Shown piece after piece: positions 1 through 64,000 of a DNA stretch of 64,000 nt. The stretch is from Amaurobius ferox (taxonomy: Eukaryota; Arthropoda; Arachnida; Araneae; Amaurobiidae). Position 1 is the first letter of the stretch. Each line of letters begins with the position of its first letter. The stretch is taken from NCBI GenBank assembly GCA_951213105.1, contig OX578152.1:71742680-71806679 (forward strand). Direction: 5' to 3'. The notes under the pieces are model-generated. The model was given only the letters and a program-made list of their open reading frames with translations, did not search any database and was not told the origin of the DNA. A program made the position numbers and the translations under genes.

Positions 1-205
1 TTGAGGCGCTAATTACACAGATTTCGTTAATCACAGTGGCATGAAATTTTGTATGTGGGTGTTTTTTGTGGTACATTTTATTCTTCTGATATTGAACCTT
101 ATCAGGTTAGCACACCCTGGTCCCGCTATAGGAATGCACCACTTTAATTTGGAATAGCCGGAGCAGCTAGAGTCCAAAATGGATATGTTGTTGTTATTCT
201 TACAT
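1..205 (+). pseudogene. Exon-like remnant with a hydrophobic segment (A1 copy, broken)
   Basis: This is the A1 counterpart of the candidate exon at 52945-53164. The reading frame has the same hydrophobic stretch (VHFILLILNLIRLAHPGPA) but runs into a TAG just after the conserved GMH motif, where the A2 copy stays open. The 5' splice site is also lost: the position that reads GTAAGT in A2 reads ATAAGA here. The upstream part lies outside the window. The product is not recognised. Confidence 0.4.
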
Positions 206-898
206 ATAAGAATCATATATTTTCATACACGGATTTTTCATCCATTGAAATGATATGCAAATTATAAAAAGCATTATTTTAAAAATGGCGTGTTTTGGTT
301 TGTACTTGCTAAGAAATCAAATGAATGAACAAATATGAAGATTTAAAGTTTTATGAACATAAAGAATCCGTATGAAAATTCTTGCAGCTTAAAATAAATA
401 TGCTAATTAAAAATATTTATTTATCGTTAAATTTTAACGCTAAATATACTGAAAGCTAATTTAAAAATACTGACATTGTATGTAAAAACTAAGACTATAT
501 CTAAAATAGCAACATTATTTTCAAGAGTTAACATTACTTGTCTATAATTTTAGAAATGTAGACACATGAAAATTTCTGGATGTGAATGTAATAAAAAACG
601 TTGGCTTTATCTACATTGATTTTAGGCTGTTCGAGGATATTTTCTATCTGATTAGGCCTAATCAACTTTTTGTAATTAAGGAATTTAAAATTAGAATATG
701 CACATTTAAAAGGTTATTAATATTTTTTTAATATTTAACAAGTTTTATAAAAATTCATGTGATAATATTGTTTTCGGTTTGGTAGCATTTTATAATAATG
801 TAACAAAATGTAAGGAGTCAAATTTCATCTATATTAATAATAGGTATATATGTATTTTATTAGAAACTTCAACTAATTAGAATACGAACTTGTAAATA
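206..898. other. AT-rich stretch, no gene recognised
   Basis: Very AT-rich sequence shared with 53165-53810. One piece, about 600-690, reads as a short frame in both copies (GFIYIDFRLFEDIF here) and follows a pyrimidine-rich ATTTTAG that could be a splice acceptor, but nothing else supports an exon. No RNA gene or known element is visible. Confidence 0.4.
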
Positions 899-1081
899 AT
901 GCCATATAGACTAGAAAAGCAAGTTATAAAGCTGTGGAACATTCTCCAATTAGTACGAGTCACCACCAGGAACAAACTAAACGCGTATATAGAAGTCAGT
1001 ATATACCTGTTCAAAAAAGTTTGTTGTGACACAGATAAATCAAAGGCATTCATCGATGCCACTAAGCTATTGCCAATTTAA
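899..1081 (+). CDS. Small conserved ORF, possible terminal exon, unknown product
   Basis: A 60-codon frame ending in a TAA. It contains the lysine/arginine-rich start PYRLEKQVIKLW and the tail CCDTDKSKAFIDATKLLPI. The same protein tail is kept in the A2 copy (53811-53990), and a more distant version of the DTDK motif appears at about 52680, so at least three related copies exist. Conservation of the amino-acid tail between diverged copies hints at former coding function. No start context, splice site or family could be established. It may simply be part of a repeat. Confidence 0.25.
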   Translation: MPYRLEKQVIKLWNILQLVRVTTRNKLNAYIEVSIYLFKKVCCDTDKSKAFIDATKLLPI

Positions 1082-2044
1082 AAAAAATAAACTTTTAATG
1101 GATTTTTACTAAGCCTTTTCTATGAATAACTTGCGCACGAAATCTGGAAAAGATGCATTTCATTCTGATATTGATTGATTTTTACTTTATAACAGGGGTT
1201 TTGCTTCTTCCTGCTCGTTACGCTAATTCCGGGGAGCTCTTCACGCATTTTACAATTCTTTACTGAACTTAATCTTACTTCGTCGGCCAACAACGTAACA
1301 ACTGGAATGTTTGACAAATTACACGAGGTAAAATTCTTTCTCGAATTCAAACAAGCAATGTTGCTAATGGAGGGCAGTTTGTTTGAACAGGGTGTAGATT
1401 AGATTCCTGCATCAGCATTTCTGTATCGAGCAGCCATTCGCCAATAATTATATTGAGTGAAATAAATGCCTTCTTTAACATATTTTATTTTCTCTTCCTA
1501 CTCACTGGACAATGCTCTATAACTCCGTAATAGGCTTTTTATTTCTATTTCTCTTTGCTGCCGAGATCGAAAATTTAATTTGTTAAACTCTCCGCTAGGG
1601 GCTCTGCAATAACTTTTATGCTCTTAAGAATGGTCACTTTACTACAGATAGACCTAACGGGTACAGCCATGAAACTTTTCTTACAAAGTGATTGGGGCAA
1701 TTAAGGAATTTCCTAAATTTCCTAGGAAGCCTATCACAACAGAGTAAAGAAAAGATAAATTAATAAAATTCCCTAGTTTCAATGCAAGGTAACTTTATTA
1801 CGTATTCAAATGACGTTTTGAGCTGATTGCCACAAAGTCAATTTGAATTTCTAATCTGTGATGTCAAAGCTTAATAGAGAGAAGAAATATATTACCTTTA
1901 CTAATGATATTCGGAATTTCCTTTAATCGTAGAATGTTTGGTTTCATTTGCGCCAGAGATTGTTTTTACTATCGCTGAGTCAGAATCTGTATAACAATTG
2001 TTTAACGTATGTTTGTTTCTCCAGAGCCTTTAGAAGCCCCTTGT
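1082..2044. other. Unassigned repeat-family sequence
   Basis: Shared with 53991-54930, and its first ~200 bp also with 52740-52935. A minus-strand frame at 1120-1350 is not supported in the other copies. No recognised gene, RNA or transposon end is seen. Confidence 0.4.
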
Positions 2045-2400
2045 GATTAAATATTTGCACACTTATAGTATCAATTACGGGATTGAACATAATTTAGATG
2101 GATTTTCGATTCTCTCTCCCTTGTGCACATAAAAATTGGGTTTTTCGAAAAGCTATTCTAGCCATACAGAAGGTTCCCCCCTCCCTCGTTGAGACATAGA
2201 TTGCTAAGTATCTGCACACTTAAAGTATCGTCTACGGATCAGAACTTAGCGGAGTCGGATTTTCGATGTCTCCATCGGAGATGTGGGGGAGGGAGGGGAG
2301 ATGAGGTTGGTGTCAAAATTCTTTCCGAACAACTCAGAAGTCCCTACGATGAACCAGATGTCTGAAACGTTGCATACTCATAGCATCGATCACGGTACAG
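2045..2400. repeat. Degenerate ~155-bp tandem repeat, three units
   Basis: A similar phrase (GCACACTTATAGTATC, then a few bases, then ACGG) recurs at about 2056, 2211 and 2371, a spacing of about 155-160 bp. The units also share a GGATTTTCGAT block followed by a G-rich or C-rich run. The same three units exist at about 54935-55290 in block A2. Function unknown. Confidence 0.55.
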
Positions 2401-2418
2401 ACACCAACTCTTCAAACT

Positions 2419-2790
2419 TTAGATTAAAATGACTACTTTCAACGCTGATTGCCATATATTGTTAAACAAAATAAAATGTGTTAAAACATAACCTTTTTTT
2501 GTAATGTGATGAACTTGAATATTAGAATAAGCTCTTCCTGAGGAAGATATTATTTCAGCTCCAGTGAGAGTTTCAACCCAACAACTTTCATCTAAAAGAT
2601 TTTCGAGAACACTCATGATAGCCCTCTCAGTCATGCAAGCCTCCCAGCATCAAATCACACCAGTCTTCCCCAAATTTTTCTGGGAATGGCCACTGTATGC
2701 GCTTTACAATTGCATAGAGAAGAGCGTCACTTGTAATAACTGGTGTTTGGCTCTTATTTAGATGATTGACATATGTTTTATCATAGAGAG
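2419..2790 (-). pseudogene. Fragment of a multicopy metazoan protein family (MLGGLH / SCWVETLTGAE motifs)
   Basis: On the minus strand one frame reads TYVNHLNKSQTPVITSDALL and then KRIQWPFPEKFGEDWCDLML before the GGLH motif. After a frameshift a second frame reads LENLLDESCWVETLTGAEI, SSSGRAYSNI and HITKKGYVLTHF. This order (KRIQW, MLGGLH, W-x-x-x-LT-x-A, HIT) is what I know from an uncharacterised, highly multicopy metazoan family. I recall no experimentally assigned function. The copy is broken by a stop right after the GGLHD motif and a frame change. It is shared with 55359-55790, so it predates the A1/A2 duplication. It is probably transposon-borne debris rather than a host gene. Confidence 0.5.
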
Positions 2791-3335
2791 TGAATGAGTC
2801 ACATCAGTACTGTACAATTTATTAAGTGCTCTTCCAATTGTGATGTTGCATTAAGTGCTCCTCATGAAATTATCTCAAGTGACGGTTGAGCATTCTATTA
2901 AGATTATACATATTACACATTGAAGCCACATTTTTGTCTGCTCAGAACAATTATACGGGACATACAATAAATATAAGTTTGGATATAGATGAGATCTATT
3001 AGTTTTGAAACGCTGGAGTAACTATCCCATACTTTTCAAGAAGGTCAGACATTTGTTTGAACATAAAATTTTTAATTGCGATTTGCTGTCCGCCGATGTT
3101 GTCTTTAAGTTCTACAAAATGGTGCTGGAGCTTTTTTCCTGCCTGGTAGAAGAACTGACAGCTGTTGTGGATGAGGGGTTGGGATATGTGGTATCAACAG
3201 CACCTATGGTAAATATTACTCTCTGGAGTTGCCATGGACAAACACAGACTTCTTCATAATACTCAAAATCAGTCTGACTAAGATCATATTCCAATTGAAT
3301 TTAGGCAGAAATAAGCAAATTTATTAAGGCAAAAG
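2791..3335. other. Unassigned stretch, no supported gene
   Basis: Shared with 55791-56300. Overlapping ORFs on both strands (84 codons plus, 60 codons minus) are not conserved as frames in A2, where indels disrupt both. It could be an upstream part of the gene fragment at 2419-2790, but no motif supports this. Confidence 0.35.
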
Positions 3336-3660
3336 TATAACATATGAACAGACTTTTATTAGCAAAACACTGTGGCTGTTCATGCGTATATTTCTAAAGT
3401 GGGCTCACTAATTTTGTGTGTCGTTTTCTTATTATTTGTAACTTATCAGCCGTAATGCTTTTCCGGATGAGTGGAAGAGTTTCAGATTTTCAGTTAGGAT
3501 GATAAATGTCGTATTGACAATTACAGACCCATTTCTATTATTTCTCCATTTGCTAAAGTTTTCTAATTTATTATACATTAAGAGCGTCTAGAATCAAGTT
3601 CGGTACAGCATAATGTATAGCATAATTTCATGTTCTCCCACATAGCATAAGATTGAAAAA
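3336..3660 (+). pseudogene. Non-LTR reverse-transcriptase fragment, tandem copy 1
   Basis: One frame reads AFPDEWKSF and another, after a frameshift, reads DNYRPISIISPFAKVF. These are the typical fingers-domain motifs of jockey/CR1-group non-LTR reverse transcriptases (FPxxWK, NYRPISxxxxxxKxxE). The frame ends at a stop after KVF. It is the first of three head-to-tail copies spaced about 615-630 bp apart. The downstream palm motifs lie at 4850-5790. Confidence 0.6.
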
Positions 3661-3769
3661 TTAAATTAAAATTGAAATATTAGTGTAATTCTATATGGTG
3701 CGATAATATTGTAAAATAATATATTACATAAAAAATGGTTTCGGTAGACGTCAAGTTCTAAATCACTTA

Positions 3770-4310
3770 AAAATTTATGATATCCAGAAAGCTGCGCGAA
3801 TTAAAGCTGCAGTTAATAGAATAAGGCTAAACATTGATTGCATGGGTCTAAGGAAGAGTGTTAACAATGGAGTTGTAGGTTATGAAAATACGCTATCAAG
3901 GGCTTCTTACAATTTCGTTGTTAATTTAAAGCAATATTGACCGCTAATACGGTATTATGTAAATGCATTTAATAGTAAAAACTGTGGGTGTTCTTACGTA
4001 TATTTCTAAAGCGACTTCCACGTATTTTGAGTGTCCAATTCTTATTATTTTTAACTTATCTATCAACTGCATTGCTTTTCCGAATGAGTTGCTTCTAGAT
4101 TTACTCATACTTTCAAGCAGGATGATCAATGCCGTACTGAAAATTGCAGGCCCATTTCTATTATTTCTCCGTTTGCTAAAGTTTTCTAATTTATTATACA
4201 TTAAGAGCGTCTACAATCAAGTTCGGTACAGCATAATGTATAATATAATTTCATGTACTCCCACATAGCATAAGATTGAAAAATTAAATTAAAATTGAAA
4301 TTTTAGTGTA
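3770..4310 (+). pseudogene. Non-LTR reverse-transcriptase fragment, tandem copy 2
   Basis: Repeats copy 1 and adds a 5' part (AAAGCTGCGCGAATTAAAGC at 3790). The frame is open for about 100 codons (3963-4268) with FNLSINCIAFPNEL, SSRMINAVLKI and YIKSVYNQVRY, corresponding to the FPxxWK-to-NYRPI region of a non-LTR reverse transcriptase in a shifted frame. No catalytic residues are included. The reading frame is an accident of decay, not a gene. Confidence 0.6.
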
Positions 4311-4389
4311 ATTCTATATAGTGCGATAATATTCTAAAATAATATGTTACATAAAAAATGGTTTCGGTAGACGTCAAGTTTTACATCAT

Positions 4390-4850
4390 ACAAAAAAAAA
4401 TGATATCCAGAAAGCTGCGCGAATTAAATCTGCAGTTAATAGAATAAGGCTAAACATTGGTTGCATGGCTCTAAGGACGAGTGTCAACAATGGAGTTGTA
4501 GGTTATGAAAATACGCTATCACACACAAGGGCTTCTTACAATTTTGTTGTTAATTTAAAGCAATATTGACCACTAATACGGTGTTATGTAAATACATTTA
4601 GTAGTAAAAAACTGTGGGTGTTCTTACGTATATTTCTAAAGCGACTTCCACGTATTTTGAGTGTCCAATTCTTATTATTTTTAACTTATCTATCAACTGC
4701 ATTGCTTTTCCGAATGAGTTGCTTCAAGATTTACTCATACTTTCAAGCAGGATGATCAATGCCGTACTGAAAATTACAGGCCCATTTCTATTATCTCTCA
4801 GTTTGCCACAGTTTTCTAATTTAATATACATTATCCGCGTCTAAGATGAA
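4390..4850 (+). pseudogene. Non-LTR reverse-transcriptase fragment, tandem copy 3
   Basis: Third head-to-tail copy, about 631 bp after copy 2 and more similar to it than to copy 1, which suggests local tandem duplication. It runs directly into sequence homologous to the following palm domain, so it is the copy that keeps the original downstream context. In A2 the corresponding place has two copies (56310 and 57030), so repeat number differs between the blocks. Confidence 0.6.
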
Positions 4851-5790
4851 GTTAGGTCATTTTTTTCTAATAATCAGAATCGTTTATAAGTGGTAGTTGT
4901 ACTATCTCTAATTTTTGTTGCTACAATTCGTATGCAATTGACACACATTAAAATCTTGAGATCAGTTGGTTGTTGTTTATACTAATTTTTCTAGAGCCTT
5001 TGATTCGGAAGTTCACGCTATATTCATTCATAAATTCAAGATTATCGGGTTTGTTTTGATTTGTTTATGTTATTAGCAAAATCCGTTGTTTGTAATGGAC
5101 ATGCGCATTTGACGTATGCAAGCTGCGAAAGATTTTAAATTAAAATTTAAATTAACAAATAAATAAGAAATTAGAAATATAAAATATGAATTTTAATATT
5201 CAAAAAAACTAATACAAAAGAGCATATAAGTTTTTAGAATTTGAATATCAAAATAACACATGTAAATCGCAAAAACGTTTTTGATATAAAGGAGCACGTT
5301 TCAATCATAAAGTATGCAAGTGCACAGGCTTTGATGACCTGTTTAATAATCGTTTTTTTACATGTTATGAGTACGAAGCGTAGTGAGCATGCGCGGTTTA
5401 AAACTGGGCGTTTCATCCTGTGGCAGTAGTTATTGAAATTGCAATTCTGTTATTATGTGTACACATTTTATGTATGTATGAACATTTTTATCTTCTTACC
5501 TATTCTATTTCTTGAGTAAAAGGGGTCATAAAATTCATGCAAATGTTGATTTCGCTTTATTAGTAATGGAGAATGGAATTTGCTTCGCTTGTTAATAATT
5601 AAAATATTATTTCCGTTTAAGTTTTCATGTCTTAATTATTGTCCTTGCATGAGTAAAATTTACTGTTACTTTTGAGGCGCGCCAAAGCTCTGTATTTACA
5701 CCCTCGTTATTTATTAATTTTATTAATGATATTTCTGCTTGCTTTAAGAATTGTCTATTTCATACCGGAGTTTAAAGCATGGATTAAATG
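4851..5790 (+). pseudogene. Decayed palm domain of the same non-LTR reverse transcriptase
   Basis: Short in-frame islands in the right order remain. Near 4970-5005 there is a VVYTNFSRAFD island, equivalent to the first catalytic motif (YxDFxKAFD), followed by HKFKIIGF. Near 5660-5760 there is ARQSSVFTPSLFINFINDI, equivalent to SGVPQGSVLGPLLFxxFINDI. The YADD box itself is not preserved here; a YTDDV version survives in the related copy near 49050. Stops and frameshifts are frequent. Confidence 0.55.
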
Positions 5791-6575
5791 AATTAATTCA
5801 TTAAGATTTTTGATAGGCTTAATCGCCCTGTGTGCGAGCATACGCTGCGTTTCTGTCTGTATATGTTGTCTATAGCGAAAAATCAAAGCTTCGGGCAACG
5901 TTGATATTTACTATAAGGGTGGTTGGTCTCAGGACCACTATTTCCACTTATTTAGGGCAAATTACAGCCGTGTGGCACAATTAGCATGATTACGCACGAA
6001 TAAAAAGGGATGCGGAATGATTTTAGTTCAAAACAGGGAATTTGGAAAGGGAGTAGTTTTACCTGTATCTGTATTATTTAAGTATATCTGACGCTTATTA
6101 AGAGTCCGAGCAACAGCGGGTTATTCGTTCTAGTTTCTAATAAAATTCTTCATCTGTTATTGCAAACCAACGATCAATTCCTCACTGCAAGTACATACAA
6201 AACTGAAGTATAATGGGCATAGTTTTATTTCGAGAACCAGCTACAATCGACTTCCTGAAAGCATTTTGTGAAAACCAATAAAAGTTTGGTTTTTATCATG
6301 TAGACTGAGCAGGAAACGAGTGATTTCAAATGCTAATCCTGACAAAAATAGTATCTTTGGAAACAACGTGACTGTTGAGAAACGAAAGTACATTTTCGAT
6401 GAGGATTGATTTTCTGGAGTATCTGGGATTTAGGTGAACCGGGGGAATGATTGGGATAGTTTTGACCCCCCGTCAACGAGAAGCATTTCACTCTGCTTTA
6501 TGTTTTGTTATTTATTTACTCTTATGTGCGGTTCTGTACAGCTAGGATTTATATTAATTTATCATTCTTCGCAAT
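5791..6575. other. Unassigned repeat-derived stretch with CGGGCAACG motif
   Basis: Shared with 58430-59190. It contains AAAGCTTCGGGCAACGTTGA near 5886 and GAGTCCGAGCAACAGCGGGT near 6102. These resemble the GGCAACGCCGGGT phrase that often marks ends of arthropod retroelement repeats. No ORF or RNA gene is supported. Confidence 0.4.
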
Positions 6576-7010
6576 ACTCAGTACATGTATAGGGTATCAG
6601 TGGCGTTCACAGGAAAGAACATTGGGGTGTAATACACTCATTGCTGTCCGGTCACACATATAGCTACAGTAATACACTCATTATAACTTCGGGTCTGTCG
6701 TGTGGTCTGGGATTTTCACACTCATTGCTGTTAAATTTATTGCTGTAAAATTGCTGTAAAATTACTCAGTACATGTATAGGGTATCAGTGGCTTACACAG
6801 GAAAGAACATTGGGGTGTAATACACTCATTGCTGTCCGGTCACACATATAGCTACAGTAATACACTCATTATAACTTCGGGTCTGTCGTGTGGTCTGGGA
6901 TTTTCACACTCATTGCTGTTAAATTTATTGCTGTAAAATTGCTGTAAAATTACTCAGTACATGTATAGGGTATCAGTGGCTTACACAGGAAAGAAAATTG
7001 GAGTGTAATA
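6576..7010. repeat. 188-bp tandem repeat (2.3 units) abutting a Tc1-like TIR
   Basis: The phrase ACTCAGTACATGTATAGGGT recurs at 6576, 6764 and 6952, giving a period of exactly 188 bp. Each unit contains three CACTCATT motifs, two of them preceded by TAATA, and CACTCATTGC is also the outer end of the adjoining Tc1-like element. Block A2 has one copy of the flanking phrase and none of the repeat (59194-59256), so the array grew in A1 only or was lost from A2. Confidence 0.85.
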
Positions 7011-7339
7011 CACTCATTGCCATAAAATTTTGCGCACCAAGAAGTAATTGTGGGATGGTAACGAAACTTGGCATGAAGGTATGTGTCAGGAGTTATGCAA
7101 ATGATTAGAAATACAGTGTGATTGCGCATTGCGTAATGCCACCAGAGACCGTTGAAATTCGTTCGCCTGCCGCAGAAAAAAGGTACGCAGAGGCTTTTAG
7201 CCTGTATTTAATCTGTTGCAGTGAGCCGCTTTTTCATTAGGGATGCCGTTATAATCAGCAATCAGAAAGTTAAAATAATCGTACCGTTATAATAGTAACC
7301 GTTATAATAATCAAGAAGACAATATAATTAGCAATCAGA

Positions 7340-8450
7340 GTTCGAGAGGGGAAGAATCATCGGGCTGATGGAAGCCGCTTGGTCAACTTGACCAGTAGCC
7401 CACCATCTAAGCTGTTCTGACTTTACTGTGAGGAGGGTTTGGGACCAGTGGACGAGAGAGAGGTCGCATGCAAGGTGACCAGGCTCAGGACGCCAATAGC
7501 CGAGAAAATCGTCACATCACCCAACACGCAAGCACAGACCGAAATGGAACTGCATTATTGTTCGCCATCCGGACACAGGCAGCTCCTTCACATCCGGACA
7601 CAGGGGGTCTTGTGTCTGTCCGTACCATCGCGAAGCTGCTCCTATCTGAAGGACATTTGGTATAGCAGCGCCAATTACGTGTGCTGCCAATGGCATCCAC
7701 TCACCGTCACCTCCGTTTGGAGTGGTGTTGCTCTCGACGTGATTTGATCGCAACCGAATGGAACTACGTCGTCTTCAGCGATGAATTGACATTCAATTTG
7801 GGCAGTGATGACAAACGTGTACGTGTGTGGAGGCCCCGTGGTGAAATCAATCCTACCTTCCTGATCTCAAACCTGATCTCAATCTTACCTTCGCTTTATA
7901 GCGGCACACCCCTCCCACAACTTGTGTGATGGTATTGAGTGTCGTCGCATTCGACACTCGTGGCTCAGGAGCCAGTAGCCCACCACCTAATATTGATACA
8001 CGGAACCATGATCGCTCAGCGGTACGTTGGTGACATCCTTCAGCCACACGTAGAAGACCCAGACCGTCCGACTCACCCGAGGGCTTGAGTAGCCATTTGG
8101 ACGGCCGAGTTTCAGCCACATGTGTTGCCACTCATAGCAGGGCTCCCAGGAGGCATTTTTCAACAGGGCAATGCTCGGTCACACATAGCAAGAGTGTCAC
8201 AGGAATGTCTCCACCACATTACCACACTTCTCTGCCCTGCACAACCCCCAGATTTGTCACCGATCGAATATGTCTGGGAACACTTTGGAATGGAAAATTG
8301 GACAGCCTATGAGTTTGGCCGTACCAGAGGCGCGATTACAACTGTGGAATAAGATGTCGCAGGTCACAATACGGGACTTGAATACCTCAATGCCCGACGT
8401 ATCTCATTGTGCATTTACGCTAGAGATGGCCCAACAGGGTACTAGAACTT
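7340..8450 (+). pseudogene. Tc1-like transposase, broken
   Basis: A DD34E-type transposase that would cut and paste its element at TA sites in the nucleus. Recognisable pieces in order are the HTH region (about 7340-7440, in changing frames), THRHLRLEWCCSRRD and then YVVFSDELTFNLGSD with the first catalytic Asp (about 7695-7805), VRVWRPRGE, LPLIAGLPGGIFQQGNARSH (about 8120-8185) and PPDLSPIEYVWEHFG with the catalytic Glu (about 8250-8290). The second catalytic Asp, normally in QQDNARPH, reads Gly here. Frameshifts and the 59-bp insertion at 8052 also break it, so it cannot be active. Confidence 0.88.
8052..8110 (-). mobile_element. 59-bp hairpin mini-element inside the Tc1 transposase
   Basis: A foreign 59-bp block interrupts the transposase between the codons for ILQPHV and LPLIAG. 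It is flanked by 13-bp direct repeats, TTCAGCCACACGT at 8039-8051 and TTCAGCCACATGT at 8111-8123 (one mismatch), as expected of a target-site duplication. On the minus strand it carries CGGCCGTCC near its start and GGACGGTCTGG near its end, an 8-bp stem with one G-U pair around a ~28-nt loop. The same ends, length and stem occur in the independent insertion at 30249-30307. The stem also matches the 3' domain of the SINEs at 11078-11466, 41505-41791 and 57955-58354. Confidence 0.72.
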
Positions 8451-8601
8451 CCATTAATTTGTTGTTTTTCCTGTAGTAAATGATTCTTTTGCTTTGATTT
8501 TTTTAATCCCTTACATATATCAACGTTGCTCTCACATATATAAAATTTTGTTTGATTCTGACAACTCTTTCTTGGTGCGCAAATTTTTATGGCAATGAGT
8601 G

Positions 8602-9039
8602 TATAATTTTTTAGTACATGAAATCGAATTAAGTATACTAATGAGAATCACGGGCATTCTGCCCTTAAGTAATTTTATAAACAGTTTTTATCATGTGTTA
8701 TCGACTATAATAATAGAGAACACTCAATCCTCGTCTGCGTAACCACAAAACAGATGGCGGTATTATAATATCCACTGTTGCAAATAAATTAAAAATGAGT
8801 CCTATATCCAGCTTCGTTTTTAGTATCTGCTGTCATACATAACATAGAACCTTAGAATACCGCTCTTTTTATATAAATAAGTTTACTATGTGTAGGAAGC
8901 GTCTTCCTCCTAGAAAATATTGAACTGAATTCTTGTTGACAATTATTAATAACTTTAATTATTACTATTTACAACAAATGAGTAAACATTAGTCCTTATA
9001 ACACTGTGCAGGAATTTTAAATATACTACCTTGTAAAGT
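8602..9039. other. AT-rich spacer, nothing recognised
   Basis: Shared with 60748-61184 at high similarity. No ORF, RNA gene or transposon end is visible. Confidence 0.4.
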
Positions 9040-9110
9040 CTCAGTTTGACACGCATATCTTCTACTCTCCAGTCAATGCTTTATCCACTGAGCTAAGACG
9101 ATGGTTGTTT
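9040..9110 (-). pseudogene. tRNA-derived fragment (degenerate)
   Basis: On the minus strand the sequence starts CCATCGTCTTAGCTCAGTGG and continues with GATAAAGCATTGACTGGAGAG. This matches a tRNA D-arm/A-box region (TAGCTCAGTGG) and anticodon stem. The T-arm is degenerate here, but in the A2 copy (61185-61256) it reads GGATCAAACCC. It is a tRNA pseudogene or SINE head, not a functional tRNA. Confidence 0.5.
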
Positions 9111-9289
9111 TTTCTATAGTTGAAGTAGACTTTTTATTTTCCTTCAATCTCAGATCGAAATGAAACTACTAATCCTGAAAAAATTTCATATTCATTTACT
9201 TTTCTATACAGGAAAATATCTGCTCATCTTATTAGTCGTGAATTCAAAACAGCAGGCATAAATCAAAGGTGCTATAGAAATATTGAATT

Positions 9290-9660
9290 TAGTACACTTA
9301 GGACTATAGTAATCCACTGTATTTAACCAGAAGGTTCCAGCTGATAGGACATGATTGAAAAGAACTGACGTCCTTGTCGGGACTCAAACCATGTTTTATT
9401 TTATGCTTTAGATGGCTTGTGAAGAATTTGGTGTCGAGAAAACCCACGAATTGGGTGTCGAGAAGTCTTGTTTGTGGCCGACTTCCTATCCTGCTGAGTA
9501 TTTCCATGTGATGATCCTGCAGAATGATGCCAAGATGATCAATGAGTGTCCCAAAGGCTTGAAAGCAAACACCACCGGATCGTATCTGAGTGACTCGCTT
9601 TGTGAATTGAGTTCTTTGAAGGTTGGGCACAGCCTGTAAGTAATGATACCAGAACATAAG
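9290..9660. repeat. Moderately repeated segment shared with A2, unknown type
   Basis: GC-richer than its surroundings and well conserved with 61440-61800. A B-box-like phrase (GGTTTGAGTCCCGAC on the minus strand near 9388) suggests a tRNA-SINE relationship, but no matching A box is found at the usual distance. ORFs on both strands are not convincingly conserved. Confidence 0.3.
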
Positions 9661-11063
9661 GACACCTTTTAATCATTTTCATGTATCACTACTTAACCAT
9701 GTTAGTCATGTTTTGATCAAATTTTTCTTAAAGATAAGAGCTTCTCTCTTATCTTTTTGGAAAATTTTTTTTTTCGATCTCATTTATTAACACTTTACAC
9801 TATAGTTGAAAAGTGTTTATGACTTTTTTCATTCTGTCTGTCGTTGTTTATCCGTTCGTACGATAACTGCCGTAAAAATGACTTTATCATAGCGGAATTT
9901 TTGTTGTTGAGACAGTCTTTGGAACATATGGGACTGTAGATGAATAATATCACCCAATTAGTTTTGGATTGAAAACGGATTGGAAAAGATTCTTATCGGA
10001 TTCTTATCGGATACGTTGATTCTTATCGGATCTAATAGTTAAACATTTTTTACGCAAAGTTAAAATTCACAATTGCTTTGAAAATTTTAGGAAATATACA
10101 AATTATCCCATTAAAAATATATATTAAAAATTTCATCAATATATCTTCCATAGTTTTTGAAATAAAATTTAAAATAATATTGACACCCATATTATACGAA
10201 GAGGTCACGTGACCCACTTCAAAATGAAATATGGCATCCAACTTTTTCCCAGAGTAAAAATCGTGATGTTAAAGATATTTAAATTTATATTTAGTGTTGC
10301 ATCCGTCCTAAAACCGCTTTATTTTTGCGTTTTTTCTGTGCATTTATGTTATGCGCCAACGCAGTAACAATGTTTTTGGATTTAAATGATCATCAAACTT
10401 TCATTATTTCTGCAACGAAGCCTAATTTTAATGTATGCAGAATGTAAACAAGTGATTATAAGATAAGTTGTATTGCTGAATATTTTTCACGTAAATTTAT
10501 TTAACTCTGGAGTCTGGAATAAATGTGCATAAATAAAATATTTGCTGATTTTACATAGAGAGCCAGATAATTTATATTTCTATGACTTCAATTGAATAAA
10601 GCATATTTTTTTCGATGAAGATTTAAGTTTCCAAGTATAATAAATTATTTTTGGACTGTGATAATTTAAAATATATCAGCGCTGAATGTATCGCATTTTA
10701 GAGAAGTTTAAAAAATTTTCATTTCAGTTGGAAAGTGTTTCTTAATCAATGCTTTATGCGTGATTGATCTTTCTTGTTTGATGTAAATGGAAAAATGGAT
10801 CTAAGTGATAAAGGTCAGTGGCACCTCTTCTTGTCCAGCAGACGCCTTATGCAATGAGTTACCTACAGAATAGTATTTTGTAGTTCAAATGATCCCCACA
10901 AAGCACAGAGGATATGATGCAAATATTTTTTTTTTTCTTATGCTTGAAACGTAGTGGACTGATGACTTATAGTTCTCCAGATATGCACATATATTAAATC
11001 AGAATAATAAGAGTTTCAGTGTAATTGTATCATAATCATTTGTCTATCAATAGAACATTTTCA
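9661..11063. other. AT-rich spacer, no gene recognised
   Basis: Shared with 61801-63615 apart from a SINE insertion in A2 (61927-62287). It contains a small direct repeat of GATTCTTATCGGAT near 9990-10030. No coding sequence or RNA gene is supported. Confidence 0.45.
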
Positions 11064-11077
11064 CAATACGTACAATC

Positions 11078-11466
11078 AGGCCAACGGCCGTACCGTGCTG
11101 AAAACACCGGTTCTCGTTAGATCACCGAAGTCAAGCAGCATCGGGCGCGGTTAGTACCTGGTGGGTGACCACCTCGGAACGCCGCGTGCTGTTGGCCATC
11201 TCGGGTGCGGTATCCCCGTGGTTTGCGCGCTAGATTTGCACGCTGCCACAAATGCCGCCGTGTTCATGCGGAGTACGATCACGTTAAACATGTGGGTCCG
11301 TAAGTCCTTCCGAGAGGTTGGTGGTAGGGGAAGGAGGGTACGGTCCCTGTGGATGCCTCCCCCACTGGGTTCCGGTCTAAATTGGGTGGCACTTCCCGGC
11401 CGTCTATACAGTTACCTTACACCTTTCTGGTAGGTCGGACGGTCTGGGTCTCAACAACAACAACAA
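11078..11466 (+). mobile_element. 5S-rRNA-headed SINE (5S + remnant tRNA + body + CAACAA tail)
   Basis: A pol III-type retroposon flanked by a 14-bp target-site duplication, CAATACGTACAATC at 11064-11077 and 11467-11480. It begins with a complete 5S-like head (11080-11196). This is followed by a degenerate tRNA-SINE head (GGGTGCGGTA to about 11253) that keeps the A-box region but lacks the ~27 nt carrying the B box. Next come the body shared with the tRNA-headed SINEs (CGTTAAACATGTGGGTCCGT onward), the 3' hairpin domain (GGCCGTC...GGACGGTC) and a CAACAA tail. It is transcribed in principle from the internal 5S promoter and mobilised by a LINE. Confidence 0.9.
11080..11196 (+). promoter_or_regulatory. 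5S rRNA-derived head with internal pol III promoter
   Basis: 117 bp aligning end to end with metazoan 5S rRNA: GCCAACGGCCGTACC at the 5' end, the box A-like region AAGTCAAGCAGCATCGGGCG, GGTTAGTACCTGG, and the 3' end GTGCTGTTGGC. It is the SINE head, not a 5S gene: it is followed directly by SINE sequence with no T-run terminator and lies within a target-site duplication. Confidence 0.85.
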
Positions 11467-11480
11467 CAATACGTACAATC

Positions 11481-12884
11481 GATAATTTAAATATTCAATA
11501 TCCTGGAATAGTGAATATAATTTTATGTGAAGAGTAATTATGTGCAAGTTTGAAACATTTTCCCCACTTTCTCTCTACAGAAATATAAATTAACAATAAG
11601 AATTAAAAAAACCAGCGTCTAAACAGATAAGTAACTTGTAGAGCTTTATGATTTGTAAAGTTTTATGATTTATAGAGCTTTGTAGAGCTTCATGATTTGT
11701 AGAGCTTTGTGGAACTTTTTGTAGATTTTTGTAGAACTTGAGCTTTTGTAGAACTTTAGCTTCTGTAGAACTTTACCCTTGTACAGTTTTCAAAGCGCTA
11801 TAAACTACTGACTTACTATTTCTAGCCATCATTTTTGGTTTTCGAAATATAAGCATTACAAACTTCATTCTTTATCTTCTTCAACTGAATCTTCTTCAAT
11901 TTGACATTTTAATCTTCTTCAATTTGACATTTTAATTTCCTTAAATTTGTCAAGATCATTGCTCAAAAACTTTGGGAAAACACATTATTTATCTAGAAAT
12001 TGGATTTTTTACTCAGCACTTTTGTCGCTTATTGTTTCTATCTATCTGTTATAGTTTATAAGATAATTTGGAAAGTGAAGCAAAAACCCCTCGGATTCTT
12101 TATTTAAAAAAAATATTTCTTATACTAAAATATTGAAATCATTTTTATATTTTCATATGTGGTTTATTTTTAGCAAAAATGTGCAAAGTTATTATATTTT
12201 TATGTATTAGATTCAGAGATATAAGCGTACAAAGTGTTTACAATTTTAGTAACACTCCGATTTCAGTCGGATAAGTGATTCAGTTAAATTAATGTTTTAT
12301 TGAATTATATAAATTTTTAATTAGGAATTTGCATGCATTTGTTTATGATTTTTTTATTATTTATTTATTTTAGTATGATTAAGATACTCTTAAATTATTA
12401 TGTGCTGTATTTTATTATCAAATGCATTTTATCTTTTCGTCACATCATAACAAACATTAACGTTAACACAGTCTCAAAAATGTTTTATAATTCTGCAATT
12501 TTATTTTTGCAAAATTCATAATATGTAATACACGTATAAGCGTGAAATTAAAGATAAGCATGAACGCCTAAATATTTACATATTACTCATCGTAAAATTA
12601 TACATTCATTTGAAATTTAAAATAAAAATACTGCGTATATAACCTCAAGCAAACCAGAAATTTCGATGGGAGAACAGCAAATATCATTTTACACTTTTAT
12701 GTGATGTAAGAATATTAAATATGCTTGGGTAGGTTTTCAAAAAATTTAAATTAATGGTTGATAGTGTTGTGAAAGAAATATTTAATTAGTCGGGTTATTA
12801 GGATTTTTAGAGAAATTACAGTGTCTTAGAAAAGTATATTTTTTATAATTCAAGGGTTCAGAGTTTAAGTAGTTTTTTTTTTTT
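11481..12884. other. AT-rich spacer with degenerate short repeats
   Basis: No gene recognised. Between 11635 and 11790 a phrase like TTTGTAGAACTTT or TTGTAGAGCTTT recurs about ten times with variations. At 11877-11936 the phrase TCTTCTTCAATTTGACATTT occurs twice. The rest is plain AT-rich DNA with homopolymer runs. Confidence 0.5.
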
Positions 12885-13275
12885 TTTTTACTGACAACTT
12901 CTTTAGCTGACAACTTTACCATTTCTTAGAAAACGACTTTTAAGTTGTTCTGTAAATTAAAAATTCTTATTTTAATTTAACTGGTTTAACTTTTTAAACT
13001 GATTTTAACTGATTTTTACTGATTTTAACTGATTTTAACTGATTTTACTGATTTTAACTGATTTTAACTGATCAGTTAAAATCATCAGTTCACTGATCAG
13101 TTAAAACTTTTTTTGACTGATTTTAACTGATTTTAATTGATTTAACTTTTTCAACTGATTTTAATTTAACTGATTTCCTATTTTTTTTAACTGACAACTT
13201 TACTATGTCTTAGAAAACGACTTTTAAGTTGTTCTGTAAATTAAAAATTCCTCTTTTAATTTAAAAAAATAGTCT
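12885..13275. repeat. (AACTGATTTT)n array bracketed by ~80-bp direct repeats
   Basis: A 10-bp motif (TAACTGATTT) is repeated about a dozen times at 12990-13165, with a small inversion near 13065-13110 where CTGATCAGTTAAAAC appears in both orientations. The array is bracketed by two copies of a segment containing TTAGAAAACGACTTTTAAGT and TTCTGTAAATTAAAAATTC (about 12900-12985 and 13190-13272), so the whole looks like one tandem unit with internal expansion. Confidence 0.75.
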
Positions 13276-13507
13276 AAATAGGAAAAGTTGCATTGCTAAA
13301 AGGTAATTCTATAGGTATGTGCAAGATTTATTTTTTTAATATTTTGATTAAGGAAAAACGTATTTTCTCGTTAGACTACTTGACCTTAATGATTTACTTA
13401 GTGTGAATAAGTAATGATTTAGACTAAATGAAAACATATAATGAATCTAATTATATTTTTTGCATTTATTGCACTTTACAATAACAAACTAATGTTGAAA
13501 ACAAAAC

Positions 13508-15755
13508 TATTCACTGTCTGATTCGAAGCCGTCAGGATAGTCTTCTAATGCTTCTCCGATTTTTCAAGTTGACTGCAAGTTTTTAAAAAAGTCGTGTTGT
13601 ATTGGTGGTACAAAACTAATGGGCGAAATGAAAACGTTGTACTTCTAGTTGGATATTGGAACAGGTTCTTTATATTTGGCGGGCATGTGGAGAGCACTGA
13701 ATTTCAAAGGGCGACCACGTTGTTACTTCAGACAATCAATATCTTGAAATGGTAGGCTGTTGTCAACTGCATATTTAAATTTCATTTTTTGCTTCCTTCT
13801 TTCAATTCGAATCCAACGTATGCTAAGTCAGTTAAGTTTATTTTTTTTCCTGCTGTTTTCTTTCGAAATGTGAACTTCTGTGATAGACATTGTAAATCTT
13901 TTATGTCATTAGCTGTTACACGCTGAACATCAAATGCTGAAGGTTTGTTTCATGAGAGCATTTTTTATAAGTTCAAACCACTCCTCTGCTGTGTAAATAC
14001 ATAATGCCATTTTCTTTTTAATCTCTATTTGTGCAAAGTCACTGACATTTGGTAAGAAGGAATGTCCTGATTCCATATACTTGTGATCCCAGCATTTTAT
14101 ATTGAGCTTTTCTACCGCATAAAACATCGTAGACACTATATATTTGTTTCGGTTCTGCCCACCTATTGAATCACTGTAAGAAACAACGTGAAGATCTTCA
14201 GTTGACAGTGTTCCTCCGCAAGATTGAAGATATTTATATATGAGTGATCCAACTTCGCTAGCCCCTCTCTTTGCTTCATTTTCCAGCCAAATATTCATGG
14301 TGGCGTTTCTGTCACCTAGGTTATGGATATCTAGGTTGTAGAAGCATAACTGCCTGTTGTAGAATACTTTGTATGTGTTGATGTAGAGAATTGGTTGTGT
14401 TTTTCCTAAATCAAAGGATCTCATCAATCCTTTCCTCTCATCAATCTCATCAATCTTCCTAAACGCAATAAAAATTTTCTCTTGTTGGGACTCTATTATT
14501 TCTTCCCCTCTGGTGGTGTCAGGACATCTCAGCTTTATTAGTGCCTCCAAAGTCTGCTGATCCTTAATTCAGACGCTTCAATAGTGACCTTAAAACTGTC
14601 ACTTATTGCAGGTATCAATCTTCGGCACATAAAACGATACATGTGGAAACACCGTCTTAAACAACGCCCAGTACAAGGAGAGGGATACAGGATTATCGGG
14701 ATAAGCTGTCTGGTAAAGTGCGTGCATTTTTCTAATGTTGAGTTCAGGATTCAGATATACTCTATCACTTCTAGAGTAATGTGACTTGTAGTTTGAAAAA
14801 ACATCAATATATTACTTTTGACACTGTTAATCACGTCTTCTGGAGTTTTATTCGGAGGTTCCTTCCTGCCTCTTTTATCTGGTGAAATAACACCATTAGC
14901 ATTCTTTAGAGACAGTGCAGAGTTGAAACTACAATTCGATATCCTAAGAGTTTTAGCGTAGACATCTTTGCAGATTTGTACATCTCCTAAATAATATTTC
15001 CTGGAGTATTGTCTGTGAGACACAGTATTACCTGCTATACATCTCACTTTCTTAAAAATTTTGGCTGTCCCACACAGAAAAGACGTCTGTACATCCCAGC
15101 TATTCGTATTCCAGAAACGCTTAAAAACACCTCTTCTGCTTCTTCTTTTAAACCGATACATATATTTTTCTTGCACGTACAGTGAAAATAAACAAATGTT
15201 TTTCTGGAATACATTTTCCTTGCTTTGTAGTAAATTTTTTTCTTGCGTTGCGTCTTGATTTACAAGGCACAATCTTGTTTGGTTTCCCTGTCTTCATGAT
15301 ATTTTTTGTTGTTCCTCAACTTTTTCAAGCTGACCAACACAATGAGAAGAAGTTTCCAATTCCACGGTCACATCAGCGCCCACCATTACGGAGTAGCTTC
15401 CACCCGGTCTATCAGCGGTGGAACATCATTATGTTCAGCATTATTTGATGTACAAGGATGAGGGCTATCTGCTTCATCCACACCTTATTATGCAATTTAG
15501 TCATAATTGTTATTTTTTATTCATTATTATTTAATGAATCGATCAAAATAAATTATTTTATACAAAATACTAAAAAAGCAATAAAACCAAAAATATGTAA
15601 CATCACCTACCTATATTATCCTCATTAGAATAACACTCATAATCTGGATTATCTGTATAAAAATCTGAGCAATCAGACCTTGAATCAGTTAAAATGTCCA
15701 TTATTTCTTCTAAATCCTCAGTATTGGTGAAATCTAAATAAGTACCAAGTATCTA
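13508..15755 (-). pseudogene. DUF7869-type multicopy gene, frame-broken, with a candidate intron
   Basis: Reading on the minus strand: an acidic first exon (EDLEEIMDILTDSRSDCSDF, about 15755-15611) ends at a consensus donor (AG|GTAGGT). Downstream are a Cys/basic region (KTGKPNKIVPCKSRR) and FKRFWNTNSWDVQ. Then come YSRKYYLGDVQICKDVYAKT and SPDKRGRKEPPNKTPEDVIN (in 14751-15272), YLNPELNIRKMH and VPKIDTCNK in another frame (about 14625-14760), and a 206-codon frame (13930-14550). That last frame has the signature SYSDSIGGQNRNKYIVS and ESGHSFLPNVSDFAQIEIKK. A further broken tail ends near 13508. This order matches the arthropod multicopy family annotated as DUF7869, whose role is unknown but which looks transposon-like. 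At least three frame changes and several stops inactivate it. Confidence 0.6.
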
Positions 15756-15920
15756 AATAGCAAGAGGCTTCGCCACTGATTAAACAGTGGATTTAATCTT
15801 ATTGAGTCGTTAAAAATTACGTGTAAAACAAGTATTTAATGCATACATTTAAAGGACTTTGGAGGGTTCTGTACAATACCGACAATGTCAATTTACTTAA
15901 GTTCCATGTACCTTTTCTCG

Positions 15921-16003
15921 AGATATACTGAGGATACAGGTTTAATTCTTGCTTTAACTCAATGGATAATTATTTTTATATTGAAGTGAGTATTTAGGAT
16001 AAC
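15921..16003. other. Start of diverged part of the tandem unit
   Basis: From here on B1 and B2 differ by several substitutions per 100 bp, whereas 14227-15920 is identical to 31040-32733 with no indel. No gene is present. Confidence 0.7.
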
Positions 16004-17345
16004 ACTAGCAGCATACCCGTTCTTCGAACGGAGTTTGTTATATAAAGAAACTTAAAATTCAAAATCATGTACAAATTCCTATAGTACACTAAATGACATT
16101 GCCAATCAAAATATTCTATTAAAATGTTTAATTTAATGCTCCTAAAAATAAGTTTTAGAATATCTGTTCTTGCTGTACAAAATTATCTTCACGGGCAGAT
16201 CTGAAGAATAAAACATCCTGGTCTCGTTTGTAAACAAGTTTGTAAAAAATATAAAATTGAATCAATAGATGCAAAATAAAAGCGTTGAAATTGTCTGGGA
16301 CCCATAGTACTTATATTCTCGAAGATTAGAAGATTTTCTCGAGTATTAGTAGGCGATTACACGTACTACATCATATGAGCTTCTAAAATCTTTGCAAAAT
16401 AAAACACATGGCGTAATAAATCGAAAATGTTAACAGTCCCCGCAATTTTTAAATCAGGAGGTAGTAATTCATTCCAATATATGCCAATATATATAAAAAT
16501 ATATGCCAATATATATAAAAATATATGCCAATATACTTGTACTACTTATATTCTCGTAGATTAGAAAATATACCCGTGTATTTATAGAAGACTGCCAGTA
16601 AAAAACGTACAATATATGAGTTTCAACAATTTTTGCTTGCATAAAGCTATCTCTATGAAAGGTGTAATTGTTCATTTTTAATTAAAATATCGGCAACCAC
16701 TGGTCTTAGAAACTTGAAACATGGACTAAATTTTAAGAGAGGCTATTTCAAGGCTACCCACAAAATATCATTAAATTCGGTTTAGTTGTTCTACCGTGAT
16801 GATGTGACAAACATACATACAAATAGACAGACAGACAGATTTTCAATTTTATATATACCGACTAGCAGCATACCCACTCTTCGTAAGGAGTATATATATA
16901 AAGAAATTTAAAATTCATAATGATGTGAAAATTCCTATAGTATACTGGATGACATTTTTGATCAAAATATTCTGTTAATTTATTTAATATAATACTCCTA
17001 AAAAGAAGATTAAAAATCTCTGTTCTCGCTATACAAATTTATCCTCACGGGTATATCTGAGGAACAAAACATCCTGGCCCCTTTTGTAAGCAAATTTACA
17101 AAATATATGAAATTGAATCAATTTATGCAAAATAAAAAACGTTAAAATTATATGTGTCGAAAAAGAATTCATTACAAATTCCTTTATAGGATTCTAATAT
17201 TCCCATCGATACTTAAAATTGAAAATATAAAATATTCTACCTCTGATTCCCGGGGAAGCAGAAGGTTGATGACAATATTTGAGCACTTTTCTTCATATCT
17301 ATCGTTTTCGTGTCTGAAAATACTTAAGTTTAATTAAAATAAAGA
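16004..17345 (+). repeat. Two head-to-tail copies of a retroelement-like repeat (ACTAGCAGCATACCC start)
   Basis: Copy 1 begins ACTAGCAGCATACCCGTTCT at 16004 and ends with GACAGACAGACAG then a T-rich run and TATATATACCG near 16860. Copy 2 starts immediately with ACTAGCAGCATACCC at 16861, diverges by about 15-20% and fades near 17345. The start motif can fold (CCGTTCTTCGAACGG), and the GACA/TATA-rich end is typical of short interspersed retroelement ends in arthropods. Copy 1 also has an ATATATAAAAATATATGCC microrepeat near 16480-16530. Type unassigned. Confidence 0.6.
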
Positions 17346-17720
17346 TATCTCAAATTATTAGCCGAGTCGGTTTTCATTTTTTAGATTATATATAATTTCA
17401 CCACAAAAAATTATGTACATATTTACAAATCATTAATAATTATTTTTACAGTGATCTTAGGTCCATACTGTTCACTGATCGGCAGTTCTTTCTCATCTCT
17501 GGCTTTCGTTCCTCAAAGTTCCAGCAACATGTGTTAGGAGTGACGTCATGGAAATATTTATTGCGCAGTATGTCTGCTATAAGTGGCTATTCTGTCAGCT
17601 CACCCAAGTTAAAACATCATTAGCGCCATCGGCAGGGCAGAATATAAAAGTTCAATGTACCAGTTATTCGACACTCTACTTTTGAGTTTCAGTGCAAATT
17701 TCACCTGAGACTCAACATCT
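17346..17720 (-). repeat. Candidate 3' LTR or 3' UTR of the BEL/Pao element
   Basis: On the minus strand, directly after the pol stop codon (17712), the sequence reads TGTTGAGTCTCAGGTGAAAT, a plausible TG start of a BEL LTR. No matching 5' LTR is present because the element is truncated upstream, so the LTR call rests only on position and the TG start. B2 carries the same segment at about 34140-34516. Confidence 0.4.
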
Positions 17721-18416
17721 ATTACTGTCTGTAACTTTGAGGACTCGAACAATACGTCCTGCTCGTGTAGTCACATAACGATGGTCAGGTTCCCTTGCAG
17801 CGTCTTTACTACTAGGAGAATCAGTCATGGTCTCTTCAGTACTGTCTGACCTGGCAGGTTCATCTTGAGTGGGGTCAGAGTGAGCACCATCGTCCTCTAA
17901 TTCCATCGGGCACAGTTTCCGAACTGGTCGGATGAAAATACCTGATCTGGTCTTTATTTTGGCTAGACGTACCAGTCCATCTTTGCTAGGATATACGTCT
18001 AGAATCTTTCCTAACGGCCAATTAATTCTTTCCCCATTGTCAGTCCACACTAAGACAATATCTCCCACCTTTGGGGTATGCACTTTGCTGTTCTTCATGT
18101 GGCTCTGGCGTAACTGTCCCAGATATTCAATACGAAACCTAGCACGAAGATCTTTCAAAATTCTTTTTCGGTATACTAATCTTTTGTTCAACTGTTCTCT
18201 ATCTAACTGGTTCAAATGATCTAAATCAGCAACACTATTATCTTTGTTTTCCTGTGAAAACATTGCAGGAGTTAGGTGACTCAGGTCATTCACGTCTTCC
18301 GATACATAAGTTATTGGTCTTGAGTTAAGTAGGCTTTCACAATCACATAAGACCGTTGCCATTTCTTCATAACATAAAGATGTTTTTCCAAGAACTTTTC
18401 TCAAAGTCCGTTTCAT
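17712..18416 (-). pseudogene. BEL/Pao pol C-terminal region (integrase end and DUF5641 domain)
   Basis: A 234-codon open frame. It begins with LLNSRPITYVSEDVNDLSHL, the end of the BEL integrase, followed by a coiled basic region (RKRILKDLRARFRIEYLGQL) and the DUF5641 chromo-like domain (VGDIVLVWTDNGERINWPLG, then VRLAKIKTRSGIFIRPVRKL). After it is a Ser/Asp-rich tail. DUF5641 is the usual C-terminus of BEL/Pao polyproteins and is thought to help target integration. The frame is separated from the integrase core by stops and a frameshift at 18417-18450. It stays open here, while the B2 copy has a Trp-to-stop change. Confidence 0.85.
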
Positions 18417-18449
18417 AAGACCAACTAACCGCTTCTAAAATCCACCCCA

Positions 18450-19406
18450 TCAAGGAGCTGAAGTAGCAATGAATTTCCAAGTAATCGGTTCAATACTTAG
18501 TTTCAATTCTTCCAGATTGATGGTTTTAAGGAAGTTTTCAGACCCGACAAAATTTGTCCCATGGTCAGAATAGATTATACACGGTCTTCCTCTGCGTGCT
18601 ATGAATCTTCTAAGTGCCAAAAGAAAATTATCAGTAGAAAGAACTGTTAGCAGTTCCAAATGAACAGCTCGATAAATGGCGCATGTCATAATTAGAATCC
18701 ATGTCTTTTGTCGAACTTTACGAATTAAAGGACCTGCTACAACTACTCCAATTATCTCAAATACAGAGGCATCCTTCACTCGATCTTCAGGTAAAGTTCC
18801 TACAGGAATATGCTGTGGTCTTACACTAAATCTTTGACATACGACACATGTTTGGATAACTCTTTTGATAGTTCTACTTTTCAGTATCCAATAATTTTCT
18901 CTTAACGCAGCCATTAAAGATTCTACTCCAGCATGTCCGAGTTCTTTATGTTTCCAAATTATCAAACTCTTAACCACATTGTGGTCCGTTGGCGGAACAA
19001 TTGGAAATCTGAAATTGTCTTCATCTGCTCGCATGAAAACTTTCGTCTTGATTCTTAAAAGTCCATTAGAATCTGTAATAATTGATAGGGATTTAAGTCT
19101 GCTATTATTTTCGTTCAAGAAAACATCCTTTTGTACTTTCCTCAGAATCACAAGTTCAGCCTTTCTAAGCTCATTAGCATCTAACTTCCCAAGTTTTCTA
19201 TCTCCAGATTTCTTAGCATTTTCGGCAAATCTGTATATCCATCCAGTGACTCTTATTAATTTCTGATATGGGGATATATGATGATAATAATCATCTTTCT
19301 CTTCATTTATAGATGATACTATGATCTTCTTTTTCTCTGAATTTACCCCCTTTTCATCTGGAATCAGTTCGAAATCAGGCCAGTTATCCCTAGAATACTT
19401 CAACAC
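18450..19406 (-). pseudogene. BEL/Pao pol: integrase H2C2 zinc finger and catalytic core
   Basis: 318 codons on the minus strand. The zinc-binding H2C2 domain is clear (HKELGHAGVESLMAALRENY, then TCVVCQRF). In the catalytic core the segment that normally holds the first Asp (GxDxxGPL) reads GVVVAGPL, so the first catalytic Asp is replaced by Val. The second Asp lies in YSDHGTNFVGSENFLK. The same Val is present in B2, so the loss predates the tandem duplication. The upstream part (residues 1-100) is the RNase H-to-integrase connection. Confidence 0.87.
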
Positions 19407-19409
19407 TTA

Positions 19410-19949
19410 TCAAAAATTTCTTTTGATAAGTGTTTTCACAGAACATCCTCTTGATGGAAGATCCACAGGGTTCTGAACCCCCGGTATGAAATTCCAATCA
19501 TTAGCGGATGATAGACTTCTGATTTCCAGTATTCTATTGGAAACAAAAGTAACCCAAGGACCCTCACTTTTGATCCAATATAAAGCGTCCATTGAGTCGG
19601 ACCAATAAAATGTCTCAATATCTTCCATACTTAGATCCTTCTTTACCGTGTCTGCCAAACTTGCTCCAATGTTACAAGCTAATAACTCCAATCGTGGTAT
19701 GGATATACCTTTTAAAGGAGCTACTCTTGCTCCTGCTTGTATTAACAGGCAGGTTACTCTATTTTCCTTTTCTGCTCGAAAGAAAATACAAGTGGCATAC
19801 GATAACTTGGAAGCATCACAAAACACATGTAATGTCAGCTGCGCATCATTGAGGTCTAAACTGGATAGTCTGCGGGGAATCCTAGCGGTTTTCAATTCAT
19901 GTAGTTGATTCTTCCAATTATCAAATTTTTTAACAATGTCATCAGGCAA
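19410..19949 (-). pseudogene. BEL/Pao pol: RNase H domain
   Basis: Contains the RNase H catalytic landmarks in order: LHVFCDASKLSYATCIFF (Asp), SIPRLELLACNIGASL (Glu), FYWSDSMDALYWI (Asp) and the end NPVDLPSRG typical of BEL/Pao. It would remove RNA from the RNA-DNA hybrid during reverse transcription. It is a separate frame from the reverse transcriptase above it because of a frameshift near 19945. Confidence 0.85.
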
Positions 19950-21137
19950 TGCAGAGTCCCACGATGCTTTCTTTCATTTTCCAACATTCCCGTAGAAGTT
20001 TTGGTATTAAAGTCACAGGACATGTAAACCCAATTGGGTCAAATATTCTATGTGCTACAGATAAGATTCTTTTCTTTGTGACGGGCTTTTCATTGTCTGT
20101 ATCGATGAACAAACATGACAAGGTATCCTTCTCAATGTTCCATGAAAGACACAACACCGGTACATCCGTTTCTTCAGCATTCAGCCCATGAAATTTTGTA
20201 CATGTTTCTCTTCTGAATAAAACTCGTTGTTCCTCCATCCACGTAGGTCGAATTTCGCTGATGACAGAAGTTTCTGAGACTCGGTACGAAAATGCTCTAA
20301 TTCTTCTATTGTATCGACACTTGCAACGCAGTTGTCAACATACATAGAGTCTTTGAGTTTTTTAGTAAGCTCTTTTAGCGGTTCTGTAACTTGATCCAAA
20401 TGGTGAGTCAATCCATCAGCAAGGAGAAAAGGGCTGCAGGATATTCCAAAAACAACTCGAGTGTGTCTGTAAGTGATTACTTTGTGAGGATCGCCGTCCT
20501 TCCACCACAAAAACTGCAAAAAGTTCCTGCCATTTTCGTGTAAGCTTATTTGTAGGAAAGCTTTTCGGATGTCAGCTATTACTCCGATATTACCCCACCT
20601 GAATCTGTTCAGAATTGATGGTATCAGTGCGATCAACTTGGGTCCCTTTTCAAGGCATTCGTTTAACGATACAGAATTGTGGGTTTTGGCTGACCCATCA
20701 ACAACCAGTCTAATCTTGGTCGTTGCTTGTTCCTTTATCACTGCTCTATGAGGCAAGTAGTGTACGGCGAAATTTTTATCGGTAATTTTTTCAAGGCCTG
20801 GACTAATTTCTTCTATTATACCCTCCTTTTCTTATTCGTCAAATACCTTTTGATAAGCTTCTAGCTTGTCAATCGAATTAAGGGATTTTACTGTGTTTTT
20901 AAGCCTTTTTTCGGCCAAGTCCTTGTGATCAGATAATGGCTGATGTCCATCTAACCATGGTAAGCATACTTGGTATCTGCCTGTTTGGTCTCTGGAAACA
21001 GTCTCGTGAAAGTGTCTTAAAGCAAGATCTTGTACTTCTAATTTTGTTCGATTTTCACTCAGATCACTAATGCCCAAAGAATCTAAGTTCCAGAGATCAT
21101 TTATCTTAGCATTTTTTACACGTAGAGATAGCAACAA
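19942..21137 (-). pseudogene. BEL/Pao pol: reverse transcriptase, split by a stop
   Basis: The N-terminal piece (20832-21137) ends at a TAA that replaces a Trp codon still present in B2. The main piece (20181-20756) has RLVVDGSAK, IADIRKAFLQISLHENGRNF, VFGISCSPFLLADGL and the catalytic box MYVDNCVAS. The box normally reads YVDD in BEL/Pao, so the second Asp is Asn in both tandem copies. The third piece (19942-20238) is the thumb/connection region. With the Val in the integrase this shows that an already dead element was duplicated. Confidence 0.86.
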
Positions 21138-21344
21138 AAGGGAATTATCAAACTAGCTTTCTCTATGATCCTTGCCCATTTCTGTCCAACCTATGTGGGT
21201 ATTTATGGCTACTAAGCCTCCAGAAAGATGCTTTACATCGCCAGTAAATAATTTTCCCGCTAAGTCTGCTCCAATAAGTATATGAATTTCATGTTTATTC
21301 TTCTCGAACAATTTAAGTTTCTCGACAATCCGTTAAAGGAGTTT
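21138..21344 (-). pseudogene. BEL/Pao aspartic-protease region, truncated
   Basis: A minus-strand frame with IHILIGADLAGKLFTGDVKH and VAINTHIGWT corresponds to the end of the protease region that precedes the reverse transcriptase. The catalytic DSG motif and all of gag are absent: homology stops near 21344. The element is therefore 5' truncated. Confidence 0.65.
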
Positions 21345-21588
21345 TTCACCGGCGTTTTTCACCCACAGAAGTTTTTTGTGCGGGATGAGGTAAGGTGGAG
21401 GGAACGTCACGGTTCTGAATACGTAATAGGGAAGAAAATGACGGAATTAAGAGCTTAGCATATGGTCGTTATAGAATTTAAATGATTGAACTATGGTGGA
21501 TTGAATTGTGGTGATGTATTGATTGCGATGTATGATTGTGACGTAATGTATTGTTGTATCGTAAAAACTTAACTGTAGCGATGTATTT
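21345..21588. other. Unassigned stretch with a 38-bp direct repeat
   Basis: Contains GAATTAAGAGCTTAGCATAT starting at 21444, part of a 38-bp segment that recurs with five changes at 28746-28783, bracketing the SINE array plus LINE. The repeated ATGTATTGATTGCGATGTATGA-like phrases near 21510 are low-complexity. No gene. Confidence 0.5.
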
Positions 21589-22035
21589 CACGTTAAACAT
21601 GTGGGTCCGTAAGTCCTTCCGAGAGGTTGGTGGAAGGGAAGGAGAGTTCGGTCCCTGTGGATGTCTCCCCCACTGGGTTCCGGTCTAAATTGGGTGAATA
21701 AAAAGAAAGTTATGGAGATTGTCGCGGAGGGCGCGGTAGCCTAGTGGTTAGCGCGTGGGAATTGCACTCGGTACGCCCGGGTTCGATTCCCGCCACTGCC
21801 AGACTCCCGTCGTGTTCACGCGGAGTACGATCACGTTAAACATGTGGGTCCGTAAGTCCTTCCGAGAGGTTGGTGGTAGGGGAAGGAGGGTACGGTCCCT
21901 GTGGATGCATCTCCCGCTGGGTTACGGTATAAATTGTGTGAATAAAAAGAAAGTTATGGAGATTGTCGCGGAGGGCGAAGTAGACCAGCGGTTAACGCGC
22001 GCGAATTGCACTCGGTAGGCCCGGGTGCGATTTTG
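21589..22035 (+). mobile_element. tRNA-headed SINE array (body, then head-body, then head)
   Basis: Three partial SINE units in head-to-tail order. A headless body runs 21589-21700, a complete tRNA head plus body runs 21729-21930, and a second tRNA head (GGGCGAAGTAGACCAGCGG) starts at 21973. Units are joined by the same linker, AATAAAAAGAAAGTTATGG plus AGATTGTCGCGGAG. The tRNA head has an A box (TAGCCTAGTGGTTAGCGCG) and a B box (GGGTTCGATTCCCGCC). Short ORFs here that read WVRKSFREVGGRGRRV are translations of the SINE body, not genes. Confidence 0.82.
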
Positions 22036-22280
22036 AATTATGGTGGATTGATGGAATTTTTAAATGGATATTTTAATTTATGGATATTTTAAATCATGGA
22101 ACGATGGAATGAGGAGGATGGAATTAAGAACTTGTATTCTCGGGTCCAGGGGGCCCGCCACGAATGGCATAGGGCTTTTTCAATCCCAGGAATTAAGAGC
22201 TTGAAGAACTCAGGCCGTGGCGCTCGCCACGAATGGCATCGAGCTGTTTAACCCACGGTCGAGAATGAAAGACCACCATC
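22036..22280. other. 3' flank of the LINE, with a 15-bp direct repeat
   Basis: Contains GCCACGAATGGCATAGG and GCCACGAATGGCATCGA, two copies of CGCCACGAATGGCAT about 70 bp apart (22155 and 22226), each next to a GC-rich run. It may be the 3' UTR of the minus-strand LINE, whose possible AATAAA signal lies near 22300. Confidence 0.4.
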
Positions 22281-22438
22281 CCCACCCCAAAGATGCAACA
22301 AATTTATTATAATAACTAACTTAAAAGGGGGCGCCTGGCCACGGCAGTTACAAAAACGCCTACAAGGACTTCCGCATTATTTTGCGGGAAATAAAAATAT
22401 AGCGGGAAATGAAAACGGAAAGCCTGCCGATCATCAAA

Positions 22439-24436
22439 CTACCCAGGAGGCGGACGAGAAGGGTCCGAAAAGGACGCCCGTCTCCTCCTCCAAAAGAGAA
22501 ACTTCAATCTTAGATTCCTAAGAACTATATGAAGAGGCGGGATGCCAACGAGAACAAATAGCGCTCCGTAGGGAGAAGTCCTATAGACACCGGCGATCCT
22601 GAACAGAAAAGGTCTCTGGAGGATCATGAGCTTCCGGACCTGATCTTGGTTCAAGTCCCCCGCCTATACACCGGCGCAATAGGTAACAATCTTTTCCACT
22701 ATGGAGAGATACTAGATCTTAAGTAAACTCCTACTGGCACCCCACACCGAGCTAGAAACCCGAGTAAAGCCAGTGACAACCCCATACACTTTTCCTGCAA
22801 GGAGGAAGTATGGAAAGACCAAGACCGATTACAGGAAATAGGCAAGCCCAAATACTTAGCTTCTTTAACAATCCTGATCCGATCCCCACCAATAACGAAA
22901 CTATCAAGGCGCTAAGACATCAGTCTTACCAAAAACTAAGGCCTGTCTCTTAGCGGCCAAGACCTCAAGGCTGAGATTATACAAAACGGCAGCAATAGAC
23001 TGTAGTGTAGAGCACATAGTCACCTCCAAGTCCCTGCGGGTTTTACCTGTAACAAAAACAGCAAGGTCATCCGCAAAGGCCTGCAGGCGACAGTCAGCTC
23101 CACCCACAGACAACACCCGATTGAAGTAAATCAGCTACAGGAGGGGAGAAAGTACGGAGCCTTGAAGGCATTCCATAGCCACTCCCCTCACCACCAAGTC
23201 ACCATCAACCTGATGGGCAACAGTCCGGTCCTGCAGATAGGAGAAAACAAAACTTTTATAAAAATATGGGACAGAATAGTCCTCAAAAACCCATTTTAGA
23301 ATAAGCCAATCCATACTACCGAAAGTCGCCCTAATGTCCAGAAAGGCCACAGCAGAATGGCACACCACCATGATCTCTTCCATGATGATCTCTTCCATGA
23401 AGTCAAAACAAGCATCTTCCGTGCTCACTAGTTCTTTAAAACCATATTGTAAAGGGGAGATAATCCGCGAGGAGGACAACTAGGACTTGAACCGGTTGGA
23501 GAAGATCCGTTCCAAAATCTTACCAAATGTTGGTAGTAAACAAATGGGCCTATTGGACCTGCAGGATGACGGGTCCTTCCCGGCTTTAAGCAAGAAAAAA
23601 ACCCGTGCATTCCTGCAGGCTCGAGGAAAATAACTAGAAGAAAAACACTTTATTAAAGAGATCAAGAAAAAACTTTTATTAAAATTATAAAGATCAATCA
23701 AAATATGATAGTCCAACCGGTCCAGCCCTGGGATCTTTCCTCCCTTTAATTCCCTAAATACAAGATCCAATTCTGCAATTTCCAAATCCCGAAAATTATC
23801 AATTTTACCAAAATTGAAATTAAAGCTTTTAAAGGAAGGGCAACTGGGAAAGCACTGGAGGAGCAAACGATCAATCCGACTCTGGAGCGAAAGGAGAGGA
23901 ATAAGCCAATAGATTTTTACCAAGGGAACCAACCTTTCCGGTGGCCACTTTAAAGGTGGCCCCAAATTTGACGTGATAGTTACTACAAAGCCTCCGCCAG
24001 GAAGTAATGTTAGCTGATTTAACCTTTTTCTGATAAATAGCACGATGTTTCGAGTAACGAAGTTTAACTTGCGTAATCAACTCCGGGTCAGCTCCCCTCT
24101 CCCTCAAACTCTGAAGTCTCCTGGAACAGGCAGTCACAAAGTTTCGCAGTTTGGCCAGCTCTCCGATCCACCACGAAATCTTATTATCAGCACCTATTTG
24201 CTTACGTCTAAAGGCCGTGAGGGCCCCTTTACCATATCTAGAAACCCTTCGATAAACACATCGAGTTCGTCGATTCCATTAATGAGAGGAATCCTCTCAT
24301 GATACCTAGGGAGAAGTCTCCTAATAACGGCCTTAAGCCGACAGGCGCCAAAACGAGATTTTAGAAAGAAATTTCTTTGAAGCCCGTCCACGCGCCTGTT
24401 CCCCACTTTATAAATAATATATTTATGGTCGCTCAA
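22439..24436 (-). pseudogene. LINE reverse transcriptase and C-terminal region, broken (B1)
   Basis: Pieces in order on the minus strand: SDHKYIIYKVGNRR (end of endonuclease), VFRELKGGKIPGLDRLDYHI, SSSYFPRACRNARVFFLLKA then GKDPSSCRSNRPICLLPTFG and KILERIF (fingers), QYGFKELVSTEDA, AVAFLDIRATFGSMDW (first catalytic motif, with the usual DAF written RATF), ECLQGSVLSPLL, and the catalytic box LQAFADDLAVFVTGK. It would copy element RNA at the nicked target. B1 has a frameshift near 23900 that B2 lacks and a 15-bp repeat near 23375 (TGATCTCTTCCATGA twice). Confidence 0.82.
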
Positions 24437-25119
24437 TGTTTCTTCTGAAGAACCCCCCCCCCCCCAAACCCGTAATTAAATTTATCTCCCTAGGACTGGC
24501 AACCCTCTGGTCAGGCCTCGCCTTTCCAGTGTGAGATACGAAAAAAGGGTCCGACCCGACAGCATTGCCAACCCCAAAACCATTTTCAATACAAAAATCA
24601 ATATTTCTCCTACCCCTGACGCCTTTGAACCCGTAACCCCAGTTTTTAGATCTAGCATTAAAATCCCCCTGCAAGATGAAATCCACCCCCTCAAACTTGA
24701 CTGCATTAAGCTCGTCAACAAGGAGGTCGATATCATCACGAGGGGGAAAGTAGAGGCTAGTTACATTCAAATCTGGAAAACCATCAACATTTATACTAAT
24801 AGTTACGGTCGAAGGGGTACAAAATTTATAAGTAAAGAATAAATTTAAATTACAAATAAAAACTATGGCCTTACTGAGCTTAGATGTAAAAAATGGTAAT
24901 TTAACAGGGGGGAAGGAATAGTAATACGTACCAGGGGGGGGGGTCTTGCAAGCAAACAATATCAATGTTATTATTAAGAGAGAAAATAATAGCAAAATCA
25001 TAAGCGGGTAGCGTGTGGTTAATGTTGATTTGAAGGAAACTAGTCCCCATAATCAATCGATCTAGAAAGTAGCTCAAGTTGGCGCCTGTAAGCCATACAC
25101 CCACGATCATAGCTAGCAT
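24194..25119 (-). pseudogene. LINE apurinic-like endonuclease domain, broken (B1)
   Basis: Starts with FLQININHTLPAYDFAIIFS and IDIVCLQDPP, the conserved N-terminal Asn and Gln/Glu region of LINE endonucleases. It continues through VTSLYFPPRDDIDLLVDEL and LQGDFNARSKNWG (the catalytic GDFN box) to LSDHKYI. It would nick the target DNA to prime reverse transcription. Two homopolymers in the frame, G10 at 24934-24943 and C13 near 24453-24465, shift it and differ in length in B2. Confidence 0.8.
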
Positions 25120-25330
25120 GATTCAATTTAAAAGAAGTACCACGCTCCTGGTTACTGAGCAAGCAATTAACACATCTTGGTGCACCCCTGCAACTTTCAC
25201 CTTCATGCTCACCTCCACAACGGAGGCAGCGTTTTCCCTTTGAACACTCTAACCCTCTACCCCATTGTATATACATACCTTTAGCATTAACAATAAATTT
25301 AAAAATATTAGGTACAACAGATATAACCAA
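25040..25330 (-). pseudogene. LINE gag zinc-knuckle region (B1)
   Basis: A 96-codon frame containing a double zinc-knuckle arrangement, CSKGKRCLRCGGEHEGESC, then RCVNCLLSNQ and NHASYDRGC. These CCHC-type knuckles sit at the end of ORF1 in I/jockey/R1-group LINEs and bind element RNA. It overlaps the beginning of the endonuclease frame, as is common for ORF1/ORF2 of this group. Nearly identical in B2. Confidence 0.75.
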
Positions 25331-25405
25331 AAGGTTACCTCGTTTTCCCTTGATAGGAAAGTCAACTTTAATGTCACTTGAGGAAAGGTTACCATTGATG
25401 CTTCA

Positions 25406-26730
25406 CTAGTGCCTCGGCCAAGGATTTACGATCGTAGTCGTTTGAACGTTCGTCAAGATGACCCGAGGCCTTCTCTTATGAGGCCGAATGAATTTGAAGT
25501 CAGAGGCCAGATCAGCATTGGCAGAAAGCTTGGCGACCATGGCATCGAGGCCCATACCACTGGACGCCTCGATGGCCAACCCACCGTTAGCAATCATTTT
25601 AATATCCTCCACTATCACAGCATCGTCCGATGGATTAACTGAAGAACATATTATTTTCTTAACATCTCGAAACTCGCATGATGCCCTTGGCTTTACCAAA
25701 AGTACATTAGTTGCAACCCGGGAACGAGAGCGAGATCTGCTCCTAGTCCCAGAAACATCCACATCTGCGAAGGAGCGAGAGGGAACAGAAGCCATAACAG
25801 GCGTAGCAACAGTGGGAACAGCAATAGTCCCGGCCTCCAAAGCCGATACCTCTCTGTTCAATATTGTTCCAAGTGTATCTCGAAGGATCGAAAAACATTT
25901 CTCATTTTCCTTGTACTTGGCGCCCAAAGCCCAATTCTCATTTTGGAGTTTTGGCAGAAGAAGAGTCTTAGATGTCTTCTTGTTCGCACCAGTAGAAGTA
26001 GAGATTATTTCCTCAAGATTCTTAAGAACATTTCCTTTAGGAGTACCACTCTCTCTGATTCCAGTAGTCTTGCCTCCAAAGAAACATTTAACTCACGTAA
26101 TTCATCTTTCTTATATTCTTCTATTAACTTAGCATAATCTCTCATCAATTTCCCGTAATTAGTTTGTAACGTGGAATAATCACTCCCCAAATTACTATCT
26201 GCCGCTTTAACCTTTTTAAGTTCCTCCGTAATTCTATTACATTCCTCTTCACTAATAAACTTTTCTCTTTCATATTTAAATTTATCATCCATTGCATCAC
26301 CATGGTCCTTCATCCTAACTACATTATCCTTTTTAATTCTTAAATTATCTCTCAACACTGACAGATCCTTTTCCATAAGGGAATTCCTAGTCTCTAAATC
26401 ATTGGCATGAATTTTCAATTGGTTCAATTCATTTGACTTTTCTACATATTTATCAGTCAATTCATTAAGTTTAGCTTTAAATTTAGTAGATACCGCTCCT
26501 TCATTGTATACATTTACTTTTCTAAATTCTTCCACAATAGGAATAAATATTGAAGTAATGAACTCAATCTGTTTAGTGCCCGGAAATTTCGAACGACCTT
26601 CCTTGAAAAGAATCACTATTTCTTCAAAATTTTCAGAAAGAAATTTCATGTATACTGTTTCAGTCTCTTCCTGAGATAAGCCGTTAAAGTACTGCTCCTA
26701 GGCAGCCTTAATACCTTCTACATTAGACAT
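25406..26730 (-). pseudogene. LINE ORF1 (coiled coil and basic SR-like region), broken (B1)
   Basis: The likely start is an ATG at about 26730 (MSNVEGIKAA), but an in-frame TAG follows within the first 11 codons in both tandem copies. Residues around 60-200 are a coiled coil (KFKAKLNELTDKYVEKSNEL, VLRDNLRIKKDNVVRMKD). A second frame has an SR-rich patch (SGTRSRSRSRSRVATN). ORF1 proteins of this group package LINE RNA. Relative to B2 this copy lacks 12 codons near 26257, an in-frame 36-bp difference. A 214-codon plus-strand ORF opposite it is an antisense shadow. Confidence 0.72.
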
Positions 26731-28735
26731 GTTCAAGGTTTCAGCAAAAATAACCGAAGAAAAATTCAAAACATCAAAGAATTGCCGTAGTTGTCAACAA
26801 TTTGAATTCAGCCAATCAGCGAGCTGGAAATCAGTGACGTCACTTCAGGTAAAGGGTCTCTTATGAGGCCGAATGAGATCACAGTAGATCAATAGTAGAT
26901 CAATAGTGAGATCACAGTAGATCACAGTAGATCAATAGTGAGATCACAGTAGATCAATAGAGTAACTTGAATTTAACACAAAAAGAAACGATCCCAACTT
27001 AGCAACAGAAATAATAATTCGGAATCAGCCAATCAGCGATCAGGAAAGTAGTGATGTCATACGGTCTGAGAGCTCTCCAGAGACACAAGTTTGATTAATT
27101 TCGTAAAACTTTAAAAATTGGCTTATTTCTTAAACAAAATCAATATTCAGATAAAACTAAAGGTCTTAAGCATGAAAATAACATCAGTTTTTACTATATT
27201 TCTACCAATAATCAGAAAACAGCACTCAAAGTTTCAAAATCTTCTATCACTTCGCTTTTTAACTAAAAGCCTTTACTATGAGTTTTAACTATAATGAAAA
27301 TTAATATCTTCCAAAAAACAGTTAAATATACTTCAAATAATGACTATATAAACTGTATAAGTCAAAATTATTAGAAATAAAGGAATAGCAAGGCCAGTTT
27401 AGCAACCAAAACAAACCGTGTTTCTAGTAAACAAACCAACAGATCATTCAGATGTAACTTCACACAGCCGCAAGATCACAGTAGATCAATAGAGTAACTT
27501 GAATTAAACTTTAAATTAACTTATCTATAAAGTTTGGATGACATCAATCCTTCCAGATCATAATTATCAAGCACTTTAAAACGGACTAGTCCCTCCGCCG
27601 AAACCGAAGCACAGCTGAATCCTTGATAATAACCAGCCTCAGTAAAGAATAAATAAGCGTAATTCACTACAATAAACGATAATAAATCAATCAGAACGCT
27701 TCAAAAATTGATAATATAACACTTTAAACTCCCAAAGATTATTATAAACAAACCATTATGAGAAATAACTTCGTTCTTGGGCAATATAATCCATATAGGT
27801 CAGGGAAGTCAGATGTATAAACACCATATTTTGAATCCAGTTAGAATTAGAAAGAGTCAAAAGACTTACCCGCAGCAATTCAAACAAAGCTCAATTACTT
27901 TGAAACCGGTCGTTGTTATACTAATTGTTTACTATCATATCAAAGTAAAGAATTTTTCCGTATTTTTATTGCTATCCACAATTTTCAAAACACAATATTT
28001 CATTCAGAAATTCAGTTTCAAAACTTTAGAAAAGACCAGAAAATTTTGTTTTTAACTATATGTCCAGGCACCATAAACAAAGAATCAAAGGTAGCAACAG
28101 TAGCAGTAGTAAAAGCAAAACCGGTAACTCGACGTCATCAAAGTACAAATTAATTATTATAAATTATCAGCAGAGATATCAATTCCATTCTTAAGTAATG
28201 CATCCATATAGATCAGAGATAATAATTAAATAGTCACTATATTTTTACCCCACTTAGTACTGGAGAAATCCAAAAGGCTGCCCCGCAGCAAGTCATATAA
28301 TGTTCAATATTATCAAAACCAGTCAGTACTATACTATTTTAATTATATCACCATATAAAACAGAATATTCTTGAATTTTTAGTATTAACAATACTCACAG
28401 AGTTATATTATAACGACCAGCATCACCATTATAAACTTCCAAAAATCTTGAGAAAAATTTTAACTCAAAACTACTTCGTAGTTAATCTGCCGCCATTGCA
28501 AGTCTTTAACGTTGGATCTCAAATTCACTTAACACAGTGTTGAAAGCAAATTATAAAAACACTTATAAACACACAACTATATATACAATGCTCATTTAAA
28601 CTATACTATACTGTTCCACAATATAAGGCCATCAATTCATAACTAGCACCAAGTTTTCAAACACCATATTTCACCAAATATCAACAATTTTACACAAGCT
28701 CCAAAACAACCAACATTCACAATCGCCGCCATTGC
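26731..28735 (-). promoter_or_regulatory. LINE 5' region with two diverged ~400-bp monomers
   Basis: About 2 kb upstream of ORF1 with no gene. Segments at about 27785-28060 and 28195-28440 are related to each other: both carry ATCCATATAGxTCAG, then after a gap a CCGCAGCAA phrase followed by AAACCxGTC, then GTxATACTA. Tandem 5' monomers are a known way for LINEs to carry their promoter. Two GCCGCCATTGC motifs (28489 and 28727) lie near the outer end. A piece of this region is copied at 30965-31043 and 47931-48168. Confidence 0.5.
26864..26974. repeat. Templated insertion with GATCACAGTAGATCAATAG repeats (B1 only)
   Basis: About 111 bp present in B1 replace two bases of B2 (near 44010). The left end, together with the flanking base run, matches 20 bp of ORF1 (TCTCTTATGAGGCCGAATGA, 26857-26876 versus 25472-25491). 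The right end matches 32 bp of 27474-27505 (GATCACAGTAGATCAATAGA and on). Between them the GATCACAGTAGATCAATAG phrase is repeated irregularly. Confidence 0.8.
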
Positions 28736-28783
28736 TGGGGATGGGGAATTAAAAGCTTAGCATGTGGTCATTATAAAATTTAA

Positions 28784-29273
28784 GTTAGCGCGCGGGAATT
28801 GCACTCGGAAGGCCAGGGTTCGATTCCCGCCACTGCCAAAACTGCCGCCGTGTCAACACAGAGTACGATCACGTTAAACATGTGGGTCCGTAAGTCCTTC
28901 CGAGAAGTTGGTGGTAGGGGAAGGAGGATACGGTCCCTGTGGAAGCCTCCCCCACTGGGTTCCGGTCTAAATTGGGTCAATAAAAAGAAAGTTATGGAGA
29001 TTGTCGTGGAGTTCGAAGTAGCCCAGTGGTTAGCGCGGGGGAATTGCACTCGGTAGGCCAGGGTTCGATTCCCGCCACTGCCAAAACTGTTCACGCGGAG
29101 TACGATCACGTTAAACATGTGGGTCCGTAAGTCCTCCCGAGATGTTGGAGGTAGGGGAAGGAGGGCACGGTCCCTGTGGATGCCTCCCCACTGGGTTCCG
29201 GTCTAAATTGGGTGGCACTTCCTGGCCGTCCGAATAGTTACCTTACACCTTTCTGGTAGGTCGCGCTAGGGAG
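28784..29273 (+). mobile_element. tRNA-headed SINE pair, head-to-tail, 3' end with broken hairpin
   Basis: Two SINE units in tandem joined by AATAAAAAGAAAGTTATGG and GAGATTGTCGTGGAG. Both have a tRNA head with a B box (GGGTTCGATTCCCGCC). The second unit extends into the 3' domain (GGCCGTCCGAATAG...CTGGTAGGTCG) but stops before the second arm of the stem and lacks the CAACAA tail. It lies just past the 5' end of the LINE and, with 21589-22035, brackets it. Confidence 0.8.
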
Positions 29274-30100
29274 TTTGTCACGGTCAGAATTTTCAAGGGT
29301 AGCGAACAGGCTGGTCGCCGAAGGCGGCTAGTAAGAAATAAAGCAAATTGAAATTCTTTACAATTATGTTCATAATTAGAAAATAAGCATTATTTAGAGA
29401 TTATTTAGATGTAATTGTGAATATCAGAGCACGTGAAATTGTATTTAACATTTTAACTCCCGTATTTAACATTTGAAGCAAGCAAATATTGTTTATTTGT
29501 AATGAAAATGAATGGGTGATGGGGAAGGGTACATTTTAAAGCAATTGTCCTCATTCTACATCACTGTTTCAACAGGTACGAAAACTACTAAGGAAAATAT
29601 GCAAATTGAAATCCCATTTCGGCGTGGATTTCAAATTGAAACCGATTTTGTCTTTTCAAACCTTAATTCCATTTTTGTATCTATATCCCGAGAGGTCATA
29701 TGTAAAGTATTTCAACGGTAGCCATGTAGACAGTGTTTAGTTAATCTAAAACGTAAAACATTATTTTATGTTTCCCAGAGAATGTGAGATTAAAAAAAAT
29801 AAAATATTTTATTGTGATTTCCATATGTATCGGTAATATTTTAAAATTATGATTTATATAATAAATGATTCCGGAAATTTAAAACATCAAATCCCGTCGA
29901 AGTTGCAAAAATCAAGAAAGCTGCGCTAAATAGAGCTGCAGTTAATTGGAAAAGGGTGGAATATATCACAGACCATATTCACCAGACAGTGTTTTGTGGC
30001 TATGACGAATGTTGTTAACATTGGAGTTGCTGGGTATAAAAATACACTGTGAAGGGCTTCTTACAATTCCGTTGTTAATGTAGAGCAATTGACCGCGACT
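29274..30100. other. Mixed stretch: 69-codon ORF of unknown meaning and RT-repeat debris
   Basis: A plus ORF at 29512-29721 (MGDGEGYILKQLSSFYITVS start) is identical at protein level in B2, but the DNA is too recent a duplicate for that to mean selection. From about 29900 the sequence matches the reverse-transcriptase repeat family of block A1 (AGAAAGCTGCGCTAAATAGA, GGGCTTCTTACAATTCCG). No other gene. Confidence 0.45.
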
Positions 30101-30112
30101 TCGTTATTATGT

Positions 30113-30461
30113 TGTTGTTGACTAAATGACCTCCTGTTTCGGCGGAGCAAATTCAGGATCAGTGACGCAGGAAAGAACGAAGAAAGACACAAGACGGAAG
30201 AACAAAGTTTAATACAAGAAAACATCACTGACGAAGGTCGGAGGGGGTAGAAGATCCAGACCGTCCGACTCGTCCAGGGGACTAAGAGCACCTATTTGGA
30301 CGGCCGGAGGTCGGAGGGGGTGGAGCTTCACATTTTGACGAGGACCCAGAAGGCGGAAGACTGACTTTATCCTCACGAAACATCCATGCCTTATTCGGGA
30401 TTCGAACCCGAGTCCACAAGACAGCAGCCGAAGACGCTATCCACTTCACCGCCTGGGCGGC
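30113..30461 (-). mobile_element. tRNA-SINE of a second type, with a nested 59-bp insertion
   Basis: Flanked by a perfect 12-bp target-site duplication, TCGTTATTATGT at 30101-30112 and 30462-30473. On the minus strand it starts AGCCGCCCAGGCGGTGAAGT, has an A box (GTGAAGTGGATAGCG) and a B box (GGGTTCGAATCCC), then a CATGGATGTTT phrase. It ends in AGTCAACAACAAC. A pol III retroposon whose CAACAA tail resembles that of the 5S-headed SINE, suggesting the same LINE partner. The 59-bp unit at 30249-30307 was inserted into it. Confidence 0.85.
30249..30307 (-). mobile_element. 59-bp hairpin mini-element, empty in B2
   Basis: Exactly 59 bp between a perfect 14-bp direct repeat, AGGTCGGAGGGGGT at 30235-30248 and 30308-30321. 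B2 has a single copy of that 14-mer and no insert (47273-47286). The unit starts AGAAGATCCAGACCGTCCGA and ends TATTTGGACGGCCGG on the plus strand, so on its sense (minus) strand it has GGCCGTCC near the 5' end and GGACGGTC near the 3' end. Ends and length match 8052-8110. Confidence 0.78.
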
Positions 30462-30473
30462 TCGTTATTATGT

Positions 30474-30964
30474 AAATACCTTTAATAGTAAAAAACTGTG
30501 CGTGTTCTTGCGTATATTTTTAAAGCAGATTCCACTATCTTTTTCCTATTATTTGCAACTTATCTATCAGCCATAATGCAATTTTCGTGATGAGTGGAAG
30601 AATTTCTAGATTTACTCATATTTTCAAGAATTTTGGTAAATATTGTATTAAAAATTACAGGCCCATTTCTATTATTTCTCCATTTACTAAAGTTTTCTAA
30701 TTTATTATACATTAAGAACGTCTACAATCAAGTTAGTTATAACATAACGTATAACATAATTTAATGTTCCTCAAGAAAGCATGAGTTTGAATAAATTATT
30801 CAAATAGAAATATTTTAGTGTAATTTCTAAATCCACCGAAATATTTTGAAATTATATCTTTTATAATAAATAACTTCCAAATTTTTAAACGTCGTATGAA
30901 CTGCTACAGTGATTAAATCCACAAAACTGTACTAAATAAGGCTGCATTTAATTGAATATGTTAA
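30474..30964 (+). pseudogene. Non-LTR reverse-transcriptase repeat, decayed
   Basis: Matches the 3770-4310 repeat of A1: AACTGTGCGTGTTCTTGCGT, then ATTACAGGCCCATTTCTATT (the NYRPISII region) and TTTATTATACATTAAGAACG. It carries an interrupted frame and no catalytic motif. It marks the genomic surroundings into which the tandem unit ends. Confidence 0.55.
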
Positions 30965-31043
30965 CAGAAATTCAGTTTCAAAACTTTAGAAAAGACCAGA
31001 AAATTTTGTTTTTAACTATATGTCCAGGCACCATAAACAAAGA
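30965..31043. repeat. Copy of LINE 5'-region fragment, cut by the tandem junction
   Basis: 79 bp identical or nearly so to 28005-28083 (CAGAAATTCAGTTTCAAAAC onward). At the end of B2 the same fragment continues for 238 bp (47931-48168), so here it was cut by the B1/B2 junction at 31040-31043. Confidence 0.85.
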
Positions 31044-32568
31044 TATTTATATATGAGTGATCCAACTTCGCTAGCCCCTCTCTTTGCTTCATTTTCCAGC
31101 CAAATATTCATGGTGGCGTTTCTGTCACCTAGGTTATGGATATCTAGGTTGTAGAAGCATAACTGCCTGTTGTAGAATACTTTGTATGTGTTGATGTAGA
31201 GAATTGGTTGTGTTTTTCCTAAATCAAAGGATCTCATCAATCCTTTCCTCTCATCAATCTCATCAATCTTCCTAAACGCAATAAAAATTTTCTCTTGTTG
31301 GGACTCTATTATTTCTTCCCCTCTGGTGGTGTCAGGACATCTCAGCTTTATTAGTGCCTCCAAAGTCTGCTGATCCTTAATTCAGACGCTTCAATAGTGA
31401 CCTTAAAACTGTCACTTATTGCAGGTATCAATCTTCGGCACATAAAACGATACATGTGGAAACACCGTCTTAAACAACGCCCAGTACAAGGAGAGGGATA
31501 CAGGATTATCGGGATAAGCTGTCTGGTAAAGTGCGTGCATTTTTCTAATGTTGAGTTCAGGATTCAGATATACTCTATCACTTCTAGAGTAATGTGACTT
31601 GTAGTTTGAAAAAACATCAATATATTACTTTTGACACTGTTAATCACGTCTTCTGGAGTTTTATTCGGAGGTTCCTTCCTGCCTCTTTTATCTGGTGAAA
31701 TAACACCATTAGCATTCTTTAGAGACAGTGCAGAGTTGAAACTACAATTCGATATCCTAAGAGTTTTAGCGTAGACATCTTTGCAGATTTGTACATCTCC
31801 TAAATAATATTTCCTGGAGTATTGTCTGTGAGACACAGTATTACCTGCTATACATCTCACTTTCTTAAAAATTTTGGCTGTCCCACACAGAAAAGACGTC
31901 TGTACATCCCAGCTATTCGTATTCCAGAAACGCTTAAAAACACCTCTTCTGCTTCTTCTTTTAAACCGATACATATATTTTTCTTGCACGTACAGTGAAA
32001 ATAAACAAATGTTTTTCTGGAATACATTTTCCTTGCTTTGTAGTAAATTTTTTTCTTGCGTTGCGTCTTGATTTACAAGGCACAATCTTGTTTGGTTTCC
32101 CTGTCTTCATGATATTTTTTGTTGTTCCTCAACTTTTTCAAGCTGACCAACACAATGAGAAGAAGTTTCCAATTCCACGGTCACATCAGCGCCCACCATT
32201 ACGGAGTAGCTTCCACCCGGTCTATCAGCGGTGGAACATCATTATGTTCAGCATTATTTGATGTACAAGGATGAGGGCTATCTGCTTCATCCACACCTTA
32301 TTATGCAATTTAGTCATAATTGTTATTTTTTATTCATTATTATTTAATGAATCGATCAAAATAAATTATTTTATACAAAATACTAAAAAAGCAATAAAAC
32401 CAAAAATATGTAACATCACCTACCTATATTATCCTCATTAGAATAACACTCATAATCTGGATTATCTGTATAAAAATCTGAGCAATCAGACCTTGAATCA
32501 GTTAAAATGTCCATTATTTCTTCTAAATCCTCAGTATTGGTGAAATCTAAATAAGTACCAAGTATCTA
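31040..32568 (-). pseudogene. DUF7869-type gene, second copy, truncated at its 3' half
   Basis: Identical to 14227-15755. It keeps the acidic first exon and its GTAGGT donor, the Cys/basic region and the first half of the 206-codon frame. It is cut at the tandem junction, before the YSDSIGGQNRN signature, so the family core is missing. The last codons of the frame at 31016-31040 read into the LINE fragment. Confidence 0.6.
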
Positions 32569-32816
32569 AATAGCAAGAGGCTTCGCCACTGATTAAACAG
32601 TGGATTTAATCTTATTGAGTCGTTAAAAATTACGTGTAAAACAAGTATTTAATGCATACATTTAAAGGACTTTGGAGGGTTCTGTACAATACCGACAATG
32701 TCAATTTACTTAAGTTCCATGTACCTTTTCTCGGAATATACTGAGGATATAGGTTCAATTTTTGCTTAAACTCAATGGATAATTATTTTTATATGGAAGT
32801 GAGTATTTAGGATAAC

Positions 32817-34140
32817 ACTAGCAGCATACCCGTTCTTCGAACGGAGTTTCTTATATAAAGAAACTTAAAATTCAAAATCATGTGCAAATTCCTATAGTAT
32901 AATAAATGACATTGACAATCAAAATATTCTATTAAAATGTTTAATTTAATGCTCCTAAAAATAAGTTTAAGAATATCTGTTCTTGCTATACAAAATTATC
33001 TTCACGGGCAGATCTGAAGAATAAAACATCCTGGTCTCGTTTGTAAACAAGTTTATAAAAAATATAAAATTGAATCAATAGATGCAAAATAAAAGCGGTG
33101 AAAATGTCTGGGATCCGTACTACATATATTCTCGAAGATTAGAAGATATACCCGTGTATTAGTAGGCGATTACACGTACTACAACATATGAGCTTTTAAA
33201 ATCTTTCCCAAAATAAAATACATGACGTAATAAATCGAAAATGTTAACAGTCCCCCAATTTTTAAATCAGGAGGTAGTAATTCATTCCAATATATGCCAA
33301 TATATATAAAAATATATGCCAATATACTTGTCCTACTTATATTCTCGTAGATTAGAAAATATACCCGTGCATTTATAGAAGACTGCCAGTAAAAAGCGTA
33401 CAATATATGAGTTTTAACAATTTTTGCTTGCATAAAGCTATCTCTATGAAAGGTGTAATTGTTCGGTTTTAATTAAAATATCGGCAACCCCTGGTCTTAG
33501 AAACCTGAAACATGGACTAAATTTTAAGAGAGGCTATTTCAAGGCTACCCACAAAATATCATTAAATTCGGTTTAGTCGTTCTACCGTGATGATGAGATA
33601 AACATACATACAAACAGACAGACAGACAGATTTTCAATTTTATATATACCGACTAGCAGCATACCCGCTCTTCGTAAGGAGTATATATATAAAGAAATTT
33701 AAAATTCATAATGATGTGAAAATTCCTATAGTATACTGGATGACATTTTTGATCAAAATATTCTGTTAATTTATTTAATATAATACTCCTAAAAAGAAGA
33801 TTAAAAACATCTGTTCTCGCTATACAAATTTACCCTCACGGGTATATCTGAGGAACAAAACATCCTGGCCCCTTTTGTAAGCAAATTTACAAAATATATG
33901 AAATTGAATCAATTTATGCGAAATAAAAAACGTTAAAATTATATGTGTCGAAAAAGTATTCATTACAAATTCCTTTATAGGGTTCTAATATTCTCATCGA
34001 TACTTAAAATTGAAAATATAAAATATCCTTCCTCAGATTCCCGGGGAAGCAGAAGGTTGATGACAATATTTGAGCACTTTTCTTCATATCTATCGTTTTC
34101 GTGTCTGAAAATACTTAAGTTTAATTAAAATAAAGATATC
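32817..34140 (+). repeat. Two head-to-tail ACTAGCAGCATACCC repeats (B2)
   Basis: Counterpart of 16004-17345; copies start at 32817 and 33652. One ATATATAAAAATATATGCC microrepeat unit is missing relative to B1, and about 2% of bases differ. Confidence 0.6.
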
Positions 34141-34516
34141 TCGAATTATTAGCCGAGTCGGTTTTCATTTTTTAGATTATATAATAATAATTTCACCACA
34201 AAAAATTATGTACATATTTACAAATCATTAATAATCATTTTTACAGTGATCTTAGGTCCATACTGTTCACTGATCGGCAGTTCTTTTTCATCTCTGGCTT
34301 TCGTTCCTCAAAATCCCAGCAACATGTGTTAGGAGTGACGTTATGGAAATATTTATTGCGCAGTATGTCTGCTATAAGTGGCAATTCTGTCAGCTCACCC
34401 AAGTTAAAACATCATTAGCGCCGTTGGCAGGGCAGAATATAAAAGTTCAATGTACCAGTTTTTCGACACTCCCCTTTTGAGTTTCAGTGAAAATTTCACC
34501 TGAGACTCAACATCTA
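34141..34516 (-). repeat. Candidate 3' LTR or 3' UTR of BEL/Pao (B2)
   Basis: Counterpart of 17346-17720, starting TGTTGAGTCTCAGGTGAAAT on the minus strand just past the pol stop at 34507. No upstream LTR partner exists within the unit. Confidence 0.4.
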
Positions 34517-35211
34517 TTACTGTCTGTAACTTTGAGGACTCGAACAATACGTCCTGCTGGTGTAGTCACATAACGATGGTCTGGTTCCCTTGCAGCGTCT
34601 TTACTACTAGGAGAATCAGTCATGGTCTCTTCAGTACCGTCTGACCTGGCAGGTTCATCTTGAGTGGGGTCAGAGTGAGCACCATCGTCCTCTAATTCCA
34701 CCGGGCACAGTTTCCGAACTGGTCGGATGAAAATACCTGATCTGGTCTTTATTTTGGCTAGACGTACCAGTCCATCTTTGCTAGGATATACGTCTGGAAT
34801 CTTTCTTAACGGCTAATTAATTCTTTCCCCATTGTCAGTCCACACTAAGACAATATCTCCCACCTTTGGGGTATGCACTTTGCTGTTCTTCATGTGGCTC
34901 TGGCGTAACTGTCCCAGATATTCAATACGAAACTTAGCACGAAGATCTTTCAAAATTCTTTTTCGGTATACTAATCTTTTATTCAACTGTTTTCTATCTA
35001 ACTGATTCAAATGATCTAAATCAGCAACACTATTATCTTTGTTTTCCTGTAAAAACATTGCAGGAGTTAGTGGACTCAGGTCATTCACGTCTTCTGATAC
35101 ATAAGTTATTGGTCTTGAGTTAAGTAGGCTTTCACAATCACATAAGACCGTTGCCATTTCTTCATAATATAAAGATGTTTTTCCAAGAACTTTTCTCAAA
35201 ATCCGTTTCAT
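34507..35211 (-). pseudogene. BEL/Pao integrase end and DUF5641 domain, nonsense-broken (B2)
   Basis: Same domain as 17712-18416, but a TAG replaces the Trp codon after NGERIN, splitting it into 132- and 64-codon frames, with additional lost codons between 34702 and 34812. The SR/Asp-rich tail is retained. Confidence 0.82.
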
Positions 35212-35244
35212 AAGACCAACTAACCGCTTCTAAAATCCACCCCA

Positions 35245-36201
35245 TCAAGGAGCTGAAGTAGCAATGAATTTCCAAGTAATCGGTTCAATACTTAGTTCCA
35301 ATTCTTCCAGATTGATGGTTTTAAGGAAGTTTTCAGACCCGACAAAATTTGTCCCATGGTCAGAATAGATTATAGACGGTCTTCCTCTGCGTGCTATGAA
35401 TCTTCTAAGTGCCAAAAGAAAATTATCAGTAGAAAGAGCTGTTAGCAGTTCCAAATAAACAGCTCGATAAATAGCGCATGTCATAATTAGAATCCATGTC
35501 TTTTGTCGATCTTTACGAATTAAAGGACCTGCTACAACTACTCCAATTATCTCAAATACAGAGGCATCCTTCACTCGATCTTCAGGTAAAGTTCCTACAG
35601 GAATATGCTGTGGTCTTACACTAAATCTTTGACATACGACACATGTTTGGATAACTCTTTTGATAGTTCTACTTTTCAGTATCCAATAATTTTCTCTTAA
35701 CGCAGCTATTAAAGATTCTACTCCAGCATGTCCGAGTTCTTTATGTTTCCAAATTATCAAACTCTTAACCACATTGTGGTCCGTTGGCGGAACAATTGGA
35801 AATCTGAAATTTTCTTCATCTGCTCGCATGAAAACTTTCGTCTTGATTCTTAAAAGTCCATTAGAATCTGTAATAATTGATAGAGATTTAAGTCTGCTAT
35901 TATTTTCATTCAAGAAAACATCCTTTTGTACTTTCCTCAGAATCACAAGTTCAGCCTTTCTAAGCTCATTAGTATCTAACTTCCCAAGTTTTCTATCTCC
36001 AGATTTCTTAGCATTTTCGGCAAATCTGTATATCCATCCAGTGACTCTTATTAATTTCTGATATGAGGATATATGATGATAATAATCATCTTTCTCTTCA
36101 TTTATAGATGATACTATGATCTTCTTTTTCTCGTAATTTACCACCTTTTCATCTGGAATCAGTTCGAAATCAGGCCAGTTATCCCTAGAATACTTCAACA
36201 C
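35245..36201 (-). pseudogene. BEL/Pao integrase core (B2)
   Basis: 318 codons, with about ten amino-acid changes relative to B1. The H2C2 finger (HKELGHAGVESL, TCVVCQRF) and YSDHGTNFVG are intact, and the same GVVVAGPL in place of the first catalytic Asp shows this lesion is older than the tandem duplication. Confidence 0.86.
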
Positions 36202-36204
36202 TTA

Positions 36205-36822
36205 TCAAAAATTTCTTTTGATAAGTGTTTTCACAGAACATCCTCTTGATGGAAGATCCACAGGGTTTTGAACCCCCGGCACGAAATTCCAATCATAATG
36301 ATAGACGGATGATAGACTTCTGATTTCCCGTATTCTATTGGAAACAAAAGTAACCCAAGTACCCTCACTTTTGATCCAATATAAAGCGTCCATTGAGTCG
36401 GACCAATAAAATGTCTCAATATCTTCCATACTTAGATCCTTCTTTACCGTGTCTGCCAAACTTGCTCCAATGTTACAAGCTAATAACTCCAATCGTGGTA
36501 TGGATATACCTTTTAAAGGAGCTACTCTTGCTCCTGCTTGTATTAACAGGCAGGTTACTCTATTTTCCTTTTCTGCTCGAAGGAAAATACAAGTGGCATA
36601 CGATAACTTGGAAGCATCACAAAACACATGTAATGTCAGCTGCGCATCATTGAGGTCTAAACTGGATAGTCTGCTGGGAATCCTAGCGGTTTTCAATTCA
36701 TGTAGTTGATTCTTCCAATTATCAAATTTTTTAACAATGTCATCAGGCAATGCAGAGTCCAACGATGCTTTCATTTTCCAACATTCCTGTAGAAGAAGTT
36801 TTGTATTAAGGTCACAGGACAT
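36205..36822 (-). pseudogene. BEL/Pao RNase H domain (B2)
   Basis: Same landmarks as B1 (FCDASKLSYATCIF, PRLELLACNIGASL, YWSDSMDALYWI, NPVDLPSRG). The frame is extended upstream by a local indel, and a three-residue insertion lies near SLSSVYHYDWNF where B1 has SLSSANDWNF. Confidence 0.83.
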
Positions 36823-37936
36823 GTAAACCCAATTGGGTCAAATATTCTATGTGCTACAGATAAGATTATTTTCTTTGTTACGGGCTCTTCATTGTCTGTG
36901 TCGATGAACAAACATGACAAGGTATCCTTCTCAATGTTCCTCGAAAGACACAACACCGGTACATCCGTTTGTTCATCATTCAGCCCATGAAATTTTGTAC
37001 ATGTTTCTCTTCTGAATAAAACTCGCTGTTCCTCCATCCACGTAGGTCGAATTTCGCTGATGGCAGAAGTTTCTGAGACTCGGTACGAAAATGCTCTAAT
37101 TCTTCTATTGTATCGACACTTGCAACGCAGTTGTCAACATACATAGAGTCTTTGAGTTTTTTAGTAAGCTCTTTTAGCGGTTCTGTAACTTGATCCAAAA
37201 GGTGAGTCAATCCATCAGCAAGGAGAAAAGGGCTGCAGGATATTCCAAAAACAACTCGAGTGTGTCTGTAAGTGATTACTTTGTGAGGATCGCCGTCCTT
37301 CCACCACAAAAACTGCAAAAAGTTCCTGTCATTTTCGTGTAAGCTTATTTGCAGGAAAGCTTTTCGGATGTCAGCTATTACTCCGATCTTACCCCACCTG
37401 AATCTGTTTGGAATTGATGGTATCAGTGCGATCAAATTGGGTCCCTTTTCAAGGCATTCGTTTAACGATACAGAATTGTGGGTTTTGGCTAACCCATCAA
37501 CAACCAGTCTAATCTTGGTCGTTGCTTGTTCCTTTATCACTGCTCTATGAGGCAAGTAGTGTACGGCGAAATTTTTATCGGTAATTTTTTCAAGGCCTGG
37601 ACTAATTTCTTCTATTATACCCTCCTTTTCCCATTCGTCAAATACCTTTTGATAAGCTTCTAGCTTGTCAATAGAATTAAGGGATTTTACTGTGTTTTTA
37701 AGCCTTTTTTCGGCCAAGGCCTTGTGATCAGATAATGGCTGATGTCCATCTAACCATGGTAAGCATACTTGGTATCTGCCTGTTTGGTCTCTGGAAACAG
37801 TCTCGTGAAAGTGTCTTAAAGCAAGATCTTGTACTTCTAATTTTGTTCGATTTTCACTCAGGTCACTAATGCCCAAAGAATCTAAGTTCCAGAGATCATT
37901 TATCTTAGCATTGTTTACACGTAGAGATAGCAACAA
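36771..37936 (-). pseudogene. BEL/Pao reverse transcriptase, less broken copy (B2)
   Basis: A single 318-codon frame (36980-37936) covers what is split in B1: DLALRHFHETVSRDQTGRYQ, KIRLVVDGLAK, IADIRKAFLQISLHENDRNF and MYVDNCVAS. The catalytic box again has Asn in place of the second Asp. A frameshift near 36990-37037 separates it from the connection region. Confidence 0.85.
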
Positions 37937-38145
37937 AAGGGAATTATCAACCTAGCTTTCTCTATGATCCTTGCCCATTACTGTCCAACCTATGTGGGTA
38001 TTTATGGCTACTAAGCCTCCAGAAAGATGCTTTACATCGCCAGTAAATAATTTTCCCGCTAAGTCTGCTCCAATAAGTATATGAATTTCATGTTTATTCT
38101 TCTCGAACAATTTAAGTTTCTCGACAATCCGTTAAAGGAGTTTTT
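37937..38145 (-). pseudogene. BEL/Pao protease region, truncated (B2)
   Basis: Counterpart of 21138-21344, nearly identical and truncated at the same place, so truncation also predates the tandem duplication. Confidence 0.6.
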
Positions 38146-38387
38146 CACCGGCGTTTTTCACCCACAGAAGTTTTTTGTGCGGGATGAGGTAAGGTGGAGG
38201 GAACGTCACGGTTCTGAATACGTAATAGGGAACAAAATGACGGAATTAAGAGCTTAGCATATGGTCGTTATAAAATTTAAATGATTGAACTATGGTGGAT
38301 TGAATTGTGGTGATGTATTGATTGCGATGTATGATTGTGACGTAATGTATTGTTGTATCGTAAAAACTTAACTGTAGCGATGTATTT
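38146..38387. other. Unassigned stretch with the 38-bp direct repeat (B2)
   Basis: Counterpart of 21345-21588. The 38-bp direct repeat is at 38243-38280, with its partner at 45784-45821. Confidence 0.45.
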
Positions 38388-38835
38388 CACGTTAAACATG
38401 TGGGTCCGTAAGTCCTTCCGAGAGGTTGGTGGTAGGGAAGGAGAGTTCGGTCCCTGTGGATGTCTCCCCCACTGGGTTCCGGTCTAAATTGGGTGAATAA
38501 AAAGAAAGTTATGGAGATTGTCGCGGAGGGCGCGGTAGCCTAGTGGTTAGCGCGTGGGAATTGCACTCGCTACGCCCGGGTTCGATTCCCGCCACTGCCA
38601 GACTGCCGTCGTGTTCACGCGGAGTACGATCACGTTAAACATGTGGGTCCGTAAGTCCTTCCGAGAGGTTGGTGGTAGGGGAAGGAGGGTACGGTCCCTG
38701 TGGATGCATCTCCCACTGGGTTACGGTATAAATTGTGTGAATAAAAAGAAAGTTATGGAGATTGTCGCGGAGGGCGAAGTAGACCAGCGGTTAGCGCGCG
38801 CGAATTGCACTCGGTAGGCCCGGGTTCGATTTTGA
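38388..38835 (+). mobile_element. tRNA-headed SINE array (B2)
   Basis: Counterpart of 21589-22035 with the same three partial units and linker. The last B box reads GGGTTCGATT here but GGGTGCGATT in B1, so B1 carries the derived base. Confidence 0.8.
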
Positions 38836-39237
38836 ATTATGGTGGATTGATGGAATTTTTAAATGGATATTTTAATTTATGGATATTTTAAATCATGGAA
38901 CGATGGAATGAGGAGGATGGAATTAAGAACTTGTATTCTCGGGTCCAGGGGGCCCGCCACGAATGGCATAGGACTTTTTCAATCCCAGGAATTAAGAGCT
39001 TGAAGAACTCAGGCCGTGGCGCTCGCCACGAATGGCATCGAGCAGTTTAACCCACGGTCGAGAATGAAAGACCACCATCCCCACCCCAAAGATGCAACAA
39101 ATTTATTATAATAACTAACTTAAAAGGGGGCGGCTGGCCACGGCAGTTACAAAAAAGCCTACAAGGACTTCCGCATTATTTTGCGGGAAATAAAAATATA
39201 GCGGGAAATGAAAACGGAAAGCCTGCCGATCATCAAA

Positions 39238-41240
39238 CTACCCAGGAGGCGGACGAGAAGGGTCCGAAAAGGACGCCCGTCTCCTCCGCCAAACGAGAAA
39301 CTTCAATCTTAGATTCCTAAGAACTATATGAAGAGGCGGGATGCCAACGAGGACAAATAGCGCTCCGTAGGGAGAAGTCCTATAGGCACCGGCGATCCTG
39401 AACAGAAAAGGTCTCTGGAGGATCATGAGCTTCCGGACCTGATCTTGGTTCAAGTCCCCCGCCTATACACCGGCGCAATAGGTAACAATCTTTTCCAATA
39501 TGGAGAGATACTAGATCTTAAGTAAACTCCTACTGGCACCCCACACCGAGCTAGAAACCCGAGTAAAGCCAGTGACAACCCCATACACTTTTCCTGCAAG
39601 GAGGAAGTATGGAAAGACCAAGACCGATTACAGGAAATAGGCAAGCCCAAATACTTAGCTTCTTTAACAATCCTGATCCGATCCCCACCAATAACGAAAC
39701 TATCAAAGCGCTAAGACATCAGTCTTACCAAAAACTAAGGCCTGTCTCTTAGCGGCCAAGACCTCAAGGCTGAGATTATACAAAACGGCAGCAATAGCCT
39801 GTAGTGTAGAGCACATAGTCACCTCCAAGTCCCTGCGGGTTTTACCTGTAACAAAAACAGCAAGGTCATCCGCAAAGGCCTGCAGGCGACAGTCAGCTCC
39901 ACCCACAGACAACACCCGATTGAAATAAATCAGCTACAGGAGGGGAGAAAGTACGGAGCCTTGAAGGCATTCCATAGCCACTCCCCTCACCACCAAGTCA
40001 CCATCAACCTGATGGGCAACAGTCCGGTCCTGCAGATAGGAGAAAACGAAACTTTTATAAAAATATGGGACAGAATAGTCCTCAAAAACCCATTTTAGAA
40101 TAAGCCAATCCATACTACCGGAAGTCGCCCTAATGTCCAGAAAGGCCACAGCAGAATGGCACACCACCATAACCCCGTTGATATCTTCCATGAAGTCAAG
40201 ACAAGCATCCTCCGTGCTCACTAGTTCCTTAAAACCATATTGTAAAGGGGAGATAATCCGCGAGGAGGACAACTAGGACTTGAACCGGTTGGAGAAGATC
40301 CGTTCCAAAATCTTACCAAATGTTGGTAGTAAACAAATGGGCCTATTGGACCTGCAGGATGACGGGTCCTTCCCGGCTTTAAGCAAGAAAAAAACCCGAG
40401 CATTCCTGCAGGCCCGAGGAAAATAACTAGAAGAAAAACACTTTATTAAAGAGATCAACAAAAAACTTTTATTAAAATTATAAAGATCAATCAAAATATG
40501 ATAGTCCAACCGGTCCAGCCCTGGGACCTTTCCTCCCTTTAATTCCCTAAATACAAGATCCAATTCTGCAATTTCCAAATCCCGAAAATTATCAATTTTG
40601 CCAAAATTGAAATTAAAGCTTTTAAAGGAAGGGCAACTGGGAAAACACTGGAGGAGCAAACGATCAATCCGACTCTGGAGTGAAAGGAGAGGATCATCCG
40701 GAAAATAAGCCAATAGATTTTTACCAAGGGAACCAACCTTTCCGGTGGCCACTTTAAAGGTGGCCCCAAATTTGACGTGATAGTTACTACAAAGCCTCCG
40801 CCAGGAAGTAATGTTAGCTGATTTAACCTTTTTCTGATAAATAGCACGATGTTTCGAGTAACGAAGTTTAACTTGCGTAATCAACTCCGGGTCAGCTCCC
40901 CTCTCCCTCAAACTCTGAAGTCTCCTGGAACAGGCAGTCACAAAGTTTCGCAGTTTGGCCAGCTCTCCGATCCACCACGAAATCTTATTATCAGCACCTA
41001 TTTGCTTACGTCTAAAGGCCGTGAGGGCCCCTTTACCATATCTAGAAACCCTTCGATGAACACATCGAGTTCGTCGATTCCATTAATGAGAGGAATCCTC
41101 TCATGATACCTAGGGAGAAGTCTCCTAATAACGGCCTTAAGCCGACAGGCGCCAAAACGAGATTTTAGAAAGAAATTTCTTTGAAGCCCGCCCACGCGCC
41201 TGTTCCCCACTTTATAAATAATATATTTATGGTCGCTCAA
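39238..41240 (-). pseudogene. LINE reverse transcriptase, partly open (B2)
   Basis: A 222-codon frame (40273-40941) runs from KLRYSKHRAIYQKKVKSA to GKILERIFSNRFKS without the frameshift seen in B1. It is followed by QYGFKELVSTEDACLDFMED, AVAFLDIRATSGSMDW, ECLQGSVLSPLL and the catalytic LQAFADDLAVFV in separate frames. The C-terminal region (39238-39650) has no recognised domain. Confidence 0.82.
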
Positions 41241-42230
41241 TGTTTCTTCTGAAGAACCCCCCCCCCCCCCAAACCCGTAATTAAATTTATCTCCCTAGGA
41301 CTGGCAACCCTCTGGTCAGGACACTCCTTTCCAGTGTGAGATACGAAAAAAGGGTCCGACCCGACAGCATTGCCAACCCCAAAACCATTTTCAATACAAA
41401 AATCAATATTTCTCCTACCCCTGACGCCTTTGAACCCGTAACCCCAGCTTTTAGATCTAGCATTAAAATCCCCCTGCAAGATGAAATCCACCCCCTCAAA
41501 CTTGGGGCGCGGTAGCCCATTGGTTAGCGCGCTGGAGTTGCACTCGGTAGGCCCGGGTTCGATTCCAGCCACTGCCAAAACTGCCGCCGTGTTCATGCGG
41601 AGTACGATCACGTTAAACATGTGGGTCCGAAAGTCCTTCCGAGAGGTTGGTGGTAGGGGAAGGAGGGTACGGTCCCTGTGGATGCCTCCCCCACTGGGTT
41701 CCGGTCTAAATTGGGTGGCACTTCCCGACCGTCCAAACAGTTACCTTACACCTTTCTGGTAGGTCGGACGGTCTGGGTTTCAACATCAACAACCCCCTCA
41801 AACTTGACTGCATTAAGCTCGTCAACAAAGAGGTCGATATCATCACGAGGGGGAAAGTAGAGGCTAGTTGCATTCAAATCTGGAAAACCATCAACATTTA
41901 TACTAATAGTTACGGTCGAAGGGGTACAAAATTTATAAGTAAAGAGTAAATTTAAATTACAAATAAAAACTATGGCCTTACTGAGCTTAGATGTAAAAAA
42001 TGGTAATTTAACAGGGGGGAAGGAATAGTAATACGTACCAGGGGGGGGGGGGGGTCTTGCAAGCAAACAATATCAATGTTATTATTAAGAGCGAAAATAA
42101 TAGCACAATCATAAGCGGGTAGCGTGTGGTTAATGTTGATTTGAAGGAAACTAGTCCCCATAATCAATCGATCTAGAAAGTAGCTCAAGTTGGCGCCTGT
42201 AAGCCATACACCCACGATCATAGCTAGCAT
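41237..42230 (-). pseudogene. LINE endonuclease, split by a SINE insertion (B2)
   Basis: The GDFNARSKSWG catalytic box and the LSDHKYI end lie in 41237-41500. The N-terminal part (FLQININHTLPAYD, LYFPPRDDIDLF) lies in 41807-42230. Between them is the SINE 41505-41791 with its 15-bp duplicated target. The homopolymers are G14 near 42041-42054 and C14 near 41257-41270, longer than in B1. Confidence 0.82.
41505..41791 (+). mobile_element. tRNA-headed SINE, complete, inserted after the B duplication
   Basis: A complete 287-bp SINE flanked by a perfect 15-bp target-site duplication, ACCCCCTCAAACTTG at 41490-41504 and 41792-41806. B1 has the uninterrupted site near 24687. The structure is a tRNA head (GGGCGCGGTAGCCCATTGGT; B box GGGTTCGATTCCAGCC), the body, the 3' hairpin domain (CGACCGTCCAAACAG...GGTCGGACGGTC) and the CAACATCAAC tail. 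This copy defines the element ends and shows head, body and tail move as one unit. Confidence 0.95.
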
Positions 42231-42441
42231 GATTCAATTTAAAAGAAGTACCACGCTCCTGGTTACTGAGTAAGCAATTAACACATCTTGGTGCACCCCT
42301 GCAACTTTCACCTTCATGCTCACCTCCACAACGGAGGCAGCGTTTTCCCTTTGAACACTCTAACCCTCTACCCCATTGTATATACATACCTTTAGCATTA
42401 ACAATAAATTTAAAAATATTAGGTACAACAGATATAACCAA
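42151..42441 (-). pseudogene. LINE gag zinc-knuckle region (B2)
   Basis: 96-codon frame identical in protein to 25040-25330, with the CLRCGGEHEGESC and RCVNC knuckles. Confidence 0.75.
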
Positions 42442-42516
42442 AAGGTTACCTCGTTTTCCCTTGATAGGAAAGTCAACTTTAATGTCACTTGAGGAAAGGT
42501 AACCATTGATGCTTCA

Positions 42517-43876
42517 CTAGTGCCTCGGCCAAGGATTTACGATCGTAGTCGTTTGAACGTTCGTCCAGATGACCCGAGGCCTTCTCTTATGAGGCCGAAT
42601 GAATTTGAAGTCAGAGGCCAGATCAGCATTGGCAGAAAGCTTGGCGGCCATGGCATCGAGGCCCATACCACTGGACGCCTCGATGGCCAACCCACCGTTA
42701 GCAATCATTTTAATATCCTCCACTATCACAGCATCGTCCGATGGATTAACTGAAGAACATATTATTTTGTTAACATCTCGAAACTCGCATGATGCCCTTG
42801 GCTTTACCAAAAGTACATTAGTTGCAACCCGGGAACGAGAGCGAGATCTGCTCCTAGTCCCAGAAACATCCACATCTGCGAAGGAGCGACAGGGAACAGA
42901 AGCCATAACAGGCGTAGCAACAGTGGGAACAGCAATAGTCCCGGCCTCCAAAGCCGATACCTCTCTGTTCAATATTGTTCCAAGTGTATCTCGAAAGATC
43001 GAAAAACATTTCTCATTTTCCTTGTACTTGGCGTCCAAAGCCCAATTCTCATTTTGGAGTTTTGCCAGAAGAAGAGTCTTAGATGTCTTCTTGTTCGCAC
43101 CAGTAGAAGTAGAGATTATTTCCTCAAGATTCTTAAGAACATTTCCTTTAGGAGTACCACTCTCTCTGATTCCAGTAGTCTTGCCTCCAAAGAAACATTT
43201 AACTCACGTAATTCATCTTTCTTATATTCTTCTATTAACTTAGCATAATCTCTCATCAATTTCCCGTAATTAGTTTGTAACGTGGAATAATCACTCCCCA
43301 AATTACTATCTGCCGCTTTAACCTTTATAAGTTCCTCCGTAATTCTATTCCATTCCTCTTTAGTCTTATTAAATGCCTTCAAATTCAAAGCATTTTCACT
43401 AATTAACTTTTCTCTTTCATATTTAAATTTATCATCCATTGCATCACCATGGTCCTTCATCCTAACTACATTATCCTTTTTAACTCTTAAATTATCTCTC
43501 AACACTGACAGATCCTTTTCCATAAGGGAATTCCTAGTCTCTAAATCATTGGCATGAATTTTCAATTGGTTCAATTCATTTGACTTTTCTACATATTTAT
43601 CCGTCAATTCATTAAGTTTAGCTTTAAATTTAGTAGATACCGCTCCTTCATTGTATACATTTACTTTTCTATATTCTTCCACAATAGGAATAAATATTGA
43701 AGTAATGAACTCAATCTGTTTAGTGCCCGGAAATTTCGAACGACCTTCCTTGAAAAGAATCACTATTTCTTCAAAATTTTCAGCAAGAAATTTCATGTAT
43801 ACTGTTTCAGTCTCTTCCTGAGATAAGCCGTTAAAGTACTGCTCCTAGGCAGCCTTAATACCTTCTACATTAGACA
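42517..43876 (-). pseudogene. LINE ORF1 (B2)
   Basis: Coiled-coil frame of 226 codons (43116-43796) including 12 codons absent from B1 (around NALNLKAFNKTKEE), plus the SR-rich second frame (42517-43038). It has the same early TAG after the likely ATG (about 43878) as B1. A 214-codon plus-strand ORF (42599-43243) is its antisense shadow. Confidence 0.72.
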
Positions 43877-45772
43877 TGTTCAAGGTTTCAGCAAAAATAA
43901 CCGAAGAAAAATTCAAAACATCAAAGAATTGCCGTAGTTGTCAACAATTTGAATTCAGCCAATCCGCGAGCTGGAAATCAGTGACGTCACTTCAGGTAAA
44001 GGGTCTCTTAAAACACAAAAAGAAACGATCCCAACTTAGCAACAGAAATAATAATTCGGAATCAGCCAATCAGCGATCAGGAAAGTAGTGATGTCATACG
44101 GTCTGAGAGCTCTCCAGAGACACAAGTTTGATTAATTTCGTAAAACTTTAAAAATTGGCTTATTTCTTAAACAAAATCAATATTCAGATAAAACTAAAGG
44201 TCTTAAGCATGAAAATAACATCAGTTTTTACTATATTTCTACCAATAATCAGAAAACAGCACTCAAAGTTTCAAAATCTTCTATCACTTCGCTTTTTAAC
44301 TAAAAGCCTTTACTATGAGTTTTAACTATAATGAAAATTAATATCTTCCAAAAAACAGTTAAATATACTTCAAATAATGACTATATAAACTGTATAAGTC
44401 AAAATTATTAGAAATAAAGGAACAGCAAGGCCAGTTTAGCAACCAAAACAAACCGTGTTTCCAGTAAACAAACCAACAGATCATTCAGATGTAACTTCAC
44501 ACAGCCGCAAGATCACAGTAGATCAATAGAGTAACTTGAATTAAACTTTAAATTAACTTATCTATAAAGTTTGGATGACATCAATCCTTCCAGATCATAA
44601 TTATCAAGCACTTTAAAACGGACTAGTCCCTCCGCCGAAACCGAAGCACAGCTGAATCCTTGATAATAACCAGCCTCAGTAAAGAATAAATAAGCGTAAT
44701 TCACTACAATAAACGATAATAAATCAATCAGAACGCTTCAAAAATTGATAATATAACACTTTAAACTCCCAAAGATTATTATAAACAAACCATTATGAGA
44801 AATAACTTCGTTCTTGGGCAATATAATCCATATAGGTCAGGGAAGTCAGATGTATAAACACCATATTTTGAATCCAGTTAGAATTAGAAAGAGTCAAAAG
44901 ACTTCCCCGCAGCAATTCAAACAAAGCTCAATTACTTTGAAACCGGTCGTTGTTATACTAATTGTTTACTATCATATCAAAGTAAAGAATTTTTCCGTAT
45001 TTTTATTGCTATCCACAATTTTCAAAACACAATATTTCATTCAGAAATTCAGTTTCAAAACTTTAGAAAAGACCAGAAAATTTTGTTTTTAACTATATGT
45101 CCAGGCACCATAAACAAAGAATCAAAGGTAGCAACAGTAGCAGTAGTAAAAGCAAAACCGGTAACTCGACGTCATCAAAGTACAAATTAATTATTATAAA
45201 TTATCAGCAGAGATATCAATTCCATTCTTAAGTATTAACATCCATATAGATCAGAGATAATAATTAAATAGTCACTATATTTTTACCCCACTTAGTACTG
45301 GAGAAATCCAAAAGGCTGCCCCGCAGCAAGTCATATAATGTTCAATATTATCAAAACCAGTCAGTACTATACTATTTTAATTATATCACCATATAAAACA
45401 GAATATTCTTGAATTTTTAGTATTAACAATACTCACAGAGTTATATTATAACGACCAGCATCACCATTATAAACTTCCAAAAATCTTGAGAAAAATTTTA
45501 ACTCAAAACTACTTCGTAGTTAATCTGCCGCCATTGCAAGTCTTTAACGTTGGATCTCAAATTCACTTAACACAGTGTTGAAAGCAAATTATAAAAACAC
45601 TTATAAACACACAATTATATATACAATGCTCATTTAAACTATACTATACTGTTCCACAACATAAGGCCATCAATTCATAACTAGCACCAAGTTTTCAAAC
45701 ACCATATTTCACCAAATATCAACAATTTTACACAAGCTCCAAAACAACCAACATTCACAATTGCCGCCATTG
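43877..45772 (-). promoter_or_regulatory. LINE 5' region with diverged monomers (B2)
   Basis: Counterpart of 26731-28735 without the 111-bp templated insertion. The monomer boundary region 45044-45281 (ending AATAGTCACTATA) is the best source for the fragment at 47931-48168, because both read AAGTATTAACATCC where B1 reads AAGTAATGCATCC. Confidence 0.5.
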
Positions 45773-45821
45773 CTGGGGATGGGGAATTAAGAGCTTAGCA
45801 TGTGGTCATTATAAAATTTAA

Positions 45822-46310
45822 GTTAGCGCGCGGGAATTGCACTCGGAAGGCCAGGGTTCGATTCCCGCCACTGCCAAAACTGCCGCCGTGTCAACACAGA
45901 GTACGATCACGTTAAACATGTGGGTCCGTAAGTCCTTCCGAGAAGTTGGTGGTAGGGGAAGGAGGATACGGTCCCTGTGGAAGCCTCCCCCACTGGGTTC
46001 CGGTCTAAATTGGGTCAATAAAAAGAAAGTTATGGACATTGTCGCGGAGTTCGAAGTAGCCCAGTGGTTAGCGCGGGGGAATTGCACTCGGTAGGCCAGG
46101 GTTCGATTCCCGCCACTGCCAAAACTGTTCACGCGGAGTACGATCACGTTAAACATGTGGGTCCGTAAGTCCTCCCGAGATGTTGGTGGTAGGGGAAGGA
46201 GGGCACGGTCCCTGTGGATGCCTCCCCACTGGGTTCCGGTCTAAATTGGGTGGCACTTCCTGGCCGTCCGAATAGTTACCTTACACCTTTCTGGTAGGTC
46301 GCGCTAGGGA
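45822..46310 (+). mobile_element. tRNA-headed SINE pair (B2)
   Basis: Counterpart of 28784-29273, same structure and same loss of the final hairpin arm and tail. Confidence 0.8.
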
Positions 46311-47138
46311 GTTTGTCACGGTCAGAATTTTCAAGGGTAGCGAACAGGCTGGTCGCCGAAGGCGGCGAGTAAGAAATAAAGCAAATTGAAATTCTTTACA
46401 ATTATGTTAATAATTAGAAAATAAGCATTATTTAGAGATTATTTAGATGTAATTGTGAATATCAGAGCACGTGAAATTGTATTTAACATTTTAACTCCCG
46501 TATTTAACATTTGAAGCAAGCAAATATTGTTTATTTGTAATGAAAATGAATGGGTGATGGGGAAGGGTACATTTTAAAGCAATTGTCCTCATTCTACATC
46601 ACTGTTTCAACAGGTACGAAAACTACTAAGGAAAATATGCAAATTGAAATCCCATTTCGGCGTGGATTTCAAATTGAAACCGATTTTGTCTTTTCAAACC
46701 TTAATTCCATTTTTGTATCTATATCCCGAGAGGTCATATGTAAAGTATTTCAACGGTAGCCATGTAGATAGTGTTTAGTTAATCTAAAACGTAAAACATT
46801 ATTTTATGTTTCCCAGAGAATGTGAGATTAAAAAAAATAAAATATTTTATTGTGATTTCCATATGTATCGGTAATATTTTAAAATTATGATTTATGTAAT
46901 AAATGATTCCGGAAATTTAAAACATCAAATCCCGTCGAAGTTGCAAAAATCAGGAAAGCTGCGCTAAATAAAGCTGCAGTTAATTGGAAAAGGGTGGAAT
47001 ATATCACAGACCATATTCACCAGACAGTGTTTTGTGGCTATGACGAATGTTGTTAACATTGGAGTTGCTGGGTATAAAAATACACTGTGAAGGGCTTCTT
47101 ACAATTCCGTTGTTAATGTAGAGCGATTGACCGCGACT
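46311..47138. other. Mixed stretch with 69-codon ORF and RT-repeat debris (B2)
   Basis: Counterpart of 29274-30100. The ORF lies at 46550-46759. No further gene is recognised. Confidence 0.45.
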
Positions 47139-47150
47139 TCGTTATTATGT

Positions 47151-47426
47151 TGTTGTTGACTAAATGAGCTCCTGTTTCGGCGGAGCAAATTCAGGATCAG
47201 TGACGCAGGAAAGAACGAAGAAAGACACAAGACGGAAGAACAAAGTTTAATACAAGAAAACATCACTGACGAAGGTCGGAGGGGGTGGAGCTTCACATTT
47301 TGACAAGGACCCAGAAGGCGGAAGACTGACTTTATCCTCACGAAACATCCATGCCTTATTCGGGATTCGAACCCGAGTCCACAAGACAGCAGCCGAAGAC
47401 GCTATCCACTTCACCGCCTGGGCGGC
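47151..47426 (-). mobile_element. tRNA-SINE of the second type, without the 59-bp insert (B2)
   Basis: Same element and same 12-bp duplication (TCGTTATTATGT at 47139-47150 and 47427-47438) as 30113-30461. At the mini-element site it has a single AGGTCGGAGGGGGT (47273-47286), the empty target. Confidence 0.85.
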
Positions 47427-47438
47427 TCGTTATTATGT

Positions 47439-47930
47439 AAATACCTTTAATAGTAAAAAACTGTGGATGTTATTGCGTATATATTTTAAAGCAGATTCCA
47501 CTATCTTTTTCCTATTATTTGCAACTTATCTATCAGCCATAATGCAATTTTCGTGATGAGTGGAAGAATTTCTAGATTTACTCATATTTTCAAGAATAAT
47601 GGTAAATATTGTATTAAAAATTACAGGCCCATTTCTATTATTTCTCCATTTACTAAAGTTTTCTAATTTATTATACATTAAGAACGTCTACAATCAAGTT
47701 AGTTATAACATAACGTATAACATAATTTAATGTTCCTCAAGAAAGCATGAGTTTGAATAAATTATTCAAATAGAAATATTTTAGTGTAATTCCTATATCC
47801 ACCGAAATATTTTGAAATTATATCTTTTATAATAAATAACTTCCAAATTTTTATACGTCGTATGAACTGCTACAGTGATTAAATCCACAAAACTGTACTA
47901 AATAAGGCTGCATTTAATTGAATATGTTAA
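47439..47930 (+). pseudogene. Non-LTR reverse-transcriptase repeat, decayed (B2)
   Basis: Counterpart of 30474-30964, with the ATTACAGGCCCATTTCTATT (NYRPISII) region near 47620. Confidence 0.55.
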
Positions 47931-48168
47931 CAGAAATTCAGTTTCAAAACTTTAGAAAAGACCAGAAAATTTTGTTTTTAACTATATGTCCAGGCACCAT
48001 AAACAAAGAATCAAAGGTAGCAACAGTAGCAGTAGTAAAAGTAAAACCGGTAACTCGACGTCATCAAAGTACAAATTAATTAATTTAAATTATCAGCAGA
48101 GATATCAATTCCATTCTTAAGTATTAACATCCATATCGATCAGAGATAATAATTAAATAGTCACTATA
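47931..48168. repeat. 238-bp stray copy of the LINE 5' monomer boundary
   Basis: Matches 45044-45281 with only a few changes (GTAAAACC for GCAAAACC; AATTTAAATT for ATTATAAATT; CGATCAG for AGATCAG). It has no visible target-site duplication or tail. It is isolated from any LINE coding sequence and sits inside a reverse-transcriptase repeat of another family. Confidence 0.8.
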
Positions 48169-48169
48169 A

Positions 48170-49130
48170 GTATGCGCGTGGGCTTTTGCGATTTAAAAAA
48201 GGGTGCTTCACCCTATTACAGCTAGTTTTAAAGTAAAGCGTATGACCGAAGATACTCTCCAGGTAATCATTGATTGATTCCTTATGAGGAAGGGTGCCAA
48301 AAATTTAGTTGTGGCGTATGAAAATGCACTGTAAAAGACTTCTTACAAATTCGTTGATAATTTAAAGCAATTGACCGTAACTTAACTTTTAAGTAAATAC
48401 ATTTAACAGTAAAAAAACTGTGGGTGTTCTTGCGTATATTTTTAAAGCGGGGTTCCACTTGTGTATCCTTTTGTTATTATAACTTTAAAATTGAGGGATC
48501 AGTTGGATTTAGTTTATACAATTTATTCTAGAGCGTTTGATTGGACAGATCATGCTATTTTGAATAGTTTAATTAGTATTCATAAAATGAAGAGTATCGG
48601 TTTTTGTTTTGATTTGGTTATACTAACAGAAAAACACGTGCTTTTAATGAACTTGCGCATATGAAGTATGAGCGTGGGCTTTTGCTATTTAAAAAAGGGT
48701 GTTTCACCCTATTACAGCTAGTTTTAATATTTGAAATTGTGATTCTGCAATTCTGTGTGCAATTTCATGTATTTGTGTAAATTATCACCTTTATTCCTAT
48801 TATAGTTTTCGAGTAAAAGGATCACAAAATTAAAGCAATGTTGATTTCGCTTCGTCAGGAATGGAGAATGGACTTCTGTTCGTTCTATTATAATCAAAAT
48901 CCTATTTATCTTTTAAGTTTTCATGTGTTAATTATAGTTCTTGAATGAGTAACGGTATTTTGGGGTGCCCCAGAGCTCTGTGCCTACTTAGTCCTTATTT
49001 ATTATTTTTATTAATCAGTTTGCTGCTTGTTTTAAAAATTGCCTATTCTATACCGATGATGTGTATCTTTTTCTCGTAGAAAAATATCTATTTAATTTTC
49101 TTACTTGAAACTGTACCTGGCGTTGCCCGG
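48170..49130 (+). pseudogene. Non-LTR reverse-transcriptase debris, including palm motifs
   Basis: Relic of the same jockey/CR1-group element as 3336-5790, internally deleted. QLDLVYTIYSRAFDWTDHAI (about 48498-48560) is the first catalytic motif. A GVPQSSVPT-like island at about 48960 is followed by KNCLFYTDDVYLFLVEK near 49035-49085, the catalytic YxDD box. A 62-bp segment (AGTATGAGCGTGGGCTTTTG) occurs at 48170 and again at 48665. Near 49117 is TGGCGTTGCCCGG, also seen at other repeat ends in arthropods. Confidence 0.6.
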
Positions 49131-49430
49131 AATGCAAAGCAGGGATTAATTGAATTAACTCATTAAGGTTTTTGAAAGACTTGCGCGAGCACATGCTTAA
49201 ATTACAAAACACACACGAGCTCCAAATAATGGCCTAATCGCAATTTAGACCACTGTTCCGGTACGTAATAAGCCTTGGTCCTGGCGCTTGGCACATCGAA
49301 TGCTCGACACGACTGCGGATTATTCCCTAAACAGTGGACCAGAAAATATACATTTGTTCGCAAAAGTGGATCAGGGAAGGCACATGTAATCATCGCAGAT
49401 GCTCAGAATTCCCCATATAGACAATTTCTT
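49131..49430. other. Unassigned; possible N-terminal debris of the next Tc1 element
   Basis: No recognised motif in any frame. A 63-codon minus frame is unsupported. Confidence 0.3.
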
Positions 49431-50125
49431 AAAAGGATAGAGTAGTCAGAAGTGGCACTACGTCCAAACCAATGGCTCCGCCGTCCTTCATGTATCATGT
49501 ATCAAGATATTTGGATACGACTGGCAGAAGATGAGGTTAAGTGTTGACGTCCATTAAGGCATTATCACTGACCCCTCAACATAGACAGAACCGTCTGTAT
49601 TGGTGCCGATCTCGGTCAGCCTGGGCACTGTTCGATTGGAGGCATGTTGTCTTTAGCGACGAATCCCTTTTCTCTCTCAGTGCTGATGGCCGCCGCATAT
49701 GTGTATGGGAAAGGGGCGATCAGCGTTCCGACCCCGCATTTGTTGTCGAGTGGCATATGGTCACGTAGTGTAACAATCCTGGGAGCGATCTCGTGGGTTT
49801 GCTGATTGCCTCTAGTTGTGTTGCAAGCTAATCAGACTGCTCGCTTGTACGTCGCCAAAATTATTCAGCCTATTGTCTTGTTTATGCTGTCAAGCCGCCC
49901 AGGTTTCATTTACCAATAAGACAACGCTCGACCACATACTGCAGGACATCCTCAACAATGTCTTGGAGGATTTTATACCCTCCCATGGCCTTCCAGGACC
50001 ACAGATCTATAGAACAGGTCTGGGACATGCTGGGATGGCAGTTACAGCTTTCTCAGAAAACCACAGAATTAGTTGACCAGTTACAACATTTGTGGTACAA
50101 TCTCCCGCAGGTGGGACATAAGCAA
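49431..50125 (+). pseudogene. Tc1-like transposase of a second subfamily, broken
   Basis: A DD34E transposase unrelated in detail to the 7011 element. TPQHRQNRLYWCRSRSAW leads to WRHVVFSDESLFSLSADG (first catalytic Asp) and ICVWERGDQRSDPAFVVEWH (about 49565-49760). After several frame breaks, a DNARPHTA-like island is preceded by a TAA (about 49915-49945), and SIEQVWDMLGWQLQ carries the Glu (about 50010-50050). No terminal inverted repeats were found, so it is a truncated copy. Confidence 0.78.
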
Positions 50126-51236
50126 CTTAATTGACTTTATGTAGTACCTAATATCGGTGCAATGATCGAGAGGAGAATCGGTATAATCCCGAACCAAAAG
50201 AAGTGGGCATGAAGGCTTTGAGATATTTTCTGATAAATAATTATCTTCTTCATTCACATCTACACACAGTGCACTAATCAAATTTAGTTCAATTCTCTAC
50301 AATAGTTTGCAACTTATGAAGGGTCACTGATATTGACAACATCTCGTTTTATAGCTAGACTACGTATATTTTTCGAATTTTTTTTCTGCTTTCATATTTA
50401 GTCAGTATTTGCTGAATACTACCTGAATCGGATCCAAATCTCTTTTGTGGCTTTTGAAATTATGAAGTGTTAACAATTTGACCCTCCATCCCCCAACAAG
50501 TCTCCAAAGAATATCCACAGACTCACAAAATAATGTTTGATATTTAGGGGCACCTGAGTTGTATTTACGGTGAAAACTCGACTTGCAATTTAACCCAAAT
50601 CACCATTCTTTTCTTAGGCTATATTGATTAAGGTAAGATGTTTAATTAATCTACTGCTAAAGTCCCTCTTACAAGAAAAGTGGTACAATTCACAATCACT
50701 ATCCCCATATATTCGTTTAACTCCGCTGAAGGAAATGTTAAAGGCTCGCAGATCACATAAATAACATCATTTTTAGAAAATGGTGCTGGAGAACGATTAT
50801 CTACAAAGACGTATGGCTAGCTTGGTGTTAAATATATGGAACTAAAACAAAATTCGTGAAGTGGGCCACCTTGTAGACACTGGCCAACATTAATTGGCTG
50901 ACCATCCTTACCAACTTTTTTAGTTTCTGATATTATTGTATAGATAAAGTATTGTTTCTAGATAATATTTGAATTAAAGATTTTGACGAATAAGCACTTT
51001 TTGAGACTTCCTGAACCCATTTTCATTATTTTTACAAGAGTGGTCACCTGTGTGTGAACGAACATAGGAACGAATGCAACTGCTGCTATCAAATTTTACG
51101 TTTAGACGCATTTTGTGGAAAGCTAAGACTTGATATAATACTTAGTAATTATCATGATTGGAACCCGAATTATTCGAATTTTAAGATTTTCATAGCATTA
51201 TTTCCTATAGAAAACAATGATATTTCCTGAAGATGG
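50126..51236. other. Unique AT-rich stretch, nothing recognised
   Basis: No repeat partner elsewhere in the window, no coding frame and no RNA signature seen. Confidence 0.4.
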
Positions 51237-51238
51237 TA

Positions 51239-52609
51239 CAGTGACCGCCGCTTATAAGAAACACGTTCGTTTCGCTCGTTTTGTTTCTTATAAGCAGTTG
51301 TTTCTTAAATCCGGAAATTTTTTAAATATCGTTCTTTCATTGTAAATACTAACTATTGAACACAGTTTTACAGAATTTAAAAGATAAATGTATATAAGTA
51401 AAATATTAGTACGTACATAATACATTTGTAAATTAAGTTTTGCATTCAAAAATATTTCTCATTTTACAAATTAAGCCTTACAACTTAAATTATTATCTAT
51501 ATGCATATAGTATGCAGTTAAATAAGAATAAAAAGTAAAACTCATAGGTCGTTCATTTATGTATAAGAGCATAGTACATTTTCATACATACCGTAATCTA
51601 TTACTGAAGAATAGCAAAAAACTTATCCAGTATTGTTTGTGCTAACGAGTCTGTGATTAGTTTACGTACATCCATTTCTAAATCATAAAACAGTCCATAA
51701 ACTTTTTCTGATGCCCCTCTGTGTTCAAGAGTTTTTCTAATTATAGTTAGGGCTTCTCGCGACTGTTTGGCTGTAGGAAAATTTTCTTCTTGTGGAACGT
51801 CGTCTTCATTTTCTTCTTCATTGCAAACATTCTGAATTTCCGCACTATGTCATCATCATTGTTTTCTTCAGATGTTTGTAAATTTTCGTCGATGTGAATC
51901 CATTCTTCGAAAGGTGCTTCAAATTCTTCTTCATCTTCTGCTGGTATGGCAACATTATTTTTCAAAAATCCTGCTTTACGGAAGCAATTAAAAATGCATA
52001 TGTCAGAAACTTTTTTCCATGCGCCTGCGATCATATGGATAGCATCAAGCAAGGTTGTTTTCTTGCTTATTGACTACACGGAGGTGGAGAATCATACTTT
52101 TTAAGTAAACTTTGCTTTTCAAGCAAAGTAAGGTTTTGCGACATGCTTCACTAGCAAAACATAAAATGACTAACTAAAGCTGTACGAATCTTATTTGAGT
52201 GCATAAGCAAAGATGCCTTTCCTTATCAGTACGTTTCCTTAACTGCCAAAAGATTAAAGCTCGTTTCTTACTGGTTTGGGGTTGTACTCCCCAAGTCTTT
52301 CTGCGGAGAAATCCTCTGTCATCCTTTGTTACATAGCAAACTCCCACCCCCTCCCCGTACGCCCAGAGACAAGAGATAACAACTCGTCCTTCAGTTAACC
52401 TTAAACAAATCGATTTTTTTCTTTTACACCAGCGTCGCAAGGAAATCAACAAATTTTCTGTAGAAAACTGTTTCTTATAAGCGGAATCGTGTTTCTTATA
52501 AGCGACACAATTTTAATGTTAAAACGAAGTTTGTATTTGTTTCTGTCGTTTTGAGTCTTATAAACGGCTGTTTCTTATAACCACTGAATCTTATAACCGG
52601 CGGTCACTG
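51239..52609 (-). mobile_element. pogo/Tigger-like DNA transposon, internally deleted
   Basis: 1371 bp flanked by TA and bounded by ~25-bp inverted repeats. The left end reads CAGTGACCGCCGCTTATAAG; the right end, on its complement, reads CAGTGACCGCCGGTTATAAG. CAGTG-type ends with a TA target are typical of pogo/Tigger elements of the Tc1/mariner superfamily. The phrase TTTCTTATAAG(C/A) recurs at both subterminal regions (51250, 51287, 52470, 52490, 52555 and 52570), probably transposase-binding sites. Only remnants of the transposase remain. Confidence 0.85.
51601..52144 (-). pseudogene. Tigger-type transposase, N-terminus joined to C-terminus
   Basis: The first 25 codons (MSQNLTLLEKQSLLKKYDS) match the start of the N-terminal helix-turn-helix. 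The sequence then jumps, in another frame, to LLDAIHMIAGAWKKVSD and then CIFNCFRKAGFLKNN, which is the C-terminal part of pogo/Tigger/jerky transposases. The last part changes frame again near 51830 (ENFPTAKQSREALTIIRKTL) and ends near 51601. The CENP-B-type domain and the whole DDE core are missing, so the copy is non-autonomous. The normal length of about 500 residues is reduced to under 200. Confidence 0.8.
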
Positions 52610-52639
52610 TACTATGTAGTAATAGTGAGAATTTGGTTG

Positions 52640-52935
52640 TTCGAACTAGGCTATGGTTGCTAATGCTATCAGCATAGTTTGTATTGACACAGATAAGCCA
52701 ACTGCAGTCATGGGTGCTCCAAGCTGCTAACATTTTGAAAATATAAACTTTTAAAGAATTTTTTTTCAAAGCAGTTTCAAAGAATAACTTGAATACCAAA
52801 TCTGAAAAAAATAATCTCATTTTGATATTGATTAATCTTTAATTTATAATAGTGGTTTCACCCCTGTTCATTACGGCTAAATACAGGAAAGCCTTCACGC
52901 TTTTTACACCTTTTTACTGAACTTGATCTGTGTTT
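52640..52935. repeat. Older third copy of the unit end found at 1010-1280 and 53935-54180
   Basis: Shares TTTGTATTGACACAGATAA, AATAACTTGAATACCAAATC-like and CTTCACGCTTTTTACA phrases with both other copies, at visibly lower similarity. It lies just upstream of the candidate exon, so the A-type sequence was once a tandem of roughly 1.2-kb units. Confidence 0.55.
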
Positions 52936-52944
52936 GTTTGTCAG

Positions 52945-53164
52945 TGATTCAAATCTTAGAGGCCATAACTACACAGGTTTCGTTAATCACAGCATGAAAT
53001 TTGGTATGTCGGTGTTTTTTGCTGTAGGTTTTATTCTTCTGATGTTGAACCTTATCAGGTTAGCACATCCTAGTCCCGCTATAGGAATGCACTTATATTT
53101 TGGAATAACCGGAGAACCGGAGCAGCTGGAGTCCAAAGTTGATATGTCGTTGTTATTCCTACAT
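52945..53164 (+). CDS. Candidate exon with one membrane-spanning segment, unknown product
   Basis: Open for about 73 codons: HNYTGFVNHSMKFGMSVFFA, VGFILLMLNLIRLAHPSPAI, GMHLYFGITGEPEQLESKVD, MSLLFLH. The stretch FGMSVFFAVGFILLMLNLI is long and hydrophobic enough to span a membrane. It is preceded by a pyrimidine-rich TTTGTTTGTCAG acceptor and ends exactly at a consensus donor (GTAAGT at 53165), leaving a whole codon. NYT and NHS are potential N-glycosylation sites. The A1 copy has lost both frame and donor. No family recognised; it could be a duplicated host-gene exon or part of a repeat. Confidence 0.4.
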
Positions 53165-53810
53165 GTAAGTTGCATACATTTTCATACACGCATTTTTCAT
53201 CCATTGAAATGATATGCGTACTTGCTAAGAAATCAAATGAATGAACAAATATGAGGATTTAAAGTTTTATGAACATAAAGAAAGCGTATGAAAATTTTGG
53301 CAGCTTAAAATAAATATGCTAATTAATAGAAATATATTTATCTTTAAATTTATCGTTAATTATACTGAAAGCTAATTTTAAAATACTAACACTGCAAGCT
53401 ATATGTAAAATAGGAACGTTATTTTCAAGAGTTAATATTACTTTTTTGTCTATAATTTTAGAAATGTAGTCGCATAAAAATTTTGGGACATGAATAGAAT
53501 AAAAAATGTTGGCTTTATCTATACTGATTTTAGGCTGTTCGAGGATATTTTCTCTCTGATTATGCCTAATCAACTTTTTTTAATTAAGAGATATAAAATT
53601 AGAATGGGCACATGGAAATGGTTAATAATATTTTTTTTATTATTTAACAAGTTTTATAAAAAGTCATGCGATAATATTGTTTTCGCTTTGGTAGCATTTT
53701 ATAATAATGTAGCATAATGCAAGGAGCCGACGTTCATCCATATTAATAATAGGTATATATGTATTTTATTAGAAACCTCAATTAATGACACAACGAACTT
53801 GGGAATAAAG

Positions 53811-53990
53811 CCATATAGACTAGAAAAGCAAGTTATAAAGCTGTAGAACGTTCTCTTATTAGCACTAGTCAACACCAGGAACAAAGTAAACGCGTACATA
53901 GAAGCCAGTATATTCCTGTTCAAAATAGTTTGTAGTGACACAGATAAATCAAAGGCATTCATCGATGCCACTAAGCTTTTGCCAATTTAA
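53811..53990 (+). pseudogene. Small ORF (A2 copy), interrupted by a stop
   Basis: Counterpart of 899-1081: PYRLEKQVIKL then TAG where A1 has a Trp codon, then NTRNKVNAYIEASIFLFKIV and DTDKSKAFIDATKLLPI. The amino-acid tail is conserved despite the stop. Confidence 0.3.
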
Positions 53991-54930
53991 AAAATGAAAC
54001 TTTTAATGGATTTTTACTAAACATTTTCTATGAATAACTTGCGCACGAAATCTGGAAAATATGCATCATATTCTGATATTGATTGTTTTTTCTTTATAAT
54101 AGGGGTTTCGCTACTTCCTGCTGGTTACGCTAATCCCGTGGAGCTCTTCACGCATTTTACAACTTTTTACTGAACTTAATACTACTTCGTCGGACAACAA
54201 CGTAAAACCTGAAATGCTTAACAAATTACACGCGGTAACATTCCTTCTCGAATTCAAATTAGCAATGTTTTTAATGGAGGGCAGTTTGTTTGAACAGGGT
54301 GTACATTAGATTCCTTCATCAGCATTTCTGTATCGGACAGCCATTCGCCAATAATTATATTGCGTCAAATAAATGCATTCTTTAACATATTTTATTTTCT
54401 ATTCCCACTCATGCTCTAAAACTCCGTAATAGGCTTTTTATTTCTATTTCTCTTTGTTGCCGAGATCGTCATCTTTAGTTCGAAAACTCTCCGCTAGGGG
54501 CGCTGCAATAACTTTTATGCTATTAAGAATGGTCACATTACTACAGATAGACCTAACGGGTACACCCATGAACATTTTCTTACAAAGTTATTGGAGCGCT
54601 TAAGGAATTCCCTAGGGACCCTATCATAATAGAGCAAAGAAAGGATAAATTAATAAAATCCCCTAGTTTCAATGCAGGGTAATTTTATCACGCATTCAAA
54701 TGACGTTTTGAGCTGATTGGCGCAAAGTCAATTTGAATTTCCAATCTGTGATGTCAAAGCTTAATAGAGGAAAGGAATGTAATACCTTTGCTAATGATAT
54801 TCGGAATTTGCTTTAATCGTAGAATGTTTGATCTCATTTGCGCCAGAGATTGCTTTTTTATCGCTGAGTCAGAATCTATATGACAATTGTTTAACGTGTG
54901 TTTGTTTCTCCAGAGCCTTTAGAAGCCCCT
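53991..54930. other. Unassigned repeat-family sequence (A2)
   Basis: Counterpart of 1082-2044, with no gene recognised. Confidence 0.35.
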
Positions 54931-54934
54931 GGTG

Positions 54935-55290
54935 ACTAAATATTTCCACACTTATAGTATCAATCACGGGGTTGATTGATGGATTTTCGATTCCCTCTCC
55001 CTTGTGGACATAAAAATTGGGGTTTTCGAAATGTAATTCTAGTCATACAAAAGTCCCCCCCCCCCTCCCTCGTTGATTGCTAAGTATCTGAACACTTATA
55101 TTTTCGTCTACGGACCAGAACTTAAAGGAGTCGGATTTTTGATATCTCCGTCGTGGAGGTGGGGGGTGGGGAGGGGGATGAGGTTGGTGTCAAAAAGTCT
55201 TTCCGAACAACTCAGAAGTCCCTACGACGAACTAGATGACTGAAACGTTGCATACTCATAGCATCGATCACGGTACAGACACCAACTCTT
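54935..55290. repeat. Degenerate ~155-bp tandem repeat (A2)
   Basis: Three units as in 2045-2400, with longer C and G runs (GTCCCCCCCCCCTCC near 55062). The third unit and the following 100 bp are unusually similar to A1. Confidence 0.5.
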
Positions 55291-55358
55291 CAAACTTTAG
55301 ATTAAAATGACTACTTTCAACGCTGACTGCCATATATTGTTAAACAAAATAAAATGTG

Positions 55359-55790
55359 TTAAAACATAACCGTTTTTTGTAATGTTGAAGGCCCAGACCA
55401 CACGACCAACCCAGGGGGTTTATGGTATGTTTTTTGTAATGTGATGAACTTTTGTTTGTATGTTTTTTGTAATGTGATGAACTTGAATATTAGAATAAGC
55501 TCTTCCTGAGGAAGATGATATTTCAGCTTCAGTGAGAGTTTCAAACCACCCACTTTCATCTAAAAGATTTTCGAGAACACTCATAGCCCTCTCACTCATG
55601 CAAGCCTCCCATCATCAAATCACACCTGTATTCCAAAAAAATTTTCTGCGAATGCCACTGTATGCGCTTTTCAATTGTATAGAGAAGAGAGTCACTTGTA
55701 ATAACTTTTGTTTGGCTTTCATTTAGATGATTGGCATATGCCTTGTAATAGAGAGTGCTCGTTAAGTGCTCGTCCATGCTATCGTTCAAT
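55359..55790 (-). pseudogene. MLGGLH-family gene fragment (A2)
   Basis: Counterpart of 2419-2790: YANHLNESQTKVITSDSLLY, KRIQW and DLMMGGLHE on the minus strand, then stops. The C-terminal motif region is disrupted by a local duplication of a TTTTTGTAATGTGATGAACT phrase and about 45 bp of unrelated sequence. Confidence 0.45.
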
Positions 55791-56305
55791 TGTGATCTTG
55801 CATTAAATGTTCCTCATGAAATTATCTCAATTGACTGTTGAGCATCTTTTAAGATCAGACATGTTACACATTGAAGCCACATTTTTGTCTGCTCAGAACA
55901 ATTATACGGGACATAGCTAATAAATATGGGTTTGGATGTAGATGAGATCTACGGATGAGATCTATTAGTTTTGAAACGCTGGAGTAACTATTCTATAGTT
56001 TTCAGGAAGATCTGACATTTGTTTGAACTTCAAATTTTTAATTGCGATTTTCTGTCCGTCTATTTTGTCTTTAAGTTCTACAAAATGTTGCTGGAGCGTA
56101 TTTCCAGTCTCGTAGAAAGAACTGACAGCAGTTGGGGTCTGTGGTATCAGCAGCAGCTGTGGTAAATATTACTCTCTGGAGTTACGGTGAACAAACAACA
56201 CCGACTTCTTCATAATACACAATCAGTCTGACTAAGATCAGATTCCAATTGATTAAGGCAGAAATAAGTAAATTAATTAAGGCAGAAGCATAACATATGA
56301 ACAGA
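55791..56305. other. Unassigned stretch (A2)
   Basis: Counterpart of 2791-3335. The frames seen in A1 are broken here. No gene. Confidence 0.35.
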
Positions 56306-56700
56306 CTGTCAAATACCTTTAATAGCAAAACACTGCGAGTGCTCTTGCGTATATTTCTAAAGTGGGTTCCGCTTATTTTGTGTGTCTTTTTCTTATTATT
56401 TGTAACTTATCAGACGTAATGCTTTTCTGGATGAGTGGAAGAGTTTCTAGATTTATTTATATTTTCAAGAAGGATGATAAATGTCGTATTGACAATTACA
56501 GCCCCATTTCTATTATTTCTTCGTTTGTTAAAGTTTTCTAACTTATCATACATTAAGAGCGTCTACAATCAAGTTCGGTACAACATAATGTATAACATAA
56601 ATTCAAGTTCTCCCACACAGTATAAGATTGAAAATATAAATTAAAATTGAAATATTTTAGTGTAATTTTATATGGTGCGATAATGTTCTAATATGATATA
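56306..56700 (+). pseudogene. Non-LTR reverse-transcriptase fragment (A2, copy 1)
   Basis: Frame 56435-56644 reads SRRMINVVLTITAPFLLF and YIKSVYNQVRYNIMY, equivalent to 3336-3660. Confidence 0.55.
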
Positions 56701-56749
56701 TTATATAAAAAATGTTTTCGCTAGAAGTTCATTTGGACCATAAAACTAC

Positions 56750-56930
56750 ACAATGATAACTAGAAAGCTGCCCGAATTAAGGCTGCAGTTGATTGAATAA
56801 GGCAAAACATTGATTGGAAATAAGACTGCAGTTATTTGAATATGGCAAAACATTGATTGGAATGAAGGTGCTGTTATTTGAATAATGCAAATCATTGATT
56901 GTATGGCTATGAGGAAGAGTGTTAACAATG
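56750..56930. repeat. ~48-bp local tandem repeat, three units
   Basis: The phrase GCAAAACATTGATTGGAA, with a variant GCAAATCATTGATTG, recurs three times with AATTAAGGCTGCAGTTGATT-like spacers. A1 has one unit at 3800-3845, so this is an A2-specific expansion. Confidence 0.65.
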
Positions 56931-57560
56931 TAGTTGTAGGTTATGAAAATACGCTATCAAAGGCTTCTTACAATTTCGCTGTTAATTAAAGCTGTATTGA
57001 CCGCTAATACAGTATTATGTAAATACATTTAATAGTAAAAAACTGTGGGTGTTCTTACGTATATTTCTAAAGCGACTTCCACGTATTTTGAGTGTCCTAT
57101 TATTTGTAACTTATTTATCAACCACATTGCTTTTCCGAATGAGTTCTTTCTAGATTTACTTATTTTCAAGCAGGATGATCAATGCCGTACTGAAAATTAC
57201 AGTTCCATTTCTATTATCTCTCAGTTTGCCTCAGTTTCCTAATTTATTATACATTAAGCGCGTCTACAATGGAGTTAGGTCTTTTATTTCTAATAATCAA
57301 ATTATTTCTAATATCCACTTATCAGCATCGCTTTATAAGTGGTAGAATATGCTATCTCTAATTTTCGTTGCTGCAGTTCGTATGTAATTCGCACACATTA
57401 AAATCTTGAGTTGTTGTTTATCTAACTTTTCTAGAGTCTTTGATTTGGAAGGTCATGCTATATTAATTCGTAAATTGAAGATTATCGGTTTCTGTTTTGA
57501 TTTGGTTATGTTATTAGCAAAATACGGGGCTTGTAATGGACATGCGCATATGGCGTATGC
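56931..57560 (+). pseudogene. Non-LTR reverse-transcriptase fragment (A2, copy 2, with palm)
   Basis: Equivalent to 4480-5110. MGVLTYISKATSTYFECPII continues into the fingers region. The first catalytic motif region (TFLESLIWKVMLY in the broken frame near 57430) is poorly kept. Confidence 0.5.
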
Positions 57561-57938
57561 AAGCTGTGTTCTTATTTATTTTTAAATTAAAATTTAATTT
57601 AAAAATAAATAAGAAATTGGAAGTATAAAAAATAAATTTTAATATTTAAGAATACTAATACCAAAGAGCATATACGTTTTTTGAATTTGAATATCAAAGA
57701 AAATAAATTATAATACAGGATAGCAATAACATCAAAGTAATACATTTAAATCGCAAAAACGTATTTGATATAAAGGAGCACGTTTAAATCACAAAGTATG
57801 CAAGTGCACAGGCTTTGATGAGCTGTTTACCAATGGTTTGCTTACATGTTATTAGTACGAAGCGTAGTGAGCATGCTCGGTTTAAAACTGGGCGTTTCAC
57901 CCCGTTGAAGCTCTTATCAGTTCTGTAATTATGTGTAA
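57561..57938. other. RT-repeat 3' debris (A2)
   Basis: Counterpart of 5110-5460, with a TTTAAATTAAAATTTAATTT inverted low-complexity stretch near 57580. No gene. Confidence 0.35.
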
Positions 57939-57954
57939 ACATTTTATGTATGTG

Positions 57955-58354
57955 TTGTTGTTGATGAGACCCAGACCGTTCCGACCTACCAGAAAGATGT
58001 AAGGTAAACGTTTGGACGGCTGGGAAGTGCCACCCATTTTAGACCGGAACCCAGTGGGGGGGGGGCATCCACAGGGACCGTATCCTCCTTCCCCTACCAC
58101 CAACCTCTCGGAAGGACTTACGGATCCACATTTTTAACGTGATCGTACTCCGCATGAACACGGCGACAGTTGTGGCAGCGTGCAAGTAAAGAGCGCAAAC
58201 AACCGGGCGACCGCGCCCGAAAGGTTCCAACAGCACGCGGTGTTCCCAGGTGGTCACCCACCCAAGTACTAAACGCTCCCGATGCTGCTTGACTTCGGTG
58301 ATCCAACGAGAACCGGTGCTATCAGCACAGTAGGGCCGTTGGCATCTTGTACAC
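57955..58354 (-). mobile_element. 5S-headed SINE, inserted after the A duplication
   Basis: A 400-bp insertion flanked by a perfect 16-bp target-site duplication, ACATTTTATGTATGTG at 57939-57954 and 58355-58370. A1 has one copy and no insert near 5460. On the minus strand the order is 5S head (58343-58227), a remnant tRNA head beginning CGGGCGCGGTCGCCCGG without its B box, the common SINE body, the 3' hairpin domain and a CATCAACAACAA tail. It has the same architecture as 11078-11466, so the composite is a propagating subfamily. Confidence 0.94.
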
Positions 58355-58370
58355 ACATTTTATGTATGTG

Positions 58371-59256
58371 TGTACATCTTTTATCTTCTTACCTATTCTT
58401 CTTACCTTATTACCTCTTCTTACCTTGTCCGGGACGCTTAGTAAGAGTCCGGGCAACGTTGGTATTTGCTATGAAGGTGGTTCAATATAACCAATAATTC
58501 CACTTATTTAGGGCAAATTACAACAGCGTCGCACAATTATCATGATTAAAAAGAATAAAAAGATAAAAAGACGAATAATAAATTTTATGATAAATTGACG
58601 ATAAATAAATTGACGAATAAAAAGAGATGCGGAATGATTTCAGTTCAAAACAGGGAATTTGGAAAGTGAGTATTATTACTTGTATCTGTATTATTTAAGT
58701 ATATCAGGCGCTTATTAAGAGTCCGGGCAACGCTGGATAATTCTTTCTAGTTTCCAATAAGAATCTTCATCTTTTATTTCAAACCATCGATCAGTTCCTT
58801 ACTGCAAGTGCATCTAAAACTGAAGTATAATGGGCATAGTTTTATTTCGAGAACCAGTTACAAAATCCACTTCCTGAAATAATTTTTTAAAAACCAATAA
58901 AAGTTAGGTTTTTATCATGTAGACTGAGCAGGAAACGAGTGATTTCAAATGCTAATCCGGACAAAAATAGTGTGTTTGGAAACAACGTGACTGTTGAGAA
59001 ACGAAAGTACATTTTCGAGGAGAATAGATTTTCTGGATTATTTGGTATTTAGGTGAACAGGGGGAATGACTGGGATATTTGCGACCCCCCCTCAGCGAGA
59101 AGCATTTCGCTCTGCTTTATGTTTTGTTATTTATTTACTCTTATGATGTGCGTTTTTGTACAGCTATGATTTATATTAATTTATTTTTCTTTGCAATACT
59201 CAGTACACGTATAGGGTATCAGTGGTGTTCACAGAAAAGAAAATTGGGGCGTTATA
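58371..59256. other. Unassigned repeat-derived stretch (A2)
   Basis: Counterpart of 5480-6640, with an A2-specific low-complexity expansion (GAATAAAAAGATAAAAAGAC and similar, 58545-58630). AGTCCGGGCAACG motifs lie at about 58447 and 58721. No gene. Confidence 0.4.
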
Positions 59257-59529
59257 CACTCATTGCTATAAAATTTTGCGCACCAAGAAGTAATTGGGGG
59301 ATAGTAACAAAACTTCGCATGGAGGTGCGTATCGGGCAGTTATGCAAATCTTTAGAAATACAGCGTGATTGCACATTGCGTAATACCACCATAGGGCGTT
59401 GAACTTCGTTTCCCTGGCGCAGAAAAATGTTACGGAGAGGCTTTTTGCATGTACCTAATCTGTTGCAGTGAGACTCATTTTCATTGAGGATGCCATTACA
59501 CCGCCATCAAAGGCAATATGATCAGATGT

Positions 59530-60590
59530 CAGAGTTCGAGAGGGTAAGAATCATCGGGATGATGGAAGCCGGGTGGTCAGATCGGCCAGTGTCCCGCCAC
59601 CTAGGCCGCTCTGACTCTACTGTGAGGAGGGGTTGGGGCTAGTGGACGTAAGAGAGGTCGCATACACGGCTGCCAGGCTTTGGACACCCTCGGCAGACCA
59701 ATAGCCGAGGAGACCGTCACATCACACGACACGCAAACACAGACCGAAACGCAACTGCATCATTGTCTGAAATCCGGACACAGACAGCACTTTCACATCC
59801 GGACACAGGGCCCCTGTGTCTGTCCGTACCATCGTGAGTCGTCTGGCTGAAGGACATTTGGTATCGCGGAGATCATTAAGTGTACAGCCAATGACACGCA
59901 CACCCCGTCGCCTCCGTTTGGAATGTTGTCGATTCGACGGGATTGTACCGCAACCGATTGGAACCAGGTCGTCTTAAGCGACGAATCACGATTCAATTTG
60001 GGCAGCGATAACAACCGTGTACCTTTGTGGAGGCCCCGTGGGGAACCCCTCAATCATGCCTTGGCTTCATAGCGGCACACCTCTCCCACAGCTGGTGTGA
60101 TGGTGGGGTGCCGTCGCATTCGATACCTGGTCATCTCTATTGATCCACGGAACCAGGATAACCCAACAGTACTTTGGTGACATCCTTCAGCTACATGTTG
60201 AAGATCCAGACCGTCCGACTCAACCGAGACCGTGTGAAACTATTTAGACGGCCGAGCTTCATATCCATGTCTTGCCACTCATGATAGGGCTCCCAGGAGG
60301 CATTTTTCAACAAGACAATGTTCGATCACACACAGCAAGGGTGTCACAGGAATGCCTCCGCCACATTTCCTTCCTTCCCTGGCCTGCCTGATCCCCAGAT
60401 TTGTCACCCATTGTACATGTCTGAGATCACTTGGGACGGCAAATTGGACAGCCTACGTGTTTGGTCGAACTAGAGGCGCGATTACAACTGTCGAATGAGA
60501 TGACGCAGGACACAATACGGGACCTGAATACCTCAATGCCCGCCCGTATCTCATTGTGTATTTACGCTAGAGGTGGCCCAACAGGGTACT
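59530..60590 (+). pseudogene. Tc1-like transposase, broken (A2)
   Basis: Same family as 7340-8450, with different lesions. The first Asp motif reads VVLSDES. The second keeps Asp (QDNVRSH), whereas A1 has Gly. The Glu of SPIEHVW is Val here. The differing catalytic losses show independent decay after duplication. The 59-bp insertion at 60199-60257 is shared. Confidence 0.83.
60199..60257 (-). mobile_element. 59-bp hairpin mini-element (A2 descendant)
   Basis: Same site and length as 8052-8110, between TTCAGCTACATGT (60186-60198) and TTCATATCCATGT (60258-60270), which is now an eroded 13-bp duplication. The first stem arm has changed (TAGACGGCC for TGGACGGCC) and the other (GACCGTCC) is intact. 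Presence in both blocks dates the insertion before the A1/A2 duplication. Confidence 0.72.
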
Positions 60591-60747
60591 AGAACTTCCA
60601 TTAATTTGTAAATTTTCCTGTAATAAATGATCCTTTTGCTTTGATTTTGTAATCCCTTACATATATCAACGTTGCCCTCACATATATAAAATTTTGTTCG
60701 ATTCTGACAATTCTTTCTTGGTTCGCAACGTTTTATGGCAATGAGTG

Positions 60748-61184
60748 TATAATTTTTTAGTACATAAAATCGAATTAAGTATACCAGTGAGATTCGCGGG
60801 CATTCTGCCCGTAAATATCTTTACAAACAGTTTTTTCATGGGTTATCGACTATAATAATAGAGAATGCTCAATTATCGTCTGCGTAACCACAACACAGAA
60901 GGAGGTATTATAATATCCATTGTTGCAAGTAAATTATAAATGAGTCCCATATCCTGCTTCGTTTTTAGTTTCTGATGTCATACACAACATAGAACTTTAG
61001 AATACTGCTCTTTTTATATAGATAAGTTTACTATGAGTGGGAAGCGTCCTATTCCGAGAAAATATTGATCTGAATTCTTGTTGGCAATTATTAATAGCTT
61101 TAATTATTACTACTATTTACAACAAATGAGTAAATATTAGTTCTTATAACACTGTGCAGGAATTTTAAATATACTACCTTGTAA
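60748..61184. other. AT-rich spacer (A2)
   Basis: Counterpart of 8602-9039, nothing recognised. Confidence 0.4.
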
Positions 61185-61256
61185 TGTCTCAGCCGGGTTT
61201 GATCCGGATATCTCCAACTCTCCAGTCAACACTTTATCCACTGAGCTAAGACGATG
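61185..61256 (-). pseudogene. tRNA-derived fragment, better preserved copy
   Basis: On the minus strand: CATCGTCTTAGCTCAGTGG (A box), GATAAAGTGTTGACTGGAGA, and a T-arm GGATCAAACCCGGC (near B box). More complete than 9040-9110. It lacks clean acceptor-stem pairing, so it is a tRNA pseudogene or SINE head. Confidence 0.55.
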
Positions 61257-61439
61257 GTCGTATTTTCTATGGTTGAAATAGACTTTTTAATCTTCTTCAA
61301 TCTCAGATTGAACTGAAACTACTAATCCTGAACAAATTCCACATTCATCTACTTTTCTATACAGGACAATATCTGCTCATCGTACCAGTCGTGAATTGGA
61401 AATAGCTGACATAAATCAAAGATGCCATAGAAATATTGA

Positions 61440-61800
61440 ATTTAGTAATCTTGGGACTGCAGTAATCCACTGTATTTAACCAGAACGTTCCAGCTGATCG
61501 GACATGATTGAAAAGAACTGACGTCCTTGTCGGGACTCAAACCATGTTTTGTTTTGTGCTTCAGAAGGCTTGTGAAGAATTTTGTTTTGAGAACACCCGC
61601 ACTGAGTTTTATTTGTGGCCGACTTCCTATCCTGCTGAGTATTTCCATGTGATGATCCTGCAGAATGATGTCAAGATGATCAATGAGTGTCCCAAAGGCT
61701 TGAAAGCAAACATCACCTGATAGTATCTGAGTGACCGGCTTTGTGAATCTGAGTTCTTTGAAGGTTGGGCACAGCCTGTAAGTAATGATACTAGAACATA
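61440..61800. repeat. Moderately repeated segment (A2)
   Basis: Counterpart of 9290-9660; type unknown. Confidence 0.3.
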
Positions 61801-61926
61801 AGGTGGACCATTTAATCATTTTCATGTATCACTAACCATGTTGGTCATGTTTTGATCAAATTTTTAATAAAGGTAAAAGTTTCTCACTTATCTTTTTGAA
61901 AAATTTCTTCTTTTACTTTTTCAAAC

Positions 61927-62287
61927 CTTTTTTTCCCCGATAGCCAGGCATTGACTCTTTCATCTTCGCCTATACATTGGCCATAACAGTGAACCTCTTA
62001 GCGGTCAAATAACGTTGCCCCAGCGCACCAGTGGTGGTGGGGACACATTGCGCCCAACAACACAAACATCCATGTCTTACGTGGGACTCGAACCCACAAC
62101 GTGGCGGCCGATCAATCACTGGAAACGCTCGCCTTGACCATTCGGCCACAACGTCGACTGAAATGAGCCAACAGTACGCGGTGTTCCCAGGTGGTCATCC
62201 ACCCAAGTACTAACCGCGCCCGATGCTGCTTAACTTCGGTGATCTAACGAGAATCGGTGTTTTCAGCACGGAAGAGCCGTTGGTTCA
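61927..62287 (-). mobile_element. 5S + tRNA dimeric SINE with A-rich tail, inserted after the A duplication
   Basis: A 361-bp insertion between TTTTTCAAAC (61917-61926) and its repeat (62288-62297). A1 is uninterrupted near 9760. On the minus strand a 118-bp 5S-like head (62284-62167) is followed by a tRNA-like unit with both boxes (TGGCCGAATGGTCAAGGCG and GGGTTCGAGTCCCAC, about 62160-62075), resembling a Ser/Leu-type tRNA. Then come a ~145-bp body and an A-rich end (GGGGAAAAAAAGG). Unlike the other 5S-headed SINEs, the tRNA part is intact and the tail is not CAACAA. Confidence 0.85.
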
Positions 62288-62297
62288 TTTTTCAAAC

Positions 62298-63615
62298 TCA
62301 TTTATTAACAATTTACAATATAGTTGAAAAGTGTTTATGACTTTGCTCATTCAGTCTGTTTGTCTGTCCGTTCGCACGATAATTGCCATAAAAATGACTT
62401 TATCATAATGGAATTTTAGTATGTTGAGACAGTCTTTGGGACATATGGGGCTATAAATGAATAATATCACCCGATTAGTTTTGGATTGAAATCGGATTGG
62501 AAAAGTAAAATACATTGATCCTTATGGGATCGAATATGTAAACATTTTTTAAGCTAAGTTAAAATTCACAAATTGCTTCAAAATTTTTAGGAAATATTCA
62601 AATTGCAACAGAAAAATATATAAAAAATTTCAGCAATATATGTTCCATAGTTTTTGTAATAAAAATCAAAATAATAATGACACCCATATAATACGAAGAG
62701 GTCACGTGACCCACTTCAAAATGAAATATGGCATCCACCTTTTTCCCATAGTAAAACTCGTGATTTTTTAAGATTGCAAAATTTATATTTAGTGTTGCAT
62801 CCGTCCTAAAACCGCTTTATTTTGCGTTTTTTCTGAGCATTTATATTCTGCGCCAACGCGCAGTAACATTATTTTTGAGTTTCATTGATCATTAAACTTT
62901 GACCATTTCTGTAGCAAAGCCTAATTTTAATGTATGCAGAATGTAAACACGTGATTGTAAGATGAGTTGTATTTCTGAATATTTTTCACGCAAAATTATT
63001 TAACGCTGGAGTCTAAAATTAATATGTATAAATGAAATATTTGCTGATTTTACATAGAGAGCCAGACAATTTATATGTCGGTGACGTCAATTGAATAAAG
63101 TTCATTTTTTTGGATGACGTTTTAAGTTCCCAAGAATTTAGGACTGTGTCAGGACAAATTATTTTAGGACTGTGATAATTTAAAATATGTCAGCGCTGAA
63201 TGTATCGCATTTTAGAGATGTTTACGAAAAATTGCATTTCAGTTTGAAATTGTTTCATAATCACTGCTTTATGCATGATTGATCTTTCTTGTTTGATGTA
63301 AGTGGAAAAATGGATCCAAGTGATATGGACCAGTGGCATGCACCCCTGGGGGATTCCTTCCTGGCCAGCAGACGCCTTATGCAATGAGTTACCGAAAGAA
63401 TAGTATTTTGTAGTTCAAATGATCCCCACAAAGCACAGAAGATATAATGCAAGTACTTTTACTATTTTTTCTTATGTTTGAAAAATAGTGGACTGATGAC
63501 TTATAGTTCTGCAGATATGCACATATATTACATCAGAATAATAAGAGTATCAGTGTAATTGTATCATAATCCTTTGTCTATCAATCCTTTGTCATCTATC
63601 AATAGAACATTTTCG
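62298..63615. other. AT-rich spacer (A2)
   Basis: Counterpart of 9780-11063 with about 10-15% divergence. No gene. Confidence 0.4.
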
Positions 63616-63630
63616 CAATACGTACAACCA

Positions 63631-63707
63631 GTCAACGGCCCTACCGTGCTGATAACACCGGTTCTCGTTAGATCACAGAAGTCAAGCAACATCGGGCGCG
63701 GTTAGTA
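63631..63707 (+). repeat. Truncated 5S head at the right edge of block A2
   Basis: Aligns with the first ~77 bp of the 5S head at 11080 and sits in the same upstream context (CAATACGTACAA). Homology stops abruptly after GGGCGCGGTTAGTA, and unrelated sequence follows. This is the duplication breakpoint or a later deletion end. Confidence 0.85.
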
Positions 63708-64000
63708 GCTCTGTCATAAATAACAATACCTATAATAAGAGGTGTGTCTTGGGACACAAAGTGTCGCTTAACCGCGTTTAATACTAATTACGTACCGTGC
63801 TTAGGGCACCCGAATGTTATAATATGACCCTGTTTGGAGAAATAAAATATGTAAAGAACTCATGTATCACAGCCATTAATTGAATTACTCATCTCCCGCC
63901 AGCAAAACGGCGATTTTTCCATTGAGATACTTAGACAATTATCAGTTGTTCTATATTTTAAAGGGATACTAAATTATATTACTTCAGATGTTACATAAAA
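63708..64000. other. Unique sequence to the right edge, nothing recognised
   Basis: Not found elsewhere in the window, with no ORF of note. Confidence 0.4.

Follow-up and report, generated by a model that had tools for sequence, protein, structure and literature searches.

The blocks of about 59 bp studied here in the spider Amaurobius ferox are best read as the 3'-terminal hairpin of a LINE RNA that was inserted alone, with a putative RNA fragment starting at the foot of the hairpin as the template for target-primed reverse transcription (TPRT), a reading to which we give a probability of roughly 0.58. The 3' hairpins of LINE RNAs and of some SINE RNAs have probably been copied alone into DNA thousands of times. 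The units were studied in a 64,000-nt stretch of the genome (the window), in sampled loci across the assembly and in putative LINE and SINE parents.

Hairpin units in the window

An earlier, sequence-only reading of the window had described two 59-bp blocks flanked by 13- and 14-bp direct repeats, and both blocks (the 8052 and 30249 units) were recovered with their target-site duplications (TSDs; Table 1). The 18-bp end common to both units gave five window matches with at most 3 mismatches, compared with 0.05 expected, and the opposite end gave seven with at most 2 mismatches, compared with 0.54 expected; since these counts far exceed expectation and the reversed control of the genome search was empty, chance or artefact was rejected as the source of the units. 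The outer bases had been called identical, and the shared ends are indeed far above chance, but the templated start of a unit is CC followed directly by GGCCGTCC (minus strand, retroposon orientation) and of ACTC, with which the 8052 copy begins, the last C alone matches this template, so that the other three bases look non-templated. Likewise, both blocks do measure 59 bp, but their equal length is partly coincidence, as loop and junction lengths differ between the two copies.

The host of the 8052 unit had been taken for a Tc1 transposase. A second copy of this Tc1-like element and TIR-like arms are present, but the assignment is weak by Pfam, with DDE_3 matching one of the two pieces at 18.7 bits (cut-off 28.6) and the other piece giving no match. 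The two copies are identical at 1263 of 1507 positions. Because the insertion is common to the second copy (60199–60257), it is an old one that was carried by Tc1, and two independent insertions at one Tc1 site were rejected. Unit plus duplication amount to 72 bp (8052–8123 and 60199–60270), so that the reading frame, judged by eye, would be kept. By eye, each of the two inserts has one stop today.

The 30249 insertion is recent. The window contains a tandem 17-kb duplication (14227–31043 and 31040–48009) with 1.4% mismatches (229 in 16,698 aligned bases), and the duplicate of the 30249 region is without exactly 59 bases and one TSD copy (blastn junctions 30248/47286 and 30305/47270). A second empty site is provided by the SINE at ~41504–41791, which is in one 17-kb copy and absent from the other.

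A covariance model of the hairpin gave 13 window matches at E ≤1, weakly including the 3' side of the LINE that the window itself contains at ~22.1–26.7 kb. The unit at 6646 was judged by eye to contain an internal insertion. A 188-bp tandem repeat (6575–7020) has the GTGTGG-type hairpin within its repeat unit, so that tandem repeats can come to include hairpin units.

Table 1. Hairpin units in the window, their TSDs and related hairpins (scores are from the covariance model unless marked as fold z)
Feature	Position	Strand	Score
Hairpin-only LINE-tail unit within Tc1-like element	8052..8110	- (retroposon orientation)	67.2 bits, E 1.7e-14
TSD copy 1 of 8052 unit, TTCAGCCACACGT	8039..8051		
TSD copy 2 of 8052 unit, TTCAGCCACATGT	8111..8123		
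Hairpin-only unit, loop of loop subfamily A	30249..30307	-	65.6 bits
14-bp TSD copy 1 of 30249 unit, AGGTCGGAGGGGGT, perfect	30235..30248		
14-bp TSD copy 2 of 30249 unit, AGGTCGGAGGGGGT, perfect	30308..30321		
Empty (uninserted) site of 30249 unit, in 17-kb duplicate	47273..47286		
8052 insertion in second Tc1 copy, shared by descent, 47/59 identical	60199..60257	-	32.9 bits
Unit of second stem type (GGTCACAC/GTGTGG), TSD ACACTCATTGCTGT	6646..6718	+	44.4 bits
GGTCACAC/GTGTGG-type unit in adjoining copy of 188-bp tandem repeat	6834..6906	+	
5'-truncated GTGTGG-type unit, TSD ACATTACAAAAAAC	55391..55447	-	17.9 bits, E 0.026
Hairpin as 3' end of 5S-headed SINE (~11080-11480)	11396..11449	+	62 bits
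Hairpin as 3' end of tRNA-headed SINE (~41504-41791)	41725..41778	+	59.5 bits
Hairpin as 3' end of 5S-headed SINE	57969..58023	-	46 bits
Weak diverged hairpin of similar topology, downstream of window LINE ORFs	22208..22262	-	E 0.021, fold z -0.60
17-kb-duplicate copy of window LINE 3' hairpin	39007..39061	-	E 0.0026, fold z -1.30

Most sampled copies are short inserts

The 3' 18-mer AGAAGAYCCAGACCGTCC has 3370 exact copies in the assembly (3.56 Gb, 276 contigs), and its reversed control has 0. The first matches on one contig (C1) were taken as a sample of 99 loci with 100 ends, all ending TCTTCT; copies ending TCTTCA were not systematically included. When duplications of at least 9 bp were searched for from the position immediately following the 3' end, TSDs were detected at 85 of the 100 ends, compared with 4 of 1000 mispaired flanks, and among the first 73 found their length was 14 bp in 36 and 15 bp in 19. 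The inserts thus carry marks of TPRT products, namely TSDs that start directly after the 3' end, 5' truncation and a common 3' end, the last being fixed in the sampled copies by the sampling pattern.

Short inserts account for 74 of the 100 ends, compared with five that are LINE-linked by motif (two with a duplication by the TSD rule and three without). At 53 ends the insert begins at the hairpin foot (0–10 bases outside the stem), and 21 were labelled as beginning inside the hairpin; one of these, L005 (72 bases), is a partial re-copy, which leaves 20 truly truncated. Nine ends are other long or complex cases, and 12, not LINE-linked, are without a duplication by the rule, although several resemble by eye units with a mismatched duplication. 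The 53 foot-starting inserts are 56–66 bases long with a mode of 59 (19/53), and 44 fall between 57 and 62. Many isolated, TSD-flanked copies of 57–62 bp were what the sequence-only reading had hoped to see, and 44 of the 100 ends are of this kind, starting at the foot. Its opposite scenario, continuation into a SINE body or variable 5' ends, does not describe the sample, in which five of 100 ends are LINE-linked and a boundary at one nucleotide occurs in 32 of 51 (see below); ordinary truncated SINEs were accordingly rejected as the main account by the insert classes and the 5'-end distribution.

If the 100 ends are typical, ∼74% of the 3370 copies are short inserts, that is, a few thousand of the TCTTCT-end type. 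Other stem types and TCTTCA ends would raise the number of units further. The loop of subfamily A alone has 543 exact 29-mer matches genome-wide. In 41.8 kb of random sequence (19 places), the covariance model found three hairpins (LINE-linked, SINE and SINE-like) and 0 isolated ones. Four exact 17-mer matches on viral contigs were taken as chance.

Insertions share a target and can form arrays

The target is of the AC|ACA type: the duplication starts with AC in 85 of 85 cases and with ACA in 80%, and the four bases preceding it are most often T, T, A and C (85 ends). Each insertion recreates an ACA-type target at the 3' junction of the insert, so that the site can be used again by further insertions, giving unit–TSD–unit arrays. 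Such arrays, in which different units stand in a row with the same duplication between them, were seen by eye in L022, L058, L064, L068, L074, L081 and L085; the sharing of a duplication by neighbouring units is a by-eye observation. The L085 array includes SINE hairpins, and that in L068 has truncated units down to ∼12 nt. Of the 85 duplications, 13 have a hairpin end no more than 32 nt upstream, as do 13 of 1432 control positions drawn at random from these loci at least 120 nt away from the sampled unit. The start motif of another element lies within ∼30 nt downstream in 15 of 85 (a count without a control), and 24 of the 85 duplications have a hairpin end or an element start within ∼30 nt. 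In L064 and L144, far apart on C1, an identical SINE-hairpin junction follows GATTAATACGCTTCCC, the pattern that copying of an array to another place would leave.

The main 5' boundary falls at one nucleotide

To place the 5' boundary, 51 ends lying 1–10 bases outside the stem were matched to the LINE tail CTTCCC that precedes it. Two templated bases beyond the stem were counted in 32 of the 51, one in 8, three in 3, four in 1, five in 1 and six in 6, which puts the main boundary at a single nucleotide (CC|stem) and a minor one four bases farther from the stem. Of these junctions, 33 are clean, and 18 have 1–8 further bases that differ from the LINE tail; the end of the template (run-off) is the simplest reading of the added bases, others being possible. 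By eye, L005, L023, L066 and L068 contain partial hairpin re-copies joined at or near the foot or inside the hairpin, which suggests template jumping. In L016, the unit end runs into a copy of its own flank in inverted orientation, resembling a snap-back or twin-priming product.

The hairpin fold is kept by compensatory changes

The stem, first described as 8 bp long, is predicted to exist but to be more elaborate, with an outer stem of 10 bp (12 in the 8052 copy), a bulged U and an inner stem. For the three window units, folding gave z-scores that are modest (-2.73, -1.49 and -0.58). Covariation was assessed in an alignment (A2) of 24 hairpins, hand-chosen from 85 distinct sequences and with the structure taken from one unit, whose stems include GTCC/GGAC, ACAC/GTGT, ACTC/GAGT, ATAC/GTAT, GACT/GGTC and others. 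In A2, 92.6% of cells are paired compared with 81.3% when shuffled, two-sided changes number 58 compared with 19.8, and the covariation score is 0.395 compared with 0.187; for each measure, 0 of 500 shuffles was as high. When the partners were slid by 1–3 columns, 24.5–47.5% were paired and scores fell to 0.045–0.099. Two of the five measures in A2 were not above the shuffles, namely pairs changed on both sides (8, compared with 6.4 shuffled; 35/500) and further pair types (20, compared with 20.7; 423/500), and helix 3 is weak (72.9% paired). Pairing of the arms was also compared across combinations. A parse with mixed registers gave 56.3% against a shuffled mean of 47.3%, the highest of 2000 shuffles reaching 57.1%; in register, 22 arm combinations from the 85 distinct sequences gave 71.6% against 59.6%, with 70.5% the highest of 5000 shuffles, in a set in which some misregistered rows remain. 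We conclude that the hairpin fold is kept by compensatory changes and that the 24 chosen hairpins have a conserved structured 3' end.

Within longer LINE 3' ends the fold may be different. Predictions by RNAfold for L002 and L150 (125 and 136 nt) pair the hairpin arms with upstream sequence instead, and that for L166 keeps the hairpin. Segments upstream in LINE 3' ends (for example L002:1395–1519), GACCGTY and GGACG..GGCC, are complementary to both hairpin arms, so that an alternative fold is possible.

LINEs and SINEs that end in the hairpin

In L002, L041, L049 and L010, the unit runs on upstream into 3' untranslated sequence, and the LINE with the same 3' hairpin that had been suggested from the window does exist. 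In one 9-kb stretch (L069), Exo_endo_phos_2 and RVT_1 were found upstream of the hairpin, with an RNase_H match that stayed below threshold (23.7 bits, cut-off 25.8); in another (L072), Exo_endo_phos_2 was matched by Pfam and a reverse transcriptase (RT) stretch, with no Pfam match, was recognised by eye. L069 and L072 are thus putative autonomous parents with the same 3' end, and two further 9-kb stretches (L070 and L071) hold coding remnants seen by eye. The closest relatives of the L069 RT are Araneus ventricosus proteins named R1 elements (40–44% identity) and two unnamed database proteins (48–49%).

The LINE-linked form, GCTAACTN{2,10}CCCGGCCGTCC, has 874 exact matches. Sixteen of 20 LINE-linked loci extend further upstream, and 12 of these lie beside ACACCTTTCTGG, the target inside the SINE tail. 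LINE tails adjoining ACACCTTTCTGG, in the loop of the SINE 3' hairpin, were noted in L148, L151, L153, L155, L156, L158–L163, L165 and L109; as they sit at a target inside that loop, most such LINEs gain a SINE tail. The pattern resembles a self-made hot spot, or else a LINE subfamily of composite structure.

Both tRNA- and 5S-headed SINEs end in the same hairpin skeleton, their 3' end being shared with the LINE. A SINE tail 30-mer has 44,396 exact matches, and the 5' half of the SINE hairpin has 20,669, directly preceded by exact GGCACTTCCC in 11,238. Among 20 sampled SINE places, two are hairpin-only inserts with a duplication (L136 and L140), 11 are body-linked or nested, and the other seven belong to a different family with another ending. 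One pattern applied to all fetched loci and the window gave 32 SINE-type ends, which are not a random sample of loci, 22 with a SINE body and 10 without; six of the 10 (L030, L044, L049, L085, L136 and L140) are hairpin-only inserts with a duplication near the foot, which has one mismatch in two of them. Hairpin-only inserts therefore arise from both LINE and SINE, and more than one RNA can undergo the process. A separate family carries the SINE hairpin 5' half at 29222–29271 and 46260–46309 of the window and in L129–L131, L134, L137, L138 and L146; there the stem is unclosed and the sequence runs on as GGTCGCGCY.

Discussion

In the reading that we favour, the LINE protein would bind the hairpin, the RNA upstream of it would be lost through decay or cleavage as far as the foot, and the remaining RNA of ∼59 nt would serve as the template for TPRT.

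Alternatively, reverse transcription may be abortive, with the full LINE or SINE RNA as template and a hairpin-bound RT stopping after the hairpin or at the next upstream structure, which we regard as possible though not the expected outcome. In LINE 3' ends, a stable hairpin is predicted a few nucleotides upstream of the terminal one, and as the 5' foot of the latter is so close to the 3' foot of the former, identical 5' ends would result if the RT stopped at the foot. By eye, 5' ends also occur near the feet of two successive hairpins: four of the 20 LINE-linked copies (L152, L157, L164 and L166) begin close to where the adjacent upstream hairpin has its foot, as does L074, where subfamily A sits on the LINE tail; these copies also count in favour of the fragment-template reading. 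The SINE is less telling, since each of three SINE folds has some weak stem just upstream and is therefore compatible with RT stopping, which slightly lowers the odds of the favoured reading, but this stem is different every time (whole-fold z -1.16, 0.26 and 1.10). Moreover, SINE and LINE share TTCCC alone before the stem, yet their hairpin-only inserts start similarly. The extra bases at 18 of 51 junctions also argue against a stop, though these can follow one as well.

It is doubtful that the hairpin is a self-sufficient minimal retroposon, which as a discrete 59-nt RNA would be inserted by LINE protein in excess of longer LINE copies and reuse sites to give same-TSD arrays. We also think it unlikely that a 59-nt hairpin RNA is made from loci of its own and forms its own lineage parasitising the LINE, even though there are many near-identical isolated copies, short inserts and LINE-linked copies stand at 74 to 5 in 100 ends, and a single one of the 27 subfamily-A places listed on C1 coincides, as compared by eye, with a LINE-linked place (L074). 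A promoter search for the pol III box B with at most 2 mismatches found none in 24 hairpins (best 3–4), compared with a perfect box B in the SINE at 41500–41785, and no tRNA or 5S was found at the unit that could be the pol III-transcribed head of a SINE. The loop variants are also many, several of them on LINEs, and subfamily A itself is on the L074 tail. The block had initially been proposed as a stand-alone mobile element. Isolated TSD-flanked inserts do exist, but the unit is the 3' structure of several LINE subfamilies and a SINE; the lack of a box B within 2 mismatches, the 20 of 100 copies truncated further at the 5' end and the hairpin-only inserts yielded by SINE RNAs speak against an element in its own right.

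That LINEs or SINEs were simply truncated at random 5' positions and share their length by coincidence would accommodate the LINE-type TSDs and the 20 of 100 copies that begin inside the hairpin, but is very improbable, given that 32 of 51 junctions have the single-nucleotide templated boundary and that 53 of 100 inserts start at the foot. The stem-forming ends might suggest a fold-back element or DNA transposon bounded by short inverted repeats, but such an origin is contradicted by the 3'-anchored truncation, since 5'-truncated copies have intact TSDs, and by the LINE parents and partial re-copies (L005, L023 and L066). A self-cleaving ribozyme at the hairpin foot was also considered, and no fitting fold was seen by eye.

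Hairpin-only inserts allow one to ask, as in a natural experiment, whether RNA decay or RT stopping determines where a retroposed copy begins, and they bear on the minimal template of TPRT and on the conversion of LINE target sites into arrays. Inserts of at most 60 bp that leave 14-bp duplications can escape repeat annotation.

LINE 3' hairpins, TPRT and TSDs are already known; what appears from these sequences to be a discrete hairpin-only product of ∼59 nt with a sharp boundary, together with reinsertion at the same site, was not found described. Literature searches, partly on side topics, returned no title or abstract opening describing hairpin-only LINE units, and to our knowledge an insert of ∼59 bases is among the smallest retroposed units. 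Rfam LINE 3'-end families gave no match up to E 10 in window 8000–8160 and L069 8200–8500; the UnaL2 LINE 3' element, an Rfam family, was not among the matches for these two regions. The R1-clade LINEs Waldo and Mino insert into (AC)-rich microsatellite targets with a TSD of ∼14 bp, and both the target and the TSD length resemble those seen here.

Other retroposons share single features. In the portion of PMC13295347 considered here, one RTE family has a (CAA)n end and TSDs that tend to start with A, and the SINE described above, which ends in CAACAACA, and the TSDs found here, which start with AC, bear a likeness to the RTE clade (Bov-B/Sauria and plant RTE); the same portion mentions no hairpin-only inserts, however, and the parents here have a sub-threshold RNase H match. 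5'-truncated LINE copies have a LINE tail, TSDs and 5' loss in common with our units, but whereas LINE truncation is placed at various positions, with lengths of 100–1,000 bp, in the part of PMC3747384 drawn on here, the present inserts are ∼59 long and end at a structural boundary. The same part describes a snoRNA-derived short retroposon of platypus that has no internal pol III promoter. It and the tailless retropseudogenes are short retroposed RNAs like ours, but the latter derive from mammalian tRNA or tRNA-SINE RNA and the platypus one from a snoRNA, whereas here the source would be the LINE's own 3' hairpin. For the zebrafish LINEs ZfL2-1 and ZfL2-2, PMC4176376 states that the 3' stem-loop is needed for retrotransposition and is bound by ORF2. 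Stringent-type LINEs (UnaL2, ZfL2-1/ZfL2-2) and their SINEs have a 3'-terminal stem-loop like the present unit; the UnaL2/ZfL2 stem-loop, however, is part of a LINE or SINE, whereas the A. ferox hairpin is commonly inserted alone.
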